Source: Sipunculus nudus (lineage: Eukaryota > Annelida > Sipuncula > Golfingiida > Sipunculidae). From it: a stretch of DNA of 64,000 nucleotides. How positions within the stretch are numbered: position 1 is the stretch's first letter; each line of letters starts with the position of its first letter. The notes under the pieces were generated by a model, which saw nothing but the letters and a program-made list of their open reading frames with translations, was not told the origin of the DNA and made no database searches. The position numbers and the translations under genes are program-made. The DNA is taken from positions 66,542,056-66,606,055 of the forward strand of contig CM049310.1 in the NCBI GenBank assembly GCA_026874595.1, written 5' to 3'. Positions 1-64,000 of this stretch are shown piece after piece.

Positions 1-1225
1 TCGGCATGACCTTCCTGACGGCGTTCCATACAGCCTTCTCGAAGTCCAGCATTATTTCTTGTACGCACGTGGTCGGGGGCAGCAACCCCATCAAGTGTTT
101 GAAAACGTCAACGTAATCCTTTTCACGTTTCCCGGACATCAACACGAACACCAGTGGGACCTGTTTGTAAGTGTCGTTGCGGCGTATGAACACGTGCACG
201 CTGTACAACTGGGTGAAAGGTTGTTTCACGAGCTTGAAGGTGCCGTCCATGTACCACCGTTTCGCTTTGGCGAGCAGTTGCAGCATGTTGCGTGTTGCAA
301 ACACGAGGTGCCTCTTGCCGTCGGTGTGTATGTCACCGTGCAGGAAATCTGTTGGGACGGCTCTTTCTTCCAAGTGGAAGTCGAGGTTCCTGGGGTGAGG
401 AGGTCTCTTGTTCTGTCTGTGCCTGTTTGCTGCGCGTATCAGGTGTTTGGTTTTAGGTATGGCCGTGCAGATTTCGCCGGGTTTCAGGTCCCTGCGTAAA
501 ACCCCTTCCACCACCTCGCCTGCCGGCGCGAACAGGTCAGCTTCTGCCTTTTTCTTTATGCTCCACGATATCTCGGCAGCCCTGTGAGCACCCGGGAGGG
601 GACCGTGTGTGTGGGAATGAATGCCGGGTTGGAAATGGTGTTTGCCGCCTCTTGTTCTTTGCACGACGGAAGCTTGGCAGCGGGCGCGTTTGTTGCGTTT
701 GATGCAGTTCCAGTAGACGACGCCGTTCCTCCGGAATTTCACTGTGAAACTGTACCCTGTATCTGTGAAAAGTTTGTCCTTACCCCGTTTGCTGCCACCG
801 GATACCAAGTGCCATTTTGTCCGGTTCGCCTGATCGAGGGGCGTTTCCTGTTCGGCGTCGGCGTGTTCGTCATCGCTTCCTGTGACCGACGTTTCGTCAA
901 ACACGTCAGGCGTCCCGTAGATGTCTGCAGCGTCACGTTGTCCTTGACCTTGTCCGCTCTTGCTCAGGCACCGAGGCGAGTTCTGTGTTGATCGCGGGCT
1001 CGAGTGGCAAGAGCCAGACAGTACGTCACAAAGGCTGACGTGGAGGTTTTTTTCCTTGTCCGGGCCAGAGGGACTGCTTTCAACGCTGCTGCTGTTTATG
1101 TCGTACAGGGTGACGGAAAGCCTCTGCCTTTTGTTTTTGGGTGATGCTTCTGGCGTTGAGTACGACCGTTTCTTCTGTAACTGCATGTTTTCCGGGTTCG
1201 AACGTCGCTCGCACTGGGTCGGCAT
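1..1225 (-). CDS. FLYWCH zinc finger + MULE-type transposase-like protein, 3' end outside window
   Basis: The first 408 codons of a minus-strand gene are present; it starts at the ATG at 1225, the first after an in-frame TAG at 1249-1251, and runs off the left edge. Residues ~1-150 are polar and acidic. Residues ~155-212 read as a FLYWCH-type zinc finger: C174, C183, then an HSHTH cluster. Residues ~310-408 match a MULE/Mutator transposase core: WYMDGTF with D327, then LDFEKA with D394, 67 residues apart as in that family. The third acidic residue would lie outside the window. Proteins with this pairing are known as DNA transposases and as domesticated DNA-binding regulators. I infer either a captured transposase or a domesticated regulator of the virus. 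The open frame and normal spacing to the next gene argue against debris. Confidence 0.8.
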   Translation of the reverse strand, partial: MPTQCERRSNPENMQLQKKRSYSTPEASPKNKRQRLSVTLYDINSSSVESSPSGPDKEKNLHVSLCDVLSGSCHSSPRSTQNSPRCLSKSGQGQGQRDAADIYGTPDVFDETSVTGSDDEHADAEQETPLDQANRTKWHLVSGGSKRGKDKLFTDTGYSFTVKFRRNGVVYWNCIKRNKRARCQASVVQRTRGGKHHFQPGIHSHTHGPLPGAHRAAEISWSIKKKAEADLFAPAGEVVEGVLRRDLKPGEICTAIPKTKHLIRAANRHRQNKRPPHPRNLDFHLEERAVPTDFLHGDIHTDGKRHLVFATRNMLQLLAKAKRWYMDGTFKLVKQPFTQLYSVHVFIRRNDTYKQVPLVFVLMSGKREKDYVDVFKHLMGLLPPTTCVQEIMLDFEKAVWNAVRKVMP

Positions 1226-1848
1226 GTCATCTGTGCAGGGCAATATTTGCTAATGTGACGGCCCGCATGTCACAACACATGCTGCGAGGCGGTGTCGGTT
1301 GTCATTGGAGCCACTGCTGTGTATGCAAATACTGACCTAGATAACCAGAACATCGTTACGCCCATTCACGTGTTTCAGTGAAGACAGGGATAGTGGCGGG
1401 CAGGGTCGGGGAGAGGAATGGTGAGCGAAACGCATTTAAGGGGTATGACATCAGTTTACAAAAGCTTCAGCCGGGCAATCCGTGTTGCAATAATCAGGGG
1501 AGAGAGAGGGTTAGCGACCTGCTATCTGGATTTGAGCATACATGATCAAACGTTAGACTGTGTTTGCAAATTGTGAGGGGAGGTATTTGCTACGTTCCGT
1601 TCGTACAGACATACATGTTTCAGTCCCATCTTGATTCGCGCAGGGCATCATCAAACCAAACAAACACGTTCAACCAAGTACATATTGTTTATTAAAACTA
1701 ACTAGTAAACGTCAAGAAAAACTGAAACACAAAATACACTGTAACCAATTCAATACATGAATATAATACATGAAAATTTTAACACAAGTCCTTCACACAA
1801 GTCCTTTCACTTACACGCAGCCATTACGAAGCCGGTCAAATGTTTCGA
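1226..1848. other. Intergenic region, no gene seen
   Basis: This 623-base stretch holds no convincing coding frame. It should contain the promoter of the transposase-like gene to the left and the 3' untranslated region of the 488-aa gene to the right. The only clear signal is a minus-strand AATAAA (read as tttatt at 1688-1693), suitably placed after the stop at 1849. Confidence 0.6.
1688..1693 (-). terminator. Poly(A) signal for the 488-aa gene
   Basis: AATAAA on the minus strand, about 155 bases past the stop at 1849. Confidence 0.6.
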
Positions 1849-3315
1849 TCACGGACAGAATGAGGTGCGCCGGGTATCGTTTGGACCCGCGACCAGTCTT
1901 ACAGATTTCGCTTGGACGACGTCTGGTTCTGTTGCAGCTCTCAGTTTCCATACACTTTGATACGTGTGCCCGGTACCTGTGCCAGCCAAACATGTGTTGC
2001 AGCTGTTCGTGCACGCGTAAACCCACTTGCCGTACGGGGTGGCGACGCATCCGACGTTGTACGTTTTTCTTTCAATTTTTGCGTATTGCGTGCGTACGAG
2101 CGTGAACATTCCGGTCGCGGCGTCGCAGTTGGCGAGTTCCAACTCCCATCCCAAGGAGAACCACATGTAAAACAACGTGAAACTAATGAACCTGGCGTTC
2201 CGCAGTGACAATATCTTTTCCTCTGGTATCTCCAGTACGAGCCGGTGGACGTCAGTCTTTTCACTGTGCGTCCTTTTCCCTCTGACTGCGTACATTGTTT
2301 TCTGGAGCTTACATCCGAGCACGTGAACCAGGGCGTTCAGCATGATGTGTGGTTGCTTGTCGTGGTCTGTTCCCTCTGACAAAGCAGGCATATCGGTATC
2401 CAGCTTGGTGGGCATTTGGAAACATTCCCCCATTGAGCGCCAGGTGTCGCACAGGATGCGAAAGATGTCTTTGCGGCGCGGTATTTGTTTTGCCGTCAGC
2501 AGTGATACTTTCGTGCTGACGTGTTTTCCGATATGCAGCATACACACGTTACGAATGTGAACCCTTGACGCCTTGCGAAGCATTGTCTGCGGCGGATCGC
2601 GCACCTGACGTTCGGTGTACCGGTGAGACGTTACATCCACAACGGGCATGCAGCATATCTGTTGGAACAGGTGTCCTTCGTTCGAAATCACGTGTTTCAC
2701 ACACGGTCGGTAAACAGTCTGCGGGTTTGTTTCAGCGGGTTCCCCTGTTTTCGTGTTAAGGATAGGAATCTGTTGTATCTGGTGCACACTCAGTAAACCT
2801 GCTTCCAAGCAGGTCAGGGGCGCGTTTACGGTGTATCCCATGTGCCACAGCAGGTACAGCAGGTACGCAACACCATATTGACCGAGCGCACTGTGATTGC
2901 CAGACAGATCAAAAGTCATCTCACCCTCGGGACCCGTGAACAGCCACTCTATGTCGTGCATCTGACAGATCCCCTCTACGGTTTTCAAGGAGACTCCTGA
3001 TTCCTTCAAGGTCCTGCAGTTGTCGGTGTGTGAAGAATCCAACGTGAACCGCGACATGTCGCGCATCATTGTTTCCCATGTCTCCATACACAGGGGCGAC
3101 GGTAACCGGTGCTCACCGTCTGCACTTGATCTCAGTCTTTCCTGGTCACGCCACATCTGTTGGGTTGACCAGTTGAGTGCTTTGATGAGTACACGTGCTT
3201 TGTTATCGCGAACACGTAAACGCGCAGACATACCCGGTAGCAGTCCTCCTTCCACATCTGCTCTTGAATATATGTTGATCGGAACGAATGGAACACTGTG
3301 CAGACGGTCTGCCAT
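1849..3315 (-). CDS. Unrecognised 488-aa protein
   Basis: An open frame of 488 codons with an ATG at 3315 and TGA at 1849-1851. I do not recognise the family. The composition is that of a soluble globular protein with mixed charge, many Cys and His residues spread along the chain, and no signal peptide or membrane segment. The last ~100 residues are Cys-rich (a NSCNTC cluster near residue 435), which might bind metal, but no standard finger spacing is met. It is the last gene of a minus-strand block that runs from 8619, and a poly(A) signal follows the stop. A virion or nuclear protein is possible, without direct support. Confidence 0.7.
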   Translation of the reverse strand: MADRLHSVPFVPINIYSRADVEGGLLPGMSARLRVRDNKARVLIKALNWSTQQMWRDQERLRSSADGEHRLPSPLCMETWETMMRDMSRFTLDSSHTDNCRTLKESGVSLKTVEGICQMHDIEWLFTGPEGEMTFDLSGNHSALGQYGVAYLLYLLWHMGYTVNAPLTCLEAGLLSVHQIQQIPILNTKTGEPAETNPQTVYRPCVKHVISNEGHLFQQICCMPVVDVTSHRYTERQVRDPPQTMLRKASRVHIRNVCMLHIGKHVSTKVSLLTAKQIPRRKDIFRILCDTWRSMGECFQMPTKLDTDMPALSEGTDHDKQPHIMLNALVHVLGCKLQKTMYAVRGKRTHSEKTDVHRLVLEIPEEKILSLRNARFISFTLFYMWFSLGWELELANCDAATGMFTLVRTQYAKIERKTYNVGCVATPYGKWVYACTNSCNTCLAGTGTGHTYQSVWKLRAATEPDVVQAKSVRLVAGPNDTRRTSFCP

Positions 3316-3582
3316 CCTTTGTCTTGTTGTTGTGGCACCTTGTGCGCACAGTTAGACTTGCAGTAACAAAGTGTCTGATCTGTAACGGCGAACCGGTTAA
3401 ATATGTTCACGGCAAGGACAAACAGGCGGCCAAAACCAGCCAATAGGCGCTCTCAGAAATTGCTCGTCTAAGCATGACCCGCTTGCTGACGTCACGCCGT
3501 ACTTGCACCTGCACGTAGAAAATGTCAGCGCCAATAGCCGTTGCGCAATCTGGCTGGTTCAGGCAAGAATCACCCGTACCCG

Positions 3583-4770
3583 TCATGTGAAATAATGACC
3601 GTCAGCTACGACCTGCACGCAGGAACGAGAGTCCATCGGTCGCCACTTTATGGTTGACACGAGTCGCACTGGCGTGCGGCACTGCGGGCACGGAATGTGT
3701 TCCGTGGTTGCTACTCCTCTCGCTCTGTTGTCTGTATGTACTTGTGCCATTTTTTTGTAACACGCAAGGCACACGTAATGTTCGCACTGGCTGAACACCA
3801 CGTATTCCGCCTGCCCGCTTTTCTTCGGGTGATCGCGTGCAGCTTCCTCACAATTCTCCTGGCAGACGCTGCAAGATAGACGGCATGTCAGCATGCACCC
3901 GTGCCCCATGCGTTTCATAACCCCGTTGAAGATGTCAAGCATTTCATTGTAACTGCAACCGTAACACAAGTCTGATATCAGATGGATCCAGGCTAATTTC
4001 CGTACCTGCCTCTCACAGGTTATCTGGTGTGTCCGCCTGTTCCTGAATACGTGTTCGGTATCGGCGTATGTCTTCAGGACCGCGTTTCTCGCGGCTTTCA
4101 GGTAACTGTTTACTGACGTGCGGAGGTATCTCATTGTATCCTTACGTTGTTTGCGTGGACGATCACTTTCCTCGAAGTGTACGCTGTCTGTGGTACGTTC
4201 ATCAGCGAGGTGTGACACGCCTGGTGTCTCACGCGACATCGTCTTCCAGTAGGTGCTTTGCAAAACCCTCGTGAGAGATAGTTTGTAAACGTCGGCCTCG
4301 TGAACACCCGAAGCGCTCAGCTGCTGCAGGTGTCTGCGGCTTGCTGCCAGGCGAGGGATAAAGTCCGCTTGTTCCGATAAGCTTGCCAGGTACTTCGGTA
4401 CGTGCGGTGTCAGTTCGCCTGTCGTGTATGGAATGTGATTATCGTCACGTGTCACGTCCTGCGGTAATCGCTTCTCGTTCAAGGTTGCTTCCGTTTTTTT
4501 ATCCAACCGACCGAGTTCACGGGTGCCCCACCAAATGAGATGTCTTTCCAGGCTCCACAGTCCCAGTGCGGCGTCTTCGTCGATGGTACGTGGGGTGTCG
4601 GGGTGGACTACATGTGTATGTGCCACAGATGATATCGATTCCGATTCCTCCCGCCTTTGTCTCGCACCGAGAGATTCTCCGTTGCCGGCCTCAGTTCTCC
4701 GTCGTAAGCTGATGGGCGCCAGAGGTTGCAGAGACTGTAACACGTGGTGGTTTAAAACCGACATGCCCAT
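3583..4770 (-). CDS. RING-finger protein, probable E3 ubiquitin ligase
   Basis: A 395-aa frame with ATG at 4770 (a second at 4764) and TGA at 3583-3585. The C-terminal third carries a complete C3HC4 RING: C300, C303, C329, H331, C334, C337, C361 and C364, with the usual CxxC...CxH..CxxC...CPQC layout and a long first loop. The N-terminal 230 residues are polar, rich in Arg/Glu, and unrecognised. RING proteins of large DNA viruses usually recruit E2 enzymes and mark host or viral proteins for degradation; the target here is unknown. The start overlaps the 3' end of the next upstream gene by 80 bases in another frame, which suggests shared transcription. No nearer downstream ATG keeps the full protein, so the overlap is probably real. 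Confidence 0.85.
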   Translation of the reverse strand: MGMSVLNHHVLQSLQPLAPISLRRRTEAGNGESLGARQRREESESISSVAHTHVVHPDTPRTIDEDAALGLWSLERHLIWWGTRELGRLDKKTEATLNEKRLPQDVTRDDNHIPYTTGELTPHVPKYLASLSEQADFIPRLAASRRHLQQLSASGVHEADVYKLSLTRVLQSTYWKTMSRETPGVSHLADERTTDSVHFEESDRPRKQRKDTMRYLRTSVNSYLKAARNAVLKTYADTEHVFRNRRTHQITCERQVRKLAWIHLISDLCYGCSYNEMLDIFNGVMKRMGHGCMLTCRLSCSVCQENCEEAARDHPKKSGQAEYVVFSQCEHYVCLACYKKMAQVHTDNRARGVATTEHIPCPQCRTPVRLVSTIKWRPMDSRSCVQVVADGHYFT

Positions 4771-5482
4771 CCGATTTGCCCATCGTTACTCGTACGTCTG
4801 TAATGACTGCGCCTGTCAGGAGCGACTGCCACGTTTTTAATACTGTCACCTTTGGGGCACGCGTGTCTTCCGGCGGAGTGCTGTTTTCACAAACGGGTGC
4901 ACCTCTCCAGCGGGTCACGGGTCGTGTTGACAATGCCCTCTCCGGGTCTATCAAACCGGTCTCAGGGTTACAGGCATCCAGAGGATGCAGCCGTGGGTAC
5001 AACATCTTCATACACGTTGAAAACCCCCGTCCCTGTCCAACAGCATATTCCGTTTTGCTGATTTCGGCGTCTTCTTTAGCACAGGCGGTTTCTATCGCAC
5101 ACACGGCTGTCCTGTACGCAGCGGATGCGATATGGGAAATATCCGCTTCCCGCTGTTGTGGATTGTATCCCGGGACACCGGTCAACCAGCTGTTGTGTCG
5201 TGCGATAATTTCCCACGTGTACACGAGGGATCCGAAATCGACCGGCGAAGCTGTTAATAACCGGGGGAATACCTGTCGTTTGAACCTCACGAGCGTTGGT
5301 ACGCGGCAGACCGGCATGTGCTTGGCCATATCAAATATGAATATACAATACGCAGTTGTGGCAGGGCAAGGTTTGCACGTTATCGATGTGACACACTTGT
5401 ATATTGCTGTGCACCACCTGAGCAGGCGAGACCTGCGACATGTGCGGTTGGATGTTTCGTTGCGTAAACCGAACAGCGACAT
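4691..5482 (-). CDS. Unrecognised 263-aa protein
   Basis: A minus-strand frame open well beyond 5482, ending at TGA 4691-4693. I place the start at the ATG at 5482 because a TATA-like element at 5543-5550 lies about 65 bases upstream; an ATG at 5527 would sit too close to that box. The product is mixed alpha/beta with several Cys in residues 5-50, no membrane segment and no motif I know. A capsid triplex subunit is one guess on size alone. A plus-strand frame (4776-5588) overlaps it with third codon positions aligned, so codon bias cannot fully separate them. I prefer the minus strand because its neighbours are minus and its charged-residue content looks more natural. Confidence 0.6.
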   Translation of the reverse strand: MSLFGLRNETSNRTCRRSRLLRWCTAIYKCVTSITCKPCPATTAYCIFIFDMAKHMPVCRVPTLVRFKRQVFPRLLTASPVDFGSLVYTWEIIARHNSWLTGVPGYNPQQREADISHIASAAYRTAVCAIETACAKEDAEISKTEYAVGQGRGFSTCMKMLYPRLHPLDACNPETGLIDPERALSTRPVTRWRGAPVCENSTPPEDTRAPKVTVLKTWQSLLTGAVITDVRVTMGKSDGHVGFKPPRVTVSATSGAHQLTTEN

Positions 5483-5542
5483 CTTGCACGTGAGGAGGGG
5501 CACGGCATCTGGAGGGTGTGAAGGCATCTTGTTCACTGGGTG

Positions 5543-5550
5543 CTTATATT
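5543..5550 (-). promoter_or_regulatory. TATA-like element upstream of the 263-aa gene
   Basis: The minus strand reads ATATAAG here, placing a predicted start of transcription near 5515-5520, before the ATG at 5482. Confidence 0.4.
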
Positions 5551-5827
5551 TCTGCAACCCAACTTTTGTATTGGTATTCCTGTTGTAGATGGAGTACTTT
5601 GTACTCTCACGTGACTCTGCATGGTTTAATGCTGCCCGCAGTTTCATCGAATAAATGTCAGAAACATTTAGCTGAAATCCGTTTCCTCTGTCTTCTGTTT
5701 GTGCGCGATGGTGTATGTATTTCATGTTGCGCCCGCAGATATCATATCGACCGCACGTTACATTTCTCAAATAACAAAATGTCAGCTGTGTTTAATAGCA
5801 TACTATTTGTCACGACTAAACGTTGGG

Positions 5828-5995
5828 TCACATTTTCCTACACAACCTGTTGTACGCCACACCGAGTCCAATCATTGTAAAGGTCAGTCCGAACAGTAAA
5901 AAAATCATGGCACCCCAGTAACATTTGCGGAGGCGACGTCCCCGGGCAAGGTACAAAAGGGCTGACACACTCAGGTCGTGCGGCTTACACTGCAT
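5828..5995 (-). CDS. Small tail-anchored membrane protein or exon (55 aa from the only ATG)
   Basis: The frame ending at TGA 5828-5830 has its only ATG at 5995, giving 55 residues. Residues ~30-50 form one hydrophobic segment (WGAMIFLLFGLTFTMIG), followed by a short basic tail, which is the layout of a tail-anchored protein. The frame stays open upstream for about 120 codons, up to the stop codon of the RPA-like gene at 6191, with which it is in phase. That length is unlikely by chance, so the coding part may be larger: either an exon joined to something upstream (a possible acceptor, ATTTCAG, lies next to 6083 on the minus strand) or the product of stop readthrough. Function unknown. Confidence 0.45.
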   Translation of the reverse strand: MQCKPHDLSVSALLYLARGRRLRKCYWGAMIFLLFGLTFTMIGLGVAYNRLCRKM

Positions 5996-6190
5996 CCTTG
6001 GTTTTTTTATCGTGACCTGGCCGACCGGAAATACAAACCGCGCGATGCTCTGGTCGTTAGCCAAACGGGTCGCCCTCAGCACTGAAATCGTGTCACTATT
6101 CCGGGTAAAATGTGATGAACTGTTACACCGTCTTACACGGAGACTGAAAAATGCAGTATTTACAAATATCCCGACCCTTCTCCGTGGAGG

Positions 6191-7327
6191 TTAGTCCTGT
6201 GCGTCGATTGAAAGCCCCAGCGCGCAAATGACGTCTCCGTACAAGTAACAGGACACGTCGGCTGGTGGCACGATTTGTGATATAATTTCGCTGTCGCATT
6301 CGTCGTCCAACGAAAGTTCACAGAAAGGAGGGAGGACTTCGGCGTCCGACAGCATCGACGGGTCGCACCTCAATTCAAATGATGCTCCCTTTTCACAGTC
6401 ACCGTATCTCTCCGTCAGGTGTAATGTGACCTTGCAGAGACCTTCCCATTTTTGTGTGTCGCCTGGGTGTGTTACATGTGTTATTTTCCCGTTGCAGGGG
6501 ACGGCTGCGGGGTTAAAGAATGATGGTGTACGACCGGGAGGCTGCGTGTCATGCTGCGCGTCATCGCCCACGTCACCATACCTGGCAACGAAAAAGTCAT
6601 GAGTTTGTGCGGCTGGTACTATCACAGCGTGCAACGAGAGACGGGGACACAAGCGGTAAGTGTTGTTTCTTTTCGTCAGCAAGGTGTCACGTACGAGGAG
6701 GAGCATGTCCGCTGGTTCTTGCATGTGTGGAAATTGTTCGGGTGGGTCGAACAAGACGCACTCGAAAGATGCCCCTTCCGGTAAAACGGCTGTGAGAGTA
6801 CGTATCTTCCTTTTTGATTTACTAGTTTCAGAATCTTCTATTAGTTGTACGCGACCGACGACTGTTATGTGCTCGTCCACGTGACACTTAAACCGGCCGG
6901 GGGCTGGTATGTCACAGAATGAGGTGCCGTTTTCGTGCTGGTCTTTTGTCAGTAATTCTTTACAGGTTTCTGCTATACGTAACCGCCTCAGATTGAGCTG
7001 TTGAGACGTCAGTTCCGACCAACTGGTAGGCGGATGGTGACGCTCCCACACGAATCCTTTCACACTCAAAACAAGGCCGTTGCAGATACGCTTGAAATTG
7101 CCAGACACACGGTACCATTCTCCGGGTGCCCACTGTTCGATTTGTTGACCATCGGAAACGTTTAACACGACACACGTCCCCTCTGAGTCGTAAACGACGG
7201 CTCGGAAATTCCCACCGGTGCTTGAATACATTGCGACGGTGACAGCAGCGCCGGGAACGCCGGTGTCTAAGTTCGAAATGGCTTCGCATTGAGCCATGTT
7301 ATTGTGTTTCTGTCGCGGATAAGTCAT
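6191..7327 (-). CDS. RPA-like protein with tandem OB folds, candidate single-stranded DNA-binding protein
   Basis: A 378-aa product. The start at 7327 is chosen because its ATG overlaps the TGA of the upstream gene in an ATGA junction; an ATG 60 bases further up would overlap more. Residues ~25-95 read as an OB fold like RPA70 DNA-binding domain A: a beta hairpin ending in a Gly-rich turn, VVYDSEG, then PGEWYRVSG like the 'GKVYYIS' stretch of RPA. Residues ~147-235 resemble domain B: DEHITVVGRV, a variable loop with basic residues, then a VLPEG...VLF strand pair. Residues ~245-378 could hold a third OB fold. Eukaryotic RPA coats single-stranded DNA in replication and repair. I infer that this protein serves viral DNA synthesis. 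It is the second gene after the divergent promoter near 8650. Confidence 0.65.
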   Translation of the reverse strand: MTYPRQKHNNMAQCEAISNLDTGVPGAAVTVAMYSSTGGNFRAVVYDSEGTCVVLNVSDGQQIEQWAPGEWYRVSGNFKRICNGLVLSVKGFVWERHHPPTSWSELTSQQLNLRRLRIAETCKELLTKDQHENGTSFCDIPAPGRFKCHVDEHITVVGRVQLIEDSETSKSKRKIRTLTAVLPEGASFECVLFDPPEQFPHMQEPADMLLLVRDTLLTKRNNTYRLCPRLSLHAVIVPAAQTHDFFVARYGDVGDDAQHDTQPPGRTPSFFNPAAVPCNGKITHVTHPGDTQKWEGLCKVTLHLTERYGDCEKGASFELRCDPSMLSDAEVLPPFCELSLDDECDSEIISQIVPPADVSCYLYGDVICALGLSIDAQD

Positions 7328-8619
7328 TCGAAATGGCAGTGGTCCGCGATGTTTTGAATCATATACAAGCGGTTTGTTATCTGGCACGTCACGTGCGATA
7401 ACCGGTTAGTAAACACGCCCTGTAAAAAACAGTCAGAAGGCAGGTCGTCCACGTACACGCACGGGCCGTCTGGCAGTGCGTCCATTCCCACGCTCAATGT
7501 ATCAGGGTTGGGTGGGTCCTGGTCTACGTCCCATGCTGTTGAACGTGCGATTTCCATGGCGTTCAGGTCGGCGCTGACCAAGTCCGGGTTCCACACGCGG
7601 TTGTGTTGCGCCAACAAGCACAGCATGCACGGTAATCTGACGAGCAGGTCTTCGCAGTGCAGCTGTTCGTTTCTGTCGCCTGACACGAAAGCAAAACGTT
7701 GTGACGGTAACTGGGAGGGATCTCTGGCCTGCTGCAGAAATTCGTACATGAAAAGAACAATGTTGAAACATTCCAGTAAACGAACGTGATTTGTGACCGC
7801 TAAGCTTACGTCGAACAATTTCGCTGGCAGGGCGACAAGTCCACGTGGATGCGAAGTCCCTTGCATACGCGACGACTTCCGCATATACGCTGAGGCGACA
7901 CACGTTGGTAGGGTGCAGCGGGCCTCCGTGTAAACCACCCGCAATGCCTCTGACAAACCCTCTGATACGGGTATGTTCTTGAAGCCGGCGGCATCGACCA
8001 GATGTTCGACTATTCCGCGGCGTGCGCTTAGTGACATCCAACTGTTTGCGTGTTTGAACGTATGGGGAGTTCCAACCACTTGAGCTAAGGGGTTACGGGC
8101 TGCGACACGTATAGCGCACGCCGGTGGTCCTTGGTTGTCCTGTGTGACAGGGCGCAGTTTGCAACGCTGGTCTGTTGAATATTTTTCCCCGTTGCAGTTA
8201 TCAGGTATTTCATCAGGGTTGTCTGGGAAAAGTGAATGTTCCAGTGTCAAAGCTTGTACGCCTTCTTCTTCCACCTTCACGACCATTGGAAGGCTTGTGT
8301 TGGAGTTGGCGGGAACTTCTCGTGCTTTGTGCGTGTTTCCTGGGCATGACACTACCATAAACCCTTCTCTGCGTTCTGAACCGTCAGGTAGACGTGAACG
8401 TGTCCCGTCTTCACGCTTCGACAGTCCTGTCGGGATGATCGACACAGGGGCCCCGAGGTTGTATGAGCATACTGTAAGGGCGCTCTTTATTGCATTGACG
8501 TTCACGTTATCCGAACGTTTGCAACCGGCAGACGCATGGTCATGCGACAGGGTCTGTTCCTGTGTGTTGAATGTGGTCCACGGAGACAGGGGTACAACCC
8601 CGAGGTTTCTGTCCGCCAT
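7324..8619 (-). CDS. Unrecognised 431-aa protein
   Basis: ATG at 8619, TGA at 7324-7326 overlapping the start of the RPA-like gene by an ATGA junction. The first ~180 residues are polar, with several Ser/Thr-Pro and Asn-rich stretches, and look disordered. Residues ~190-431 look folded, with evenly spaced hydrophobics and several Cys. There is no signal peptide, no membrane segment and no motif that I recognise. The junction with the next gene suggests one transcript for both and possibly a joint role in DNA metabolism, which is inference from position only. It diverges from the 879-aa gene with 76 bases between the two start codons. Confidence 0.75.
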   Translation of the reverse strand: MADRNLGVVPLSPWTTFNTQEQTLSHDHASAGCKRSDNVNVNAIKSALTVCSYNLGAPVSIIPTGLSKREDGTRSRLPDGSERREGFMVVSCPGNTHKAREVPANSNTSLPMVVKVEEEGVQALTLEHSLFPDNPDEIPDNCNGEKYSTDQRCKLRPVTQDNQGPPACAIRVAARNPLAQVVGTPHTFKHANSWMSLSARRGIVEHLVDAAGFKNIPVSEGLSEALRVVYTEARCTLPTCVASAYMRKSSRMQGTSHPRGLVALPAKLFDVSLAVTNHVRLLECFNIVLFMYEFLQQARDPSQLPSQRFAFVSGDRNEQLHCEDLLVRLPCMLCLLAQHNRVWNPDLVSADLNAMEIARSTAWDVDQDPPNPDTLSVGMDALPDGPCVYVDDLPSDCFLQGVFTNRLSHVTCQITNRLYMIQNIADHCHFE

Positions 8620-8695
8620 GCCTTATTTGGGTGATCGGAGGCCGATGTCCGGCCTGAGTTGACTTTCACAAAAAAAGAACAATCGGTGAAACACT
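8620..8695. promoter_or_regulatory. Short divergent promoter region
   Basis: Only 76 bases separate the starts of the 431-aa (minus) and 879-aa (plus) genes, so this stretch and the adjoining coding ends must carry both promoters. I see no clear TATA box inside it. Confidence 0.4.
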
Positions 8696-11335
8696 ATGGC
8701 TTCCTCAGACGACCGATCGGCACACACGGTGCAGGAGCGCGGTGTAGCTGTCGGGCACCCGCTCGAATGCGCGGATTCTACAGAGTGGCTCAGGTTGTGG
8801 GCGGACACGTTGACGGCGCTGATCGATGTGAACGTATCAAAACATGTGTATCCTGATCTTATGCTTCAGAGTTTGCCACGCTTGCGGTCAAACGCGTGTG
8901 TGGCAAAGGAAATGTCATTTTTTGTACGTGAAAGTCTGCATTGTTCTTTATCGCGTGTCACGTACGGACTGTCCTTGCTCTTGCCGCGACTGTCCCTCGA
9001 GATGGATCACGTTGCTTCCTGTCTGGAAGAATACGTTCGTAACTCTCAAGACATGCAGCGAGACGCGAGGTGTGGTAGAAACCAGGGCTTGACGGAACAG
9101 CAGGTTGAGTCGCTGTGTCAGAAATACTTCCGTTCTGTGCTTCGGACAGAGGACTGTCGGTTTTGGCACACAACGGGCAGTAACACTGCATGGACGGTGC
9201 ACGAGATGCAGAAATGCTGTTGGGACCTTGATTTCGCTTTTTACAGCACACCCCTGGAAGAGGTTATTACCGCCCTCGGAGAGCTAGAGGAAGTATGTGC
9301 GAAACTGTTTGTTTCAGTTTGGGTATTGCCTCCCCACCTGTTGGATATGAGCCTGGGTTGTTTAGCATGTGTTTCCGCTCAGGCCTTTGCGTATTCCCTC
9401 GCGCAAGATGGGTCCCGTGCAGGGGCCGACCCACCTGAACAAACCAGGTTAGGTGCCAGTAACTGTTCTCATATTGTGTCATGTGACACGGGGCATGATC
9501 TTTTCCAGACGTTAAATGTACCGGCAGGAAGCGGGTCATGTCAACGGGAGCGAAGCAGAGATGGAGCTGCTCCTGCAGGTGATGGCGAACGTGTGGCCGC
9601 GGTCAACCAGTTGCCTAACGCTCCTGACATGGCACTGGCTGCCGGTTCTCCACGTCCTATAAACTCTGTCGACCCCACTGAAGACAGGTATTACTGTGGT
9701 TTCGGGAACACCTCTGGCGCAGACGACAGGCTCCTCAAGGAGCTGCGACTGGGTAACAGTCATGTGGCAGAAAAGACCCGTCTGTTGTTGGAAAACATGA
9801 GGCGCGCCCGTTCGGAAATAGACTCGCATTGGCGGAATTCGGCTGATATTTTTAGATGGTGTGGTGAACGCGGTGACACTGACGTGCAAACCGAGGGTCA
9901 TTACGCGGGCAATGCCGTTCTCATGTACACGGTTCCCGTCTACGGGTTGACTGTTGAAGAGCTCGTGGGGAACGAGTTTGCGGCCATGGACGCTCAGGCC
10001 GAGCTTGAAGCCCGCAAACACGAGACTAGGATCAAGGAGCAGTTGAAAAAAGCTAGGGACCGTGGAGTCCAAGACGCGCCACAAGCTGTTGCGTGGGACA
10101 TCATGAAAGGGATTAACATGGATGGTAGCAAAAACGGGGGTTTGGCGCAAATGTTGGAGCGGGTGACAGGGAGGCGTTATGGGGTCGGCAACCAAGCAGT
10201 TGGATGTGGAAACAATGAACGTCCTGGACGTTCTTGCGTTGATGATTACATCGATACCTTGGTTACGGAGATGACGTCATGTGACATAGACTCCGTCCAG
10301 AAATCGGTGGGAGAGCGCGTTTTCGAACGTCACCGCAAACTGGTGAGGGCGAGGCACGCAAAGCTGTTGCGCAAATTGCGCAGGGCGAAAGAAGACCTGT
10401 CCTGTTGCATGCAGCCCCGCGTAGCGGGACAAGAGATCTTGTCAGGACTTTTCGCCGTCAGACGATGTGTCAAAGCAGTGCAGCTCTTCCGAGAGGTTGT
10501 TTCCGCGCAGGCGGGAGCAGACGTGAACCCCGACGATTTGCAAAATGGTTGGCTTGTGCCTGGGGACGGGTCACCGTATGATCCGTCCCGTGTTCCTCGC
10601 CCGCGTGTAGCTGAAGCGTGGGAGGTCAGTTGCGGGGAGCCCCTGCTGGAAACTGTCAACATATCGATGGCCTCAGAACTGACTAAGTCCCTGCAACTTG
10701 GCCCTATGTGGATGTCCAGGGACTCGCACGAGGATACAGCGTGTCCCGTCAGGGCGGGATTTGTTATGCACGCTGTTTGGTCTGCAAGAGGCGTCCCCGC
10801 GTCTGCGCGTGCTGACGTTGAGAGGTTCTGCACTTTGAAATCGGAAATGGGAGCACTGGGGTCACGTCAGGCGGAACGCTTCGGGGATGTGTTCCCAGTG
10901 ATGCAGGAACAGTATCTGGAACTGTTGCAGCAGTTGCGGGCGCAGGAAGCGCAGACGTCGTCAGGTGATGCCGAAAACCAAACTCGTCTGGACAGTTTGA
11001 AGCAAACACGGTTTCTCTGCCACATGCACAAGGTTCGGTTGGTGGCATATGCTGTTGTGGCGCACCAATTGGCCCATCCGGGGAACCGTGTCCGGTGTCT
11101 GTCTGTGGCCGATCCGTCACATTTATGTCCGGGGGAAGGGGGGGAGGTTTACGCTCTCGAGGAGGCTGTATATGTGGGGCCCGCTTTTTCACCACACACG
11201 CTGATATCCAGGCGACACTACACGCCTCCGGTAAACGACGCTGACGCACAAGAGGCAAACGCGCGGGATCTATGGGATATAAAACAGAGTCATGACATCT
11301 TCGAACTCCTGGCTGCTGCACCAGCGACGCGTTGA
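8696..11335 (+). CDS. Unrecognised 879-aa protein
   Basis: ATG at 8696 and TGA at 11333-11335, followed by AATAAA near 11384. The chain has a folded N-terminal region (~20-235), a polar spacer (~236-330), and a long C-terminal region with two strongly basic helical stretches (near residues 442-465 and 540-570: runs of Arg/Lys with heptad-like spacing). There is no membrane segment, signal peptide or enzyme motif. The size and design (helical, basic, with a flexible middle) would suit a tegument or packaging protein, but no motif ties it to a named family. It stands alone on the plus strand between two minus-strand blocks. Confidence 0.8.
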   Translation: MASSDDRSAHTVQERGVAVGHPLECADSTEWLRLWADTLTALIDVNVSKHVYPDLMLQSLPRLRSNACVAKEMSFFVRESLHCSLSRVTYGLSLLLPRLSLEMDHVASCLEEYVRNSQDMQRDARCGRNQGLTEQQVESLCQKYFRSVLRTEDCRFWHTTGSNTAWTVHEMQKCCWDLDFAFYSTPLEEVITALGELEEVCAKLFVSVWVLPPHLLDMSLGCLACVSAQAFAYSLAQDGSRAGADPPEQTRLGASNCSHIVSCDTGHDLFQTLNVPAGSGSCQRERSRDGAAPAGDGERVAAVNQLPNAPDMALAAGSPRPINSVDPTEDRYYCGFGNTSGADDRLLKELRLGNSHVAEKTRLLLENMRRARSEIDSHWRNSADIFRWCGERGDTDVQTEGHYAGNAVLMYTVPVYGLTVEELVGNEFAAMDAQAELEARKHETRIKEQLKKARDRGVQDAPQAVAWDIMKGINMDGSKNGGLAQMLERVTGRRYGVGNQAVGCGNNERPGRSCVDDYIDTLVTEMTSCDIDSVQKSVGERVFERHRKLVRARHAKLLRKLRRAKEDLSCCMQPRVAGQEILSGLFAVRRCVKAVQLFREVVSAQAGADVNPDDLQNGWLVPGDGSPYDPSRVPRPRVAEAWEVSCGEPLLETVNISMASELTKSLQLGPMWMSRDSHEDTACPVRAGFVMHAVWSARGVPASARADVERFCTLKSEMGALGSRQAERFGDVFPVMQEQYLELLQQLRAQEAQTSSGDAENQTRLDSLKQTRFLCHMHKVRLVAYAVVAHQLAHPGNRVRCLSVADPSHLCPGEGGEVYALEEAVYVGPAFSPHTLISRRHYTPPVNDADAQEANARDLWDIKQSHDIFELLAAAPATR

Positions 11336-11572
11336 CTTTCGTCGTATCCTATATGAAACAAAACACTCATGATACAAAACCAAATAAAACCAAACACATA
11401 CAGTCATAATGTGCAATGTGATATTTATTCATTAAACAAAAGATATTTATTGTATGCAGGTTTCGATGTTGCATTGTGTGTATATGTTTGTCTGTACATA
11501 TGTGTATATGTGTGTCTGTACATATTGAAATGTCCAGTTTGGCAGTTGTGACATGATTTCTAACAAGTCTTA
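11336..11572. terminator. Shared 3' region of two convergent genes
   Basis: Poly(A) signals face each other here: AATAAA on plus near 11384 for the 879-aa gene, and minus-strand AATAAA (tttatt at 11431-11436 and again near 11447) for the 760-aa gene. The stretch is AT-rich and contains a short tandem repeat. Confidence 0.6.
11477..11524. repeat. Two tandem copies of a 24-base unit
   Basis: Copies at 11477-11500 and 11501-11524 differ at one base. They lie in the 3' untranslated region of the minus-strand gene ending at 11573. Confidence 0.8.
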
Positions 11573-13855
11573 TCAGGAGGCTTCGATCAAATTGCTGATG
11601 AATTCAGCCGTGCCGGTTACGTACTCCGGTATATCTACTTTCATCATCTCTGCCAGTTTATATATGTTTTGTAACGTCTGTGATCCCGGTTTGAACGCAC
11701 GTCTTAGTTTGACGGCCAGTTCAGTCTTGTACTTCGACACAGTTTCTTTCATAACTTTGGCCACATCCTGTGGTATGTTCTTTCCCATCAGGCATTCAGT
11801 CAGATCTGCTGTGTAGGGCACGGGGAGTCTCCTTTCGTTGAGAAAGGTTGCATTGGCGAAGGCCGTGTTGCGGTCCACCAACAACGTGTTTTGAGGTGAT
11901 ATACCGATCCGCAGAACAAACCGGTAGGCCAAATGAAGCCATAAAGATAGCGGCAAGCGTTTGGCGTCGTCAGCCGACAGTTTGTGCAGGGGCGCGAGAC
12001 CCAGCTCGTTATGGTCAATGACAAAACATCCCGTTGGCCCACCGTCGGCAAAATGGTTGTAAAATGTGTGGTGGCTGCCGCATACGTAAGAGTATTCCAA
12101 TCCGAAGGCAATATGCAGGTTGGTCTGCATGTACGACATAACGCCGTTACAGAAAAACTCTACGCAGCCCGGAGTGTGCTTGTCCCCGAGGAAAATGTTC
12201 ATGGCTGCGTGCCTGAACGCCAATTGTTTTGCGTCGTGATAGAGCATGGGGCCTTTGAACACCTGCTGCGATTTCAAATCAGCTCTCGTGAACGATTTCG
12301 TTTTCTGATGCGGCACATGCAACAGAGGCAGGCGGCTCATGACCTCTTCTAGTTCTGTGATGGATGTGAAACGCTGTTTCAGTATGTCAGCAGGACATCT
12401 GCAGTTAAGGGTCATTCGAACTGGTCCACATGTTACCTCGTGGCATTTGGGGCGTTTAGCGTCTGCTTCACCTGTGTCTTTTTGCTTCCTTTTCCGGGAA
12501 AAGCGATCACACTTGGGCAACGAAAGCCCGTAAACGTCGCTGTCACATGGTTGGGTCATGGATGGGAAACATTTCCTAAGTCGGTTGCATACCTCTGTCG
12601 CAGGGTTTCCACCCCCGCGTGTGTGGCTCTTGCGTAACCGCTTCGGTCTGGTACACACCCACTGGTTTGTTATAACGGGATAAAATTCGGCGTAATGTTC
12701 CATCGACTGGTGCGAACGTTTCCACCGGGCACCGTAAAACTCTGTACAGTGGGTGGGGTCTGCTGCACGCTCGGTAACCAACCCTGGTGGCTGTGGGACG
12801 CTGCGTCCCGTCCTGCCCCGTCTGGTTGTGCGGTCGATGGCGTAGTCAGGCATCGCGTTCAAAGGTGGTAGAGACTTTGGTTTAACCAACACTTCGTCGA
12901 CCAGCAACGTTTTGGAAGCGTCGTGGTTCACAAGCTGCCCCCGGCCGCCTTTCCGGTTCTTCAGTGCAGGAGGGCACATGCACATCAGGTACCTGATCAC
13001 GACACAGAAGAGAATCAAAACAGGGTCACCGTATCGTGCAAACTTGCCACACGCCGATATGAACACTTGCATGTAACTGTCCCGGTCAGCTATGGCCTCC
13101 CGTTGTAGCAGAGACAGCACCAGGTCGATAAGCTGTGGTTTCCCGTGTGGCTTACTCTGCAACACTGCCTTCCCTGCGTCTGTGACCTTTGCCGGACAGC
13201 ACGTCATGCACATGGCTACGTGTCTGGCTGCTGACAACAGCCAAACCGCGATGTCGTCTTTCGTGTCACCGGTCACGATCGGATTCACGTCCCAGTCGTT
13301 ACATTCTTCCACCTTGTTTTTCCAATCACGCCATGCCCGCAGCAGATTGGTCAGGGCGAGCGCGGCGGACATTGTCCCTGGTTCCGATTCCACCAACGGT
13401 ATCAGAGTTGCGTCCGGTTGAAACACCCTCATCGGTGGAAGCGGGGTTCTCGGGTGCAGGAAGGGAGGGGTCAAAGTCGCGGTACACATGCACACAGCTA
13501 CACGAGATGTTTTCACGTCCAACAGAGTTTCAATGACAGATCTCATGTTGCGTTTCGACTTGCTCCCCGTTGCATTTGACAAATCGGCCACTAACGTGAA
13601 AACACGCGCCGGTGCCAAGCAATGGTCTTCCAGCAGGAACTTTACAACGTGTTTCCATTTTAGTTTGGGCGGTCGTCTTGATCCTAACAGTTCATCGGTG
13701 GCCTGCAACACGTGTTGGATGTCTTTCCTCCTGAGACCTGTTTGCACCAGGGACAAAAGCTCATCCACGCGTATGGCTAGACCTTCTGAATAGCAGTGCG
13801 CGTTTGGGGTTTGCATGTCGGCGTAACTGGCATCAGAGAAATGGCCGGGCAGCAT
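11573..13855 (-). CDS. 760-aa protein, possible AAA+ collar-like N-terminus and distant kinase-like C-terminus
   Basis: The first in-frame ATG is at 13855. Residues ~20-90 (DELLSLVQTGLRRKDI, later LLEDHCLAPARVF) recall the helical collar domain of MgsA/RFC-type AAA+ proteins, with the 'xIRRxd...EDxxxA' pattern, although no ATPase motifs precede it. Residues ~330-510 are basic, Cys-containing and probably flexible, with likely nuclear localisation runs (KRLRK, SRKRKQK). Residues ~545-730 (FKGPMLY, CFVIDHNEL, LRIGISPQNTLLV) have the look of a very distant protein- or lipid-kinase-like fold, as seen in unannotated proteins of other large DNA viruses. This is weak pattern recognition. The fold and activity are unproven. 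The gene faces the 532-aa gene across an AT-rich divergent promoter. Confidence 0.65.
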   Translation of the reverse strand: MLPGHFSDASYADMQTPNAHCYSEGLAIRVDELLSLVQTGLRRKDIQHVLQATDELLGSRRPPKLKWKHVVKFLLEDHCLAPARVFTLVADLSNATGSKSKRNMRSVIETLLDVKTSRVAVCMCTATLTPPFLHPRTPLPPMRVFQPDATLIPLVESEPGTMSAALALTNLLRAWRDWKNKVEECNDWDVNPIVTGDTKDDIAVWLLSAARHVAMCMTCCPAKVTDAGKAVLQSKPHGKPQLIDLVLSLLQREAIADRDSYMQVFISACGKFARYGDPVLILFCVVIRYLMCMCPPALKNRKGGRGQLVNHDASKTLLVDEVLVKPKSLPPLNAMPDYAIDRTTRRGRTGRSVPQPPGLVTERAADPTHCTEFYGARWKRSHQSMEHYAEFYPVITNQWVCTRPKRLRKSHTRGGGNPATEVCNRLRKCFPSMTQPCDSDVYGLSLPKCDRFSRKRKQKDTGEADAKRPKCHEVTCGPVRMTLNCRCPADILKQRFTSITELEEVMSRLPLLHVPHQKTKSFTRADLKSQQVFKGPMLYHDAKQLAFRHAAMNIFLGDKHTPGCVEFFCNGVMSYMQTNLHIAFGLEYSYVCGSHHTFYNHFADGGPTGCFVIDHNELGLAPLHKLSADDAKRLPLSLWLHLAYRFVLRIGISPQNTLLVDRNTAFANATFLNERRLPVPYTADLTECLMGKNIPQDVAKVMKETVSKYKTELAVKLRRAFKPGSQTLQNIYKLAEMMKVDIPEYVTGTAEFISNLIEAS

Positions 13856-13967
13856 GCGCAGGAGCACTTTGTATGCCCAGTCGGCTGACGGTCGTCCAAT
13901 CAGCGTGCGTCACGTGTGTAACCCGTTTTTGGCAAAATCTGGAGGGGGGGTTGACTGATACCACATC

Positions 13968-13979
13968 ATATATATAAAT
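13968..13979. promoter_or_regulatory. TATA-type element in a divergent promoter
   Basis: ATATATATAAAT reads as a TATA box on both strands. It lies between the starts of the 760-aa gene (13855, minus) and the 532-aa gene (14102, plus), a little over 110 bases from each. Confidence 0.5.
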
Positions 13980-14101
13980 GTGACAGCCGCTGGTACATGT
14001 GATCACGTGATGCACCGGCACTTCCACAGCCTCATAAATATCGCGGTTGGTAGGTATGCCCTCATAGACCTCTACGCCGCCGTCGAGGCTGTTGCACAAA
14101 A

Positions 14102-15700
14102 ATGTCGTCGAACGAAAACACGTCGCTCCCGGCGACAGAGAAAGTTGAAGCTGAAGGCTGCAGCACGGGTAAGACTGTCATATCAGATCGCGAAGTGGAA
14201 GCCCCTCGACCGGATGGTACCGCGTGTACCAAATCGAACGATGGGGAACCCGGGACGTGTAACGATACCGCCAAACCAAAAGGTAGGCCCGGTCATGTAT
14301 CGTTTGCATGCTTCCGACCACACATTTCCGGTATGTGTTATCTGGACGTGAGATGCCAGTTGAAATCCCCGCAAACAGTCCAGAGACCGGGGAACGTGAT
14401 CTATCTTAACGACACTGGCGTTCAGGGTGCAGTTTCCACTGTGGCGGAGGTCCTGCTAGAGTGTCCCGATAAACACCCCGGTGCCAGACCAACGGGAACT
14501 GATCAAGGAATTATGACAAGTTCATCAGAACACAGAGATTTGTTCTTTCTGTGTACCAACCGAGCAGCGTCCGAACTCGTCGAGCAACTGAACCCCGAAT
14601 TAATATGTGATCTGGTGGCGGCAGCATTGGCCTTCTTCCCACACATGCTTGATTGCGTTGTGCAATTTGCATCACAGGAAAACGTGTTTTGCGGAAAGGA
14701 TTTTACCATATACTGCGTTCAGGAATTGCCCTTACAGCCCGATCACAGTTACAGTCTTGTTGGAAAATGGGACCAGGTGCTGAGTACGTTCCATTGTGGG
14801 GCGTACACAAACGCTAGTGGTGAACGTATGGTGCTGGTGACGTACCCAAAGCTTGAATGCCTTGTGCGCGCCGCGAGCGATTCCGATGGCGGTCGTGCGT
14901 TTTTTCAAAGACTCTTGGAAGCCATGGTGACCGAGGAGGATACTGACACCAACCCCTGGCAGGTGTTGCTGACAGATGATGTCAACAGGGCTTCTGTCAA
15001 CGGAAGGACGGTAATGTTGATGTGCAAGATTCGGCGAAAGCCCAAAGCCGCATCCAATGAGTCTCATGCTGGCGGTTGTCACAGTCACATACAGCAGTTG
15101 CGTGCCGAAACATCAGACGTCGCAGAACATCATGTGAAAGAGAAGAGATACGTTGGACCACTGCGACCGTCTGTAACGCACAGGCGAACGGCCACAGCGC
15201 TTGACCATGATCTGATCACGGTTGTCCGTCATCTGCAACCCCGAGTGATCTGTGATATTATGTCCGCTGTGTTAATATCGTACCCACACATCCTCGTTTA
15301 TGCGAACTTTGCAGCAAACACGGAAGGTCTACGATATGCACATAAGAAATGCGACCAGATTATCACCGTGTGCTGCGTGGAGGAACTACCCGTCAAACCA
15401 CAATGGCGATATGAACTCACGGGGACATGGGGTGAGACGTTGAACACATACAATTGTGTAATCTGTAAGGACGCTCGGTCTGGACCCATCGTGGTGGTTG
15501 AGGACCCCGAATTCGCCCGTGTCGTGGAAGCTGTCAGGTTTTCCGAGGAGGGCAGACGTTTTGTGCAACTGGTCTTGGAGTCTCTTGTGTCGCCCTTCGA
15601 CGTGTTTGTTACACATGGTGACTACATGTCAAGAGTACTGCTTGACGACAATATGGACGTGGCATTGTTGTGTTGCATCGTGGAACCCAATACTGATTGA
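14102..15700 (+). CDS. Unrecognised 532-aa protein with an internal duplication
   Basis: ATG at 14102, TGA at 15698-15700. After a polar head (1-65) and a ~90-residue region, the protein repeats itself. Residues ~154-312 and ~368-527 align over their whole length. Each copy has 'L-P-x-ICD', a hydrophobic helix ending in a P-H pair, a Cys-Val-(Q/E)-E-L-P strand, 'G-x-W-(D/G)-x-x-L-x-T(F/Y)', a 'F-x-x-L-x-E-x(M/L)V' helix and a final strand with Cys. The copies keep only part of their residues, so the duplication is old. I do not recognise the unit; it is about 160 residues, alpha/beta and Cys-containing, without membrane segments. A plus-strand poly(A) signal lies at 16021. Confidence 0.85.
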   Translation: MSSNENTSLPATEKVEAEGCSTGKTVISDREVEAPRPDGTACTKSNDGEPGTCNDTAKPKGRPGHVSFACFRPHISGMCYLDVRCQLKSPQTVQRPGNVIYLNDTGVQGAVSTVAEVLLECPDKHPGARPTGTDQGIMTSSSEHRDLFFLCTNRAASELVEQLNPELICDLVAAALAFFPHMLDCVVQFASQENVFCGKDFTIYCVQELPLQPDHSYSLVGKWDQVLSTFHCGAYTNASGERMVLVTYPKLECLVRAASDSDGGRAFFQRLLEAMVTEEDTDTNPWQVLLTDDVNRASVNGRTVMLMCKIRRKPKAASNESHAGGCHSHIQQLRAETSDVAEHHVKEKRYVGPLRPSVTHRRTATALDHDLITVVRHLQPRVICDIMSAVLISYPHILVYANFAANTEGLRYAHKKCDQIITVCCVEELPVKPQWRYELTGTWGETLNTYNCVICKDARSGPIVVVEDPEFARVVEAVRFSEEGRRFVQLVLESLVSPFDVFVTHGDYMSRVLLDDNMDVALLCCIVEPNTD

Positions 15701-16256
15701 AAAGGTTTGATACTGTCCCCATCATGGGATTTGCGCGTGTCGGACATTAACATGTGACAACGTATGTTTTGTTGTGGTCCAGCCAAACCAGTTTTGCGAG
15801 TGATGTGGTATATGTTTCTCTTTGTGATGTGTATACAACTTTAAACTGTTATAATTGTACATTGTTTTTTTTTGTCAGGTACCCCAATCAGCCGTTCTGA
15901 CGTGTACGTTATTTGATCGCGCTGGACGTTTGTACCTTTAGAGCGTTTTGTCATATGACCTACATCACACACACGCACATACACATTCGAAAACACAGCA
16001 GAGCAATGACAATGTGAAACAATAAATAAATATATATCTATCTTTATTGTGGTCTGAACTCAATTTATTGATGAAATACGAGTGTGTATGATATGATCAG
16101 AGTCCAAAAACTCGGTCTGATTCTGTAGGGTTCAACATCTCCTCATTTCCAGCCACCTGCTTCTTACTTACAGTTTCGTCTTTGTCAATCCGTCAAGACG
16201 TTTCTGCAGTTGCAGAGATCCCCGGGAATAGTGGAGGTGGGAAAGGTAGGGTTGAA
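15701..16256. other. Convergent intergenic region with poly(A) signals
   Basis: This 556-base AT-rich stretch has no coding frame worth calling. AATAAA at 16021-16026 (plus) serves the 532-aa gene. A minus-strand AATAAA (tttatt at 16043-16048, another near 16072) serves the 319-aa gene and probably the polymerase transcript. Confidence 0.6.
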
Positions 16257-17216
16257 TTATGGGATATCGTTTCCGCGACCCAACCCACCGTTCCACACGT
16301 GTTCGTGTGACAGGCGCATGTCCCTTGCGTACTGTGCTACTGGGTCCATTGCATCCCCGGCCTGTAACAGTCGGAACACAGTGGCCCAGACGTGTCCTGT
16401 ACACTTCCCGCGGCACGTGTTTGATCCGTGAGCGGCACCATTCATATCGGCATCGGGTAGAGGGCAGGTGGAGGCGTGTGACTTCAGCAGCCTGCGCAAA
16501 GGGTGTATCATATCCATGTCTACGGTGTAAATAAAGCCTTCGCTCTTGTGGCGTATTGCACCCGACATCATGAGGAACCCGAGCGCCATGTCACGTATGA
16601 CTATGGCCGGCAGTGCAAGCCTCCGGTCCATGTGGAAACGTAGCATCTGTCCCATCCTAGCGGCCGTATTGGTCGACACGCAAGCCAAAGCCAGAGCTCC
16701 GCATGCGGTGAAACGCAAGGCGCCCGGTACGGGGTCACGTGCGTGGTCGTACGACAGGTGGAAATGGCCCTCTTCTGCGTATGGTGTTCCCGTTGGCGTC
16801 CAGAATTGGGTTGCCGCCGCCCAGGCCGTCCTGAGCTCAATTTCATGGGGTTTACCCACAGACGCCCACAGAGACGAATACGTTTTGTTTTGCATGAAGG
16901 CGGATATGCGCAAACCGACTCCGTCCGGCATAAAAGCTGCCCACAGTGTGGGGTCTTCCAGTCCTATGCGTTCTAGCGCGAAGTGTATTGCCTCCAGCAC
17001 GAGGGCGTAATCAGCGAAGCATCGGGCCATACGGTATGCTATGTGCTTTCGTCTGTTAGTAAATGCGTCTGGTCCACCGCAGAATGTAAACGTGTCATCG
17101 TGTTTAAGGTGGAGCAGCCATTCAATGAAATCCCTCATACCGGCAGATCTGTCCAAAAGTTGGAAACCAACGTATAAATCCGTAAACTCGGAGCGCTTTG
17201 CATGTCCGTTTTCCAT
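16257..17216 (-). CDS. Unrecognised 319-aa protein
   Basis: ATG at 17216 and a stop at 16257. The product is compact, globular and mainly helical, with many Met and aromatic residues, and no signal peptide or membrane segment. The last 60 residues carry several Cys/His that could be structural (NTCRGKC). Length is in the range of a capsid triplex dimer subunit, but no motif supports that. It lies 81 bases behind the DNA polymerase stop on the same strand, so the two genes probably share the poly(A) signal near 16043. Confidence 0.75.
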   Translation of the reverse strand: MENGHAKRSEFTDLYVGFQLLDRSAGMRDFIEWLLHLKHDDTFTFCGGPDAFTNRRKHIAYRMARCFADYALVLEAIHFALERIGLEDPTLWAAFMPDGVGLRISAFMQNKTYSSLWASVGKPHEIELRTAWAAATQFWTPTGTPYAEEGHFHLSYDHARDPVPGALRFTACGALALACVSTNTAARMGQMLRFHMDRRLALPAIVIRDMALGFLMMSGAIRHKSEGFIYTVDMDMIHPLRRLLKSHASTCPLPDADMNGAAHGSNTCRGKCTGHVWATVFRLLQAGDAMDPVAQYARDMRLSHEHVWNGGLGRGNDIP

Positions 17217-17297
17217 AGTTATTTCAAAGCTGTATCTGGTCGTATCGCGTGTGTGTACACGGGCGCTTCGAAGGGTGAATCCGTATTGGTTGGATAT

Positions 17298-20237
17298 TCA
17301 CGAACAAGACGGGTAACATGAATCTGAATCGCACAACAGGGTGCGTTCGTCATCAAGACGCAGCAATCTCTGGCATTCTGCCATGGTGGTTGGACACAGC
17401 GATTTTATACCGTAGGGTAACAGGTTTTCTTGCGCGTGGGCAGACCGTGGGGGTGTGTGTTGGACGGCGACGGAATGAAATATGTGCGATAGCATCTTCT
17501 GCAGTTGCGCCGTTGTTACAGTTCGCAAGACTGGCAGCACCGCCGCGTACAGTACGTCGTTGTACCTTTCCCAGTCTAAGGTTGTGCCTGGCAAGACGTG
17601 GTCACGGTGCACTAGTCCCACGTTGAAACACAGGTCCTCTGCCGGCACGTTTCGTGCTTTGATTTTGGAACATGACAGGATAGGGCGGCCCGCGTGTTCG
17701 GCGTCTCCCAGCAACCCCCTGTGGAAAGGGCTGTATGCCCAGTCGGCCGGACTGTACACTGCGGGGCGTTCAACCCAAACGTAAGGCCCCGCTTTCCCCT
17801 TCACGGTCAAACGTACAGGCAAACGGCCTTCCTTCCACACGTAAGGATCGAAATCTCGCAGTGACACCAGGGCTTTTGTTACTTCGGCGAAATCACCCTT
17901 CTGTTTGCAGTGTGCCCCCTTCGTAGGAGCTGACAGCTTTGTCGGGAAAGCGGGCAGGAGGAACCGATTGACGAGATCGGGTTGATTTCCCAAAACGCCT
18001 TTTAGGTCTGTCGTGTGCACTTCCCACGTTGTCGGCCAGTGTTTGTACATTTCTTTCATGCCTGCACGCACACACTGTTCCACTTCATCTCGCGTTGCGA
18101 CTTCCACTGGGCAGCCAGTGTCTGCTTTTCCGCCGAGTATCAGCACGACCTCATGTAACGTGGCGTCGATGGCCTCTGAGACAGCTTGGCAATGATCAGA
18201 CCTGTGGATGCCAGTTACCTTGGACAAGCGCCAACCGGACGATGGATCGCGTTTGGCGTGAAATAAATGACAGGGCCCGATGAGGCCGACGAGGTTGTAG
18301 GACCCTTCGAGTTTGAAGGTCATCTCAGCAAAGCCTGTCAGACTCTGTACTCTGCTTTGAAATATATCCAGTTCCGCATCAGACCCTGCAACCGCGTCTT
18401 CGCTTGTGCCCGTTAGGTCTGGGGAAGCCTCGAACAGTACGCTGTCTTTCATCACGCGCAACAAACGATTCGTTTTAGGCACGCACTCCACCATAGCTGT
18501 GCTTGCCTGCTGTGCCAGTTGTGTCCATCTGTCATAGAGCTCAGGGGCGTAATACTTCGACTGTCCGTAAGTGATCACTTGGCAGGCTTTTACGCGGGAG
18601 GCGGCCGATTTCGATGGTGAGAATAAGCGCCTGCGTTCCGCCAACCAAGCCAGCAGCTCACGTAAATACTCCGTGTCCAGGTGTGCTCCTAGGGTGGGGT
18701 AAAACTGGTTGGCGTCCATACCGTAAAACTGCCCCGTGTGAACGCCCCGCTTGGCATAAATCACCCCTCCCGTTTGCGGCGGGAGTCCTTTGACGATAGT
18801 GACCGCATGATTATCTTTATCGGCACCCTCATCATCGCGTGCTTGGTTCTGTTCTGAAAGGGGTTCTCCTTCGTTGCAGACGCATGGATTGCACGTATGT
18901 GGCTCAATTGGGATTCGGCTATGTGGTTCTGTTGTGCTTTTGCTATGCCGTTTTGACAGGGGTATGGCGACATCCGCAACAAAAGCTTGAGGTGACAAAT
19001 TCAGCGGCCATCCCATGATGGATATATGGGCGTGCACGCTATCCTCGCCTGCGTGACACGGGACACCCGAATTCACAAAGGCCAATTTACCCTGGCCAGT
19101 AACCACACAACCGTAGGGTAATATAATAAAAAGCTCCGACCTGTGCAGGGGCGAAGGACACATGTGTTCCAGGACCCATGACGCCTGCGCGAAGGCACCA
19201 TGTCTGATGTCACTTAGGTCAGAGCTGACGTCCAGCCAATGGATGTCATCCGGGAGCGTGTGTGACGGAGGTTGACACAATAGGAACGCACCGCCGAACT
19301 CCGTGTCCTCTAAACATTGGTTGAGCATTTCGGAAAATGCACTCAATTCACGCGCTTTCCTCAAAGGGTTGGCTGTTTGTGGTACAGGGCATCGTGCTAA
19401 TGTGAGCTGTGGCAATGTGAACATGTCTGAGGGTACGTTCATCGTGGCACCGGACGTCTGCAATAAGTGTATGACGGCGCGCGAAAGCGGGTCCCATGCG
19501 ACAGCGTTGTGCCTTTGGCGTTGACCATTGCATACGTTGAGGGACTCGTGTACGGCCGAATTGACGACTCGTGTGAATGTTCGCTCCGTGATTGCGTCCG
19601 CATCACCGTCGGTCGCACGGTTTGTCGATTTCCGTTGGAGGTCGTGTGCAGGCCAGGAAACATTTCCGATGACATCTGTTGGTAAACGTAAGCGTTTCAC
19701 ATGCAGCCACGCACGCATGTCCATCTCCGAATGGTCAAGCGCAAAGTGTGAGAGAACACCTGGGTACCTCCCGGTCCCGCCACGGGGTGCCGGCAGGAAG
19801 ACAGGTCGCACACCACTAGTCATCAGCGGAGGGAAACAGGCGAGCGGGTGCTCTTTGTTCCTACTAGCAGCGGATAGGTGCATACAGAGTGCCTGAAAAA
19901 GGTGAGGTATGAAATCGTGCCACACGCTATTTTCGGTCGGGAGTTTGTCACAGAATGTCCAAGGGCACTTCCAGGTATGCGAGTCCCTGTGGTCTTTCGG
20001 CAGACGTGCATGTAACCTGACATTCAACCCTCCCGGTATTTTAAAAGGCAGAGGCAGATATCGGACGCCCTTATCTGTCCCCTCACACGGAACGCAGGTG
20101 AAAGTAGCCAAGGCACACGTTCCGTCGTGGGATATGGCATGAAACCTCCATGCAAGAATCATGATCCTCGTACCTGTCATGTTCCCATTCTCAGAAGCGA
20201 TGTGACTGCCGGTCACACATGGCGACGTTTCCGTCAT
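17298..20237 (-). CDS. Family-B DNA polymerase, catalytic subunit
   Basis: 979 aa from the first ATG at 20237. Polymerase motif A is MDANQFYPT with D508 as metal ligand. Motif B is KACQVITYG (K550, Y557, G558). Motif C is VMKDSVLF (D598, S599). Further on come a thumb-like 'KAGPYVWVERP' stretch and, ~100 residues later, 'LDWERYNDVLYAAVLPVL', which match the 'RVPYVI' and 'iD..YY...l.P.l' elements of family B. The length is close to that of fish herpesvirus polymerases (around 1000 aa). Motif C lacks the first Asp of the usual DTDS, and motif B lacks the usual Asn-Ser. I could not place the exonuclease motifs with confidence. The gene diverges from a small plus-strand gene and is followed by the 319-aa gene. 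Confidence 0.75.
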   Translation of the reverse strand: MTETSPCVTGSHIASENGNMTGTRIMILAWRFHAISHDGTCALATFTCVPCEGTDKGVRYLPLPFKIPGGLNVRLHARLPKDHRDSHTWKCPWTFCDKLPTENSVWHDFIPHLFQALCMHLSAASRNKEHPLACFPPLMTSGVRPVFLPAPRGGTGRYPGVLSHFALDHSEMDMRAWLHVKRLRLPTDVIGNVSWPAHDLQRKSTNRATDGDADAITERTFTRVVNSAVHESLNVCNGQRQRHNAVAWDPLSRAVIHLLQTSGATMNVPSDMFTLPQLTLARCPVPQTANPLRKARELSAFSEMLNQCLEDTEFGGAFLLCQPPSHTLPDDIHWLDVSSDLSDIRHGAFAQASWVLEHMCPSPLHRSELFIILPYGCVVTGQGKLAFVNSGVPCHAGEDSVHAHISIMGWPLNLSPQAFVADVAIPLSKRHSKSTTEPHSRIPIEPHTCNPCVCNEGEPLSEQNQARDDEGADKDNHAVTIVKGLPPQTGGVIYAKRGVHTGQFYGMDANQFYPTLGAHLDTEYLRELLAWLAERRRLFSPSKSAASRVKACQVITYGQSKYYAPELYDRWTQLAQQASTAMVECVPKTNRLLRVMKDSVLFEASPDLTGTSEDAVAGSDAELDIFQSRVQSLTGFAEMTFKLEGSYNLVGLIGPCHLFHAKRDPSSGWRLSKVTGIHRSDHCQAVSEAIDATLHEVVLILGGKADTGCPVEVATRDEVEQCVRAGMKEMYKHWPTTWEVHTTDLKGVLGNQPDLVNRFLLPAFPTKLSAPTKGAHCKQKGDFAEVTKALVSLRDFDPYVWKEGRLPVRLTVKGKAGPYVWVERPAVYSPADWAYSPFHRGLLGDAEHAGRPILSCSKIKARNVPAEDLCFNVGLVHRDHVLPGTTLDWERYNDVLYAAVLPVLRTVTTAQLQKMLSHIFHSVAVQHTPPRSAHAQENLLPYGIKSLCPTTMAECQRLLRLDDERTLLCDSDSCYPSCS

Positions 20238-20350
20238 CACGTGACAGCAACTGTTTAACGTATGATATGATCGGAACACAACCCCCCGTATCGTATCATT
20301 GACGGCCTGCCGTGCAGTTACGTCTGCGTCCCCAATGGCAGGCCACTACT

Positions 20351-20357
20351 TATATAA
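20351..20357 (+). promoter_or_regulatory. TATA box of the 173-aa gene
   Basis: TATATAA lies 60 bases before the ATG at 20411, a good distance for a short 5' leader. Confidence 0.6.
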
Positions 20358-20410
20358 GTGATACACGGCCCTGTGCCAGTTGCATATATGTACAAGTTGT
20401 GACCCTCGCG

Positions 20411-20932
20411 ATGTCGTCAGTGAGCCGTCGCGATAAACCTCGACCTAAGCGGTCGGTGTCACTCAGACGGCTCGTCCTTCTAAAAGCCGCCATGACCAGT
20501 GTAAATGCTGAAGCGGCCAGGCAAATGGTAGACTTCATCAGGGGAGCGCGAAAGTCGGCTTCTGACTTGTCTGATTGCTACAGTCTCGCCCTGGCAACCA
20601 ACTGTCATCTGAATGTGTGGAAGCACCTGCAAGTGGACCCATGGCCACCAGAATCGTGTCTGTTCTGTCTGATGAATCTCAATAACCAGTCCGGTCCTGT
20701 GTTGTCACCAGAAACGGAAGCAGCCGTCTACAAAGCGTTGTGTCGCGAGATCCCGTTTTTGGAGAGCATGATCATCTTGGAAATTTACAAATTTACTCCC
20801 ATGTCCGCTGATGCCGAATTGCTTTCGTACGTTATTTACTGCTTGGAAAATATCGGATACATGTTGAAAGAGGACGAAGCCGAGTGGGGCAAAGGTCGTA
20901 TGCGTTTTGAAATTGTGTCAACGGATGTATAG
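20411..20932 (+). CDS. Unrecognised 173-aa protein
   Basis: The start at 20411 is preferred over upstream non-ATG codons because it follows a clear TATA box at 20351. The first 20 residues are basic (RRDKPRPKRSVSLRR) and could target the nucleus. The rest is helical with regularly spaced hydrophobics and a CLFCL pair near residue 83. There is no membrane segment or known motif. It shares a divergent promoter with the DNA polymerase, which may hint at linked expression. Confidence 0.7.
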   Translation: MSSVSRRDKPRPKRSVSLRRLVLLKAAMTSVNAEAARQMVDFIRGARKSASDLSDCYSLALATNCHLNVWKHLQVDPWPPESCLFCLMNLNNQSGPVLSPETEAAVYKALCREIPFLESMIILEIYKFTPMSADAELLSYVIYCLENIGYMLKEDEAEWGKGRMRFEIVSTDV

Positions 20933-21289
20933 CCTAACGCGCTCTGCCCCCACGTACAGGATTGTACGATAGGAGACATTGCAAAGAGGAGGGGACTCTC
21001 ACAGATTCTCAAACCAGGACTGAACTTTGTTTGCATATTCTTGTTGTTAGTATTACCAAACATTTGACCAACATTGTGGGGTGTTTTTGGCATGCGTTAT
21101 AAAGAGGTATTCGACATTGTGTTCATGTGTTGTGTTGTTTTTGGGATCGGCGTGTTGTGTGTGTGTGTTTGAACATAACCATGTACGCAACATATAACAA
21201 ACAACGAATGCTTGCGACTATAAACCTTCATTAGATAACAGTTCGAAAACATTTTACAACGTCTTTGACAATTACCGCTCCAATCCCTT
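20933..21289. other. Convergent intergenic region, no gene seen
   Basis: 357 bases between the ends of the 173-aa gene (plus) and the 1622-aa gene (minus). I find no standard AATAAA for either gene, only weak variants. A GT-rich stretch lies near 21150-21170, of a kind often found just past poly(A) sites. Confidence 0.5.
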
Positions 21290-24200
21290 TCATGCCATTG
21301 GACGGCCTCCAGACGTGGCAGGGTTGGCATTTGGGTTGAATAGTAATGTGTTAAACCCGTTCAATTTGTAGTTTCCGTCAGGGAAGCGCGTGGGCTCACC
21401 CCATGTACGGTTATCCAAGGACAGGTGAGGGGCTGAACAAGATGTCATTGGCACGGCCCCGCCTAGGACGTGGCTGAGATGTCGGTACTGGCCCGGGCTA
21501 TTGGACAGGCTCATCGGACTGATATGTGTGTGGCTTGCATCTCCTTTTGTCCCGACCTTCCATCCGGGTACAGGAACGTCTGCTCCTGGTGTTTTCCTTT
21601 TCCTCCCTAGATGGCCAAGTTCCATGTTCTCCAACAGTTCGGTCAGGCCGCGGTCCAGTCCGTTGTGAACGGGTGACCTCTCAGCAATCGTCTGAGGCAT
21701 GCGCAACAGTTCCCCTACACTCGTCTGTGAATGTCCTACGTAAGCCAAGGAGAACGGCAATGATGCCCACGGGTTGCTGAAACCGGAAGCCTCCCCCGTG
21801 AAAAACATGGAGCGGGTCATCCGGTTGGCACAGTCTTGAAAAGCGTCCGACTTGCCCGGGTTACGCACGTCCACGACGTTGCAGAACGCTTCCAGTGGCA
21901 TGCAAGTAGGCACCAACAGTATATCGGTTGTGGACTTTTCTGCCTGGCCGCGACCCGCGTCCCTCTCTGGCCAATAGGCGCTGTGTCCTTGAACGTAACC
22001 GGCTGTCTTTTGCAGGGGATCTGCGCCTGTGGAGCTTGCGGTCATCTTTCCGGAGAGACTGCTCCCGTACGCCTTTGCACTTTCCACGTACAACGTAGCC
22101 ACGTCAGATGTTATGTTTCGTGCGTTCCTGTCGATGCCTTGCCAGGAGACCCTTGGGTGGTATGCCCCGTCTGTGCGGTTTCCTGTGAACATGGCGTGCG
22201 GCACAACGAGGCCTGATGTGCCCATCTTGGTTTCAGAAAAACGGAGCATTTCTTGCACGATCGTGCCACTGTGAGTGTCGTTGATCGTCTCTTGCGTGTG
22301 CACGGGTCCCTGTCTGAGCCATATACTCGCAGGGGTGGCTGCGAACAGGTGTTCTGTTTCCACTTTGTCGTGTTGCAGCACCATGCATCCCAGGGTGGCA
22401 TGACCTGCCTGCTTTGCAAGAGCGCATATACCGGCTGCTGTTGCATATGTCTGTTGTACAGGTGTTATCATCACCCTGGCCTCCGGGCTCAACTGCGAAA
22501 GTGCTACGCGGCGCGAGTGAATGCCGTCTCGCTGAACTGGGTGATGTGCCGCAGCGTAAAGGTATATGTCCGGCTGCATGTCACACCCGTTGTACCGTGG
22601 TATATCCTTTCCAATCAATTTTCCTTTATTTTCCGTTAGGGTTTCGCACATGTTTACGTCCATCACTTCTAGGGACAAGGGCAGGGGAAACCACAGTGTT
22701 TGGGCTGTTTCATCTGTGACAATCTTTTTTGCAGCCTCCAGTTTCGTTTTGGTGGATGGTTTTATCAAGCCGGTGTCGTCGTCGTATTCGAACGTGATAC
22801 CCTCAAATGTTTTCAGCGTAATGTGGCTCACGTCACCAGAAATGTCGACGGCGTTTTTCAGGAAGACCCCGTCCGTGCATAATGCAGTTTCCGTTCTGTA
22901 AAGGCCACCGTTTGTTGTTTTCATACGCAGACTGGCTGCCGGTACAGCTGATATGCGGAAAACCGTGTTATCTAAAGGGTAGAATTGTGTTTGAGTGTCC
23001 CAGGATGAGTGTCGGTTATTTCGAGCTGTCTTTTTGAATAAGTCCCTCGCGGCAGCCACCGTGACACAAGCGGCCATCTGTTGGTTATCCTGACGTGGTT
23101 TAACAGCTGTCATTGTGCTCCCGCAAAGTTGCTGCATTATGCTGTAAAATGTCTTCATTTGAATCATGTCTTGTGGCGTTGCTGTTTGGAATATATTAGT
23201 TGGTATCTTAACATGACATTTGCTATACGCGTCTGTCTGATCACGTTTTGCCTTTTCAGTCACATCGTACTTAGTTGGGTGAGTAGCAAACTCATCCGGA
23301 TCCTGCCGCATCCATGCGAAACACGTCACGTCCGTTGAGTCTTTCATGTCGACATGCTGCCACATGTTAGACCCCGTCACGCCCATTGGTAGCGGTGTGG
23401 GTAAAGCAAGGTCCGTGCAACTGCTGATTTCTTGACTACGCCGTAGTAATATTGCAGATTCTTTTTTTGTGAACGTCACTGCCTCGGATGACACGAGTTT
23501 TGCTGCTATCTGCCCGTGACCCAAAACCTGCAGATCGGCAGCTAACCGTTTCATCAAACACCCTGCGACATCTTCAGTTAACTTCACTATGCCACGGCAT
23601 GCTTGTTGTAGTTTTTGTAAAGGCGGGAACTGCCTCAATACAGGGGGGAGTGGCACTGTTGCGATCGCCTTCATCAGCGTCAGGTTTGAGTCGCATGTCA
23701 GCACCCCTCCGAAAGCGGAAAATATGTAAGCTGACCGTAGCAGGTACTGGAATTCAATGCTTTCTCCATTTTCACAAACGTGTGTGTGAAATTTTTCGAC
23801 GAACAACATGTCAGTGGGGTACTTGGCGATCAGCATCGCTTCCCAGCGTTTGCAGAGCAGGTCTTGACAAGAGTGGTTCAACGACGTACTCCAGACCCTG
23901 GCTGCCTCTGAGCGCGGATCAGTGGGGTCCAACAGGTAAGGGTAATGCGTCCTCGCTATGCTCTCACCCGCGTCCTGAACGCTGGACAGGGGTCGGAGAC
24001 AGAGCGGTATATTTTCAAGATGAAATCGCGGTACGAACAGCGCGGATGTTCCTTCCTTGAACCCGTCTGGTATTGTACCACCTGTTATTTCACACAATTT
24101 TGAAAAAGATGTTTTGTCAAGATTCTTTGGGATGAAGTGTAGCGTCTGGAAGGGGTTAGGTTGGTCATGGAGCAGACGCACAGATCCCGCTTGGTGATAG

Positions 24201-26158
24201 TTCATGTGGTCCACATTACTCAGGCTGCGCTGCAGAGGCAATAGCAGTGTGTTTTCACAGGTCCATCCGTACGATCTCGCCATAGGCCCTTCAGTTTCAT
24301 GCAACCTCAAAGCTGTGGTCGATACGTCATGGTGTGCAACAACATCACACAGGGACGCTCGGGTTTTTGGAGGAAAGACGTCCCATACTCCTGCAGTGTG
24401 TGTACTTTCGTCATTTCTCCCGGAAGGTCCGGATGTCCCTGCAGCATGCAGTTTGGAAGGCGTGTTGTACCTTTTAGTTGTACTCACGAAATTGTACAGG
24501 TCCGGGTTGAAAAGGACGTCGATCAGTGCCTGGAGAGCCGTAACGGTTTCGTCGCGGCCCCCGTGGGTTTTCCACGTCATGCTCACGGGCACTTGCAGGC
24601 GTTGTTTTGCGCTTGGGTTCCTGACTGGGTGTGGGTCACCTAGGTTTCCTGTAGTACAAGACGGGTTCTGCAAGCGGTCCAGCACGTAGTCTAGTTGACT
24701 GCACAGCGCTATCGGTGTGATCTGCGTCACGTGCAGTATGTCCCGTGTCACATCACGGTCCACGCGGCGTGTCACGTCTGTCACATCACTGACGTCTTTC
24801 GAAAACAAGACCAGACCGTCTCTGTGGGTCAACCCCGGGAATGTCTGTACCACGTAACCCTTTTCCACTCCAGCGAAAAGAGTCTCCGTAGGTTCCCCGT
24901 TGCTGTCGACAGGGCCCCGCATGATCGAGACGTATTCTTCGGCTGTCGGTTCTCTGTCTTTCACGGTCTCTTTGTTGCTGTGTATGTTAAGGACCATGAT
25001 ACCCGTATGTGCGATCATCTGTTCCTCCGTTTTGTTTATGCGGAGCACACCACGGCGCAAGTCTATCAGCACGCGGTACATTGACATACCTTGAGCCATC
25101 TGCTGGTAAGTCTCGGGTCCCATCAGCACCACACACAGAACATCCGAGGCATCGAACAGTTCACTTTCCGAGGACAAAAGATCTTTCATCCGTTGCAGGT
25201 GAAGCTTCTGAGTGATGCTGGGCGGGTCGGCTCCCGGTCTGCTGAGCTGGGCCTCAGCTTCCTCCACGGCGACTTTCAATTTTGCCTTTGCTCCAGACCA
25301 AGGCGCCCCTTCGTCTCTTTGCGACCTCTCGCGGATGAAAGGAATCCGGTCACACTGCTGGCTGCACTGGTTCGCCAGGCGGCGGACAGCGCCGTATGCG
25401 TCCAGCCGGACTGAAAACAGGTTCGCCATAAACATCCTCGCCGCCTCATTCAGTGCCTGACATTTCATAAGAGCTATGCGGTTGGGGTCAGGGGCACGTT
25501 GCAGCTGCAACCTGGTAGCGTACAGTGCCCGCATAATGGCTGCGTCCGGCGATATGTCCCTCAGGAACTCGCCCATGTGGGCCATGTTTCCGGCGCGCAG
25601 ACTCGTTATGAGGTCCCTCATGCCGTCTTGCATCATATACCCGAACCGGACGATAGGTTCTGTGGTGTGAGCATCGTTTGTTTCACTGGCCAACTTTGTG
25701 CGTAATACGTTCAGCACGTCGAAGGGCACATCCAGGTAGGCTGAATGTGACAAGGCGAAGGTGAATTTCTTTTTCCGCCTCTGAACTGTCCTCGGGGGCG
25801 CCTTGTCTGACTGTGGCGGTTCCGACATCACAGCGTCTTTACTGACGTATTCGACATCTTCGTACCTGCAGTCCATCATGTGCGGATCGAAACTTTGCAC
25901 CAAGCAAACGCCCAGGGGTGTGTTTTGAACGCCTCGCACTGACGCACCCGCCACATAGCATTTATAATATCTGATAAATTTGGATTCCAGCAACCGTGCA
26001 TCCATAGGGTCGTTTTCCAGCAGTCCTCCCGTGGCGTAACTCTTCGCTAGTGTGTACAGTTCCTGTACGCCCGTGTTGAGGTAAGGGGCCAGGTGATGGT
26101 TGTCAAATGCAAAGGCCCAAGGCCCCAGTTGTGGGTGTGGCGGTGGTATAGCGGCCAT
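21290..26158 (-). CDS. 1622-aa structural protein, candidate major capsid protein
   Basis: ATG at 26158. A single open frame of 1622 codons, evenly globular from end to end, with no signal peptide, no membrane segment, no low-complexity region and no enzyme motif. In herpesvirus genomes a protein of this kind and size is usually the major capsid protein (about 1150-1400 aa in known families), and no other gene here would suit. It is longer than most. The UL37-type inner tegument protein is the main alternative, and I see no direct sequence motif that decides it. The start is flanked by a divergent promoter region shared with the 4-TM membrane gene. Confidence 0.5.
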   Translation of the reverse strand: MAAIPPPHPQLGPWAFAFDNHHLAPYLNTGVQELYTLAKSYATGGLLENDPMDARLLESKFIRYYKCYVAGASVRGVQNTPLGVCLVQSFDPHMMDCRYEDVEYVSKDAVMSEPPQSDKAPPRTVQRRKKKFTFALSHSAYLDVPFDVLNVLRTKLASETNDAHTTEPIVRFGYMMQDGMRDLITSLRAGNMAHMGEFLRDISPDAAIMRALYATRLQLQRAPDPNRIALMKCQALNEAARMFMANLFSVRLDAYGAVRRLANQCSQQCDRIPFIRERSQRDEGAPWSGAKAKLKVAVEEAEAQLSRPGADPPSITQKLHLQRMKDLLSSESELFDASDVLCVVLMGPETYQQMAQGMSMYRVLIDLRRGVLRINKTEEQMIAHTGIMVLNIHSNKETVKDREPTAEEYVSIMRGPVDSNGEPTETLFAGVEKGYVVQTFPGLTHRDGLVLFSKDVSDVTDVTRRVDRDVTRDILHVTQITPIALCSQLDYVLDRLQNPSCTTGNLGDPHPVRNPSAKQRLQVPVSMTWKTHGGRDETVTALQALIDVLFNPDLYNFVSTTKRYNTPSKLHAAGTSGPSGRNDESTHTAGVWDVFPPKTRASLCDVVAHHDVSTTALRLHETEGPMARSYGWTCENTLLLPLQRSLSNVDHMNYHQAGSVRLLHDQPNPFQTLHFIPKNLDKTSFSKLCEITGGTIPDGFKEGTSALFVPRFHLENIPLCLRPLSSVQDAGESIARTHYPYLLDPTDPRSEAARVWSTSLNHSCQDLLCKRWEAMLIAKYPTDMLFVEKFHTHVCENGESIEFQYLLRSAYIFSAFGGVLTCDSNLTLMKAIATVPLPPVLRQFPPLQKLQQACRGIVKLTEDVAGCLMKRLAADLQVLGHGQIAAKLVSSEAVTFTKKESAILLRRSQEISSCTDLALPTPLPMGVTGSNMWQHVDMKDSTDVTCFAWMRQDPDEFATHPTKYDVTEKAKRDQTDAYSKCHVKIPTNIFQTATPQDMIQMKTFYSIMQQLCGSTMTAVKPRQDNQQMAACVTVAAARDLFKKTARNNRHSSWDTQTQFYPLDNTVFRISAVPAASLRMKTTNGGLYRTETALCTDGVFLKNAVDISGDVSHITLKTFEGITFEYDDDTGLIKPSTKTKLEAAKKIVTDETAQTLWFPLPLSLEVMDVNMCETLTENKGKLIGKDIPRYNGCDMQPDIYLYAAAHHPVQRDGIHSRRVALSQLSPEARVMITPVQQTYATAAGICALAKQAGHATLGCMVLQHDKVETEHLFAATPASIWLRQGPVHTQETINDTHSGTIVQEMLRFSETKMGTSGLVVPHAMFTGNRTDGAYHPRVSWQGIDRNARNITSDVATLYVESAKAYGSSLSGKMTASSTGADPLQKTAGYVQGHSAYWPERDAGRGQAEKSTTDILLVPTCMPLEAFCNVVDVRNPGKSDAFQDCANRMTRSMFFTGEASGFSNPWASLPFSLAYVGHSQTSVGELLRMPQTIAERSPVHNGLDRGLTELLENMELGHLGRKRKTPGADVPVPGWKVGTKGDASHTHISPMSLSNSPGQYRHLSHVLGGAVPMTSCSAPHLSLDNRTWGEPTRFPDGNYKLNGFNTLLFNPNANPATSGGRPMA

Positions 26159-26429
26159 GTTGCGGATCCTCGAGGGTAAACAAAAACAAAAACGTGTTTT
26201 CCGTTATACCTTTGGTTGTCACTGTTCTCAATTCCCGTAACGGCTCGATAACGAATTGACATGAACGTTGATGTAAAGAGAGAACGAGGTCAATGGCCCC
26301 TTTCCAAATACAGGTCTGTGTCAGTAGCGGCTGTGTGGTTCTGTTGGTTATTGGATTGGGGGTGTTCCTACTGTTCTTCTGTTCAGGTTGTTGTATATGA
26401 TTGCCCTAATAACGAAAGCATAGACAACG
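26159..26429. promoter_or_regulatory. Divergent promoter region
   Basis: 271 bases separate the starts of the 1622-aa gene (minus) and the 4-TM gene (plus). A 95-codon plus frame begins at 26261 but overlaps the 4-TM gene and looks incidental. I see no clear TATA box. Confidence 0.4.
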
Positions 26430-27089
26430 ATGAACGGCAAGGCGTCATTCGTCAGAGGTCGCCGTCTTCGTATCATGTTCGCCTTTGTTCTTGTGTCTGC
26501 ATACGGCATTATCATCACAACAGGCGCGGCACATATATCTTTATGTGACGACAGTTCTTTTCTTCCTATATGTATGATACAATATGGATCCAGCATGATC
26601 TGCTTGACTGTGTTCGCGTACCGTATTTCCGGAAGGAACAACCCAAGGGAGACGAAGATGTCCGCTCATGAGGGACGTAATAAACATACGTTTGGGAGTA
26701 GACGAGGACCTCGAAAAAACACTTACATATTCAGAGACGAAAAAGATGACAATGGAGGTGACACGTGTGAGGAAAACCATGAAGGCGAAAGGTTACTGGT
26801 GCATGACAAAGAGAACGTGCGTGGCACGAAGGGTGATCCACGTGATTTTTACAGTCTCACGGGGATGGTAACAGCCTCTTCCAAATCCGCAATCGTGTCT
26901 GGTTTGCATGTGATCATGATCATCCCTTGGTTCATAAGTTTCTTGGTGCAGATGGTGCGCGTGGCGAAAACAGGAATAGTTCAGCCCCCGTGCATCACGT
27001 TCTACGTACTCTCTGCCATGTACCTGTTATTCACTGCAGCCGCCCTCGTCCTTGAAACCACTCAGCACGCCCTTTGGGACAGATCGTGA
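26430..27089 (+). CDS. Four-TM membrane protein, 219 aa
   Basis: ATG at 26430. There are four hydrophobic segments: residues ~14-34, ~46-66, ~151-175 and ~187-208. A long hydrophilic loop (~70-145), rich in Lys, Glu and Asp, separates the pairs. With a basic N-terminus, the ends and the long loop would face the cytoplasm, leaving two short outer loops. This fits a herpesvirus multi-span envelope protein, but I cannot tie it to a named one. The general plan (two segments, charged loop, two segments) resembles the 396-aa protein two genes downstream, so the two may be related. A plus-strand AATAAA follows at 27158-27163. Confidence 0.75.
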   Translation: MNGKASFVRGRRLRIMFAFVLVSAYGIIITTGAAHISLCDDSSFLPICMIQYGSSMICLTVFAYRISGRNNPRETKMSAHEGRNKHTFGSRRGPRKNTYIFRDEKDDNGGDTCEENHEGERLLVHDKENVRGTKGDPRDFYSLTGMVTASSKSAIVSGLHVIMIIPWFISFLVQMVRVAKTGIVQPPCITFYVLSAMYLLFTAAALVLETTQHALWDRS

Positions 27090-27540
27090 ACGCTATTTGC
27101 ATTTGCTGGTGAGCAGGTGTTGGATGCTCAGGCACAGGAACGTTGAAACGACACAATAATAAAAAATGTGTGACACTTCGTCTCTCGAATAATTGCCTGA
27201 TCGTGCAGTTACAAACCGGCGTCCCCCTAAGTGTACTGTTATCCGTGATAAACGCCTCGACTAGCCGGACATGTGTCCCAGACGTTAACCCGGATGTCGA
27301 CATTTGGCCGCGGCAATGACACTCAACTTCTCCGACGACTTGCTACCAGAATATCTGTGGACGTTCCCACATGAGTGCGAAAGTCGTGCGCGTGACGTGT
27401 GTAGCAATTTGCAGTAACACCGTTTTCGGGCGTGAGTGGTTTCGCAAATTAAGGACAGGATACCAGGCATTGCACTACCGCCGCACGCAAAGTCGTTCAC
27501 GCCACATTAGACAAGTTTGCTGATACGATCGAATAACGGT
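27090..27540. other. Intergenic region with poly(A) signal
   Basis: 451 bases. AATAAA at 27158-27163 ends the 4-TM transcript; the remainder should hold the promoter of the Bcl-2-like gene. No coding frame on either strand looks real. Confidence 0.5.
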
Positions 27541-28080
27541 ATGCGTAGAAGATATCCGCTTGTTATGCCCCATTCTACGGCCAGGCGAATCGTGAATCAT
27601 CTTTTCGTCTGTCAATTCCCTGAACGCCACGATAACCGCTCAGTCTGTTCTGATTGTTTTATACCGTACGCGCACGTGGAAATTGCACTGGGAGGGTGCA
27701 TAAAGCAATTGGAAAACATGAAGGACATCAAAGTTGCGGGAGAGAGGTGGTGGTCATGTCTGAACGGGCAACATGACATTGAAAAGAGTCTGAATATCAT
27801 ACTAGGCCGCGTGGCGAACGGTTTCTGCTATTATGGACACGCTTTGGTTTTTTTCGCATTCGCTTTGTCTGTTCGTCGTCAGCTGGAACGCAATGGCGTC
27901 CCGCTGGAAACCATTAAATGTGTGTCCTCTGTTTTCGTCAGGTGGGCTTATTTGTACGTGGTTAACCCGTCAATTCACAAGAACCATGCTTCTCCTGGGC
28001 TTTTCACAGGATGGATGCCACATGGGGTGCCAGGTTGGGTTTCTTTTTTCTGTCAGATCGCGAAAGCCATCGCTGCATAA
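27541..28080 (+). CDS. Bcl-2-like protein, candidate apoptosis regulator
   Basis: 179 aa from the first ATG at 27541. Residues ~92-112 match a BH1 motif: ANGFCYYGHALVFFAFAL against the family pattern 'dG.nWGRiva.f.F...l', keeping the Asn-Gly, the aromatic-Gly pair and the FF.F end. Residues ~158-171 match BH2: GWMPHGVPGWVSFF against 'W(I/L)...GGW..F'. The spacing between the two, about 50 residues, is that of the Bcl-2 fold. A BH3-like helix near residues 45-60 is less clear. The protein ends soon after BH2, without the C-terminal membrane anchor of many members, so it may be soluble. Viral Bcl-2 proteins usually bind pro-apoptotic partners and delay cell death. It lies among membrane-protein genes in what looks like an accessory cluster. 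Confidence 0.7.
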   Translation: MRRRYPLVMPHSTARRIVNHLFVCQFPERHDNRSVCSDCFIPYAHVEIALGGCIKQLENMKDIKVAGERWWSCLNGQHDIEKSLNIILGRVANGFCYYGHALVFFAFALSVRRQLERNGVPLETIKCVSSVFVRWAYLYVVNPSIHKNHASPGLFTGWMPHGVPGWVSFFCQIAKAIAA

Positions 28081-28189
28081 CAGAGACTTGTATTTGTGCA
28101 GTGGGGGATGTGTATCTGTCTGATGTCACAATGACAGCTGCCTCACCGATCAATGCGGGATCATTATCGTGCTGTGTGCGGCATTAAAT

Positions 28190-29380
28190 ATGGGACACAC
28201 GACATTTCAGGTAGCCACTGGCCTAGCTGCGTCGATCGCCTGCATGGCTGCGGGGATCATCAGCGCTCTACACTTGTGGCACCCTGGGTGGTGGCCGGAG
28301 GACGACCACTGCGGTTGCATTTATTTACGCTCTGGACGCAACGCCTCTATGGAACCTTACTTTTTGCCACAAACCGCATACCCGACAAGCGCCTGCTGGT
28401 TGAGACGCCCACGTAGACTCAGGTGTACTGTCGGCATATTACTTTGCAATGAGAACGCGTCACCTGTTCCTACCACTGATTCGTCAGGTCGACCCCCGGA
28501 ACGCCTTGTTGCGGCCTATGACGAGCTGCTGCAGGAGATGTTGTTTGACGCTGTGTGCTTCCCACTTGTGGGTCTATGTTTGTTCGTTGTTTTGAGCATG
28601 CACTTGCGCAACGCTGCGCATAAACTGCATGTAGCTCACAATCGTATCATGGATGGTCTTCGTGAAAAAGCACAACAGAAACTTGCAGACAAAACAACAG
28701 CTTGTAACGACAACCCAGCCGTCCCCGGAGGCCACAACCCAAAATCCGATGTATCGCGTCCGCGCTTCACGTATGCGGAACCGAATCTCGTAGTGCCGCC
28801 GACACAGGGCGAAAAACCCGATGAGAAACCTGCCATTCTCGACGGAGTGGACTCAATGGAAGCCGTTGTGTCCGAGGAAGCCGACCGGTACTTGACCACG
28901 GGCACCGATGAACCTCCTCCGCCGTATTCCCAGTTTGAATTCACCGGGTTCCACTGGCCGATCGGGAAAAATGACCGAAAGAGCGTGTCCACACGACACA
29001 GACACAACAAGTTGGTCTGTTCCGGCGCGTGCGGAGCTTTGCATGCCATGGTTATATTTCTCACTGTGGCCTGTTTGATGGGGACGTATTCATCCCATCG
29101 CCTACGATCCTGTGACGCGTTCGTCCCCCAGTTTGCGTACTGGCACGCAGGCGTCTTAAGCGCGGGGTGTTGGGTGATGTTGTATTACGTGTCACTTTTG
29201 GTGGAGCGCTGTGGCATTTGTCGGCGCAGTGGGAAACACTCTGACGGTGACTGTTACGTGTGCGAATCGTGTTGCTCACGTATAATCAGCAAGATTATTT
29301 GCACGATCCTGACGCTTTCTGTGCTAGCAGGTTTGGGGTACGTGTTATACACGTACGTGATAAAGCCAAGGGTAGCATGA
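28190..29380 (+). CDS. Five-TM membrane protein with PPPY late-domain motif, 396 aa
   Basis: First ATG at 28190. Hydrophobic segments lie at residues ~9-30, ~123-145, ~284-304, ~318-342 and ~370-392. The first outer loop (~31-120) contains Cys and one N-glycosylation site (NAS). The long middle loop (~150-280) is polar and Pro-rich and contains PPPPYSQF (DNA 28913-28936), a PPxY motif of the kind that recruits NEDD4-family ubiquitin ligases during budding. A Cys-rich stretch (CGICRRSG..CYVCESCC) precedes the last segment and could bind zinc. It looks like an envelope protein involved in virion assembly. The next gene starts 26 bases after its stop. Confidence 0.75.
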   Translation: MGHTTFQVATGLAASIACMAAGIISALHLWHPGWWPEDDHCGCIYLRSGRNASMEPYFLPQTAYPTSACWLRRPRRLRCTVGILLCNENASPVPTTDSSGRPPERLVAAYDELLQEMLFDAVCFPLVGLCLFVVLSMHLRNAAHKLHVAHNRIMDGLREKAQQKLADKTTACNDNPAVPGGHNPKSDVSRPRFTYAEPNLVVPPTQGEKPDEKPAILDGVDSMEAVVSEEADRYLTTGTDEPPPPYSQFEFTGFHWPIGKNDRKSVSTRHRHNKLVCSGACGALHAMVIFLTVACLMGTYSSHRLRSCDAFVPQFAYWHAGVLSAGCWVMLYYVSLLVERCGICRRSGKHSDGDCYVCESCCSRIISKIICTILTLSVLAGLGYVLYTYVIKPRVA

Positions 29381-29405
29381 TGATATACACGTACCGCTAT
29401 GAACC

Positions 29406-30251
29406 ATGACGACGGACGTTCTCGCGAGGCATGCAAAGACTGATACTGATCAGGACATGTTAGGTGTTGTCGATCCGTCGCAGAAAGGTGACAAGTACAG
29501 AAGAACTATGTCTTTCGATATCCGGAGTGGACGCACAGGTACGGTGCGCGAACCCGTGTCGCCGGGACCCTCGACCAGTGAGGTCAGTCACAACAGAGAG
29601 GTAGCAGATCTGAATGACCGATTTCGCTTGGCTTGTCGCATGACCGCTTGCACACGCCTAGCGGACGTATTGGAACACAAGGCCCTGGCGAGTGAAAGAA
29701 AATACGGGATTACGGGAAGAGCCCTGACACTCGAATGGTACCGTATGCACAAAGACGAGTTGCAGCGTGCACGTGAAATGGCAACACGAGCGGCCGCTCA
29801 AGTCCGTCAGACCGAACATACAGACAAACAGGTTGCTAGAGAAAAAGCCTTGCGTGAGGTATATCACTCGGGATCGACGAAAAATGCATTGTACGGTGCC
29901 GTTCGGCGCAACGTTATTGACCCTATGAAAAGGCGTATTTTTAACACCCGGATGGAACGCGGATTGACGAACAAGGTTCACAAGGAGAAAAGGCGTGCCT
30001 TAAAGGAGAGAAAAAAGCAGATGTGGTTACAGCGGCTGAACGACGTGAAAGATGCATGCGCAGATATGTGGTCCAGCGATTCAGAATCGGACGACGGTGA
30101 GGACGGCGAGGGAAGAGGACAAGGTGAAAATATGAAACTGGATGAAGAAATTGAGGAACTGTACCTTGCGCGTAATATGCCCGAACCGATTACAGACGAT
30201 CCTTGCGACAGGACCATGTGCGAAGATCGGACGGAACCGCCGCCCATATGA
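29406..30251 (+). CDS. Unrecognised 281-aa charged protein
   Basis: ATG at 29406, TGA at 30249-30251. It is strongly charged and probably mostly helical. Residues ~85-215 are rich in Arg, Lys, Glu and Ala and could form a coiled coil. An acidic Ser cluster (SSDSESDDGEDGEG, ~225-238) looks like a casein kinase 2 target. The protein ends in Pro-Pro-Pro-Ile. There is no membrane segment. Such basic-then-acidic proteins are common among tegument and nuclear proteins, but no family is recognised. It sits 26 bases behind the PPPY membrane gene, and both may use the ATTAAA at 30383. Confidence 0.7.
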   Translation: MTTDVLARHAKTDTDQDMLGVVDPSQKGDKYRRTMSFDIRSGRTGTVREPVSPGPSTSEVSHNREVADLNDRFRLACRMTACTRLADVLEHKALASERKYGITGRALTLEWYRMHKDELQRAREMATRAAAQVRQTEHTDKQVAREKALREVYHSGSTKNALYGAVRRNVIDPMKRRIFNTRMERGLTNKVHKEKRRALKERKKQMWLQRLNDVKDACADMWSSDSESDDGEDGEGRGQGENMKLDEEIEELYLARNMPEPITDDPCDRTMCEDRTEPPPI

Positions 30252-30605
30252 TACAGTATAATGATTAACTGCAATGTTGGCACGTGTGATATATCAGACT
30301 TATATATCATCTGCGCCGAAATGTGTACCATATATGCTGTTTTTTTGCTCCGTCACAGCTCTGTATTGTATAGTGTTTTCATATTAAAGATTTATGTTCC
30401 TCTGTGATTCAGTATGTACTTTAAATGTGTAAAAGATAAAGCGTGTGCGTGTATACCACAACATAATAATAGACTAAAGACACCAACGCAACGATATGAA
30501 AACCGTCTTTATTTCTGTGATAACACTTTACATAAACATATATGTGAAATAGGGGTGGGGTGGGGGGGGGGGGGGGTTGCAGTGTAACGGCGGACCGCGC
30601 GAATC
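30252..30605. terminator. Convergent 3' region with two poly(A) signals and a G-tract
   Basis: ATTAAA at 30383-30388 (plus) ends the accessory cluster. A minus-strand AATAAA (tttatt at 30508-30513) serves the kinase-exonuclease gene. Between that signal and the stop at 30606 lies a long guanine run. Confidence 0.6.
30552..30576. repeat. G-rich tract: G4-T-G4-T-G15
   Basis: An uninterrupted run of 15 G (30562-30576) after two G4 blocks. It lies in the 3' untranslated region of the minus-strand kinase-exonuclease gene, where the transcript would read as C. Confidence 0.85.
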
Positions 30606-33230
30606 TCATCTGGTTAACCGGTGGCATATCTCGTAGTTTTCTTTTATACAATCAAACATTTTGTCTACCATCCGGTCTGTGGCTATCACGTTTGTACACA
30701 CAAGAAACCTCGGCAGTGATCTCAATCCAGTCAGAGGGAACAGTTTCTTGTGCGTATGTTCTGCCAGTACCCACATGTTGTGCCAGTCGTTGTCATCAAG
30801 CAGATCTTCTGGGATATTTTCGTTGAAAGCCGAACAGACGATTGATTCTGTGTCTATAACGTGCCTACCCGTTGATGCGGCGATCACTCCGCATGTTCCG
30901 ATCACTTGGGCTGCGTATGGGTGCAGCGGGTTGAGTATCACCCTGCTCCTAGTGCCGTTTGGCGCTTTGAGTGATGCTTCCGTGTCCTTCAGTGATGTGA
31001 CGGGGGAAACCTCTGTTTGAGACTTTCGTTTGTCCGGCAGTAAGAACGGCCCTTCCACTGACGGGGCTGTGATCGTGTGATGAAGACTGCACACCAGGTG
31101 ACGTTCTGTGTCCCCGCAGTCCGTCCCCACGTTTTCGACCGTGTAGTCTAACACGTACGTGGACGTTGAGCCTCTGTGTATGTTCAAAAACAAGTAATGA
31201 TACGCAAAGGGGTGTTGGCGTACCGATAGTTGCGGCGTTTCCTTAATGAGCGCTTGCAAGCCATCTATCGACTCGTCCGTCGCACGGCAGAGGTCTGCGT
31301 CGATCTCAACGTACACGTTCCTTTCGGCGAACGGTTTCTTACGGCCTCGTTCTTCTTTACACAAGCGTGAAAAGGCCGGCAGCCGGTCCAGACCGACGTG
31401 GCTGAAGGACTTGTCAAACGCCTTCAGGTTGTATCCCTTCACGTGTGTTAGACCGCTCATGTTTGACCAATCTTTTGTTGCACTGAAATGGCACTTCACC
31501 TCGATGAACCCTGTCATGTCTTCAAACACAGCATCAGGTGAAACGCCGAGCATGGGGTACTTCTCCTGGTCAGGGTGCAAGACCAGGCCCGTGCTCTTAA
31601 GCTGCCCGAAGCCGATCACGTCACGCAGTACGTCGATCACGATCGGTTCGAAAAGCAAACCGTGTGCCATAGGGTTCGTCGCTGCTGCGGCTGAGGACCG
31701 TGCAGCTTCACAGACGCTTTCGGGTGTTTTCCATAGTTTGTAAAAACTATTGAGCATGACAGATTGTGACTTACATATGAACCTTTGCATGTGCGATGCT
31801 GTGACGCGCCCCAACCTCCAGTACCACCAGTACCAGTTCGATGTCTGGCCTGTTGTGAGCATGGCAAGGCTGCCCAGAGCGCCCTTCAAAAGAGCTTGTG
31901 CTTCTTCTGTGGGAACATCTGTCTCAAGTGTGTCAGCGTCTGTGGCGGACAGCGTCTGCTTGAGGTCAGCGGTGGTAGCCATCGAGAGCGTATTGCAGAG
32001 GCGTCGCCATTCTTCAGCGTGAGGATTTGAGTGGAACCGGGGGTCGCATGGTTCTCGCACGCTGTGCCGACACTTTTCTGTCCACACATCCTGTGTTTGA
32101 CACCTGCATCCCGGAGCTGTGACGTGAGCATCACTGGGACTGCCGCCATCGATACATCGACGGATGTCTCTGTAGGTCGTCTTGTCCACGCGGCACCTGG
32201 AGCACGGCTGGAGACACCCGCTGACAATGACAGATGCCTGCTGCACACTGAGCGCGGCATCAGCTTGTGTGGCCTTCACCCGGTAGAATTCACGGCATGT
32301 TGCTGCGGTTCTGTAGACGCGTCTTGTGTCCTGCCATTGCGGCCAAAACAGGTAATCGGCGTTTCGATGTCTTTCCTCGGAACTTGAAACTGACAGCCAG
32401 CACGCCCGAGGGCGGTAGACAGCAAACCCCACATGTTCCGTCTCGTTGTTTAACGAATGGTGCAGCAAACCCACTATTATGACACCTAAGGCCCACAGGT
32501 CTGCATTCTTGCCCACATCGGGTGTGAGGTGGGGGCGCAGCCGTGAAAAAAGCTCTGGAGCTCGGGATGTCCAATAGATGGTCGGGTCCCACAGACGTTT
32601 GCTGAACGGGCAGACGTGGTTGGGCATCAGGTCCTCTTGTGGACATGCGGCGTTACCGAAATCGATAATTTTGACATCGGGTGGCATGCACCATTTTTTT
32701 TTCAACATAACGTTCTTGGCAGACAGATCAAAATGGAAAACCCCCAGATCGTGCAGGTGCAGAACACCTTCGGACGCTTTAGACGCGACCGTCCAAGCCA
32801 GGTCGTCGTCGTACAGGCACGAATGCATGAACGTGTGCAACGTCATATCCATGCGTTGGGACACCAACAGCTCGGTTATCGGCGACACTTCTGATCCAAT
32901 GCGATAGGCCTTCCCTGTCAAAGCCTCCACCACGTCCGCGAACAGTTTGTGTTTACGCGCGTTTTCTTGCAACAAAACGAGGTCTTCATTGACACCTTTC
33001 GCCTTCAAATGTTCCATAATGTTTAACTCGTGTTTTGCGTGTTTCGTTTGGCATATTTTAAACACGTGGTCCGTGTCCGTATGTAAGTACACGTGCCCGT
33101 ATGTACCACTGCCTATACGCTCTAATCCCCGTCGTTTTAGTTCTTCAGGTTTCAATAGCTCTACTTTTCGATGAGGGTTAATTGGCGTGTCACCGAGATC
33201 CGACATGGTTTCTCTGCACAAGAGGTCCAT
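30606..33230 (-). CDS. Protein kinase fused to a YqaJ/alkaline-type exonuclease, 874 aa
   Basis: One open frame from ATG 33230 (or 33206). Residues ~35-330 are a Ser/Thr kinase: Gly loop GSGTYG (40-45), VFK with K58, catalytic FDLSAKN (D168, N173), DFG (190-192) and APE (224-226). A Cys-rich linker (~340-400) follows. Residues ~465-700 are a PD-(D/E)xK exonuclease of the YqaJ/alkaline nuclease type: GRVTAS (474-479), GLLFEP with E528, GVSPD with D566, and IEVK with E577 and K579. The last 170 residues are unrecognised. In mammalian-type herpesviruses the kinase (UL13/UL97/ORF36) and the nuclease (UL12/UL98/ORF37) are neighbouring genes in this same order; here they form a single polypeptide. 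Likely roles are phosphorylation of viral and host proteins and processing of replicating DNA ends. Confidence 0.88.
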   Translation of the reverse strand: MDLLCRETMSDLGDTPINPHRKVELLKPEELKRRGLERIGSGTYGHVYLHTDTDHVFKICQTKHAKHELNIMEHLKAKGVNEDLVLLQENARKHKLFADVVEALTGKAYRIGSEVSPITELLVSQRMDMTLHTFMHSCLYDDDLAWTVASKASEGVLHLHDLGVFHFDLSAKNVMLKKKWCMPPDVKIIDFGNAACPQEDLMPNHVCPFSKRLWDPTIYWTSRAPELFSRLRPHLTPDVGKNADLWALGVIIVGLLHHSLNNETEHVGFAVYRPRACWLSVSSSEERHRNADYLFWPQWQDTRRVYRTAATCREFYRVKATQADAALSVQQASVIVSGCLQPCSRCRVDKTTYRDIRRCIDGGSPSDAHVTAPGCRCQTQDVWTEKCRHSVREPCDPRFHSNPHAEEWRRLCNTLSMATTADLKQTLSATDADTLETDVPTEEAQALLKGALGSLAMLTTGQTSNWYWWYWRLGRVTASHMQRFICKSQSVMLNSFYKLWKTPESVCEAARSSAAAATNPMAHGLLFEPIVIDVLRDVIGFGQLKSTGLVLHPDQEKYPMLGVSPDAVFEDMTGFIEVKCHFSATKDWSNMSGLTHVKGYNLKAFDKSFSHVGLDRLPAFSRLCKEERGRKKPFAERNVYVEIDADLCRATDESIDGLQALIKETPQLSVRQHPFAYHYLFLNIHRGSTSTYVLDYTVENVGTDCGDTERHLVCSLHHTITAPSVEGPFLLPDKRKSQTEVSPVTSLKDTEASLKAPNGTRSRVILNPLHPYAAQVIGTCGVIAASTGRHVIDTESIVCSAFNENIPEDLLDDNDWHNMWVLAEHTHKKLFPLTGLRSLPRFLVCTNVIATDRMVDKMFDCIKENYEICHRLTR

Positions 33231-33341
33231 GATCTATAAGATCACGGGTTCGGATTTGTCGTATGCAAGGAACACCGGCCCTCTCTTCGTGCTCCCTTGA
33301 GAATGTGTTCCTGAATGGTACATGACCCGTATGTTATCGGT

Positions 33342-33352
33342 ATATATTTATA
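33342..33352 (-). promoter_or_regulatory. TATA-type element upstream of the kinase-exonuclease gene
   Basis: The minus strand reads ATATAAATATA about 115 bases before the ATG at 33230, within an AT-rich stretch of the 177-base gap. Confidence 0.45.
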
Positions 33353-33407
33353 TATGGAATGTGGTTTTTTATATATATCATGACGTACCGCGGGTCACAT
33401 GATGCAT

Positions 33408-34511
33408 TCAGGAGCGCTGAACAGCAGGCAATGATGCGCATGCGTGATTTTTTTTCACTGCTCTTTGCGGCTGTGTAATCTGGCCACTGGGGTCGCATAC
33501 ATCAGATGCTCCGGGAGATTCTTGCGAACACATGCGGTTTGTTTTTACATCTGGCGCGCACAGGTTCATACGACTGCTCGGCAGCGGGACCGCACCTTTT
33601 AGATTAGCATCTAGCATCGTGTTGACAGCCTCTTCCTGTGCCTCTGCCAAAAACTGATGGCTCATTATATCGCGGGCTGCACTGACTGCACGTTCAGCAT
33701 CCGGAACAACGTCCCCGCTTGCGTCACCTTCAGAGCTGTATAAAGCTTTTGCCAGGTCCACACAGACTTTCGTTGCTTCGTCACGTTTAGCCATCTTTGC
33801 TTTGTTAATGAACAACAGGTAGGAACTGACAACAGTCTTCAACATGTTGGACTGACGGTCGGACGCTTTTTTAGAGTGCCTTTTCACATCAGCCAGAAGC
33901 ACCTCGGCTGATCTCAGTTCTCGCTTAGCCGCGCTCCAGTTGGCCTCGTCGTCTTGGTGGTCCTTCGTCCCGGGCCACGTTTCTGCAGCTGCCCCAGGAG
34001 GACAGTCCGTGGTTGCAGCAGATACTCCTTCGCGTACAAAGTGCCGGCGGTTTGCCTCAAGTATTTCCCAGCTTTCACGTTGGACAAGGTCCCGCAAGGT
34101 TGTGACACGCCTTTCCAATGCCCTGATCATATCGTCTATATTCCGTTTGTTGTTTTCGCACTCTGTCAGTCCGTAAACCGCGGCGTCGACGAAATTCTTG
34201 CTGAGAGGGTTGCACTCGTCAACCTCCCGTGATACATCGTCCAGGTGTAAGAGCTGCTTGAACACATCAACTTGAGCCCCGTGGCGCTCCTTGTCTCTGG
34301 CTGAGAGGTCCGAATCACCGTCTGACACGCGGTCGGCTGCGGCGTCCTTTTCACGCTCCCTGTTCACACTGTCTGCGAGTTCCAGAAAGCCGTCAACACC
34401 CAACGAGTAAAGACTTTCGAGCCATGGGTCCGCATCCCCTCCCGGGTGCCTGTTCCGGACCATAAGGTCGAATGTGAAACTATCAAACCTACCCTGGACA
34501 CTTTCTCCCAT
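33408..34511 (-). CDS. Unrecognised coiled-coil protein, 367 aa
   Basis: I use the ATG at 34511; ATGs at 34583 and 34622 would lengthen the product to as much as 404 aa but would overlap the divergent primase start. Residues ~60-265 are highly charged and helical with heptad-like spacing, suggesting a coiled coil. The C-terminal 60 residues are polar and probably disordered. There is no membrane segment and no catalytic motif. In other herpesviruses the gene upstream of the kinase codes for a small tegument protein of the UL14 type; a relation is conceivable from position but not visible in the sequence. Confidence 0.65.
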   Translation of the reverse strand: MGESVQGRFDSFTFDLMVRNRHPGGDADPWLESLYSLGVDGFLELADSVNREREKDAAADRVSDGDSDLSARDKERHGAQVDVFKQLLHLDDVSREVDECNPLSKNFVDAAVYGLTECENNKRNIDDMIRALERRVTTLRDLVQRESWEILEANRRHFVREGVSAATTDCPPGAAAETWPGTKDHQDDEANWSAAKRELRSAEVLLADVKRHSKKASDRQSNMLKTVVSSYLLFINKAKMAKRDEATKVCVDLAKALYSSEGDASGDVVPDAERAVSAARDIMSHQFLAEAQEEAVNTMLDANLKGAVPLPSSRMNLCAPDVKTNRMCSQESPGASDVCDPSGQITQPQRAVKKNHACASLPAVQRS

Positions 34512-34535
34512 CGCAACAACGAAGCGCAGTGGAAA

Positions 34536-37500
34536 ATGGCACAGCTGAAGCACCCCTGCCAGCAACTGTTTCCACGCTGGCATCCTGACTGTGAACTCAC
34601 CGTATGGGTGAAACCTGCCCATTACGCCAAACTGACAGATCTTCTAATAAGTACGGTGTACCCGGACGTGTACGACGGCATTTCAGAAGGCGAAGGACAA
34701 GGGCCGGAACACGTGTGGACGAGGTCATGCGTGAGCCCGCCGCAGTGGCGCGCACTCTTACTCTTTGACCACTTAGCTGCGGAAAATACATACCTGTCAT
34801 CAAACGGAGACATGGGAAAAGGGGGAACGCGTGGGGAATCACGTGCGTGCAATAGTTTGTCTCCTGCCCGTCCCGTGAACGTCGTCTTCGCCATTTTGAC
34901 AAACAAACATGAGATCCCACGGGGGCAGACCGCTACAGCTGCATGCACCGTAACACTGCTTCCCGTTTTAGTTCTACGTAATGTACCTAGAACTTTTATC
35001 GTTGGCAATTCACTTTATCCGTCTGACGAGATCCGCCGGTGGGTGTGCAAGGCAAGTTCCGTCCACTTCGTGTTAAAGCACGTGTCGCGCTTTTACCTGC
35101 CGCCGGCCCTTTCCGGTGCGGCCTCGCAATGCCCCACTGACACACACGTGTACGAAACCCTCTGTAAGCGGTTGTACATTGACCGTGTGTGGGATGTCCA
35201 GCACAGGGCGTCCATCGACACGGATTCATCCTTTGCCTCGTTAATCACACACAGGGATATCACCCACGTGTCTGTCGTTGCGCTTCTACAACTGCACGTG
35301 TTCTCCATGCGACCTCTACAAAAAGCAGACGGGGCGGGCAGCATGTCTGTCAACGTGAAGTTGTGGGCGATGTGGTCAGACTGGCTGGAAGGGCAAGGCG
35401 TGAAAGCCCACAACCCCTTCGACATGCATCCCTGTCTGACTGAACGGTCCTTGGAAGACGGATCCCTGCACGGCCTCTCTTCTTCGAACGCCTACGGGTA
35501 CGAGGGGCTCGTCCATTTTGTGGAGTTTGTGCGATGGTGGTACGGATTCAACACGCATGTAGAAATGTGCCAGCACCAAACGATCTCGGCAGTGATTGCA
35601 AACATTTCGTGGATGAGGATCCACGTGGCCACCGTGGTGCGTAAGATCATGGAAGCATTCGGACAAAGCCCCATCTACACACGGCCGCCAGTGCACCCCA
35701 TGTGCCCCGCGATTTGGACACTGGCCGTCTCGGACAATTGCCGACAGTGCAAACGGCAGGCGGAATATGAAATTCGTTTGCAGCTTGATAAGGTGATGCC
35801 ACTGTTGGAGCGGTGCAAGCTGGGACGGTACATGCGGGATGTGCTATGCGCTGTGTTCTCAGACACACCCCTTGACGTAGCTCAGGCTAAGCTAAAACGT
35901 TACGACCCGGCCGTCGTGCACTGGGGTGATTCTGTCGGCGGTCACGACAGCAGTGTAACGCGCACCACAGCCTTGTCCATCAAGAACCAACACGCTCTAA
36001 AACAGCTGGCTGTTTCAAATTGGAACGCTGTTTACAGAAATGTGACAGATGTCCCGTCTCCACATTTTTCGAGACTTGCGGATTGTGTTACATTTGTGTC
36101 CCAACATGCATTACAGCAAGGGAGCGACGGCGGTCGGTTCAGGAACTACGCCCGTTTTCTCCCAGCGTTGTCGCGCCCCGTCAAGACGTCGGGAGGTTTC
36201 GTCCCAGTCTGCACCGACCGCCGGTTATGGAGGGCTTCCAAGGATTACGCTGGGATTACCGCACGGGTGAAGGCAGCCCTCGCGGAAGTGGAGAGGAGAC
36301 GCGTCAGTGGAATGCCAAGCGACACAGGCGCGGAAGCCCGTGTCCAGTACGCGATGTCTGTCGCACGGGCTTATCCTGGACTGCATGTGTGTGATGTACT
36401 GTCTTACCTTTACCACATGGACATGAAACAGGCCTTGTGCGTGGTTGGGCGATCCGATTACGACACCGTGCGCCTGAACGAGTTAGGAGGATCTTTGCAC
36501 GTGAAAGTGGACCCCGTACTGAGTTTGTTTTCCGTCATGTTCGACGTAGACATGACATACAGGACTCAATATGACGCTCCAACCCTGTCAGAAGTGTACG
36601 CTATTGCGAGGGCTTTGTACACATCCGTCATGGGTCTCGTGGGGTCTGTGCGTGTGGCACTGGGACCAGAGAAAACGGACACAGAATCTGCAGCCGCTTC
36701 CGTTTTGACGAAGGGCGCCCATGGAAAATCCGAACTTGAATCGTACATGGCCACACACCCAGACATACTTGGAAGCAGGTTGTTCGTATACATGTCAAAC
36801 TCGCTGCCCCCGTGTTGCGCCGTGTACGATGAAAACCCTTCGCAGGTACCAAGCCGTGCAAACATGAGACCGTTGGATGACAACCGTCGCGTGAGCGCAG
36901 ACGAAGATAACCTGCTGCGCACTCTCACCGAACTGCAGCGGACACGATCGCTCAGGGTGGTCGTGCAGCTCCCGCCTAACGTTTGTTTCGAATCAGCCGA
37001 AGCTTTCCTCTCGTATCAAGACATGCTTTTTGGATTTTTGAGGGCCGATGAGAGTTTGCGGCCGTTGGTCCACAGGTTGGGGAAAGAGGCTAACTTAGAA
37101 CGGTTTATAGACATGGCCGTCTTCAGGGGCCAGTGCCGCATGCCACATTCCGGTAAAGCCGACGGTAGTCAACCGTTCGACCCCCTGACCGTGGTACCGA
37201 CCCTGTGCCACGGTTCCGACCCGGATGTCATGCGCGAAACGTGCCTGCGCAACCACTTGGACCCAACTGTTGGACTGATGCACAAGGACCCGTTTCCGGC
37301 TATGCACTCGAACGAACACCTGAAAAGAGGTCTGGTGATCAAGCAGCGTGGACGCTCGGGTTTGTCTGTGTCGTCATTTTTACGCAACTGCCCAACAAAC
37401 GGCCCGGATGCCCCTGTACATGCAGTGGACCAAATGGCTATGCGGGTGGTTGAAAGCACGCGCGAGCAGGACAAGTTTTCTCGCTGTGCCCAATTCATTT

Positions 37501-38222
37501 TGTGCCACTGGGGAACAAACCACCCTCGGCTCCTGCATGCAACTCCCGCCGACTTGTCTCTTTGTACGGGTGACTCCCTTTTGAAAGCGTTAAACATTGT
37601 CGTGAAGCCCTGCATGCTGGAAGCACTTCTGACAGGTCCTCAATTGCCAGCTGCTTCAACCTTACCGACCGACAAACGTCCGAGGCCCTTGTTTCAGATC
37701 GCGGATGAGTTTCTGCGGTTAGGTTTCATACATGCAAAACGCAGCAGGCATTGGGCAGGTACCAGACAGGAAGCTGAGGTCAGAGCTCACGGTATCTGTG
37801 TCGAATTTCAGATATCTCCCCCGGTGCATGCCGCAAGTAAGCGTAATGACAACAACACGTCCTGGCCAGCGTGTGTGTACTACGACCATACGACACGCTC
37901 TGATTGCAGATTGCGTCTCCGCTGCTCGCTACACCCGACCGCGTCCGTGGATGGCCTTGAGACGTATTTGCGCCAAAAAGGTTTCAATCTGGACGAAGGT
38001 GAACCGGTTGACACGTGCTCAGAAGAGGGTGACATGTCAGGGGACGATTACGTGTCACAGGACTCGCAAGACGCTGAGGACCTTAAACGGTACTGTCGCC
38101 GTCGCCCTACCAAAGGTGAGCAATTATTAGATGCTCCCTTGAGGTTTAGCCTTGTCTACTATTGTTTCCATAACCGGTGCAGTGGCGGATGGCGTGCGAT
38201 TACAAGGTTTAGTGTAAATTAA
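34536..38222 (+). CDS. Helicase-primase primase subunit (UL52 type)
   Basis: 1228 aa from the first ATG at 34536; an in-frame GTG further upstream is not needed. The catalytic DxD of archaeo-eukaryotic primases is FDVDM with D670 and D672. About 190 residues later comes the family signature FIDMAVFRGQCRMPHSGK, with D859, R868 and K874, which matches the herpesvirus 'iD..VY...r.mRlp...K' pattern. The C-terminal 150 residues are rich in Cys and His, where UL52 proteins bind zinc. The N-terminal half is unrecognised, as is usual for this family. The protein makes RNA primers in complex with a helicase. It starts 24 bases from the divergent coiled-coil gene and ends just before a G-tract and ATTAAA at 38324. 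Confidence 0.85.
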   Translation: MAQLKHPCQQLFPRWHPDCELTVWVKPAHYAKLTDLLISTVYPDVYDGISEGEGQGPEHVWTRSCVSPPQWRALLLFDHLAAENTYLSSNGDMGKGGTRGESRACNSLSPARPVNVVFAILTNKHEIPRGQTATAACTVTLLPVLVLRNVPRTFIVGNSLYPSDEIRRWVCKASSVHFVLKHVSRFYLPPALSGAASQCPTDTHVYETLCKRLYIDRVWDVQHRASIDTDSSFASLITHRDITHVSVVALLQLHVFSMRPLQKADGAGSMSVNVKLWAMWSDWLEGQGVKAHNPFDMHPCLTERSLEDGSLHGLSSSNAYGYEGLVHFVEFVRWWYGFNTHVEMCQHQTISAVIANISWMRIHVATVVRKIMEAFGQSPIYTRPPVHPMCPAIWTLAVSDNCRQCKRQAEYEIRLQLDKVMPLLERCKLGRYMRDVLCAVFSDTPLDVAQAKLKRYDPAVVHWGDSVGGHDSSVTRTTALSIKNQHALKQLAVSNWNAVYRNVTDVPSPHFSRLADCVTFVSQHALQQGSDGGRFRNYARFLPALSRPVKTSGGFVPVCTDRRLWRASKDYAGITARVKAALAEVERRRVSGMPSDTGAEARVQYAMSVARAYPGLHVCDVLSYLYHMDMKQALCVVGRSDYDTVRLNELGGSLHVKVDPVLSLFSVMFDVDMTYRTQYDAPTLSEVYAIARALYTSVMGLVGSVRVALGPEKTDTESAAASVLTKGAHGKSELESYMATHPDILGSRLFVYMSNSLPPCCAVYDENPSQVPSRANMRPLDDNRRVSADEDNLLRTLTELQRTRSLRVVVQLPPNVCFESAEAFLSYQDMLFGFLRADESLRPLVHRLGKEANLERFIDMAVFRGQCRMPHSGKADGSQPFDPLTVVPTLCHGSDPDVMRETCLRNHLDPTVGLMHKDPFPAMHSNEHLKRGLVIKQRGRSGLSVSSFLRNCPTNGPDAPVHAVDQMAMRVVESTREQDKFSRCAQFILCHWGTNHPRLLHATPADLSLCTGDSLLKALNIVVKPCMLEALLTGPQLPAASTLPTDKRPRPLFQIADEFLRLGFIHAKRSRHWAGTRQEAEVRAHGICVEFQISPPVHAASKRNDNNTSWPACVYYDHTTRSDCRLRLRCSLHPTASVDGLETYLRQKGFNLDEGEPVDTCSEEGDMSGDDYVSQDSQDAEDLKRYCRRRPTKGEQLLDAPLRFSLVYYCFHNRCSGGWRAITRFSVN

Positions 38223-38240
38223 CGGTGATAAACGGATTAC

Positions 38241-38256
38241 GGGGGGGGGGGGGGGG
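38241..38256. repeat. G-rich tract: G16 followed by T-G4-T
   Basis: A run of 16 G starts 18 bases after the primase stop, inside the 3' untranslated region and before the poly(A) signal at 38324-38329. Confidence 0.85.
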
Positions 38257-38323
38257 TGGGGTGGAGAAAGGGGTTATCCAGATGCATATGCGGGCACGGT
38301 TTGTATTACATACATGAGTTATT

Positions 38324-38329
38324 ATTAAA
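38324..38329 (+). terminator. Poly(A) signal of the primase gene
   Basis: ATTAAA about 100 bases past the primase stop. Confidence 0.5.
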
Positions 38330-38382
38330 GTTTCTTGATCGATCTATTTCGGAAGTGTTCTTGTGATGAGTGGGCAGATGTC

Positions 38383-38388
38383 TATATA
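38383..38388 (+). promoter_or_regulatory. TATA-type element of the UL32-like gene
   Basis: TATATA lies 90 bases before the ATG at 38473. Confidence 0.4.
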
Positions 38389-38472
38389 TGGTACGTTTGT
38401 TGTTATGTGTTTCGTTGTATACATAATACCAGGATACTCGCGCTGCATGTTTCGGGGACAAGCGTGACATCC

Positions 38473-40443
38473 ATGGCGTGTCATGAAACGAACAGCACGA
38501 CACAAAAACGTGAGAGCTGTTTTCAAGAAGGACTAAAAGACGGATTGCATGCGTCCCCAGCCGAGATACTAACCAGCCACCGGTGGAAAAGATATCGTGA
38601 GCGATACGGCGATTTTGATGGGCCCTTACTCGCTTCACAGTACGTAGGTGCTATAAGAGGAAGCCAGGTGTGCGCTGTTTGTGCGTTTAATGCACGTGCT
38701 GCACGTGATGAACAGTTTTGTGAGTGGGTGGAAGGTTTTGCTAACGCCATGCAGTTTAAACCTTTCTTTTCTAGCCTGACCACGTCCCTCGTCATTCTTT
38801 ACTGGCGCCGCGTACACGCAGCTCTGACACGGCTCGAAGCACGGCCCGCCGCTGATCCCGATGATATTTCGAACGCGTTAGACGAAGATGTGTTGAATTC
38901 AATCACACCCGAAGTATTTCATGTGCACTTCATCCACAACCGCTGCCAGTTCTCGTCGTTCAATACAGGACACGACAATGCTGGACGTGTGGATGGCAAC
39001 AGGCCGCTCTTACGTATTGAAAAGGGGGATATGTGGAGGACGTGGCACGTGCACAATAACAGCCACATTGTAGCTCAGATTTTGCAGTTACACAATGGGT
39101 TGGCCCTGTGGCAACGTTCTGCCAGCCAAGGCTTCCATAACACTCCGGCGAACGACAGGGTAGACACTAGCGCAGACAGTGCGCGTATTATCGGGCCGTG
39201 GGTTGTGACGTCCGGTTTAGAGTTACCTAGACTACCCACGACCGACGACATCCACCAAGGCGACACGAACGCGAGTGGCAACAGACAACAAACGGACACA
39301 GCGGGTTTGCACCCGGAAGAGTACGAAGAGGCTCTGTGTGTTAAAGCCGATGCATCGTCGAGGTTCAAAGACATTACCTGCATGATGGCAGACGCGTGCT
39401 TTGGCGTGTGTGGGTCAGACATGTCAGAATATGTTCGTTCGTTTCAACGCAGGTGGGACTTCATGTGTGACCTTACACGTGATACAGATACGGTTCAGTG
39501 CAAAGACAACATAACAACCGGACATGTTGCACAACGCGCTGCGCGTTCGGGACGTGCCCCTGATTTCTCTCGGTTTCGGCCTTACCCGACAGGAAGGGAA
39601 CGAAACAACACAGGTAGAGAGACAGCAGCGACGAGAACCGTGTCCCCCACGCTCGTACTGCGGGGTTACAGTTCCCACTGCGGTCGTTCTTGGCACCAAC
39701 CTGACGCATTACTTCAACACGAAAATAATGCGTTGACGCCTTCTGCTGCTGAGGAAGAGGGGGCCTGTGTTGCGGCAGAACCCTCAGAGGCCGGCATTGC
39801 GTACCGCCGGATGGCGGAAACACTGGAAGAGGTTCGGTCCGTTGTTCTGCGAACGTCGCAGAGAAGCCGACTCAACCTGTTAAGAGGTAAAAGCAAGTCC
39901 TTTTTTCCTGCTGTCACCCCGCCTGAGGGTGTGGAATGGGCAGTCGATTGGGAACTGGCACCGGAAGACACACCGACAGAGTGCTTGCTGTGCGGCATGT
40001 GCGCATTCTACGATTGGTACCGTGTGATAGAACATATGCTATTGTCGTTAGGCATGGAGAAGGCGTGCGCAATGCAGCCGGTTGCCAACGTTAACACATT
40101 CGTCTCTGTGTTAAACACGTTGCAAAAGCGCTTGTCAGACATGTCTCAACGCGACGTGGATCCACTCGACGGATTCCTATTGAAGGGTTTGAACCCCTCG
40201 GTTTTTTACCATCACGCGTTTTCGTCTCCGCTGTGCGCATTGAACAGGGCACGGATGGGTGTGATGTACGAAAAGGATTCTTCGCTGCCTTGCGGTTCGG
40301 CAGTTGTCGCAGCATTAATGTACGTCGTGTACGGAAACTTCAACAGTTCTTGTAGGTTTCGCCCCCTGTGGTTGAAACGGTGCATGCAAGTGTTACAGGG
40401 ACATAAAGTGTACTGTGACCCCGGCGTGTGCTTGTCCGGTTGA
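38473..40443 (+). CDS. Candidate UL32/UL52-family DNA packaging protein
   Basis: 656 aa from the first ATG at 38473. The frame is open upstream, but without an ATG. Two Cys motifs stand out: C67-A-V-C70 near the N-terminus and C504-L-L-C507-G-M-C510 in the last quarter, followed by a His-containing helical region. UL32-family packaging proteins (UL32, cytomegalovirus UL52, EBV BFLF1) show widely separated CxxC zinc motifs of this type. The middle (~270-470) is polar and variable. The call rests mainly on position: the next gene on the same strand is a UL31-like gene, exactly as in other herpesviruses, where the UL32 homologue lies directly upstream of the UL31 homologue. The family acts in capsid DNA packaging. 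Confidence 0.5.
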   Translation: MACHETNSTTQKRESCFQEGLKDGLHASPAEILTSHRWKRYRERYGDFDGPLLASQYVGAIRGSQVCAVCAFNARAARDEQFCEWVEGFANAMQFKPFFSSLTTSLVILYWRRVHAALTRLEARPAADPDDISNALDEDVLNSITPEVFHVHFIHNRCQFSSFNTGHDNAGRVDGNRPLLRIEKGDMWRTWHVHNNSHIVAQILQLHNGLALWQRSASQGFHNTPANDRVDTSADSARIIGPWVVTSGLELPRLPTTDDIHQGDTNASGNRQQTDTAGLHPEEYEEALCVKADASSRFKDITCMMADACFGVCGSDMSEYVRSFQRRWDFMCDLTRDTDTVQCKDNITTGHVAQRAARSGRAPDFSRFRPYPTGRERNNTGRETAATRTVSPTLVLRGYSSHCGRSWHQPDALLQHENNALTPSAAEEEGACVAAEPSEAGIAYRRMAETLEEVRSVVLRTSQRSRLNLLRGKSKSFFPAVTPPEGVEWAVDWELAPEDTPTECLLCGMCAFYDWYRVIEHMLLSLGMEKACAMQPVANVNTFVSVLNTLQKRLSDMSQRDVDPLDGFLLKGLNPSVFYHHAFSSPLCALNRARMGVMYEKDSSLPCGSAVVAALMYVVYGNFNSSCRFRPLWLKRCMQVLQGHKVYCDPGVCLSG

Positions 40444-40509
40444 TTATTAGGACGTGCAACGAGATGAAATACCATCTGTGTATTCGCGGGAGTATAGCAC
40501 ACATTGGTC

Positions 40510-41724
40510 ATGCGAATGAAATCAATGGGACGTCAAACGTCGAGTGCAACCAGGCGCACCGTAGCGGGTCCCAAGGGGAAACGTCTCAGGTCGAAACGGA
40601 AAACACGCATATACAACAGTGCCCTCAAACTGAAAGCGGCATATCGGTTGAACACGATACTGTTTGACCCGAGCAAAAGTTCAAAAAGGTTCAGAGAAAT
40701 GTCACTGTCCGCATATGGGAAAGACGTGGCGCAAGGGCAACTGCCACACATTCAACATGAACGGTCAAACGATCTAAAGTCTGACATCCTGCCGTTCGGA
40801 CGCCCCGGAGTTTTTTACACAAACACGAAAGATATGCCAGTGCCGATGTTCACAAATGACGTCTTGGACATCGGTGGTATGCGCTCTCGCGTACAGGACG
40901 CTACCTGTTGCCTGGACCTTAATATTTTTGCCGACCCTGTACACAGCGGAGCAGTGGTTCCCTTCAGGGAGTGTTCCACCTGTCTTGCCATGAAGCGCAA
41001 GTATCTCAGTGAGCATCCTGTATTCCCTGATCATGTGACGCCTTTCAAACAGGATCGGTCGGAGGAAGGTTCGTTCTGCATCGAGGAAGTCAATGTGCAC
41101 GCGTTGCTCCATGAGGTTAACACCTTTGTACAGGCACCGCGGGCGATCTTGCTTGACGAACAACAAGGGAAAGATGGGTCGGGGCACGTATCGCAAGAGG
41201 CGTTCGTGCTCCTGCAGGGACTGCACCGTGCGTTCTCTAGGAATCCCGGCTGTGCCAGCCTCCTGGACGCGAAAAGTTTGGTGTGCATGGCGGTAGAATT
41301 TACAGTCGGCGCAGGGAAGAGAGCCGTTCACATGTTGAGAACAATATTCGCTTGCATGGCTAAACATAACGTGCACCCGGACTCGTGCCGTCTGGACATC
41401 ATGATCGATGACCCACACAATTGCGGCCTGCCAGGAGGCTACCTCTCGCTAAAGTCGTGCACCTTCAGCTGCACAGGCTTCTTGCATATATGCCGCAATG
41501 CGCTCCGAACCCTATCAGCTCACGTCGACTACTACCGTGAAAGTTTTAGGATCTCATGGCAGGTGTACCCAGACGGCACACGGGGGTTCACGGTTGAACT
41601 TCCCGTTTGTGCATCGTCTGTCGACACGCGCACATTGACGTGCGATGATCGTATGTATCTAAAAACTTACGCATCTGAGGACTGGTACGGATTGTTGGAA
41701 GAGTGGGTCGCAACGGGATTGTGA
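40510..41724 (+). CDS. Candidate nuclear egress lamina protein (UL31/UL53 type, NEC1)
   Basis: 404 aa from the first ATG at 40510; a nearby ATG at 40525 is possible. The first 35 residues are strongly basic (KGKRLRSKRKTR), as in NEC1 proteins, which carry an N-terminal nuclear signal. The zinc site of the family, a Cys, then CxxC, then a distant His, is matched by C133/C134, C155, C158 and H303. The His lies in a strand-turn 'LDIMIDDPHNCGLP', similar in layout to the family, followed by a helix and two C-terminal strands. NEC1 binds a membrane partner (UL34 type) and buds capsids through the inner nuclear membrane. No obvious partner gene is present here. The gene ends before AATAAA at 41793. 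Confidence 0.6.
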   Translation: MRMKSMGRQTSSATRRTVAGPKGKRLRSKRKTRIYNSALKLKAAYRLNTILFDPSKSSKRFREMSLSAYGKDVAQGQLPHIQHERSNDLKSDILPFGRPGVFYTNTKDMPVPMFTNDVLDIGGMRSRVQDATCCLDLNIFADPVHSGAVVPFRECSTCLAMKRKYLSEHPVFPDHVTPFKQDRSEEGSFCIEEVNVHALLHEVNTFVQAPRAILLDEQQGKDGSGHVSQEAFVLLQGLHRAFSRNPGCASLLDAKSLVCMAVEFTVGAGKRAVHMLRTIFACMAKHNVHPDSCRLDIMIDDPHNCGLPGGYLSLKSCTFSCTGFLHICRNALRTLSAHVDYYRESFRISWQVYPDGTRGFTVELPVCASSVDTRTLTCDDRMYLKTYASEDWYGLLEEWVATGL

Positions 41725-42024
41725 CGACCCCGGTCGTTCGATATACATTTATACCAGGTTATGCATATGGTTTGATACACTTATTATTAGGTAATAAACT
41801 GTATCGTCTTTATATGATTATGTCTGTTTTTTTTCATCGCATTGACAGTTACACGTAATGACTAGCATTCTCTTCACTGTCCGCTTTTGTCGATCAATCA
41901 TTCACACGCACATCATCATACAATAAACAACAGTACATGTCATCGAAGGAAAAACAATGTTTTATTCGAAGAGTATAAACACCATAGACCATGCACCCAC
42001 ATATTTTGCAGTCTCTTAACCCTG
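41725..42024. terminator. Convergent 3' region
   Basis: Plus-strand AATAAA at 41793-41798 serves the UL31-like gene. A minus-strand AATAAA (tttatt at 41961-41966) serves the 153-aa gene. Nothing else is seen in these 300 bases. Confidence 0.6.
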
Positions 42025-42486
42025 TTAAGGCTCCAGATCAAGTTGTTGGAGTGATTCTGCCATCATCTGCGCACGCTTTTCCTCTCTCTTCTTGTTCTGT
42101 TCCTTTTCGTTCCTTTTCCGTCTTGGGTTGACAGGAACGTCCTTCGGGCGACATCTGTCTTGTGTATTTTGTGTCGTTCTGCCTATCTGTTCAAGCAGCC
42201 TAGTGCTCCTTGCCTCCATCTTCATATTGCGTTCAATCGTATCTTGCGACGATCTGGAAGTTGGAAACACGTCTAAAGAAGCCGCGCCGGGATCCTGCAT
42301 ATTCGCGATCAAAACCTGTTGCATTCGTTTCATATCTTTCGATAAAGCCGTACATTCCCCGACTATCTGCCAAAGCCTACCGATTATCAGCGCCAACCAA
42401 TCGATAGGTATCAACACTTTGGTCTCGCTACTAGCGACGGGTACAGAACTGTCTCGCGTGGCTTGGTTACTTTCCGAGCCGCTCAT
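42025..42486 (-). CDS. Small charged protein, 153 aa
   Basis: ATG at 42486, stop at 42025. Residues 1-25 are polar. Residues ~26-60 form a hydrophobic-to-amphipathic helix (PIDWLALIIGRLWQIVG), short for a membrane span. Residues ~110-145 are very basic, with repeated Lys-Arg-Glu (RRKRNEKEQNKKREEKR), suitable for nuclear targeting or nucleic acid contact. Family unknown. A tegument or accessory packaging role is conceivable from its place between the UL31-like gene and the 719-aa gene. It has its own poly(A) signal at 41961. Confidence 0.65.
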   Translation of the reverse strand: MSGSESNQATRDSSVPVASSETKVLIPIDWLALIIGRLWQIVGECTALSKDMKRMQQVLIANMQDPGAASLDVFPTSRSSQDTIERNMKMEARSTRLLEQIGRTTQNTQDRCRPKDVPVNPRRKRNEKEQNKKREEKRAQMMAESLQQLDLEP

Positions 42487-42699
42487 GGTGCCGTGATGTG
42501 TAGAATGTGCGCTCGTGTCTGATGTGAATGCCTATGTGGTTCGGTATTTATTGGTGTTTCCCGGCGGTCACATGTCCTGGCGCTATTTGTGATGACGGGT
42601 GTCACAAATAGTGCAGATAACGTCTGACTGGACGAACTACTCAACAGTAACAAAAAAAACGGTTCGGTTTTATAGTGTCACTAACAAGAAACAGCTGCG

Positions 42700-44859
42700 A
42701 TGTCCTCTGCCGGGGACAGGCTGGACCTCACATGTGAAAACAAGTGTATAGACAAACATGATCTATACGGATACCTGTCACCCGTGCGCACCATGCCCGG
42801 TGGCAGCCAGGGGTATGGCCCGGGTATACATAAAAACTGTTTCGTTGTGGGACTTCCTTTGCTCACAGGAGATACATCCCCTGCTATGATGTTGTCGGCC
42901 TGCGACGGCGTTAGCCCCGTGGAGTACACACGCCTTTCCCGGTGGAACGTCCACGGAAGGGACGGGGAACTGAACATTTCTGGTAACTACATCACATGCT
43001 CTACAGGTGTCGGGATGGAGTCTGGTCGGGTTACGTCGAACGAGCACCAGGTAAAAACCATGAGAAACAGCGGCCCTTTCACCCTCTCTGTGAACGATCT
43101 GGTCTGTCTGGTGCCGATATACCCTTTGCTGACACCGAACGACAGGCACTCACACAAGGACGAGATACCCCCGAATGACCCCGCCAACCCATACGGACCC
43201 CCTGTTAGCATTGCCAAGGCGACCGCGCACGGCCTGACGTTTCCGGCCACCGTACCTATCTTTAAGATGCCTGAGGTGTTCACCGGTGTGCTGACGGGTT
43301 TAGTGTGTAAAGTCATGCGGAACGTGGACAAGATGAAGTACGCAAAAGCAGCCAGCTCAAACACGCGCTTGACCATGGAAGAGGAGTTGGGGGAACACCC
43401 ATTCAGTCGGACGCTGGAGCCGACCTTGCTCCTGCATCTGTCAAGACTATTGAAGCATTACGGTTGGCTTCAGTTCTATGCCTTTTGTGACGCAGCTGTC
43501 CGAGATCTCAATCTACCGGATCATGCTGCTTTGTCAGCACCTGGCATGCCACAAAGGGATGTGATGAAAGAATCCACAGCTCTGAAGGATACACATAAGA
43601 CGCTTTCTGCCAATTCAAATCTGAAAGAGAGTGAAAAGGAAACCAACACTCTTGCTTTGCGGGCAGGTTTGAAAGCTGTTTGGACATCAATATGCAGCTT
43701 GGCACATGCCTATAACCCCCCAGTATATGGTAGGGTTGTACAGAGCAGGGCGTCCTCTATGACAGGTCACGCCATTACCCCACATAGTTTTTTTGACTGC
43801 TTCGTGACTGGTACAAATGAACTACCTAGCGTTATACCACAAACAACGCTTCATAACCAGCTCGAACCATATGGCGCCGGGACGCACGGGGCTTTGCCGG
43901 CTGGTTTTTTCTATAAGTTTGATACCACGTCACAAGGTACCACTTTCCGACCCCTTATTTTAGACGAAACAAACCCTAGTGATTTCTCGACGTATGCCAC
44001 TGCTTGGCAGCAGTGCAGGGAAACGCGAATGAAAGCGAAAGCTAACGTGCGCCAACGTGACGTGTGCATAGTGGAGCTAGTCAACAACGGCCCGGATGAC
44101 ATCAACACCCACATGGGTGCCTACCTGTGCGTGCAACCTCCTGTAATAATGCCGGAGTCGGGGTTTGGGGAAGATCTGCCTTACGACGATGACCCGAAAC
44201 CGGGGGTGCTACGGCGGTGGGATCGGCTCGAGGCGGAGCATGTCGATGCCATCTGTGCTTACGGGCACTACCAGATATCACATCACTTCGACAAGCTGTT
44301 CCACCCCCCTTCCAAAGACGAACAGTCGTTCTCCCGCAGGCAACCGTCTCTGGCCAACAGCGTGCGCCTTGTCTGTATTTTGGCGAACCAACTGCGTATG
44401 TGCAACAACGTCTGTGGTTCGGCGCTCAGAAGCCTTGCCGAAGAGTGCTGCCTGGAAGACGGGAACCTGGAATCAAATGTGGCAATCTGTGACCCGGGTT
44501 TTGATGCTCCTAACCTTATTGACGCCCCAGCTAACCAACCGGCAGGCTACGATGAGGATCATACGGCAGATCCTGTTATACTGCAAAACACACAGCTTTA
44601 CGCATTCAAAGATGTCATGAACCCAGGAGCTGACATGGATGTTTACGAAGACAGGGATTTGTCTTCCCGCATAACATGTGCACAGGCTATGTTACACGAG
44701 ATCATAAGAACAGCTTCCGCCTTGTACGATGAAATATTCAGCGTAACCCCCGTTGCCGTTGCACTGAGGGCCACCGGTGTGAACCCAAGCAGCAACAGGA
44801 CAGAAGACGGAGCTTTGATCATCCCTCCCGGTGCCACGTTTGAGGCGCGTGTTATCTAA
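42700..44859 (+). CDS. Unrecognised 719-aa protein, possibly a capsid component
   Basis: ATG at 42700; a TATAG at 42671 lies only 29 bases before it. The product is globular, with no signal peptide, membrane segment or low-complexity stretch, and a high share of Pro, Gly, Asn and Asp in loops, as in beta-rich structural proteins. The last residues, 'IIPPGATFEARVI', read like a buried final strand. I considered the capsid maturation protease, because residues 23-28 (LYGYLS) resemble the start of herpesvirus assemblin, but I find neither the catalytic Ser nor the His context. A portal or capsid vertex protein would fit the size. AATAAA follows at 44909. Confidence 0.75.
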   Translation: MSSAGDRLDLTCENKCIDKHDLYGYLSPVRTMPGGSQGYGPGIHKNCFVVGLPLLTGDTSPAMMLSACDGVSPVEYTRLSRWNVHGRDGELNISGNYITCSTGVGMESGRVTSNEHQVKTMRNSGPFTLSVNDLVCLVPIYPLLTPNDRHSHKDEIPPNDPANPYGPPVSIAKATAHGLTFPATVPIFKMPEVFTGVLTGLVCKVMRNVDKMKYAKAASSNTRLTMEEELGEHPFSRTLEPTLLLHLSRLLKHYGWLQFYAFCDAAVRDLNLPDHAALSAPGMPQRDVMKESTALKDTHKTLSANSNLKESEKETNTLALRAGLKAVWTSICSLAHAYNPPVYGRVVQSRASSMTGHAITPHSFFDCFVTGTNELPSVIPQTTLHNQLEPYGAGTHGALPAGFFYKFDTTSQGTTFRPLILDETNPSDFSTYATAWQQCRETRMKAKANVRQRDVCIVELVNNGPDDINTHMGAYLCVQPPVIMPESGFGEDLPYDDDPKPGVLRRWDRLEAEHVDAICAYGHYQISHHFDKLFHPPSKDEQSFSRRQPSLANSVRLVCILANQLRMCNNVCGSALRSLAEECCLEDGNLESNVAICDPGFDAPNLIDAPANQPAGYDEDHTADPVILQNTQLYAFKDVMNPGADMDVYEDRDLSSRITCAQAMLHEIIRTASALYDEIFSVTPVAVALRATGVNPSSNRTEDGALIIPPGATFEARVI

Positions 44860-44908
44860 ATATTTGGCACGTCGCAATGCCGAAACACAAAAACACACAT
44901 GTTACTTG

Positions 44909-44914
44909 AATAAA
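44909..44914 (+). terminator. Poly(A) signal of the 719-aa gene
   Basis: AATAAA 50 bases past the stop, with an overlapping second copy. Confidence 0.7.
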
Positions 44915-45104
44915 TAAACACGATACCAACACAATGCATTTTTTTATCATTTGAATTTATTCCACATGCAACATATCTAGTCGTCGCGTTTTTCATCGTA
45001 CATGTGATACCCTGTCCTGAGAATGCTACCCGTATTTGTAATGCACGACGTGAGTGACGTCAGCATAGACTCGGTTTCGTGGTACATCACAACACGCCGG
45101 AAGG

Positions 45105-45965
45105 ATGATGAGTTCTACGTTGAACACGACGCATGGGCGTCCTGGTGAGTTTCAGGGCAGGCGACGTCTGCGTAAGGTTGTGTCACACACAACATCACAT
45201 AAACTGACAAGGGACCAAACGGCTGTGCTGGAACACCGGTTTCAGCCTGGGGACCGCATCCATGTTATCGGGGAAGACGGCTGTGGTAAATCCGTAGCCG
45301 TGATGGAGAAGGCCTGGGCGGAACCACGTTTCCGTTTCCTGTGGATTGTAAGGTGTTCTGATACATGGCGGCGTCTCAAGGCCGTCTGTCCGAAGAACGT
45401 TACCATATTACCATTAGACCAAGTGCTTGACGGGGCCACGGATAACCACCTGCACCACGACCAACGTTTAACCATTAAACGCCTCATACTATCGATGGTT
45501 AACCCGCCCGCGCCAACAAGGCTGGTATTTGAAACATTTATGGCGTTTCTGCTTGATTATGACACCGTCCACGTGTGTAAAGACCACGTTCCCTCAGCTG
45601 ACTCTGTATATTGGCAGTACTCCGCATTTACGCCTGATGACATTGTCCGCCTGGCCAATGGTATGTGGCAACACATATACAACTTCATGTGTTCAAACGG
45701 TGATTACAATGGGTTGACCTGCGCAGACGTCCCTTATCCCGTTCTTCTGAAATTATGTGCCACCCATTTTTTTCATGTAGTCGTCATGGATGATGTTCAT
45801 CTGCTTCCCACACGCCACATGTTGCTGTTTCAACGTTTCCCACAAATACAGATCCTCATCGGAAATTACGAGGCGGGAGGAGTCGTCCAAACGTGGTGGG
45901 CCATGCCCCCTTCTGCGACCACCACTTTCAGTATAACAGATGCTTTACATAGCACGGACAGTTAG
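45105..45965 (+). CDS. SF1 helicase-like protein, N-terminal half only (286 aa)
   Basis: ATG at 45105. The order LTRDQTAVLEH (a Q-motif-like lead), Walker A GEDGCGKS (residues 56-63), Walker B VVVMDDVHLL (D229, D230) and a motif III-like ILIGN near residue 252 is that of a superfamily 1 helicase and fits the helicase partner of the primase. The frame stops at TAG 45963-45965, about 30 residues after motif III, so motifs IV to VI are absent. AATAAA at 46011 and the convergent giant gene leave no room for the rest on this strand. Either the gene is truncated, or a further exon lies outside the window, or the protein works as a shortened ATPase. Known helicase subunits in this order are roughly twice as long. 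Confidence 0.75.
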   Translation: MMSSTLNTTHGRPGEFQGRRRLRKVVSHTTSHKLTRDQTAVLEHRFQPGDRIHVIGEDGCGKSVAVMEKAWAEPRFRFLWIVRCSDTWRRLKAVCPKNVTILPLDQVLDGATDNHLHHDQRLTIKRLILSMVNPPAPTRLVFETFMAFLLDYDTVHVCKDHVPSADSVYWQYSAFTPDDIVRLANGMWQHIYNFMCSNGDYNGLTCADVPYPVLLKLCATHFFHVVVMDDVHLLPTRHMLLFQRFPQIQILIGNYEAGGVVQTWWAMPPSATTTFSITDALHSTDS

Positions 45966-46010
45966 GTAAAAAGAGGATGAACCACTTAAACATGCGGCAG
46001 ACTATCAGAT

Positions 46011-46016
46011 AATAAA
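46011..46016 (+). terminator. Poly(A) signal of the helicase-like gene
   Basis: AATAAA 46 bases past the stop. Confidence 0.65.
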
Positions 46017-46074
46017 TTACTATTTAATATTTCTGATGTTGGTTGTTATCTCATACAGATCAGGTGTTGTTGTT

Positions 46075-46080
46075 TTTATT
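46075..46080 (-). terminator. Poly(A) signal of the giant tegument gene
   Basis: AATAAA on the minus strand (tttatt on plus), 18 bases past the stop at 46098. Confidence 0.65.
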
Positions 46081-46097
46081 TTATGTTAATGATCACC

Positions 46098-49000
46098 TCA
46101 TTCGTCGCTCATGTAAAGCCGGATAAGGTCGTACTCGTCGTTCAGATTACGGCCTTTTCGGGGGGGTAATATCGCAAGCGGTTGTGTTTGGCGGATCGTG
46201 TTTAGGGTGTTACATAAAACCGTAAACAGTTCCGAATCATGAATAGGGCCTTTGGTCTGTGTCTGATGCTTGTGCACACCAGGGGTGGGTACGTGCATGT
46301 TCCTGTGTTCCACGTGTCGATCAACCGGAATGTCAACCGGAACAAACTCGCGACTTGATCTGGGAGAGCGGGGTGTGGCCGTCATTTCACGTGAACCGAA
46401 TAAAGTGGACGGTTGACCCTCCCGCTGGTAGGAACGGCTTGGCTGGTCTTCGTAGACGAATTGAACGCCTTGTCTCCGTGTATCCTCATTTTTAACATTT
46501 TTGCGATGGTCTTCACGTGCACCTGTTGCATCCTTCACGTATGAGGTGTCCCTGGCATCAGTCTTGTGGATGCTTATCCCCAATAACGTATCGGATTCCT
46601 GTGATTGTGTAACATCTGATTTTGTAGAAACGTTTGCGTAAGGAGCTCTGTACTGTGGCTCAGTAACACCTGTTTCTGTAGGTACTTTTGTTTTAGGGGC
46701 TCCATATTGTGGCGCAATCACTTTTGATTCTGTAGAGACCTTTGTGTATGGAGATATGTGTTGTAGCGCAGTTTGGACGGGATCGGTCAACATGGATACA
46801 TGTATGGTTGGTTTGGCGGGTATATTTGTTCTGTTAGGAATGATGTTGTCGTGGGATTGTGTATCTTTTAGACGCAACCCTTTTTCACGCCGTCTGGTAT
46901 TTGGGTGTTTAGATTTATGAATTAACGGACGGTTTGGCTGTGAATGGCTCTTCAATCGTTGCCTGTCACCCGTCTCATATGTATCCGATGATACATTCTG
47001 TGTTTCCGCAGTACCTGATAGAGTGCGAATGTCTCCTATACTCATGTTAGCAAATGACTCTGTTATTTCCCTAGATATGCCTGCCCTTTGTTGTGCATAT
47101 GGACCGGAGCCCATCTTACCATGTATTGTTACGTCATCACACAATTCGTAACTACGATGTTGTTTCCTGTGAGGCAGGTGTTCTTGTACGTCATCGTCTG
47201 ACTTTGATTGTATATTTGCGCATGATATATCACTTGCGGTTTGTGAGACAGGTAACGGAGATATATCAGAAGATATATTACGCGAGTTGCTATTTAGCAA
47301 CTCCTCCGTCTGTTGTATCTCGTGAAACAGAGACACGCCATCATCCTCGGACCCTGTCTGTCCCTGTGTCATATGGTGTTGCTGTACATTTAGATTTTGT
47401 AGTTCTGTTTCTGAGAGTTCGTCGACACGAAACTGTGTTTCATTGTCGTTGGGCCTTGCAACTTCTTCGTTTGTGTACATCTGCAACGGGAATTCTGGGT
47501 GCTGGTCCGACGAAACACACTCCAGGTGACCGCGATCACACCAAGGGATGAGTCCCGCGTCATCGCTCGCCTTTGTTGTGCGGACTCTGTAAACCCTTCG
47601 AAACCAACCCCGTTCAACTTCAACGGGACCGCATATCCTTTCGCCATACGTAAACGACAGTTGGTTTACTTTCTCGTTGTGTTCGTTTGCCACAGCGTAC
47701 CCCGTCGGCAGGAACCGCTCACCACCGTCCGTGTTGAGACCGTCTGTAAGTATCTGCACGCTTATTATAGGAATGAACGTCGAACCCCTCAAACCATCCA
47801 GGTACTTGTTGACTGGGACGTGAGTGCTGCTAGACGCGGACGACCTCGGAAGTGCAGCAAACAAGGGCAGGGCGCTTTGGTCGAAAGAGAAGAAGTACCG
47901 GAGTATATCTGTTGGGCAGGTGTCCGCCGTGAGAGGGGCAGGGTAAGCAGAAGCCGGATCGATGATTCTATCCACGTTTGGGTTGTACGTGGAATTGGTC
48001 CATTCGCGATGAAAAGGTATTTTGCTGCCGGCCACGGTGTCGTAACACGTGGCCAATGGTATACCCGTGACGAGCGAAAAGAGGATGACGTCAAATCGGC
48101 ACCAACCTTGTGCCTTGCTTTTCATACCCGAGCATGGCCACGATACATCATACGCTCGCACGTTGGAGCCATCCTGTACGTATTCTTCCGGCTTGTCCAA
48201 CCCGTACACGTGTTGAAGGACACTCCGCTGCATATCTGCTGCTTCATGCATTGCTACCTCTCTTTCTTCGAATTGAAAACCATTGTTTTCATTTCCACAT
48301 CTCGTTGGCAAGTGCGTGTATTCTTCCAAGATGTGGTCCCAAACTGACCCGACACCGTGGCCGTGTTGTGCCCACAGTGTTTCCAAGACTTCGGAGTCGA
48401 TCATACGTCCGGCTGTCACTGCATAAGCCATAAAGCCTCTTAGCGTTTCGGCAACACGCAAGCACAAACGGTCGTCCCATCGTGGCTGATTGTTTGTTGA
48501 CCATCGCGTCGGTATATCCTTGCTCAGAACGTAGTGGTGGAGGCCTGTTTTACCGAGCAAGGCTTTCAGGCCCCAGTGCACATTGGAGCCGCAAAACGCA
48601 AAGACAGCTGCCGTACATGTTGCCAACCAGAAAAGGTGTGAGGTCCGTCCCGTGTCCGAAATGATGCTGTCCGTCATCCTGACCCATTGAAAGAGGTCTT
48701 TGTCTTTCAAATTGTAGACGGGTCTCCCACACACGTTAAAAAAGGTCGGCAATTCGCCCCAGGGCCCGACGTCTTGCTCACCGTTTATTGCCCTGGCGGA
48801 ATTCACTTTTTTCATGGCCAGACAGAACCTGATCCCGTACACCCACAGGCAGTGCCATGTCTCCTGGGCTTTTTGTGAGCTGATCCACCATCCCTTGACG
48901 CCATCTGACCGCGTCTCAACACCTGTCTGACGTCCATGCTCAGCCTTCAATGCTTCCAATGTTTGTCGCGTGATAAACGGATATACGCATTCGAGTACCC

Positions 49001-52000
49001 TGAACACGTGCCGCGCGACCTTGTATAAACCAGATGTGTTACTGGTGCCATCGTTCGGAATTAGGTCCGTGACGGAAACAGTTTGTTTTGTCGTAATACG
49101 ATCCAGGGGTTCACGACTGAACGGCAAGGCGGCTTCCACTGTGATGTGTTCTGACGAATTGTCCTGTCGTCCGGCGGCTTGCGCTAACCCTGTCGTGCAA
49201 CAAAATATTGTGTCCATGTCACATTGCGGCACTGTGTAACAGTCGTTTTCGTTTGTACATGTGAACAACCAGTTCCCTTCGTAACGCGCACCCTCTCTAG
49301 TACTCAAAGCGATATCGTGTTCTCCGCGTGCCTTGAAAAACTGTTGAAATATAGTACATTGCGTTTGGAAAGTACTTGGGTCATTCAGAAACATAACAGT
49401 GTCTTCTGACAATAATGGACGCACTACGGACATGTGGTCTGCTGCGGCGTCTAATTCGTTGTGGCCATCAGACTGTTCTCGGATATGCATCCACGCAGAG
49501 ACGGGTCCGATAATTTCGTAAAGGCTAGAACACGTATTTGGCTCGGGTTTCCGCATTAGTCGCGTGAAACCTAAACTTGTGGAATTTGCCACAACAGCAA
49601 CCAAAGGAACACCGGGCGGTTTGGTTGCGTACACGTCGTCAATGTGAGCAAAGCTGTAATGTGAACGTGGGTTGTCAACGTTGCCGTGCGTGACCTCCTG
49701 CATGCACACATGCAAGCTCAAATGTGCCTGCACTAACACACGTTCCTGTAACGGGGAGGGTTGAGTTCGCAGCACAACGTGCACCATGTGGTTTAAACAC
49801 TCTTCTGGTAACCAACCGCCCGGGTCAGATGGGTACGTGTAACCTGACACACAAACGTCCATTATCACACGCGTTGAATTCCACGTTTCGTAACCTACCG
49901 TGATATTGTTTTTCTTTAACACTGTGAGCATTCGGGCTTGTTGATCCATTTGACAGTTTACTCTTGCCAACCAGGCGGAACAGAGTTGCCTTAATGCGTC
50001 AGGGAAGGGATGGAGCATTATACCTGTTCCAGACTGGTATGAGATAACTTGTTTGAACAGGAGGTCGCATTCCGCCCGGCTATCGTATTCTACACAAGAG
50101 CCCCAATTGTTCTCTTTCTGGCTCTTTTTATAAATGTTATGTGTTTTTTCTTGGTGCAACTGCCTGACATCCTTTTGGGAAAGCGTACATTTGTACACCT
50201 TAGGGATGTTATCCAGCCAGACGCGCACGCGTTTCAGGTTTTCTTTGTCGTCTGTGTCGTCATGTGACACGTGCCGAACAAACGCGGTCATCAAACGTTC
50301 TCTGACGACCATACCGTCACACCACCACGATTCTTCACACTCTCGTCTTTCGTCTGGTGTGTCAAGATGCGTCGCCCTTTGTATCAATTCCAAAAACGCT
50401 TGGTATGCATCGATCCTCGTTTTACACGTGTTATATACCTCGTTTAACACTTGCAGACTGACGTTTTCGGTTATGTTGATACGAATTTCTGTGGTTGATG
50501 GCCATGTGTGTTGCAACCTGCTGAAAGCATCTTCCGCTTCCATCATCATACGGGATAGTTCTTCCCTTTTGTTTTGCACATCCGCCTTATACGAACCTAC
50601 AGTTCCGAAGGGGATGGAATCATGTTGTAAAAGGTTGCGCAGGTTTTGTTCCGTATATTCCATAATTGCCACTGACATCTGCACAGCTTGTTGAACAGAA
50701 CGTCTACATTCGGTGAGACGCCCCTCTACGTGTGTATAGTCGTGCAGCTGTTGCTGCTGCATGTCAAACAGACTGAAGACCATAAGGCTTGCTAAACATC
50801 CGAGAGTGTGATGCACCGATAACGCGTTCGCGTGATACGTCATCTGTTCAGTATGTAAGGAGATGAGGTCGAGATGTAGTTTGTCGGCGAGTATCAACAT
50901 TCGCTGCGTGACATCTTCCTCTATATCCGCAACTAACTGTTCTACGACACAAGACATGATGTCTGGTACGCTGCGCATGTTGCCTGTTTGAGAATGCGAC
51001 ATTTCCTCTGTGTACTTCTTCCCCATTAGCGCACGAGTGTCGTCCATATACCTGTTGCATATGTGTTCGTACCACTTACAGGATGTTAAAATGCATTGTA
51101 TGATCAACTTGCCATGTTCACAGTGTCTTTCAACTGTTCGGATACATTTATCGATAAGCGTCTTTATGCCATTACGCAAACCGTCAGTATCCGGATTCCT
51201 GTTTTGCTCATTTACTTTACGTTGCAGGAATTCTTTGCATGCTGACACGTTGTTTTCTATCAGCGTGGTCCGCCGATCATGTTCTTTGTCAACAGCTCGT
51301 TTTGTCAGTTGTATAATTTGTTGTTGTGTGTTTGCTGATTCGTGCATGAAATTCCTCGTGCCATAACAGGTATGCAGGTGAGTTGACACTTGCGTTTCTG
51401 TATGTATCTTTGCCTGCAACCAATCCAAGAACAACTGGCTGCTTTTATCGTCCAGCTGCTTAATCCATGCGTCGAGTATATATTGGGGTATATAGGTGCT
51501 TACTTCATTTTGCAGACGTTGCAGGGAATCCTGAATGGCAGACTGTGTCCTATTCCACGAAGGATACACAGTTTGAATGAGCCACGTATGAGCGTATCGG
51601 AAACTGTATATTATGGTCATAGCGTCCTGTAAGATGTCCTGTAGTTCACCTGTATGTCGTATGATGTTATGCAGGTTAACGGAAATACCTTTTCCCGCCA
51701 CTGTCACATCGTCACAGGGCTGCCCATGGAATAAAGCCGTTTCTGCAACGATCAACTGGTGCCCGCTTGATATGTCGTTCCGGATTCGGTCTACAATAGC
51801 ATGCACACTCTGTTTAAAATTATCCGCGTACTTAAGGGCCGTTTGATAGCTGGATCCAGTGATTTGCAACGCTAACGTTTGAAATGCTGTGAGGGTTCCT
51901 GCCACAAGATCGTACACGTACTGGTATTCCTGCGACTGCAGGATCCAGGAAACGGTGGAGAGCGAAGACTGTACGCGCTCACCCATGCGAGAAGCTTTAT

Positions 52001-55000
52001 CTAGCCATTCACGCAAGTCGGGCACATCTTCAGTCGGGTCCAACCTGCTGTCAGCTGGTATTTCAGAACGTAGTATCTTTTCACCCTGTTCGAACGCCCA
52101 CCTGCGAATGGACTGCGCGAGGTTTTTGGTACTGCCTAAAGTGGCATCAACTGATTTGTTCAGAAGTCCCACCAGACCGTCGAACCATTTTACATCGTCA
52201 GGCTTCAGCTGCTTCAGAAGTGTCATGACGTTGTTACCTGTACCTCCTGTTGTAAACATCCCATCCGTGCCGCCCCAGTGAGCATTCTCCTGGAGCAGTT
52301 GGTAGCATCGGTTCAGTAGTTCGCGTACATTACATGTACGGTGCGCTATGCATTGGTAGTGTACGTGCTCGTCTGTCAAGTGGTAATTCACCAGGATGTC
52401 CTGCATTTCCTGTATGGCATCTTTCAGTATATCCTTTATCACACCCTCTAGCTGCTTACGCAGGTGTGAAATGTAGCGTTGTTTCAACATCTTTTCCGCC
52501 TTGCCCACCCGTTCCTGCTTGTTTACGCTATCTGGCTCCTTGGCTATTTCTTGTTTCAACATGTTCAGTTCATTTTGTATATGTCGTAAACTGTACAATG
52601 CATAACTAACGCTTTGAAAACTGTTGTCCACGTTTGTGGTAGCTTCCTGTGCAGCTGTTTCCACATATTTGAGTTTCGTTTCGAACATATCTGCCATACA
52701 ACTGCGCTTGGTGTGCTCCATGTCGTGCGTTTCCATCATGTTGTGAAGGCGGTCGAGGTTAGCCGTCACAGATGTCCAAGCTGGCGTTTGTGGATACAGG
52801 TTCTCGACACTTTGCTTTAGTCGATCGGTGATCATGTGGCTAATTGCATTCCCGGCACTTTCTATTCCGCTGATGACGACATGGCCGGCTTCCAGTTCCT
52901 GCCTGTACGTGGTTCGGGTTCCCGTCCTCGCGGCAACTATGTCGACAAGACGGTACAGGCGTTTAGCTAAAGGAATGTCACTCGTCCCAAGCTGTTTAAC
53001 GCCAAGCTGTGTGCCAAACCTGACCTGATCCTGCAGCCGCGTGGGACATTCCAGGACACGCGCCAGGTGTCGGAAGAGCGAATCCAGCATCCGGGTAACC
53101 TCATCTGTTGGCCCACATCTGTTCACGTGTTGTAGTATGGTGTCGGGCAGATTTGCTTTTTCAGATAAACCGGTGGTCAGCAATTTATTATAAGCCTCGG
53201 TAACATGGTCTGCAGGTTCGCCGTGTTCGGACCCGGTGTGTTTGTTATCCATGTCGTTTTTTTGTCTTAGGTGTTCCGCACGCACATTCAGCAGCTGAAT
53301 CTGGTGTATGGCTGCATTGATGCTTTTGTCCGCTGTATGCAGTTTTTTCGCGAAACCACCGTCTCCTTTGTTCCAATGGGTACCCGCCGCTGCTTTTGCT
53401 GCCGTCAGGGCGTTTAGCGTGTCATTCAGTCGTTTTTGTGAGTCGCGCAGTTGGTTGTTCGCTTGGTCCAGTCCGGTTTGGTCCCACGTGGTAATGAGAT
53501 GATGCATGCCGTCCTTAGAAAAACATTCGATATCCTCTGAACTGGCCTGTATGGCAGACGCCGAACCTCGTACGGTTTCCGTGCAATCTCGCACGGTCTG
53601 ATCCGTCCACTCGTTGAAAACCTGAATGATGCAATGGAGCAATACGTTGCTGGTCCTCTTCGGGGTGGTTTCTCTCCAAGCCCGTTCTGTGAGAAATTGA
53701 ATGCGGCTGGCGTTGTCTGTGTCACGCGCGCACTGCTCTGCCCGAAGGTTTTGATAGATTTCAAGCAAAGTTTCGGCTTCTTTACGTTTCCGTTGATATT
53801 GCTGTTTCTTGTCTGAGTTGTCCGAGCACATGTGTTCAAGCAATCCGAAAACGGCCGGGACTTCATCCGCGATACAACGTGGAGCATCCTGTGAGGCACC
53901 GTCGTCTAGTCCGCTTGTGTACGCGTGTGCCAACCGCTCTACGTCTTCTGTCAAACGGTCTGTCCAATGTGAACAGTGCAAGCAGAGATCCGTAACCTCT
54001 TCTTTAGTGAGCGGATAGATCGTGTCCATGTATTGTGCCAGGTTGCTTGTCACGTCTGTGAGAGTGCCACTTGCAGTGAGATCTCTGACGATTTCCTCGC
54101 GCCTCTGGCGTTTTTCTTTAGCTTCCAGTTCTTTTCTTTTAGTCTGCATGACCCTCTTGGCCTCCTCTATCTGTGTGCGTGTGATTGGTTCGATTTTTTT
54201 AAAACGGATCTGCTCCTTCTCCTTATTTCCCCAAAAAGTAGTGTCCTTGCTGGCGACCAGCGTTCCGTCTACCACGCAGTTACCGCGTCTGAGTTTGTCC
54301 AAGGTGCTGTTGTGTATATCGAGTACTCCCACCTGCTGATCGAGTTCCTTCTTGTACATATCGATATCACGTGTATTTTCAAATTGAAACGTCTTGCATG
54401 CCTGGATCCATGCACGTGTCTTTTCCGTTGAGGTGTTGTATTGTTCAGTGGCGACCAGCACTTCTTTCAACCATGCCGTTTCTGCTGCAGCCGTTTCTGC
54501 CGCAGCAGTTTGCGCCGCGTGTGTTCTGGCTATCAATTCGTCATCACCTGTGCCCCGAACGGTAGAGGACTGCCCAGGACTGCTTGCGGTTTGTGCCTGT
54601 ACATGCTCGGCTGTTTTCCAGCCTTGCAACTTTCCTATGAGCGCGTTTGCCTTATCGTTCTTTGCATTCAGTAACTGTAGTATCTTCTTCAAGCCGTCCG
54701 AACGACATCCTTTTACGTCGAACGGCTGGTCCTGATTCCCACCTAACTTTTGAAGCCATGCTGCGGCTTTATCCTCACACCACGAAAGTGATTTCTTCAC
54801 CTGGCTCACCTTTTCAATGTGTTCTTCCAGGAGAGTGACATTCTTACGGTTGCTTTCGTCCGACGTGTACGACGCGTCTACGTTTCTGAACATCTCATCT
54901 ACTCGACTTACGTGTTCATTTATCTGCTTTTCCAATTCCTCGCTTTCGGCGTTCCACACGTTTTTGAAACAGCAGCGCAACCCTTTCAGAATAGGTTTGG

Positions 55001-58000
55001 TGCCGGGCTGACGAGCCCAGGCGATCAACCTGTTCAGCTTGTCCTCGCGGGAATCGTTGTGAGAGGCATTATAAACGTCCTTGCAAACTCCGAGCAACTC
55101 CTGCAGCTCAGCGCCGGTACTGTTAGGTTTCTCAAGTAGACAGATGTAACACGGTAGTTTTTCAGGCGGAGCATCGCATCCAGGTGGACACGATTGCTCA
55201 TAGTCAGACAATGCAATTTCGACGTCTTTGACCACGTTATTGACCCACACTTCCACCGCCTGTTTCCCAAACGATACGTCGTCCTTTTGCAGAGGCAGAA
55301 GAGATTGTACGACGTTTCTGGCTCTCGCGTATTCCAGTTGACCGCTTTTCACGAGCTGCAGCAGTTGTTTTCTCTCTGCGTCCTTTTCCTGTTTACTCAG
55401 TTTCTCCAACTGTGCCCGCAGTTTCGTTCTCACTTTCTCTGTGTCCGGCAGGTCGGGGATCGCATACACCTCTGCGATGACCCGCAATTCATCCCATATC
55501 CCTGCGGGGATGCCATGGTCTTTCATAAGAACATTTTTGGTTGTGCGTCGCAGGGATTGCCCATCACCCTCCAGCTCGTCGATCGTTTGTATAAACGATG
55601 CTGCTTCTGTGCACGAAGAGCACTCAGTACCCATGCAACGTTTAATAATTTCCTCGAGGTGGCGCTTATGAGAGGCGTAATCGTCCTTGGCTTTGCTTAC
55701 CCGCGTGTTCCATTTTTTCACCTCCGGGCACCTCTGAGCAATGGTAGCGATGCGCACCTGCATTGGTGTATTCTTTTCCGTCAATATGCGACGGGCTTCG
55801 TCCCGCGTCAAAGGATCGTTCTCGTGACGGTCGTTATTCACTTCGTCGGACGGGTTTTCTCTCACTGATGCCGTTTCGGGCGCTGAAGGAGGGCCCTCTA
55901 TTGGTTCAGTTTCGGTCAGCGGCGTTAAAGGGACATTCATTCTCCTCCGGTGCGACTTGCGGAGCTGTGGTAGTGACACTACCCGTGCGCTCACAGCAGC
56001 TATGTCCTGCTCTATTTGTTTCAACTCTCTCTGCAGCTTTTTCTCCGTTTCTGTCAACGTGTTATGCCATTGTCCATTTTTTTTAGAGGTAACCCTGTAC
56101 TGTGCTGCAGATTCATAAACGCTTCTGAGCAGTTCCCGCAAGTCGTCCTGCATACATGTGATCTTTATCTGCATGCGTCGTAAACTTTTTTCATCGTCAC
56201 CACTGGTCCCGCTTCTGATACGCAGCCTCATCAGACGTAATTCGGGCATAATCTGACCGAGCATTGCATCGACTCGTTCGTCGAGAATAGAAGCGTCCAG
56301 TTCGTACCATGTCTCGAGGCACGCGCGGATCTTATCATGTACACATTGCAAAGAAGCATTCTCGAGCCATGCTTTCAGTTGATCCACCATGTCTATCAGC
56401 GTTTTGTTATGGTCGACGGCGCTGGCGCGCAGCACCCTGTACATTTCCAACAGCGCTCTGCCCGTCGCAACTTGTGTATCCGTTTCTTTGTGTAACCAGA
56501 AAATCCCGGGCACTCCACGGGGTGGCTCGGCCAACATGGACGGTGACTCTTCTGCTTTTTTTTCGATGTGGATCAGGGCATATTCGATGTAATCGGCCAT
56601 GTTCGTCATCCATGCTTCGACGGTACTCTTAGCGTCTTTTTCTTCTGCGGGCGTTATTGGCAGGACGTGCTGGTATTTCGACTCGTTTCGTTTCACGTCA
56701 TCGTACGTGACACTGGGGTCTCGCAATTCGTTCAAAAGGCCTGCCCGCATGTCTGCGATTGTTTGATCATTTTCTTTCTTTTCCCTTTTGGCTGCTTCTG
56801 TTTCTGCCTTGTCTAAAGCCTTTGTAGCCTTCGCTGTGTTAGGCATTATGTTTATCTTGTGCTTACGCTCTACTTTCTTTTTCACAATCAGGGGTATATC
56901 GACGCCCTGTAATGATGGGATATTCGTACGCGCTCGCAGTGCTTTCGTCTTCAACATTGTCAGTTTCTGCTTCATTTCCTCTACCTCCTCGATATTTCCA
57001 ACCACTTTGGACGTGCAAATTGCACAGAAATGTGCAAGTGTGTCTCTACGTTCGTTGTATACTTTGACTGCCTCTTCATACCGTTTGACCAACGACGCAG
57101 CATGTTCGTCCATCTTTCCGTGCGTCACGCCTTTTGAGGGGCGACCTCTGTTGTTTGAAGCTTTTCCGGGTTGACTTTTGATATGGAGCTTCTTGCGGGT
57201 CGATGTGTTCAGATCGTCGACTCCTGGGTCGCCTTCGCCTGATCGCGGAGGGGTCTGTTCATCACGGGTGATGTCACCCTGCACATCTTCCATTTCTTCC
57301 GTCTCGGATGGACCCGAATGTTGCTCGTATGCCGCCACATCCTGCTCTTCCATATCCGCTTCAGCCCCTGTGTTACAGGCGGAGGCGGGGTTTGGTTGGC
57401 CTGCCCCGTCATCGGGCTGCTCCTGAGCAGGTCTTGTGGCGACGTCCTCTTCTGTCGTTTCCTCACGGGTGATGTCACCTTGCACATCTTCCATTTCTTC
57501 CGCACCGGACTGACCCGAATGTTGCTCGGATGCCGCCACATCCTGCTCTTCCATTTTCTCGTCAGCTCCTGTGTTACAGGCTGAGGCGACGTCCTCTTCT
57601 CTCGTTTCGTCCACCCGGTCCGACTGCTGCGTATCAACTGGCGTGTCCGCCCGCGGCGTGCTGTGGACGGGGGCAACAGGGTCCGTTTGCTCTCGGACAG
57701 GTGCGTCCACTCGGTTCTCAGTTATACTGTACAATCTGCTTTCGTATCCGTTTACTTTCAGCGTGTACGCGAGATTTGTTATATGCTTAATAGCCTCTGC
57801 AAGAATGTCAAATCCCAAAAGCACAGATGTGCCCGTTGGTGTGACCTTCCCGCGCATGTCCCGACTGTGCGAATCGAAGACGTAATATTTGCTACCTTTT
57901 TGCATGACAGCGATTGCGCAGTCTTGGAGTATCAGGATCGATGATAAGTACCCCTTGTCGTCACACAGAGCCATCCGTAACGTTCTGTAAGTGTTACGGA

Positions 58001-61000
58001 AATCATTTCTGTTAATTAGGTCGCTCCGGTACATGTACGATACCACAGAGAAAGAACGCGAGAAGCAGTCAATCGTTTCCGGCAACTCGTCCAAACAAAC
58101 GTATCCCGCGTCTTCCACAGGGTACCCTTTAATGCTGTAGTAAAGCTGGTCGCCGGCGTCTAAAATGTCGTCTAATGTGGAGGTTGTCCAAGTCTCCGGG
58201 TCCTCAATGCTGCACCGGATCAAAGCCACTGCGCAGTTGGGAACACACTGTTTTCCGACTGAGAACGAAAGAAAATGTTGGTGGTCCCCCTGGTGAAATG
58301 ACCCCGTCACGCACTTCGTGATCACCGGGTGTCCAGGTGGTATATCACACGCGTCTGTGTTTGATGCATCTTTTCCCGTTGTATCTTTCTGTGACGCGTG
58401 CCGGGGAGGTCCGCCTGAACTCGATCGTGTTTCGTCCGGGCGGTCGCTGCGAGGCATATCTCTCTGTTTGTCAGATCCTCTGCCTTCGTTGGCGGTCTCC
58501 GTATCACATGGGCGGTCACCGCGTGACGCGACAGTCTTTCCTTGTGTATTGACAGGGACACGCCGTGCGTCGTTCACGCCTCCCTCGTCTTCCACCGTGC
58601 CGTCCGACTCATCCATGGTAGTTACACTAATAGGCACGTTTCCCTCACATTCGCTACTCTCGTCCATATGCTGTTCCAACGTGTCATCAGACGCATCGCT
58701 GTCGTCCATGCTCTGCTCGAACGTGGCAGGCATATTCTGTATTCTTTCTGTAAGTGAAACAGAACTCGCGTCATCTTGTTCCTGTCCGTCCTGTGTTTCT
58801 TCTGTTTGCATAAACGGTGCACCTGTGACCGTGTGTGAATCTCTCACCCGCGGTGCTAGGAGGGAAGCGTGGTCCGCGCTGGGGTTTGGGGTCTGCGGAC
58901 GACAAAGAGTCATATCTACACTATACATACCGCCTTTGTCCAGTTGGAAGTACTCCCGAGTTTTTATGTCTTCGAACGTATCACACAACATAACACGTGT
59001 CGGATAGTCTCCAGACATGGAAGGGGCGCTATCGTCACCTTCCATTTCTCCACACTCTTCCGCGCTGGTTTCCCTCTGCTCACAGGCTGTTGTGTCCATC
59101 TGGTCCGACTCGCCCCTCGCGCCGCTCGTATTTTCTTCATGTGTTGTTTGTTCTGCGTTTTTTGCATGTCCGGCGGTGTCTTCCGCGGTCGGTCGTTCGC
59201 CTGCCTTTTCCGAGCCCGAGGGCGTCGTAACTGTGTCATCAGCGGGCCGGGATGATAACTGACATGGCCGATCGTTCTGCGCACTAGATGCTCTGCGCCG
59301 TTGTCCTAGCCGCTTTTTGCGTATGCACTTTGGCTCGTCTTCCGACCCAGGAGGTTTCGAGTACGGGTGGTCAACGTGCGCAACGCGTAGCTGGCGCCTT
59401 GGTCTCCGCTTGGGAAAGTCAGGAACTGGTGTGGGGTGTATGACACGAGGTTGTAGTATTTTGGTACTGAGCCGTACCGAGTTGCGTTTAAGACGTCGCG
59501 CTGTCTTCCTCAGAGCTTCCTTTTGCTTGTCGGCGGTAGAATGCTGGTTTGATGGTTTCAAAACACTCTTGTGGCCCTTTCGCCCACGCGTTTCTTTTTT
59601 GCACGCACCCGTGTCTGGAGAGCCGTCTGCGATACGGCGAGCCGCCTCCGCACCACCTGTATGGGCAACAGGCGTGGCTGTTTCTCCTACCGTCCTTAAA
59701 TGTTGATTTGCATCTTGTTCCGGTGCCTCATTCTCCCCCACATGTTGCGGATGTTCAGAAGGAATATCTTTGTCAGCAGTATCCCCTGGGACGGCAGAGA
59801 CAGAAGGCGCGACGTGTTCAGCCCCTGCGTTTTCCCCCAGATCAGTGACAGAGGGCGCAGTGGGTACCTTATCGGGACAGATGTCTGAAGCGCTAAATAT
59901 GTCACATTGGTTCATTGCCATCTGCAGGATGTCCTCTTGGCCCTGCCGCATGGGCGTTCCCTGTGCTGTATCGCTGTGAAATGGAGGGTCTTGGGTACCA
60001 GTTGTATCCGTGCTGTGTGCCTTCCCTTCTTGTATACTTTCTTGTTCGTCGGTTTCATGTTGTTCAATGTGATGTGATGTGCCCCCGCCATCGGCAGTTG
60101 CGGGGCAGGGAACAAACCCATTTACTGTGTCACCTGTAACCTTTTTCTCTTCATGCCGCTCGTCATGCTCTAGGGCGGCGATGATGGTGGCGACGGCACT
60201 TTCGGTTTCGTCCGTATCAGATTTACTCAGTTGTCCCTCTTCACCTCTGGCTTCTTGGCCGATGCTCGAACCTGTTACAGGCCGTTGCTGTGTGTTGACC
60301 CCGGTTGATGAAGACACGTTGGACGTGTCTGAGGGGGTCTTTCTCACAGGGTCATCCTGCTGTTTGCGGTCGTCCTCCCCGTCAAATGAAGGAAGACTGA
60401 ACGTGGTATCCTCTGTGAAAGGATGTTGATAGTGTACAGACCCGGACGCGCCCTGGTCAGCAGGTTGTGTCTGAACGCCTTGGTCATTTGATTGTCCATC
60501 GCCAAACAGTTCAGATAAAATATCGTTCAGATCTATACCACCTTCGCACTGTTCCGCACAGTACAAGTTTTGATGTCCTATGTGATCAGCCGTTTCTGTG
60601 GGCAGTGTCAATTCCCGTGTGTCGTCGGCTGTGTCACCTGGCACACGATTGGGCTGCCCCGTTCCGCCCTGTTGGTAGACACCATCCGCTACCTGTTGTG
60701 CCCCCGCTTCCGACTGCCGCAGTTCGATTTCTGCAGCAGCAATTGCGGCTTCTAGTTTGGCCCGTTCTGCTGTAGCTTGTGCGGCTTCTCGAATGGCGCG
60801 TTCTGTTTCAGCTTCTGCGGCTTGTAGTCTTGCGAGTTCTGTTGCGGCCAGTGACATTTCACCTGTCATCATATCGAAATCGGTTTCGTCTTGGTTTGAT
60901 GACGAGGCTGGAATCTGAGCACCCAGCATTGTAAGCTGACCCAGCAATTGTTGGGCGGCATTATCGTCGTCTACGTTCCTATCGGTTTCGTCATTAATCT

Positions 61001-62093
61001 GTGACATGGCTGGTGGCGATACAGCACGGATACTTTTAATCGGTGACCAGGCTGGTTGTAGTTCAGCATGCATATTTTTAACTTCATTGAATAATACCTG
61101 GGGGTCGGGTTCGGGGCCTTTTTGGACAGCCTCCTGTGTCGTTGCGTCTCGTGTCTCAGGTGCGGGATCACTATGGGTTTGCGTTTCTGACGTAGTCGTG
61201 GTGTCCATTTGGGGTGCCTGTGCGGGTGTTTTGGGCTTAGTACACTTCTTTCTTTTCGATTTACTGCCTGAGACCGGTTGGTCGTCTGTCACACTGCCCG
61301 ACTGTGGACGGCTTGGAGCGTTTGTTCTACTTGCTGTTGATGTCATCCGCCGTTTTCGGATTTCTGTTTTATCCGCTGTTTCCTCCGTACTCATCGCCTC
61401 TCCGCGTTCACCACCCGCCGTCACATGTTCATCCGTACACATTTGATCTGCGCTCCCACCAGCGGCATTTGCACTGATTGAAGGCAGGTGCCGCCGGTGC
61501 TGTTCTTCCCGCAACGGTCCTGTTATCGGTCTTTCGTCCAATCCGCCGCTACGCTCTTGTCTGGTGCTGGCACTTGTCTGCATGCGGTGCATGAACCTCG
61601 CCCATTCTTTGTCAAGATCCGCGAGTAAAGAGGATGCCTCATCCGCGTACATATCTATGGCACGAGGAGGAGAACAGGACTGTGGTTGTACTTTTGCTTG
61701 TTCAGATGTCGGTATTAAAACGTCGTACCCTGCTTCGGTGTGTACGAGAGTTATTGAAGGTTTCCTGCTACGTGCTAATGATGTCAGAAGGCGGATGTCA
61801 CCTGTCGTCCGCAGGACATTTACATGGCAATCGTACTTATGTGATATCGCCCGCACCGCGTCGTTTCCGGGTTCAACACCGTCCTGCAGCTCGTTGTTGC
61901 CTGTGTGATCCCTTACTACCTGACGCAACCTCCCATGCTGGCCTTCGTGCATCCCGTTCATTAGTATGGCCACAGCCCGAAAAAAACTGTTTCCGTCTCT
62001 GATGACGTTCTTGCGCGTCCATCCCGTGTTTTGCAACTGCTCGTCCCATTCCTCCCTGCTCATCGGTTTCGGGTCGGCTGTTTGCCGTGCCAT
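46098..62093 (-). CDS. Giant tegument protein: OTU-like head, UL36-type deubiquitinase core, coiled-coil body
   Basis: 5331 aa from the first ATG at 62093. Residues ~24-128 have an OTU layout but DGNS at 33-36, with Ser in place of the catalytic Cys, and 'AGYDVL' at 121-126 without the usual His. Residues ~150-1250 are long, acidic and disordered, with an Ala/Glu helix near 440-490. Residues ~1265-1450 match the tegument deubiquitinase (peptidase C76): KQCVPN with C1283, and YVFDSHSR with D1407 and H1409, the Asp-x-His pair of UL36. A two-copy repeat follows. Residues ~1650-3900 are helical and probably coiled-coil; then come a large folded region and a repetitive tail. Homologues tie capsid to tegument and remove ubiquitin. 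This length exceeds the 2000-3500 aa common in herpesviruses. Confidence 0.9.
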   Translation of the reverse strand: MARQTADPKPMSREEWDEQLQNTGWTRKNVIRDGNSFFRAVAILMNGMHEGQHGRLRQVVRDHTGNNELQDGVEPGNDAVRAISHKYDCHVNVLRTTGDIRLLTSLARSRKPSITLVHTEAGYDVLIPTSEQAKVQPQSCSPPRAIDMYADEASSLLADLDKEWARFMHRMQTSASTRQERSGGLDERPITGPLREEQHRRHLPSISANAAGGSADQMCTDEHVTAGGERGEAMSTEETADKTEIRKRRMTSTASRTNAPSRPQSGSVTDDQPVSGSKSKRKKCTKPKTPAQAPQMDTTTTSETQTHSDPAPETRDATTQEAVQKGPEPDPQVLFNEVKNMHAELQPAWSPIKSIRAVSPPAMSQINDETDRNVDDDNAAQQLLGQLTMLGAQIPASSSNQDETDFDMMTGEMSLAATELARLQAAEAETERAIREAAQATAERAKLEAAIAAAEIELRQSEAGAQQVADGVYQQGGTGQPNRVPGDTADDTRELTLPTETADHIGHQNLYCAEQCEGGIDLNDILSELFGDGQSNDQGVQTQPADQGASGSVHYQHPFTEDTTFSLPSFDGEDDRKQQDDPVRKTPSDTSNVSSSTGVNTQQRPVTGSSIGQEARGEEGQLSKSDTDETESAVATIIAALEHDERHEEKKVTGDTVNGFVPCPATADGGGTSHHIEQHETDEQESIQEGKAHSTDTTGTQDPPFHSDTAQGTPMRQGQEDILQMAMNQCDIFSASDICPDKVPTAPSVTDLGENAGAEHVAPSVSAVPGDTADKDIPSEHPQHVGENEAPEQDANQHLRTVGETATPVAHTGGAEAARRIADGSPDTGACKKETRGRKGHKSVLKPSNQHSTADKQKEALRKTARRLKRNSVRLSTKILQPRVIHPTPVPDFPKRRPRRQLRVAHVDHPYSKPPGSEDEPKCIRKKRLGQRRRASSAQNDRPCQLSSRPADDTVTTPSGSEKAGERPTAEDTAGHAKNAEQTTHEENTSGARGESDQMDTTACEQRETSAEECGEMEGDDSAPSMSGDYPTRVMLCDTFEDIKTREYFQLDKGGMYSVDMTLCRPQTPNPSADHASLLAPRVRDSHTVTGAPFMQTEETQDGQEQDDASSVSLTERIQNMPATFEQSMDDSDASDDTLEQHMDESSECEGNVPISVTTMDESDGTVEDEGGVNDARRVPVNTQGKTVASRGDRPCDTETANEGRGSDKQRDMPRSDRPDETRSSSGGPPRHASQKDTTGKDASNTDACDIPPGHPVITKCVTGSFHQGDHQHFLSFSVGKQCVPNCAVALIRCSIEDPETWTTSTLDDILDAGDQLYYSIKGYPVEDAGYVCLDELPETIDCFSRSFSVVSYMYRSDLINRNDFRNTYRTLRMALCDDKGYLSSILILQDCAIAVMQKGSKYYVFDSHSRDMRGKVTPTGTSVLLGFDILAEAIKHITNLAYTLKVNGYESRLYSITENRVDAPVREQTDPVAPVHSTPRADTPVDTQQSDRVDETREEDVASACNTGADEKMEEQDVAASEQHSGQSGAEEMEDVQGDITREETTEEDVATRPAQEQPDDGAGQPNPASACNTGAEADMEEQDVAAYEQHSGPSETEEMEDVQGDITRDEQTPPRSGEGDPGVDDLNTSTRKKLHIKSQPGKASNNRGRPSKGVTHGKMDEHAASLVKRYEEAVKVYNERRDTLAHFCAICTSKVVGNIEEVEEMKQKLTMLKTKALRARTNIPSLQGVDIPLIVKKKVERKHKINIMPNTAKATKALDKAETEAAKREKKENDQTIADMRAGLLNELRDPSVTYDDVKRNESKYQHVLPITPAEEKDAKSTVEAWMTNMADYIEYALIHIEKKAEESPSMLAEPPRGVPGIFWLHKETDTQVATGRALLEMYRVLRASAVDHNKTLIDMVDQLKAWLENASLQCVHDKIRACLETWYELDASILDERVDAMLGQIMPELRLMRLRIRSGTSGDDEKSLRRMQIKITCMQDDLRELLRSVYESAAQYRVTSKKNGQWHNTLTETEKKLQRELKQIEQDIAAVSARVVSLPQLRKSHRRRMNVPLTPLTETEPIEGPPSAPETASVRENPSDEVNNDRHENDPLTRDEARRILTEKNTPMQVRIATIAQRCPEVKKWNTRVSKAKDDYASHKRHLEEIIKRCMGTECSSCTEAASFIQTIDELEGDGQSLRRTTKNVLMKDHGIPAGIWDELRVIAEVYAIPDLPDTEKVRTKLRAQLEKLSKQEKDAERKQLLQLVKSGQLEYARARNVVQSLLPLQKDDVSFGKQAVEVWVNNVVKDVEIALSDYEQSCPPGCDAPPEKLPCYICLLEKPNSTGAELQELLGVCKDVYNASHNDSREDKLNRLIAWARQPGTKPILKGLRCCFKNVWNAESEELEKQINEHVSRVDEMFRNVDASYTSDESNRKNVTLLEEHIEKVSQVKKSLSWCEDKAAAWLQKLGGNQDQPFDVKGCRSDGLKKILQLLNAKNDKANALIGKLQGWKTAEHVQAQTASSPGQSSTVRGTGDDELIARTHAAQTAAAETAAAETAWLKEVLVATEQYNTSTEKTRAWIQACKTFQFENTRDIDMYKKELDQQVGVLDIHNSTLDKLRRGNCVVDGTLVASKDTTFWGNKEKEQIRFKKIEPITRTQIEEAKRVMQTKRKELEAKEKRQRREEIVRDLTASGTLTDVTSNLAQYMDTIYPLTKEEVTDLCLHCSHWTDRLTEDVERLAHAYTSGLDDGASQDAPRCIADEVPAVFGLLEHMCSDNSDKKQQYQRKRKEAETLLEIYQNLRAEQCARDTDNASRIQFLTERAWRETTPKRTSNVLLHCIIQVFNEWTDQTVRDCTETVRGSASAIQASSEDIECFSKDGMHHLITTWDQTGLDQANNQLRDSQKRLNDTLNALTAAKAAAGTHWNKGDGGFAKKLHTADKSINAAIHQIQLLNVRAEHLRQKNDMDNKHTGSEHGEPADHVTEAYNKLLTTGLSEKANLPDTILQHVNRCGPTDEVTRMLDSLFRHLARVLECPTRLQDQVRFGTQLGVKQLGTSDIPLAKRLYRLVDIVAARTGTRTTYRQELEAGHVVISGIESAGNAISHMITDRLKQSVENLYPQTPAWTSVTANLDRLHNMMETHDMEHTKRSCMADMFETKLKYVETAAQEATTNVDNSFQSVSYALYSLRHIQNELNMLKQEIAKEPDSVNKQERVGKAEKMLKQRYISHLRKQLEGVIKDILKDAIQEMQDILVNYHLTDEHVHYQCIAHRTCNVRELLNRCYQLLQENAHWGGTDGMFTTGGTGNNVMTLLKQLKPDDVKWFDGLVGLLNKSVDATLGSTKNLAQSIRRWAFEQGEKILRSEIPADSRLDPTEDVPDLREWLDKASRMGERVQSSLSTVSWILQSQEYQYVYDLVAGTLTAFQTLALQITGSSYQTALKYADNFKQSVHAIVDRIRNDISSGHQLIVAETALFHGQPCDDVTVAGKGISVNLHNIIRHTGELQDILQDAMTIIYSFRYAHTWLIQTVYPSWNRTQSAIQDSLQRLQNEVSTYIPQYILDAWIKQLDDKSSQLFLDWLQAKIHTETQVSTHLHTCYGTRNFMHESANTQQQIIQLTKRAVDKEHDRRTTLIENNVSACKEFLQRKVNEQNRNPDTDGLRNGIKTLIDKCIRTVERHCEHGKLIIQCILTSCKWYEHICNRYMDDTRALMGKKYTEEMSHSQTGNMRSVPDIMSCVVEQLVADIEEDVTQRMLILADKLHLDLISLHTEQMTYHANALSVHHTLGCLASLMVFSLFDMQQQQLHDYTHVEGRLTECRRSVQQAVQMSVAIMEYTEQNLRNLLQHDSIPFGTVGSYKADVQNKREELSRMMMEAEDAFSRLQHTWPSTTEIRINITENVSLQVLNEVYNTCKTRIDAYQAFLELIQRATHLDTPDERRECEESWWCDGMVVRERLMTAFVRHVSHDDTDDKENLKRVRVWLDNIPKVYKCTLSQKDVRQLHQEKTHNIYKKSQKENNWGSCVEYDSRAECDLLFKQVISYQSGTGIMLHPFPDALRQLCSAWLARVNCQMDQQARMLTVLKKNNITVGYETWNSTRVIMDVCVSGYTYPSDPGGWLPEECLNHMVHVVLRTQPSPLQERVLVQAHLSLHVCMQEVTHGNVDNPRSHYSFAHIDDVYATKPPGVPLVAVVANSTSLGFTRLMRKPEPNTCSSLYEIIGPVSAWMHIREQSDGHNELDAAADHMSVVRPLLSEDTVMFLNDPSTFQTQCTIFQQFFKARGEHDIALSTREGARYEGNWLFTCTNENDCYTVPQCDMDTIFCCTTGLAQAAGRQDNSSEHITVEAALPFSREPLDRITTKQTVSVTDLIPNDGTSNTSGLYKVARHVFRVLECVYPFITRQTLEALKAEHGRQTGVETRSDGVKGWWISSQKAQETWHCLWVYGIRFCLAMKKVNSARAINGEQDVGPWGELPTFFNVCGRPVYNLKDKDLFQWVRMTDSIISDTGRTSHLFWLATCTAAVFAFCGSNVHWGLKALLGKTGLHHYVLSKDIPTRWSTNNQPRWDDRLCLRVAETLRGFMAYAVTAGRMIDSEVLETLWAQHGHGVGSVWDHILEEYTHLPTRCGNENNGFQFEEREVAMHEAADMQRSVLQHVYGLDKPEEYVQDGSNVRAYDVSWPCSGMKSKAQGWCRFDVILFSLVTGIPLATCYDTVAGSKIPFHREWTNSTYNPNVDRIIDPASAYPAPLTADTCPTDILRYFFSFDQSALPLFAALPRSSASSSTHVPVNKYLDGLRGSTFIPIISVQILTDGLNTDGGERFLPTGYAVANEHNEKVNQLSFTYGERICGPVEVERGWFRRVYRVRTTKASDDAGLIPWCDRGHLECVSSDQHPEFPLQMYTNEEVARPNDNETQFRVDELSETELQNLNVQQHHMTQGQTGSEDDGVSLFHEIQQTEELLNSNSRNISSDISPLPVSQTASDISCANIQSKSDDDVQEHLPHRKQHRSYELCDDVTIHGKMGSGPYAQQRAGISREITESFANMSIGDIRTLSGTAETQNVSSDTYETGDRQRLKSHSQPNRPLIHKSKHPNTRRREKGLRLKDTQSHDNIIPNRTNIPAKPTIHVSMLTDPVQTALQHISPYTKVSTESKVIAPQYGAPKTKVPTETGVTEPQYRAPYANVSTKSDVTQSQESDTLLGISIHKTDARDTSYVKDATGAREDHRKNVKNEDTRRQGVQFVYEDQPSRSYQREGQPSTLFGSREMTATPRSPRSSREFVPVDIPVDRHVEHRNMHVPTPGVHKHQTQTKGPIHDSELFTVLCNTLNTIRQTQPLAILPPRKGRNLNDEYDLIRLYMSDE
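46624..46767 (-). repeat. 54-base tandem repeat in the giant gene's 3' part
   Basis: Units start at 46624, 46678 and 46732 (the last incomplete). Each codes for 18 residues with a core like 'PY.KVSTES.V..PQY'. The period is a multiple of three, so the frame is kept. The copies have diverged. Confidence 0.85.
57259..57588 (-). repeat. Two-copy in-frame duplication in the giant gene
   Basis: About 128 bases at 57259-57387 are repeated at 57460-57588 with few differences, at an offset of 201 bases (67 codons). The coded unit contains EEMEDVQGDITR and a CNTG lead. It lies just C-terminal to the deubiquitinase domain, in an acidic linker. Confidence 0.85.
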
Positions 62094-62147
62094 TTTTATT
62101 ATTGGAACTGTCTGACCTCTACAATGTCCGTTTTGCACTGACGTTTG
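62094..62147. promoter_or_regulatory. Very short divergent promoter region
   Basis: Only 54 bases lie between the start of the giant gene (62093, minus) and that of the 513-aa gene (62148, plus). No clear TATA box is seen, so promoter elements probably extend into both genes. Confidence 0.35.
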
Positions 62148-63689
62148 ATGACGCCCTTTCTCGTCACAGCAAACGGACGACGTGAGGGACAAAGTTCACC
62201 ATTGCGGATCCCAAATAAGTTGCCCCCCGTGACCCATCAACACGTGATGGAACAGGCTTTCAAGTTCGATCAAATGAGCAGGGACCGCTTCATGCGGACA
62301 CAGAATCGCCGGCTGGAGACAAGCCTGCCGGAACACATCCGCCGCAAAGCCATAGCCGTGTTGCCGAGGGTTCCAGAGACTTACCTCCATGGGGTGTTCG
62401 TAGGCGACCATGACGTCAGAAAGTACAAAGGGGAGTACACGGACATAGTGAGGTTAAAGACGCAACCCGTCCGAGACAGTTTGGGCAGGGCGGGGGCAGA
62501 ATTGCCCATAAATGTCGACCTCAGCCACCTGGCGACCACAGGGCCTGGCCCCGTCGACGTTTCCGATTCTTCAGCACCGACTGTGGCCCACCCGAAACAT
62601 TTCGTCCCTGGGCTGTTAATGTTCACACGGCGGCGTCTGCACCTGCTGGACGCGGACGCAAAGATGAAGGACAGACTACGTGTGCAGCAATCGGGTCTCA
62701 CGTACGCCGAGAGATTATGCGAAGTGATACAGGATGCTAGCGACGCCCTCATTTCACGCGTGGAAGGACCGGACACGGACGGCTATTTACATCAGGTGCA
62801 GGGGAAATCGTCCTACGGCCGACAGGTTCCAATGAAGTCTCTGCTGGCAGCACTTCACAGTCGGAGACTCAAAGACGAAACATCTGTCTTTGTCAACACC
62901 ATCACTGATTGCATGGCTGATGTCACCGTGGACGCTATGCAGGACGCCAAAAAACTCGGCAAGCAGTGGGACCCAGTGGGACTCTTCACAGAAAACTTCA
63001 TTCCGTCAGGAGTGTACATAGGCTGTCACAACACGAGCGGTGGTTCACTGCTGGACGCACCTGTCAACCAGTGCAATTTGCCACACGCTGTCCGTCTGTG
63101 CGTGTCAGGGCGGCCTCGGGACGCCGCCGATAAGGTGCATGCGCATTGTAACACGTTCATCCCTCCTTCCGATGAAAAGCTACAGTTGTGGTGTCCCGTC
63201 GAAAATTACATCGATATGGACCTATGTTACCACACTGAGGACGACGAATATTACGACGAATATAAAGTCATGTACGACCGCTCTGGTGCATTCGATGGAA
63301 CGCCAACGCGGATAAATGATTTCCAACTGTTTTTTGTCGTGGCCATGTTGGAACAAGATAAGATTGGGCTGTATATCGTTAAGTCAACCAAAACAGCCAG
63401 ACACGTGTCACGGCACGTCCACCGCTACGTCGGAACAGGTGTGGGTCGTGTGAGGCGCACATTCTGTGCCACTTTGGAAATGGCCAAGTGTCGATCGGTT
63501 TCAGTACAGGACGCGAAGAAAAACCTGTTTTCTGTTCTAACAAGAACAGCGGCGTGGGCAGCGTCTTTCCGTTTGGGGCGCGTGCGACAGTTTGCTTCTA
63601 ATGTACCGTGTGTGGAAGTGAGAGACGGCCGCGTGTATTTTCCCTATTTCTTGCTTGATCTTGATACAAAATACACTTATGCTTTTTGA
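62148..63689 (+). CDS. Unrecognised 513-aa protein
   Basis: First ATG at 62148; another in frame at 62249 would shorten the head by about 34 residues. The protein is globular with an evenly mixed composition; an N-terminal basic stretch (~35-65), an acidic Asp/Glu/Tyr patch (HTEDDEYYDEY, ~365-375) and a basic His/Arg stretch (~415-440) stand out. There is no signal peptide or membrane segment. Position next to the giant tegument gene and a size near 500 aa would suit a capsid triplex or inner tegument protein, but no motif proves it. AATAAA at 63746 ends the transcript. Confidence 0.75.
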   Translation: MTPFLVTANGRREGQSSPLRIPNKLPPVTHQHVMEQAFKFDQMSRDRFMRTQNRRLETSLPEHIRRKAIAVLPRVPETYLHGVFVGDHDVRKYKGEYTDIVRLKTQPVRDSLGRAGAELPINVDLSHLATTGPGPVDVSDSSAPTVAHPKHFVPGLLMFTRRRLHLLDADAKMKDRLRVQQSGLTYAERLCEVIQDASDALISRVEGPDTDGYLHQVQGKSSYGRQVPMKSLLAALHSRRLKDETSVFVNTITDCMADVTVDAMQDAKKLGKQWDPVGLFTENFIPSGVYIGCHNTSGGSLLDAPVNQCNLPHAVRLCVSGRPRDAADKVHAHCNTFIPPSDEKLQLWCPVENYIDMDLCYHTEDDEYYDEYKVMYDRSGAFDGTPTRINDFQLFFVVAMLEQDKIGLYIVKSTKTARHVSRHVHRYVGTGVGRVRRTFCATLEMAKCRSVSVQDAKKNLFSVLTRTAAWAASFRLGRVRQFASNVPCVEVRDGRVYFPYFLLDLDTKYTYAF

Positions 63690-63745
63690 TGATATGGAAC
63701 GTGTGTGATAAACAACAAGGCATTGTATAGGAAATTGTTGTTCCC

Positions 63746-63751
63746 AATAAA
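63746..63751 (+). terminator. Poly(A) signal of the 513-aa gene
   Basis: AATAAA 57 bases past the stop at 63689. Confidence 0.7.
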
Positions 63752-64000
63752 AACCACATATTGTGCTTTGAAAAATGAATCATCTATGTTTTTCTTCATA
63801 TATCTGTTATATGTGTTGTTGTACGCTGTATGTTTTTAAATACAATTTGTTTCACTACCATCTCTCACCAACGTCCAAATGCCCCTATTTATTATTTTGT
63901 GTACATGGTGTGTGTGTGTGTGCGCGCATTCAGGTTATGTGGCATATAAACCCCACACATTGCAGGTTAAATTTAATATCTATCACAAACAGACCAAAAA
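63752..64000. other. AT-rich right edge, no gene seen
   Basis: About 250 bases without a coding frame. A GT dinucleotide run passing into GC repeats lies at 63908-63926. Confidence 0.5.

Follow-up and report, generated by a model that had tools for sequence, protein, structure and literature searches.

A fused protein kinase and alkaline exonuclease predicted for a divergent herpesvirus, in the order of a known herpesviral gene pair

The herpesviral gene pairs UL13-UL12 and UL97-UL98 each comprise a kinase and a nuclease in the same order. In KSHV, ORF35, ORF36 (kinase) and ORF37 (nuclease) overlap in part and are carried together on a tricistronic mRNA that uses a single poly(A) signal; ORF37 also has its own transcript, which starts inside ORF36 (PMC3561293). 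The EBV genes BGLF3-BGLF3.5-BGLF4-BGLF5-BBLF1 are described as sharing a common poly(A) signal, with a TATA box ahead of bglf5 (PMC4148442). For SalHV-1 (Alloherpesviridae), the available part of the account gives ORF45 as the exonuclease and ORFs 20, 83, 85, 119, and 120 as kinase-like, none of which is assignable to UL13 (PMC13030845). A domain survey covering molluscan herpesviruses lists exonucleases; its main text mentions "kinase" in two places, each time as guanylate kinase. No description of a kinase–nuclease fusion was found among the matches listed in a literature search that mostly covered journals outside subscription, in line with a preliminary description of the present DNA, whose author knew of no such herpesvirus protein.

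Here we describe a gene in a window of 64,000 nucleotides (the whole stretch of DNA that was analyzed) that carries both enzyme types in a single frame (Table 1). The preliminary description had assigned a Ser/Thr kinase together with a PD-(D/E)xK exonuclease of a herpesvirus to one frame at 30606-33230; the frame is real and 874 codons long, and it lies on the minus strand, which had been left unstated, with many stops on the plus strand over the same interval. The Pfam domains of the frame and the herpesvirus genes elsewhere in the window agree with that assignment, and the residues that had been named for the kinase (GSGTYG, K58, D168, and DFG at 190-192) and for the exonuclease (E528, D566, E577, and K579) all have the numbers given to them. 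The fused frame contains no internal stop, and the window no ambiguous base. The chance probability of an open frame of this length at the base composition of the window is about 3e-18, and the fused frame is not a chance run, because the longest stop-free stretch across 100 whole-window shuffles was 312 codons. When codon usage was scored in overlapping segments of 60 codons (n = 28), with 14 other frames of the window as reference, the fused reading frame scored above every one of the five alternatives in 25 of the 28 segments, lost two narrowly (residues 301-360 and 331-390), and tied in one (361-420); the score is close to zero at residues 301-420, which comprise the junction and the kinase end before it.

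Table 1. Features of the fused gene, its flanking signals, and the herpesvirus-like genes of the window.
Feature	Coordinates	Strand	Details
Fused kinase-exonuclease gene (protein P0001)	30606-33230	minus	874 codons; ATG at 33230, TGA ending at 30606
Protein kinase domain	32151-33122	minus	Residues 37 to ~360; Pfam match 37-259, extension to ~360 by eye
Junction	32031-32150	minus	Residues 361-400; cysteine-rich stretch; within weakest coding signal (301-420)
Alkaline-exonuclease-like domain	30609-32030	minus	Residues 401-874
YqaJ core	31476-31829	minus	Residues 468-585; W468, RLGRVTAS 472-479, E528
Catalytic VSPDA...IEVKC stretch	31491-31544	minus	Residues 563-580; D566, E577, K579
TATA cluster	33346-33377	minus	Candidate promoter (consensus match only); 116-147 bases 5' of start codon
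AATAAA	30508-30513	minus	93 bases 3' of stop codon; sole one on minus strand, 30200-33700
Giant frame, UL36-type large tegument protein	46098-62192	minus	5364 codons; TTG start; first Met is residue 34
Herpes_teg_N domain of giant frame	57858-58301	minus	Residues 1298-1445
UL28-like terminase subunit	8696-11335	plus	Weak PRTP match, E 1e-4, 21 bits, below cut-off 24.6
UL32-like packaging protein	38473-40443	plus	Weak Herpes_env match, E 0.0033, 16.9 bits, cut-off 25

A Pfam-A search of the fused protein at E up to 1 returned four matches overall. Pkinase matched residues 37-259 (E 1.7e-15, 57.6 bits, curated cut-off 31.7), and PK_Tyr_Ser-Thr covered the same stretch, also above its curated cut-off; this profile evidence, together with the Lys, the catalytic Asp, and DFG, places the half in the protein kinase superfamily. 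Judged by its motifs, the kinase half looks complete, with GSGTYG at 40-45, K58, HFD at 166-168 (including D168), N173, and DFG, followed by APE (224-226) and DLW (244-246), and CLQPCSRCR (339-347), as read by eye, looks like the conserved C-lobe end. For the first 360 residues, the nearest PDB sequences are cellular DAPK1 chains, which match in the catalytic-loop stretch (E 5.3e-5 and 7.3e-6), and PHROGs returned a generic kinase family (E 2.5e-8). HFD instead of HRD is common among herpesviral kinases, and the motif decides nothing, because DAPK1 shares it. The Pfam UL97 family is absent from the matches of the fused protein at E up to 1, a family profile that a divergent member could also miss.

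The nuclease half matches YqaJ above its curated cut-off (residues 468-585, E 4.6e-7, 30.7 bits, cut-off 22) and Viral_alk_exo below it (residues 457-574, E 0.021, 14.0 bits, cut-off 20). The Pkinase and YqaJ profiles, which the preliminary description had proposed as a check on each half, thus both score above their cut-offs and do not overlap. With its profile match and its catalytic E, D, and ExK, the half belongs to the PD-(D/E)xK/YqaJ exonucleases; these residues are invariant in our alignment (A1), the rows of which were partly selected for them. By sequence, the nearest relative of the last 435 residues is the lambda-type exonuclease LHK-Exo (3syy, E 0.003), PHROGs gave an exonuclease family (E 2.3e-5), and NCBIfam yielded only weak matches to the fused protein, far under cut-off. 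A structural model of the nuclease tentatively aligns nearly end to end with EBV BGLF5 and KSHV SOX when VIA-align is run over Foldseek's own candidates, and Foldseek itself gave no match of this model to PDB or BFVD at E up to 0.001. A full-length structure predicted without an alignment had a mean pLDDT of 31 and was set aside.

The herpesviral identity of the window was assessed by Pfam on 27 distinct frames, including the fused frame. Herpes_teg_N, a herpes-specific core domain, matches the giant frame above its cut-off (E 1.2e-7, 32 bits, cut-off 25), with QC and DSH stretches in the matched part, and the UL28-like and UL32-like frames (the latter scanned from a TTG at 38335) match herpesviral families weakly. 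Among the remaining matches, Herpes_V23 is at chance level (E 0.24), and there are weak non-herpesviral matches too (a RING finger at 2.2e-4 and several at 0.04-0.12). Among the window frames searched, Pfam matched none to a polymerase, a terminase ATPase, or a major capsid protein. Herpes_teg_N, PRTP, and Herpes_env have been placed among the 41 domains that the Herpesviridae ancestor is inferred to have had (PMC7000910). The gene content of the window leans orthoherpesviral, because these three domains are assigned to that ancestor and because homologs of UL32 and tegument proteins are undetected in SalHV-1 in the available part of its account; the virus is placed no further. Two other candidates, a UL14-like gene 5' of the fusion (33408-34622, minus strand) and a UL11/gM-like block 3' of it, were rejected, Pfam giving no herpesviral match for either.

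Several further frames were noted. The giant frame contains, at residues 66-74 (61971-61997, minus strand) and about 1200 residues ahead of its Herpes_teg_N protease domain, an OTU-protease-like stretch, DGNSFFRAV, in which the usual catalytic Cys is Ser; the usual OTU motif is DGNC, and Pfam gave no OTU match in this frame at E up to 1. The UL32-like gene is followed immediately, on the same strand, by a 404-codon frame (40510-41724, plus strand) with a CSTCLAMK stretch. The position of this frame would suit UL31, given the herpesviral gene order UL32-UL31; Pfam gave no match for it, and the PDB sequences gave only chance-level rows. A 979-codon frame (17298-20237, minus strand), also without a Pfam match, has a polymerase-like GMDANQFYPTL stretch, and our guess is a degenerate polymerase of, for example, the UL8 type. 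The 1622-codon frame at 21290-26158 (minus strand) has no match in Pfam, PDB sequences, or IMG/VR, and is of a size fitting for a major capsid protein, likewise a guess. A 286-codon frame (45105-45965, plus strand) has P-loop-like GEDGCGKS and VVVMDDVHLL stretches, with Pfam AAA_22 at E 0.19, and the C-terminus of the frame at 3583-4770 (minus strand) resembles a RING finger (best E 2.2e-4, under cut-off). Two plus-strand frames close to the 3' end of the fusion, 26430-27089 and 28190-29380, have four and five hydrophobic stretches, respectively, and are candidate membrane proteins.

The signals around the fused frame would look like those of one transcription unit for one protein, with a TATA cluster ahead of the start codon and an AATAAA beyond the stop codon. 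Within the frame, on the minus strand, there is neither AATAAA nor TATT[AT]A; the sole TATA[AT]A[AT] is at 30648, near the frame end, with none between 33230 and 30649, and the bare TATA/TATT tetramers (33157, 33117, 32576, 30858, and 30648) include none shortly upstream of Met417 or Met457. The nuclease-specific promoter of KSHV and EBV has no visible counterpart in the fused frame. This bears on an alternative in which the frame is unbroken yet initiation within it, at Met417 or Met457, supplies a separate nuclease as an additional or the main form. Such a product would have precedents in the KSHV ORF37 transcript, which comes from a promoter within ORF36 (PMC3561293), in the TATA box preceding EBV BGLF5 (PMC4148442), and in HSV-1 UL12.5, which is described as overlapping UL12 and lacking its first 126 residues. 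Met417 is near the domain boundary and has G at +4 but no purine at -3, whereas Met457 has a purine at -3 but no G at +4, and a start at Met457 would drop residues 401-456, which align to the EBV enzyme in the model. With no TATA-type element suitably placed for either Met, we regard an internal start as unlikely, though it could be TATA-less.

The kinase lies directly 5' of the alkaline nuclease, on the same strand and in one frame, which is the order of UL13, UL97, BGLF4, and ORF36 and their nucleases; it corresponds to ORF36-ORF37 of KSHV, as the preliminary description had proposed, and to BGLF4-BGLF5 of EBV. The only pointer to orthology of the kinase with UL13/UL97 is this position. The same description had gone further and taken the pair to be an ancient feature of the order, a view that is supported neither by SalHV-1, in which the reported exonuclease and kinase-like ORFs lie apart, nor by the molluscan survey; at most, the data accord with a pair older than the split between the lineage of the fused gene and Orthoherpesviridae. 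A second alternative is convergent assembly, in which a host-captured kinase was joined to a phage-like YqaJ nuclease and the fusion is unrelated to the UL13-UL12 pair. The canonical kinase motifs and best PDB matches to cellular DAPK1 chains would accord with it, as would the higher score of the nuclease with YqaJ than with Viral_alk_exo and a D-E spacing near the phage value, and a study of herpesvirus domains interprets the YqaJ domains of two herpesviruses as separate acquisitions, most probably through gene transfer (PMC7000910). However, the domain order is that of the herpesviral gene pair, the length of the nuclease and its end-to-end match in the model suggest the EBV and KSHV enzymes, Viral_alk_exo matches the same residues as YqaJ, a turtle herpesvirus UL12 is also annotated with a YqaJ domain, and no other kinase or nuclease family was matched by Pfam in the 26 other window frames searched. 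We give convergence a low probability.

At the junction, nine Cys residues fall between residues 339 and 412. A non-coding stretch would stay open over 94 codons with a probability of 0.013 and over 135 codons with one of 0.0019, the latter being the length of the span in which the preliminary description had allowed for a hidden stop (residues 330 to 465); the sequence has no stop in that span. With such values, accident alone does not readily account for the open junction, which is putatively coding. It is improbable that an intron, frameshift, or assembly error joins two separate genes here, despite the near-zero coding score of residues 301-420, at which other frames are equal or slightly better, and a nested 124-codon frame in another register (31886-32260), given the 874 codons without a stop, the low chances of openness, the lack of any ambiguous base, and the location of the sole GT[AG]AGT donor on the minus strand between 30200 and 33700, which is at 31774, inside the nuclease core and not at the junction.

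Relatives of the fused, UL28-like, UL32-like, and 1622-codon proteins were absent from IMG/VR in a scan using six patterns of eight residues per query, which excludes close relatives alone; the kinase-motif pattern likewise had no match there. INPHARED and PLSDB contained no match for the fused protein. Among GTDB contigs, seven stretches matched a pattern, one of them encoding a relative of the fused protein at a locus that is not displayed, which may be the window itself; if so, a herpesvirus contig would sit in a prokaryote genome assembly. A PDB sequence search returned nothing for the UL28-like frame and only chance-level rows for the UL32-like frame.

We consider it probable that the window derives from a divergent herpesvirus that encodes one bifunctional 874-residue protein, consisting of a Ser/Thr kinase (~37-360), a short Cys-rich stretch, and a full-length herpes-type alkaline exonuclease (~401-874). 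The locus shows an unbroken frame that carries both domains with their catalytic residues intact, flanked by one TATA cluster and a single poly(A) signal. The fusion most likely arose when neighboring kinase and nuclease genes, of the kind that overlap in KSHV and EBV, entered a common frame, and one mRNA would yield one nuclear protein. By analogy with UL12-type enzymes, the nuclease half may trim the ends and branches of viral DNA during recombination and packaging; UL12 mutants have packaging and genome defects (PMC13030845). The kinase half would phosphorylate viral and host nuclear proteins. Fusion would fix the kinase:nuclease ratio at 1:1 and carry the kinase to viral DNA, where in-cis modification of the nuclease or of its partners would become possible, and would in this way link kinase and DNA-processing activities. 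More tentatively, and with somewhat less than even confidence, we propose a lineage outside the named herpesvirus families or basal to Orthoherpesviridae in which kinase and alkaline nuclease are one polypeptide, coupling phosphorylation and DNA-end processing in cis.

If so, the fused protein would show the kinase-nuclease pair to be functional and not merely neighboring, and would date it before the split from the viruses of mammals, birds, and reptiles. For EBV, it has been proposed that the kinase counteracts the shutoff caused by the nuclease, and opposing effects of the two proteins on viral mRNAs are reported; promotion of BGLF5 phosphorylation by BGLF4 is disputed (PMC10054251). The fusion is a natural experiment on this relationship: if real and kept in relatives, it would argue for the same substrates or the same place of action. 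It would also provide a single purified protein for measuring control of the nuclease by the kinase, and an added marker for placing divergent herpesviruses.

The closest systems for comparison also include the phage lambda-type and YqaJ exonucleases (LHK-Exo 3syy and lambda exo 1avq) and mimivirus R354. The phage frames retrieved are 146-366 codons from stop to stop; all 35 aligned phage frames lack a segment of about 170 residues that the fused protein has inserted between its Lys and Gln motifs, and none of 134 motif-bearing phage frames aligns with the kinase half when matches up to E 1 are allowed. SalHV-1 ORF45 is a herpesviral exonuclease of the same fold class but a separate gene, and UL32 and tegument homologs are undetected in SalHV-1 in the available part of its account, whereas the window has UL32-like and UL36-like genes (PMC13030845). 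The fused protein shares the catalytic D, E, and K with EBV BGLF5 (2w4b) and KSHV SOX (5hsw and 3pov), and its model is tentatively similar to them in fold over nearly the whole length; the D-E spacing is 11 in the fused protein and 23 in SOX. It differs from orthoherpesviral alkaline nucleases in its added N-terminal kinase and in matching Viral_alk_exo at E 0.021 only. KSHV ORF36-ORF37, EBV BGLF4-BGLF5, and the window all have a kinase directly 5' of an alkaline nuclease on the same strand, and the single poly(A) signal of the KSHV and EBV pairs has its like in the one AATAAA 3' of the fused frame. KSHV and EBV, however, are reported to make two proteins from overlapping frames, with a transcript or TATA box for the nuclease, whereas the window has one frame, in which no internal promoter is seen. 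The arrangement is unusual: two known herpesviral enzyme types are fused, and they follow one another as in a known gene pair.
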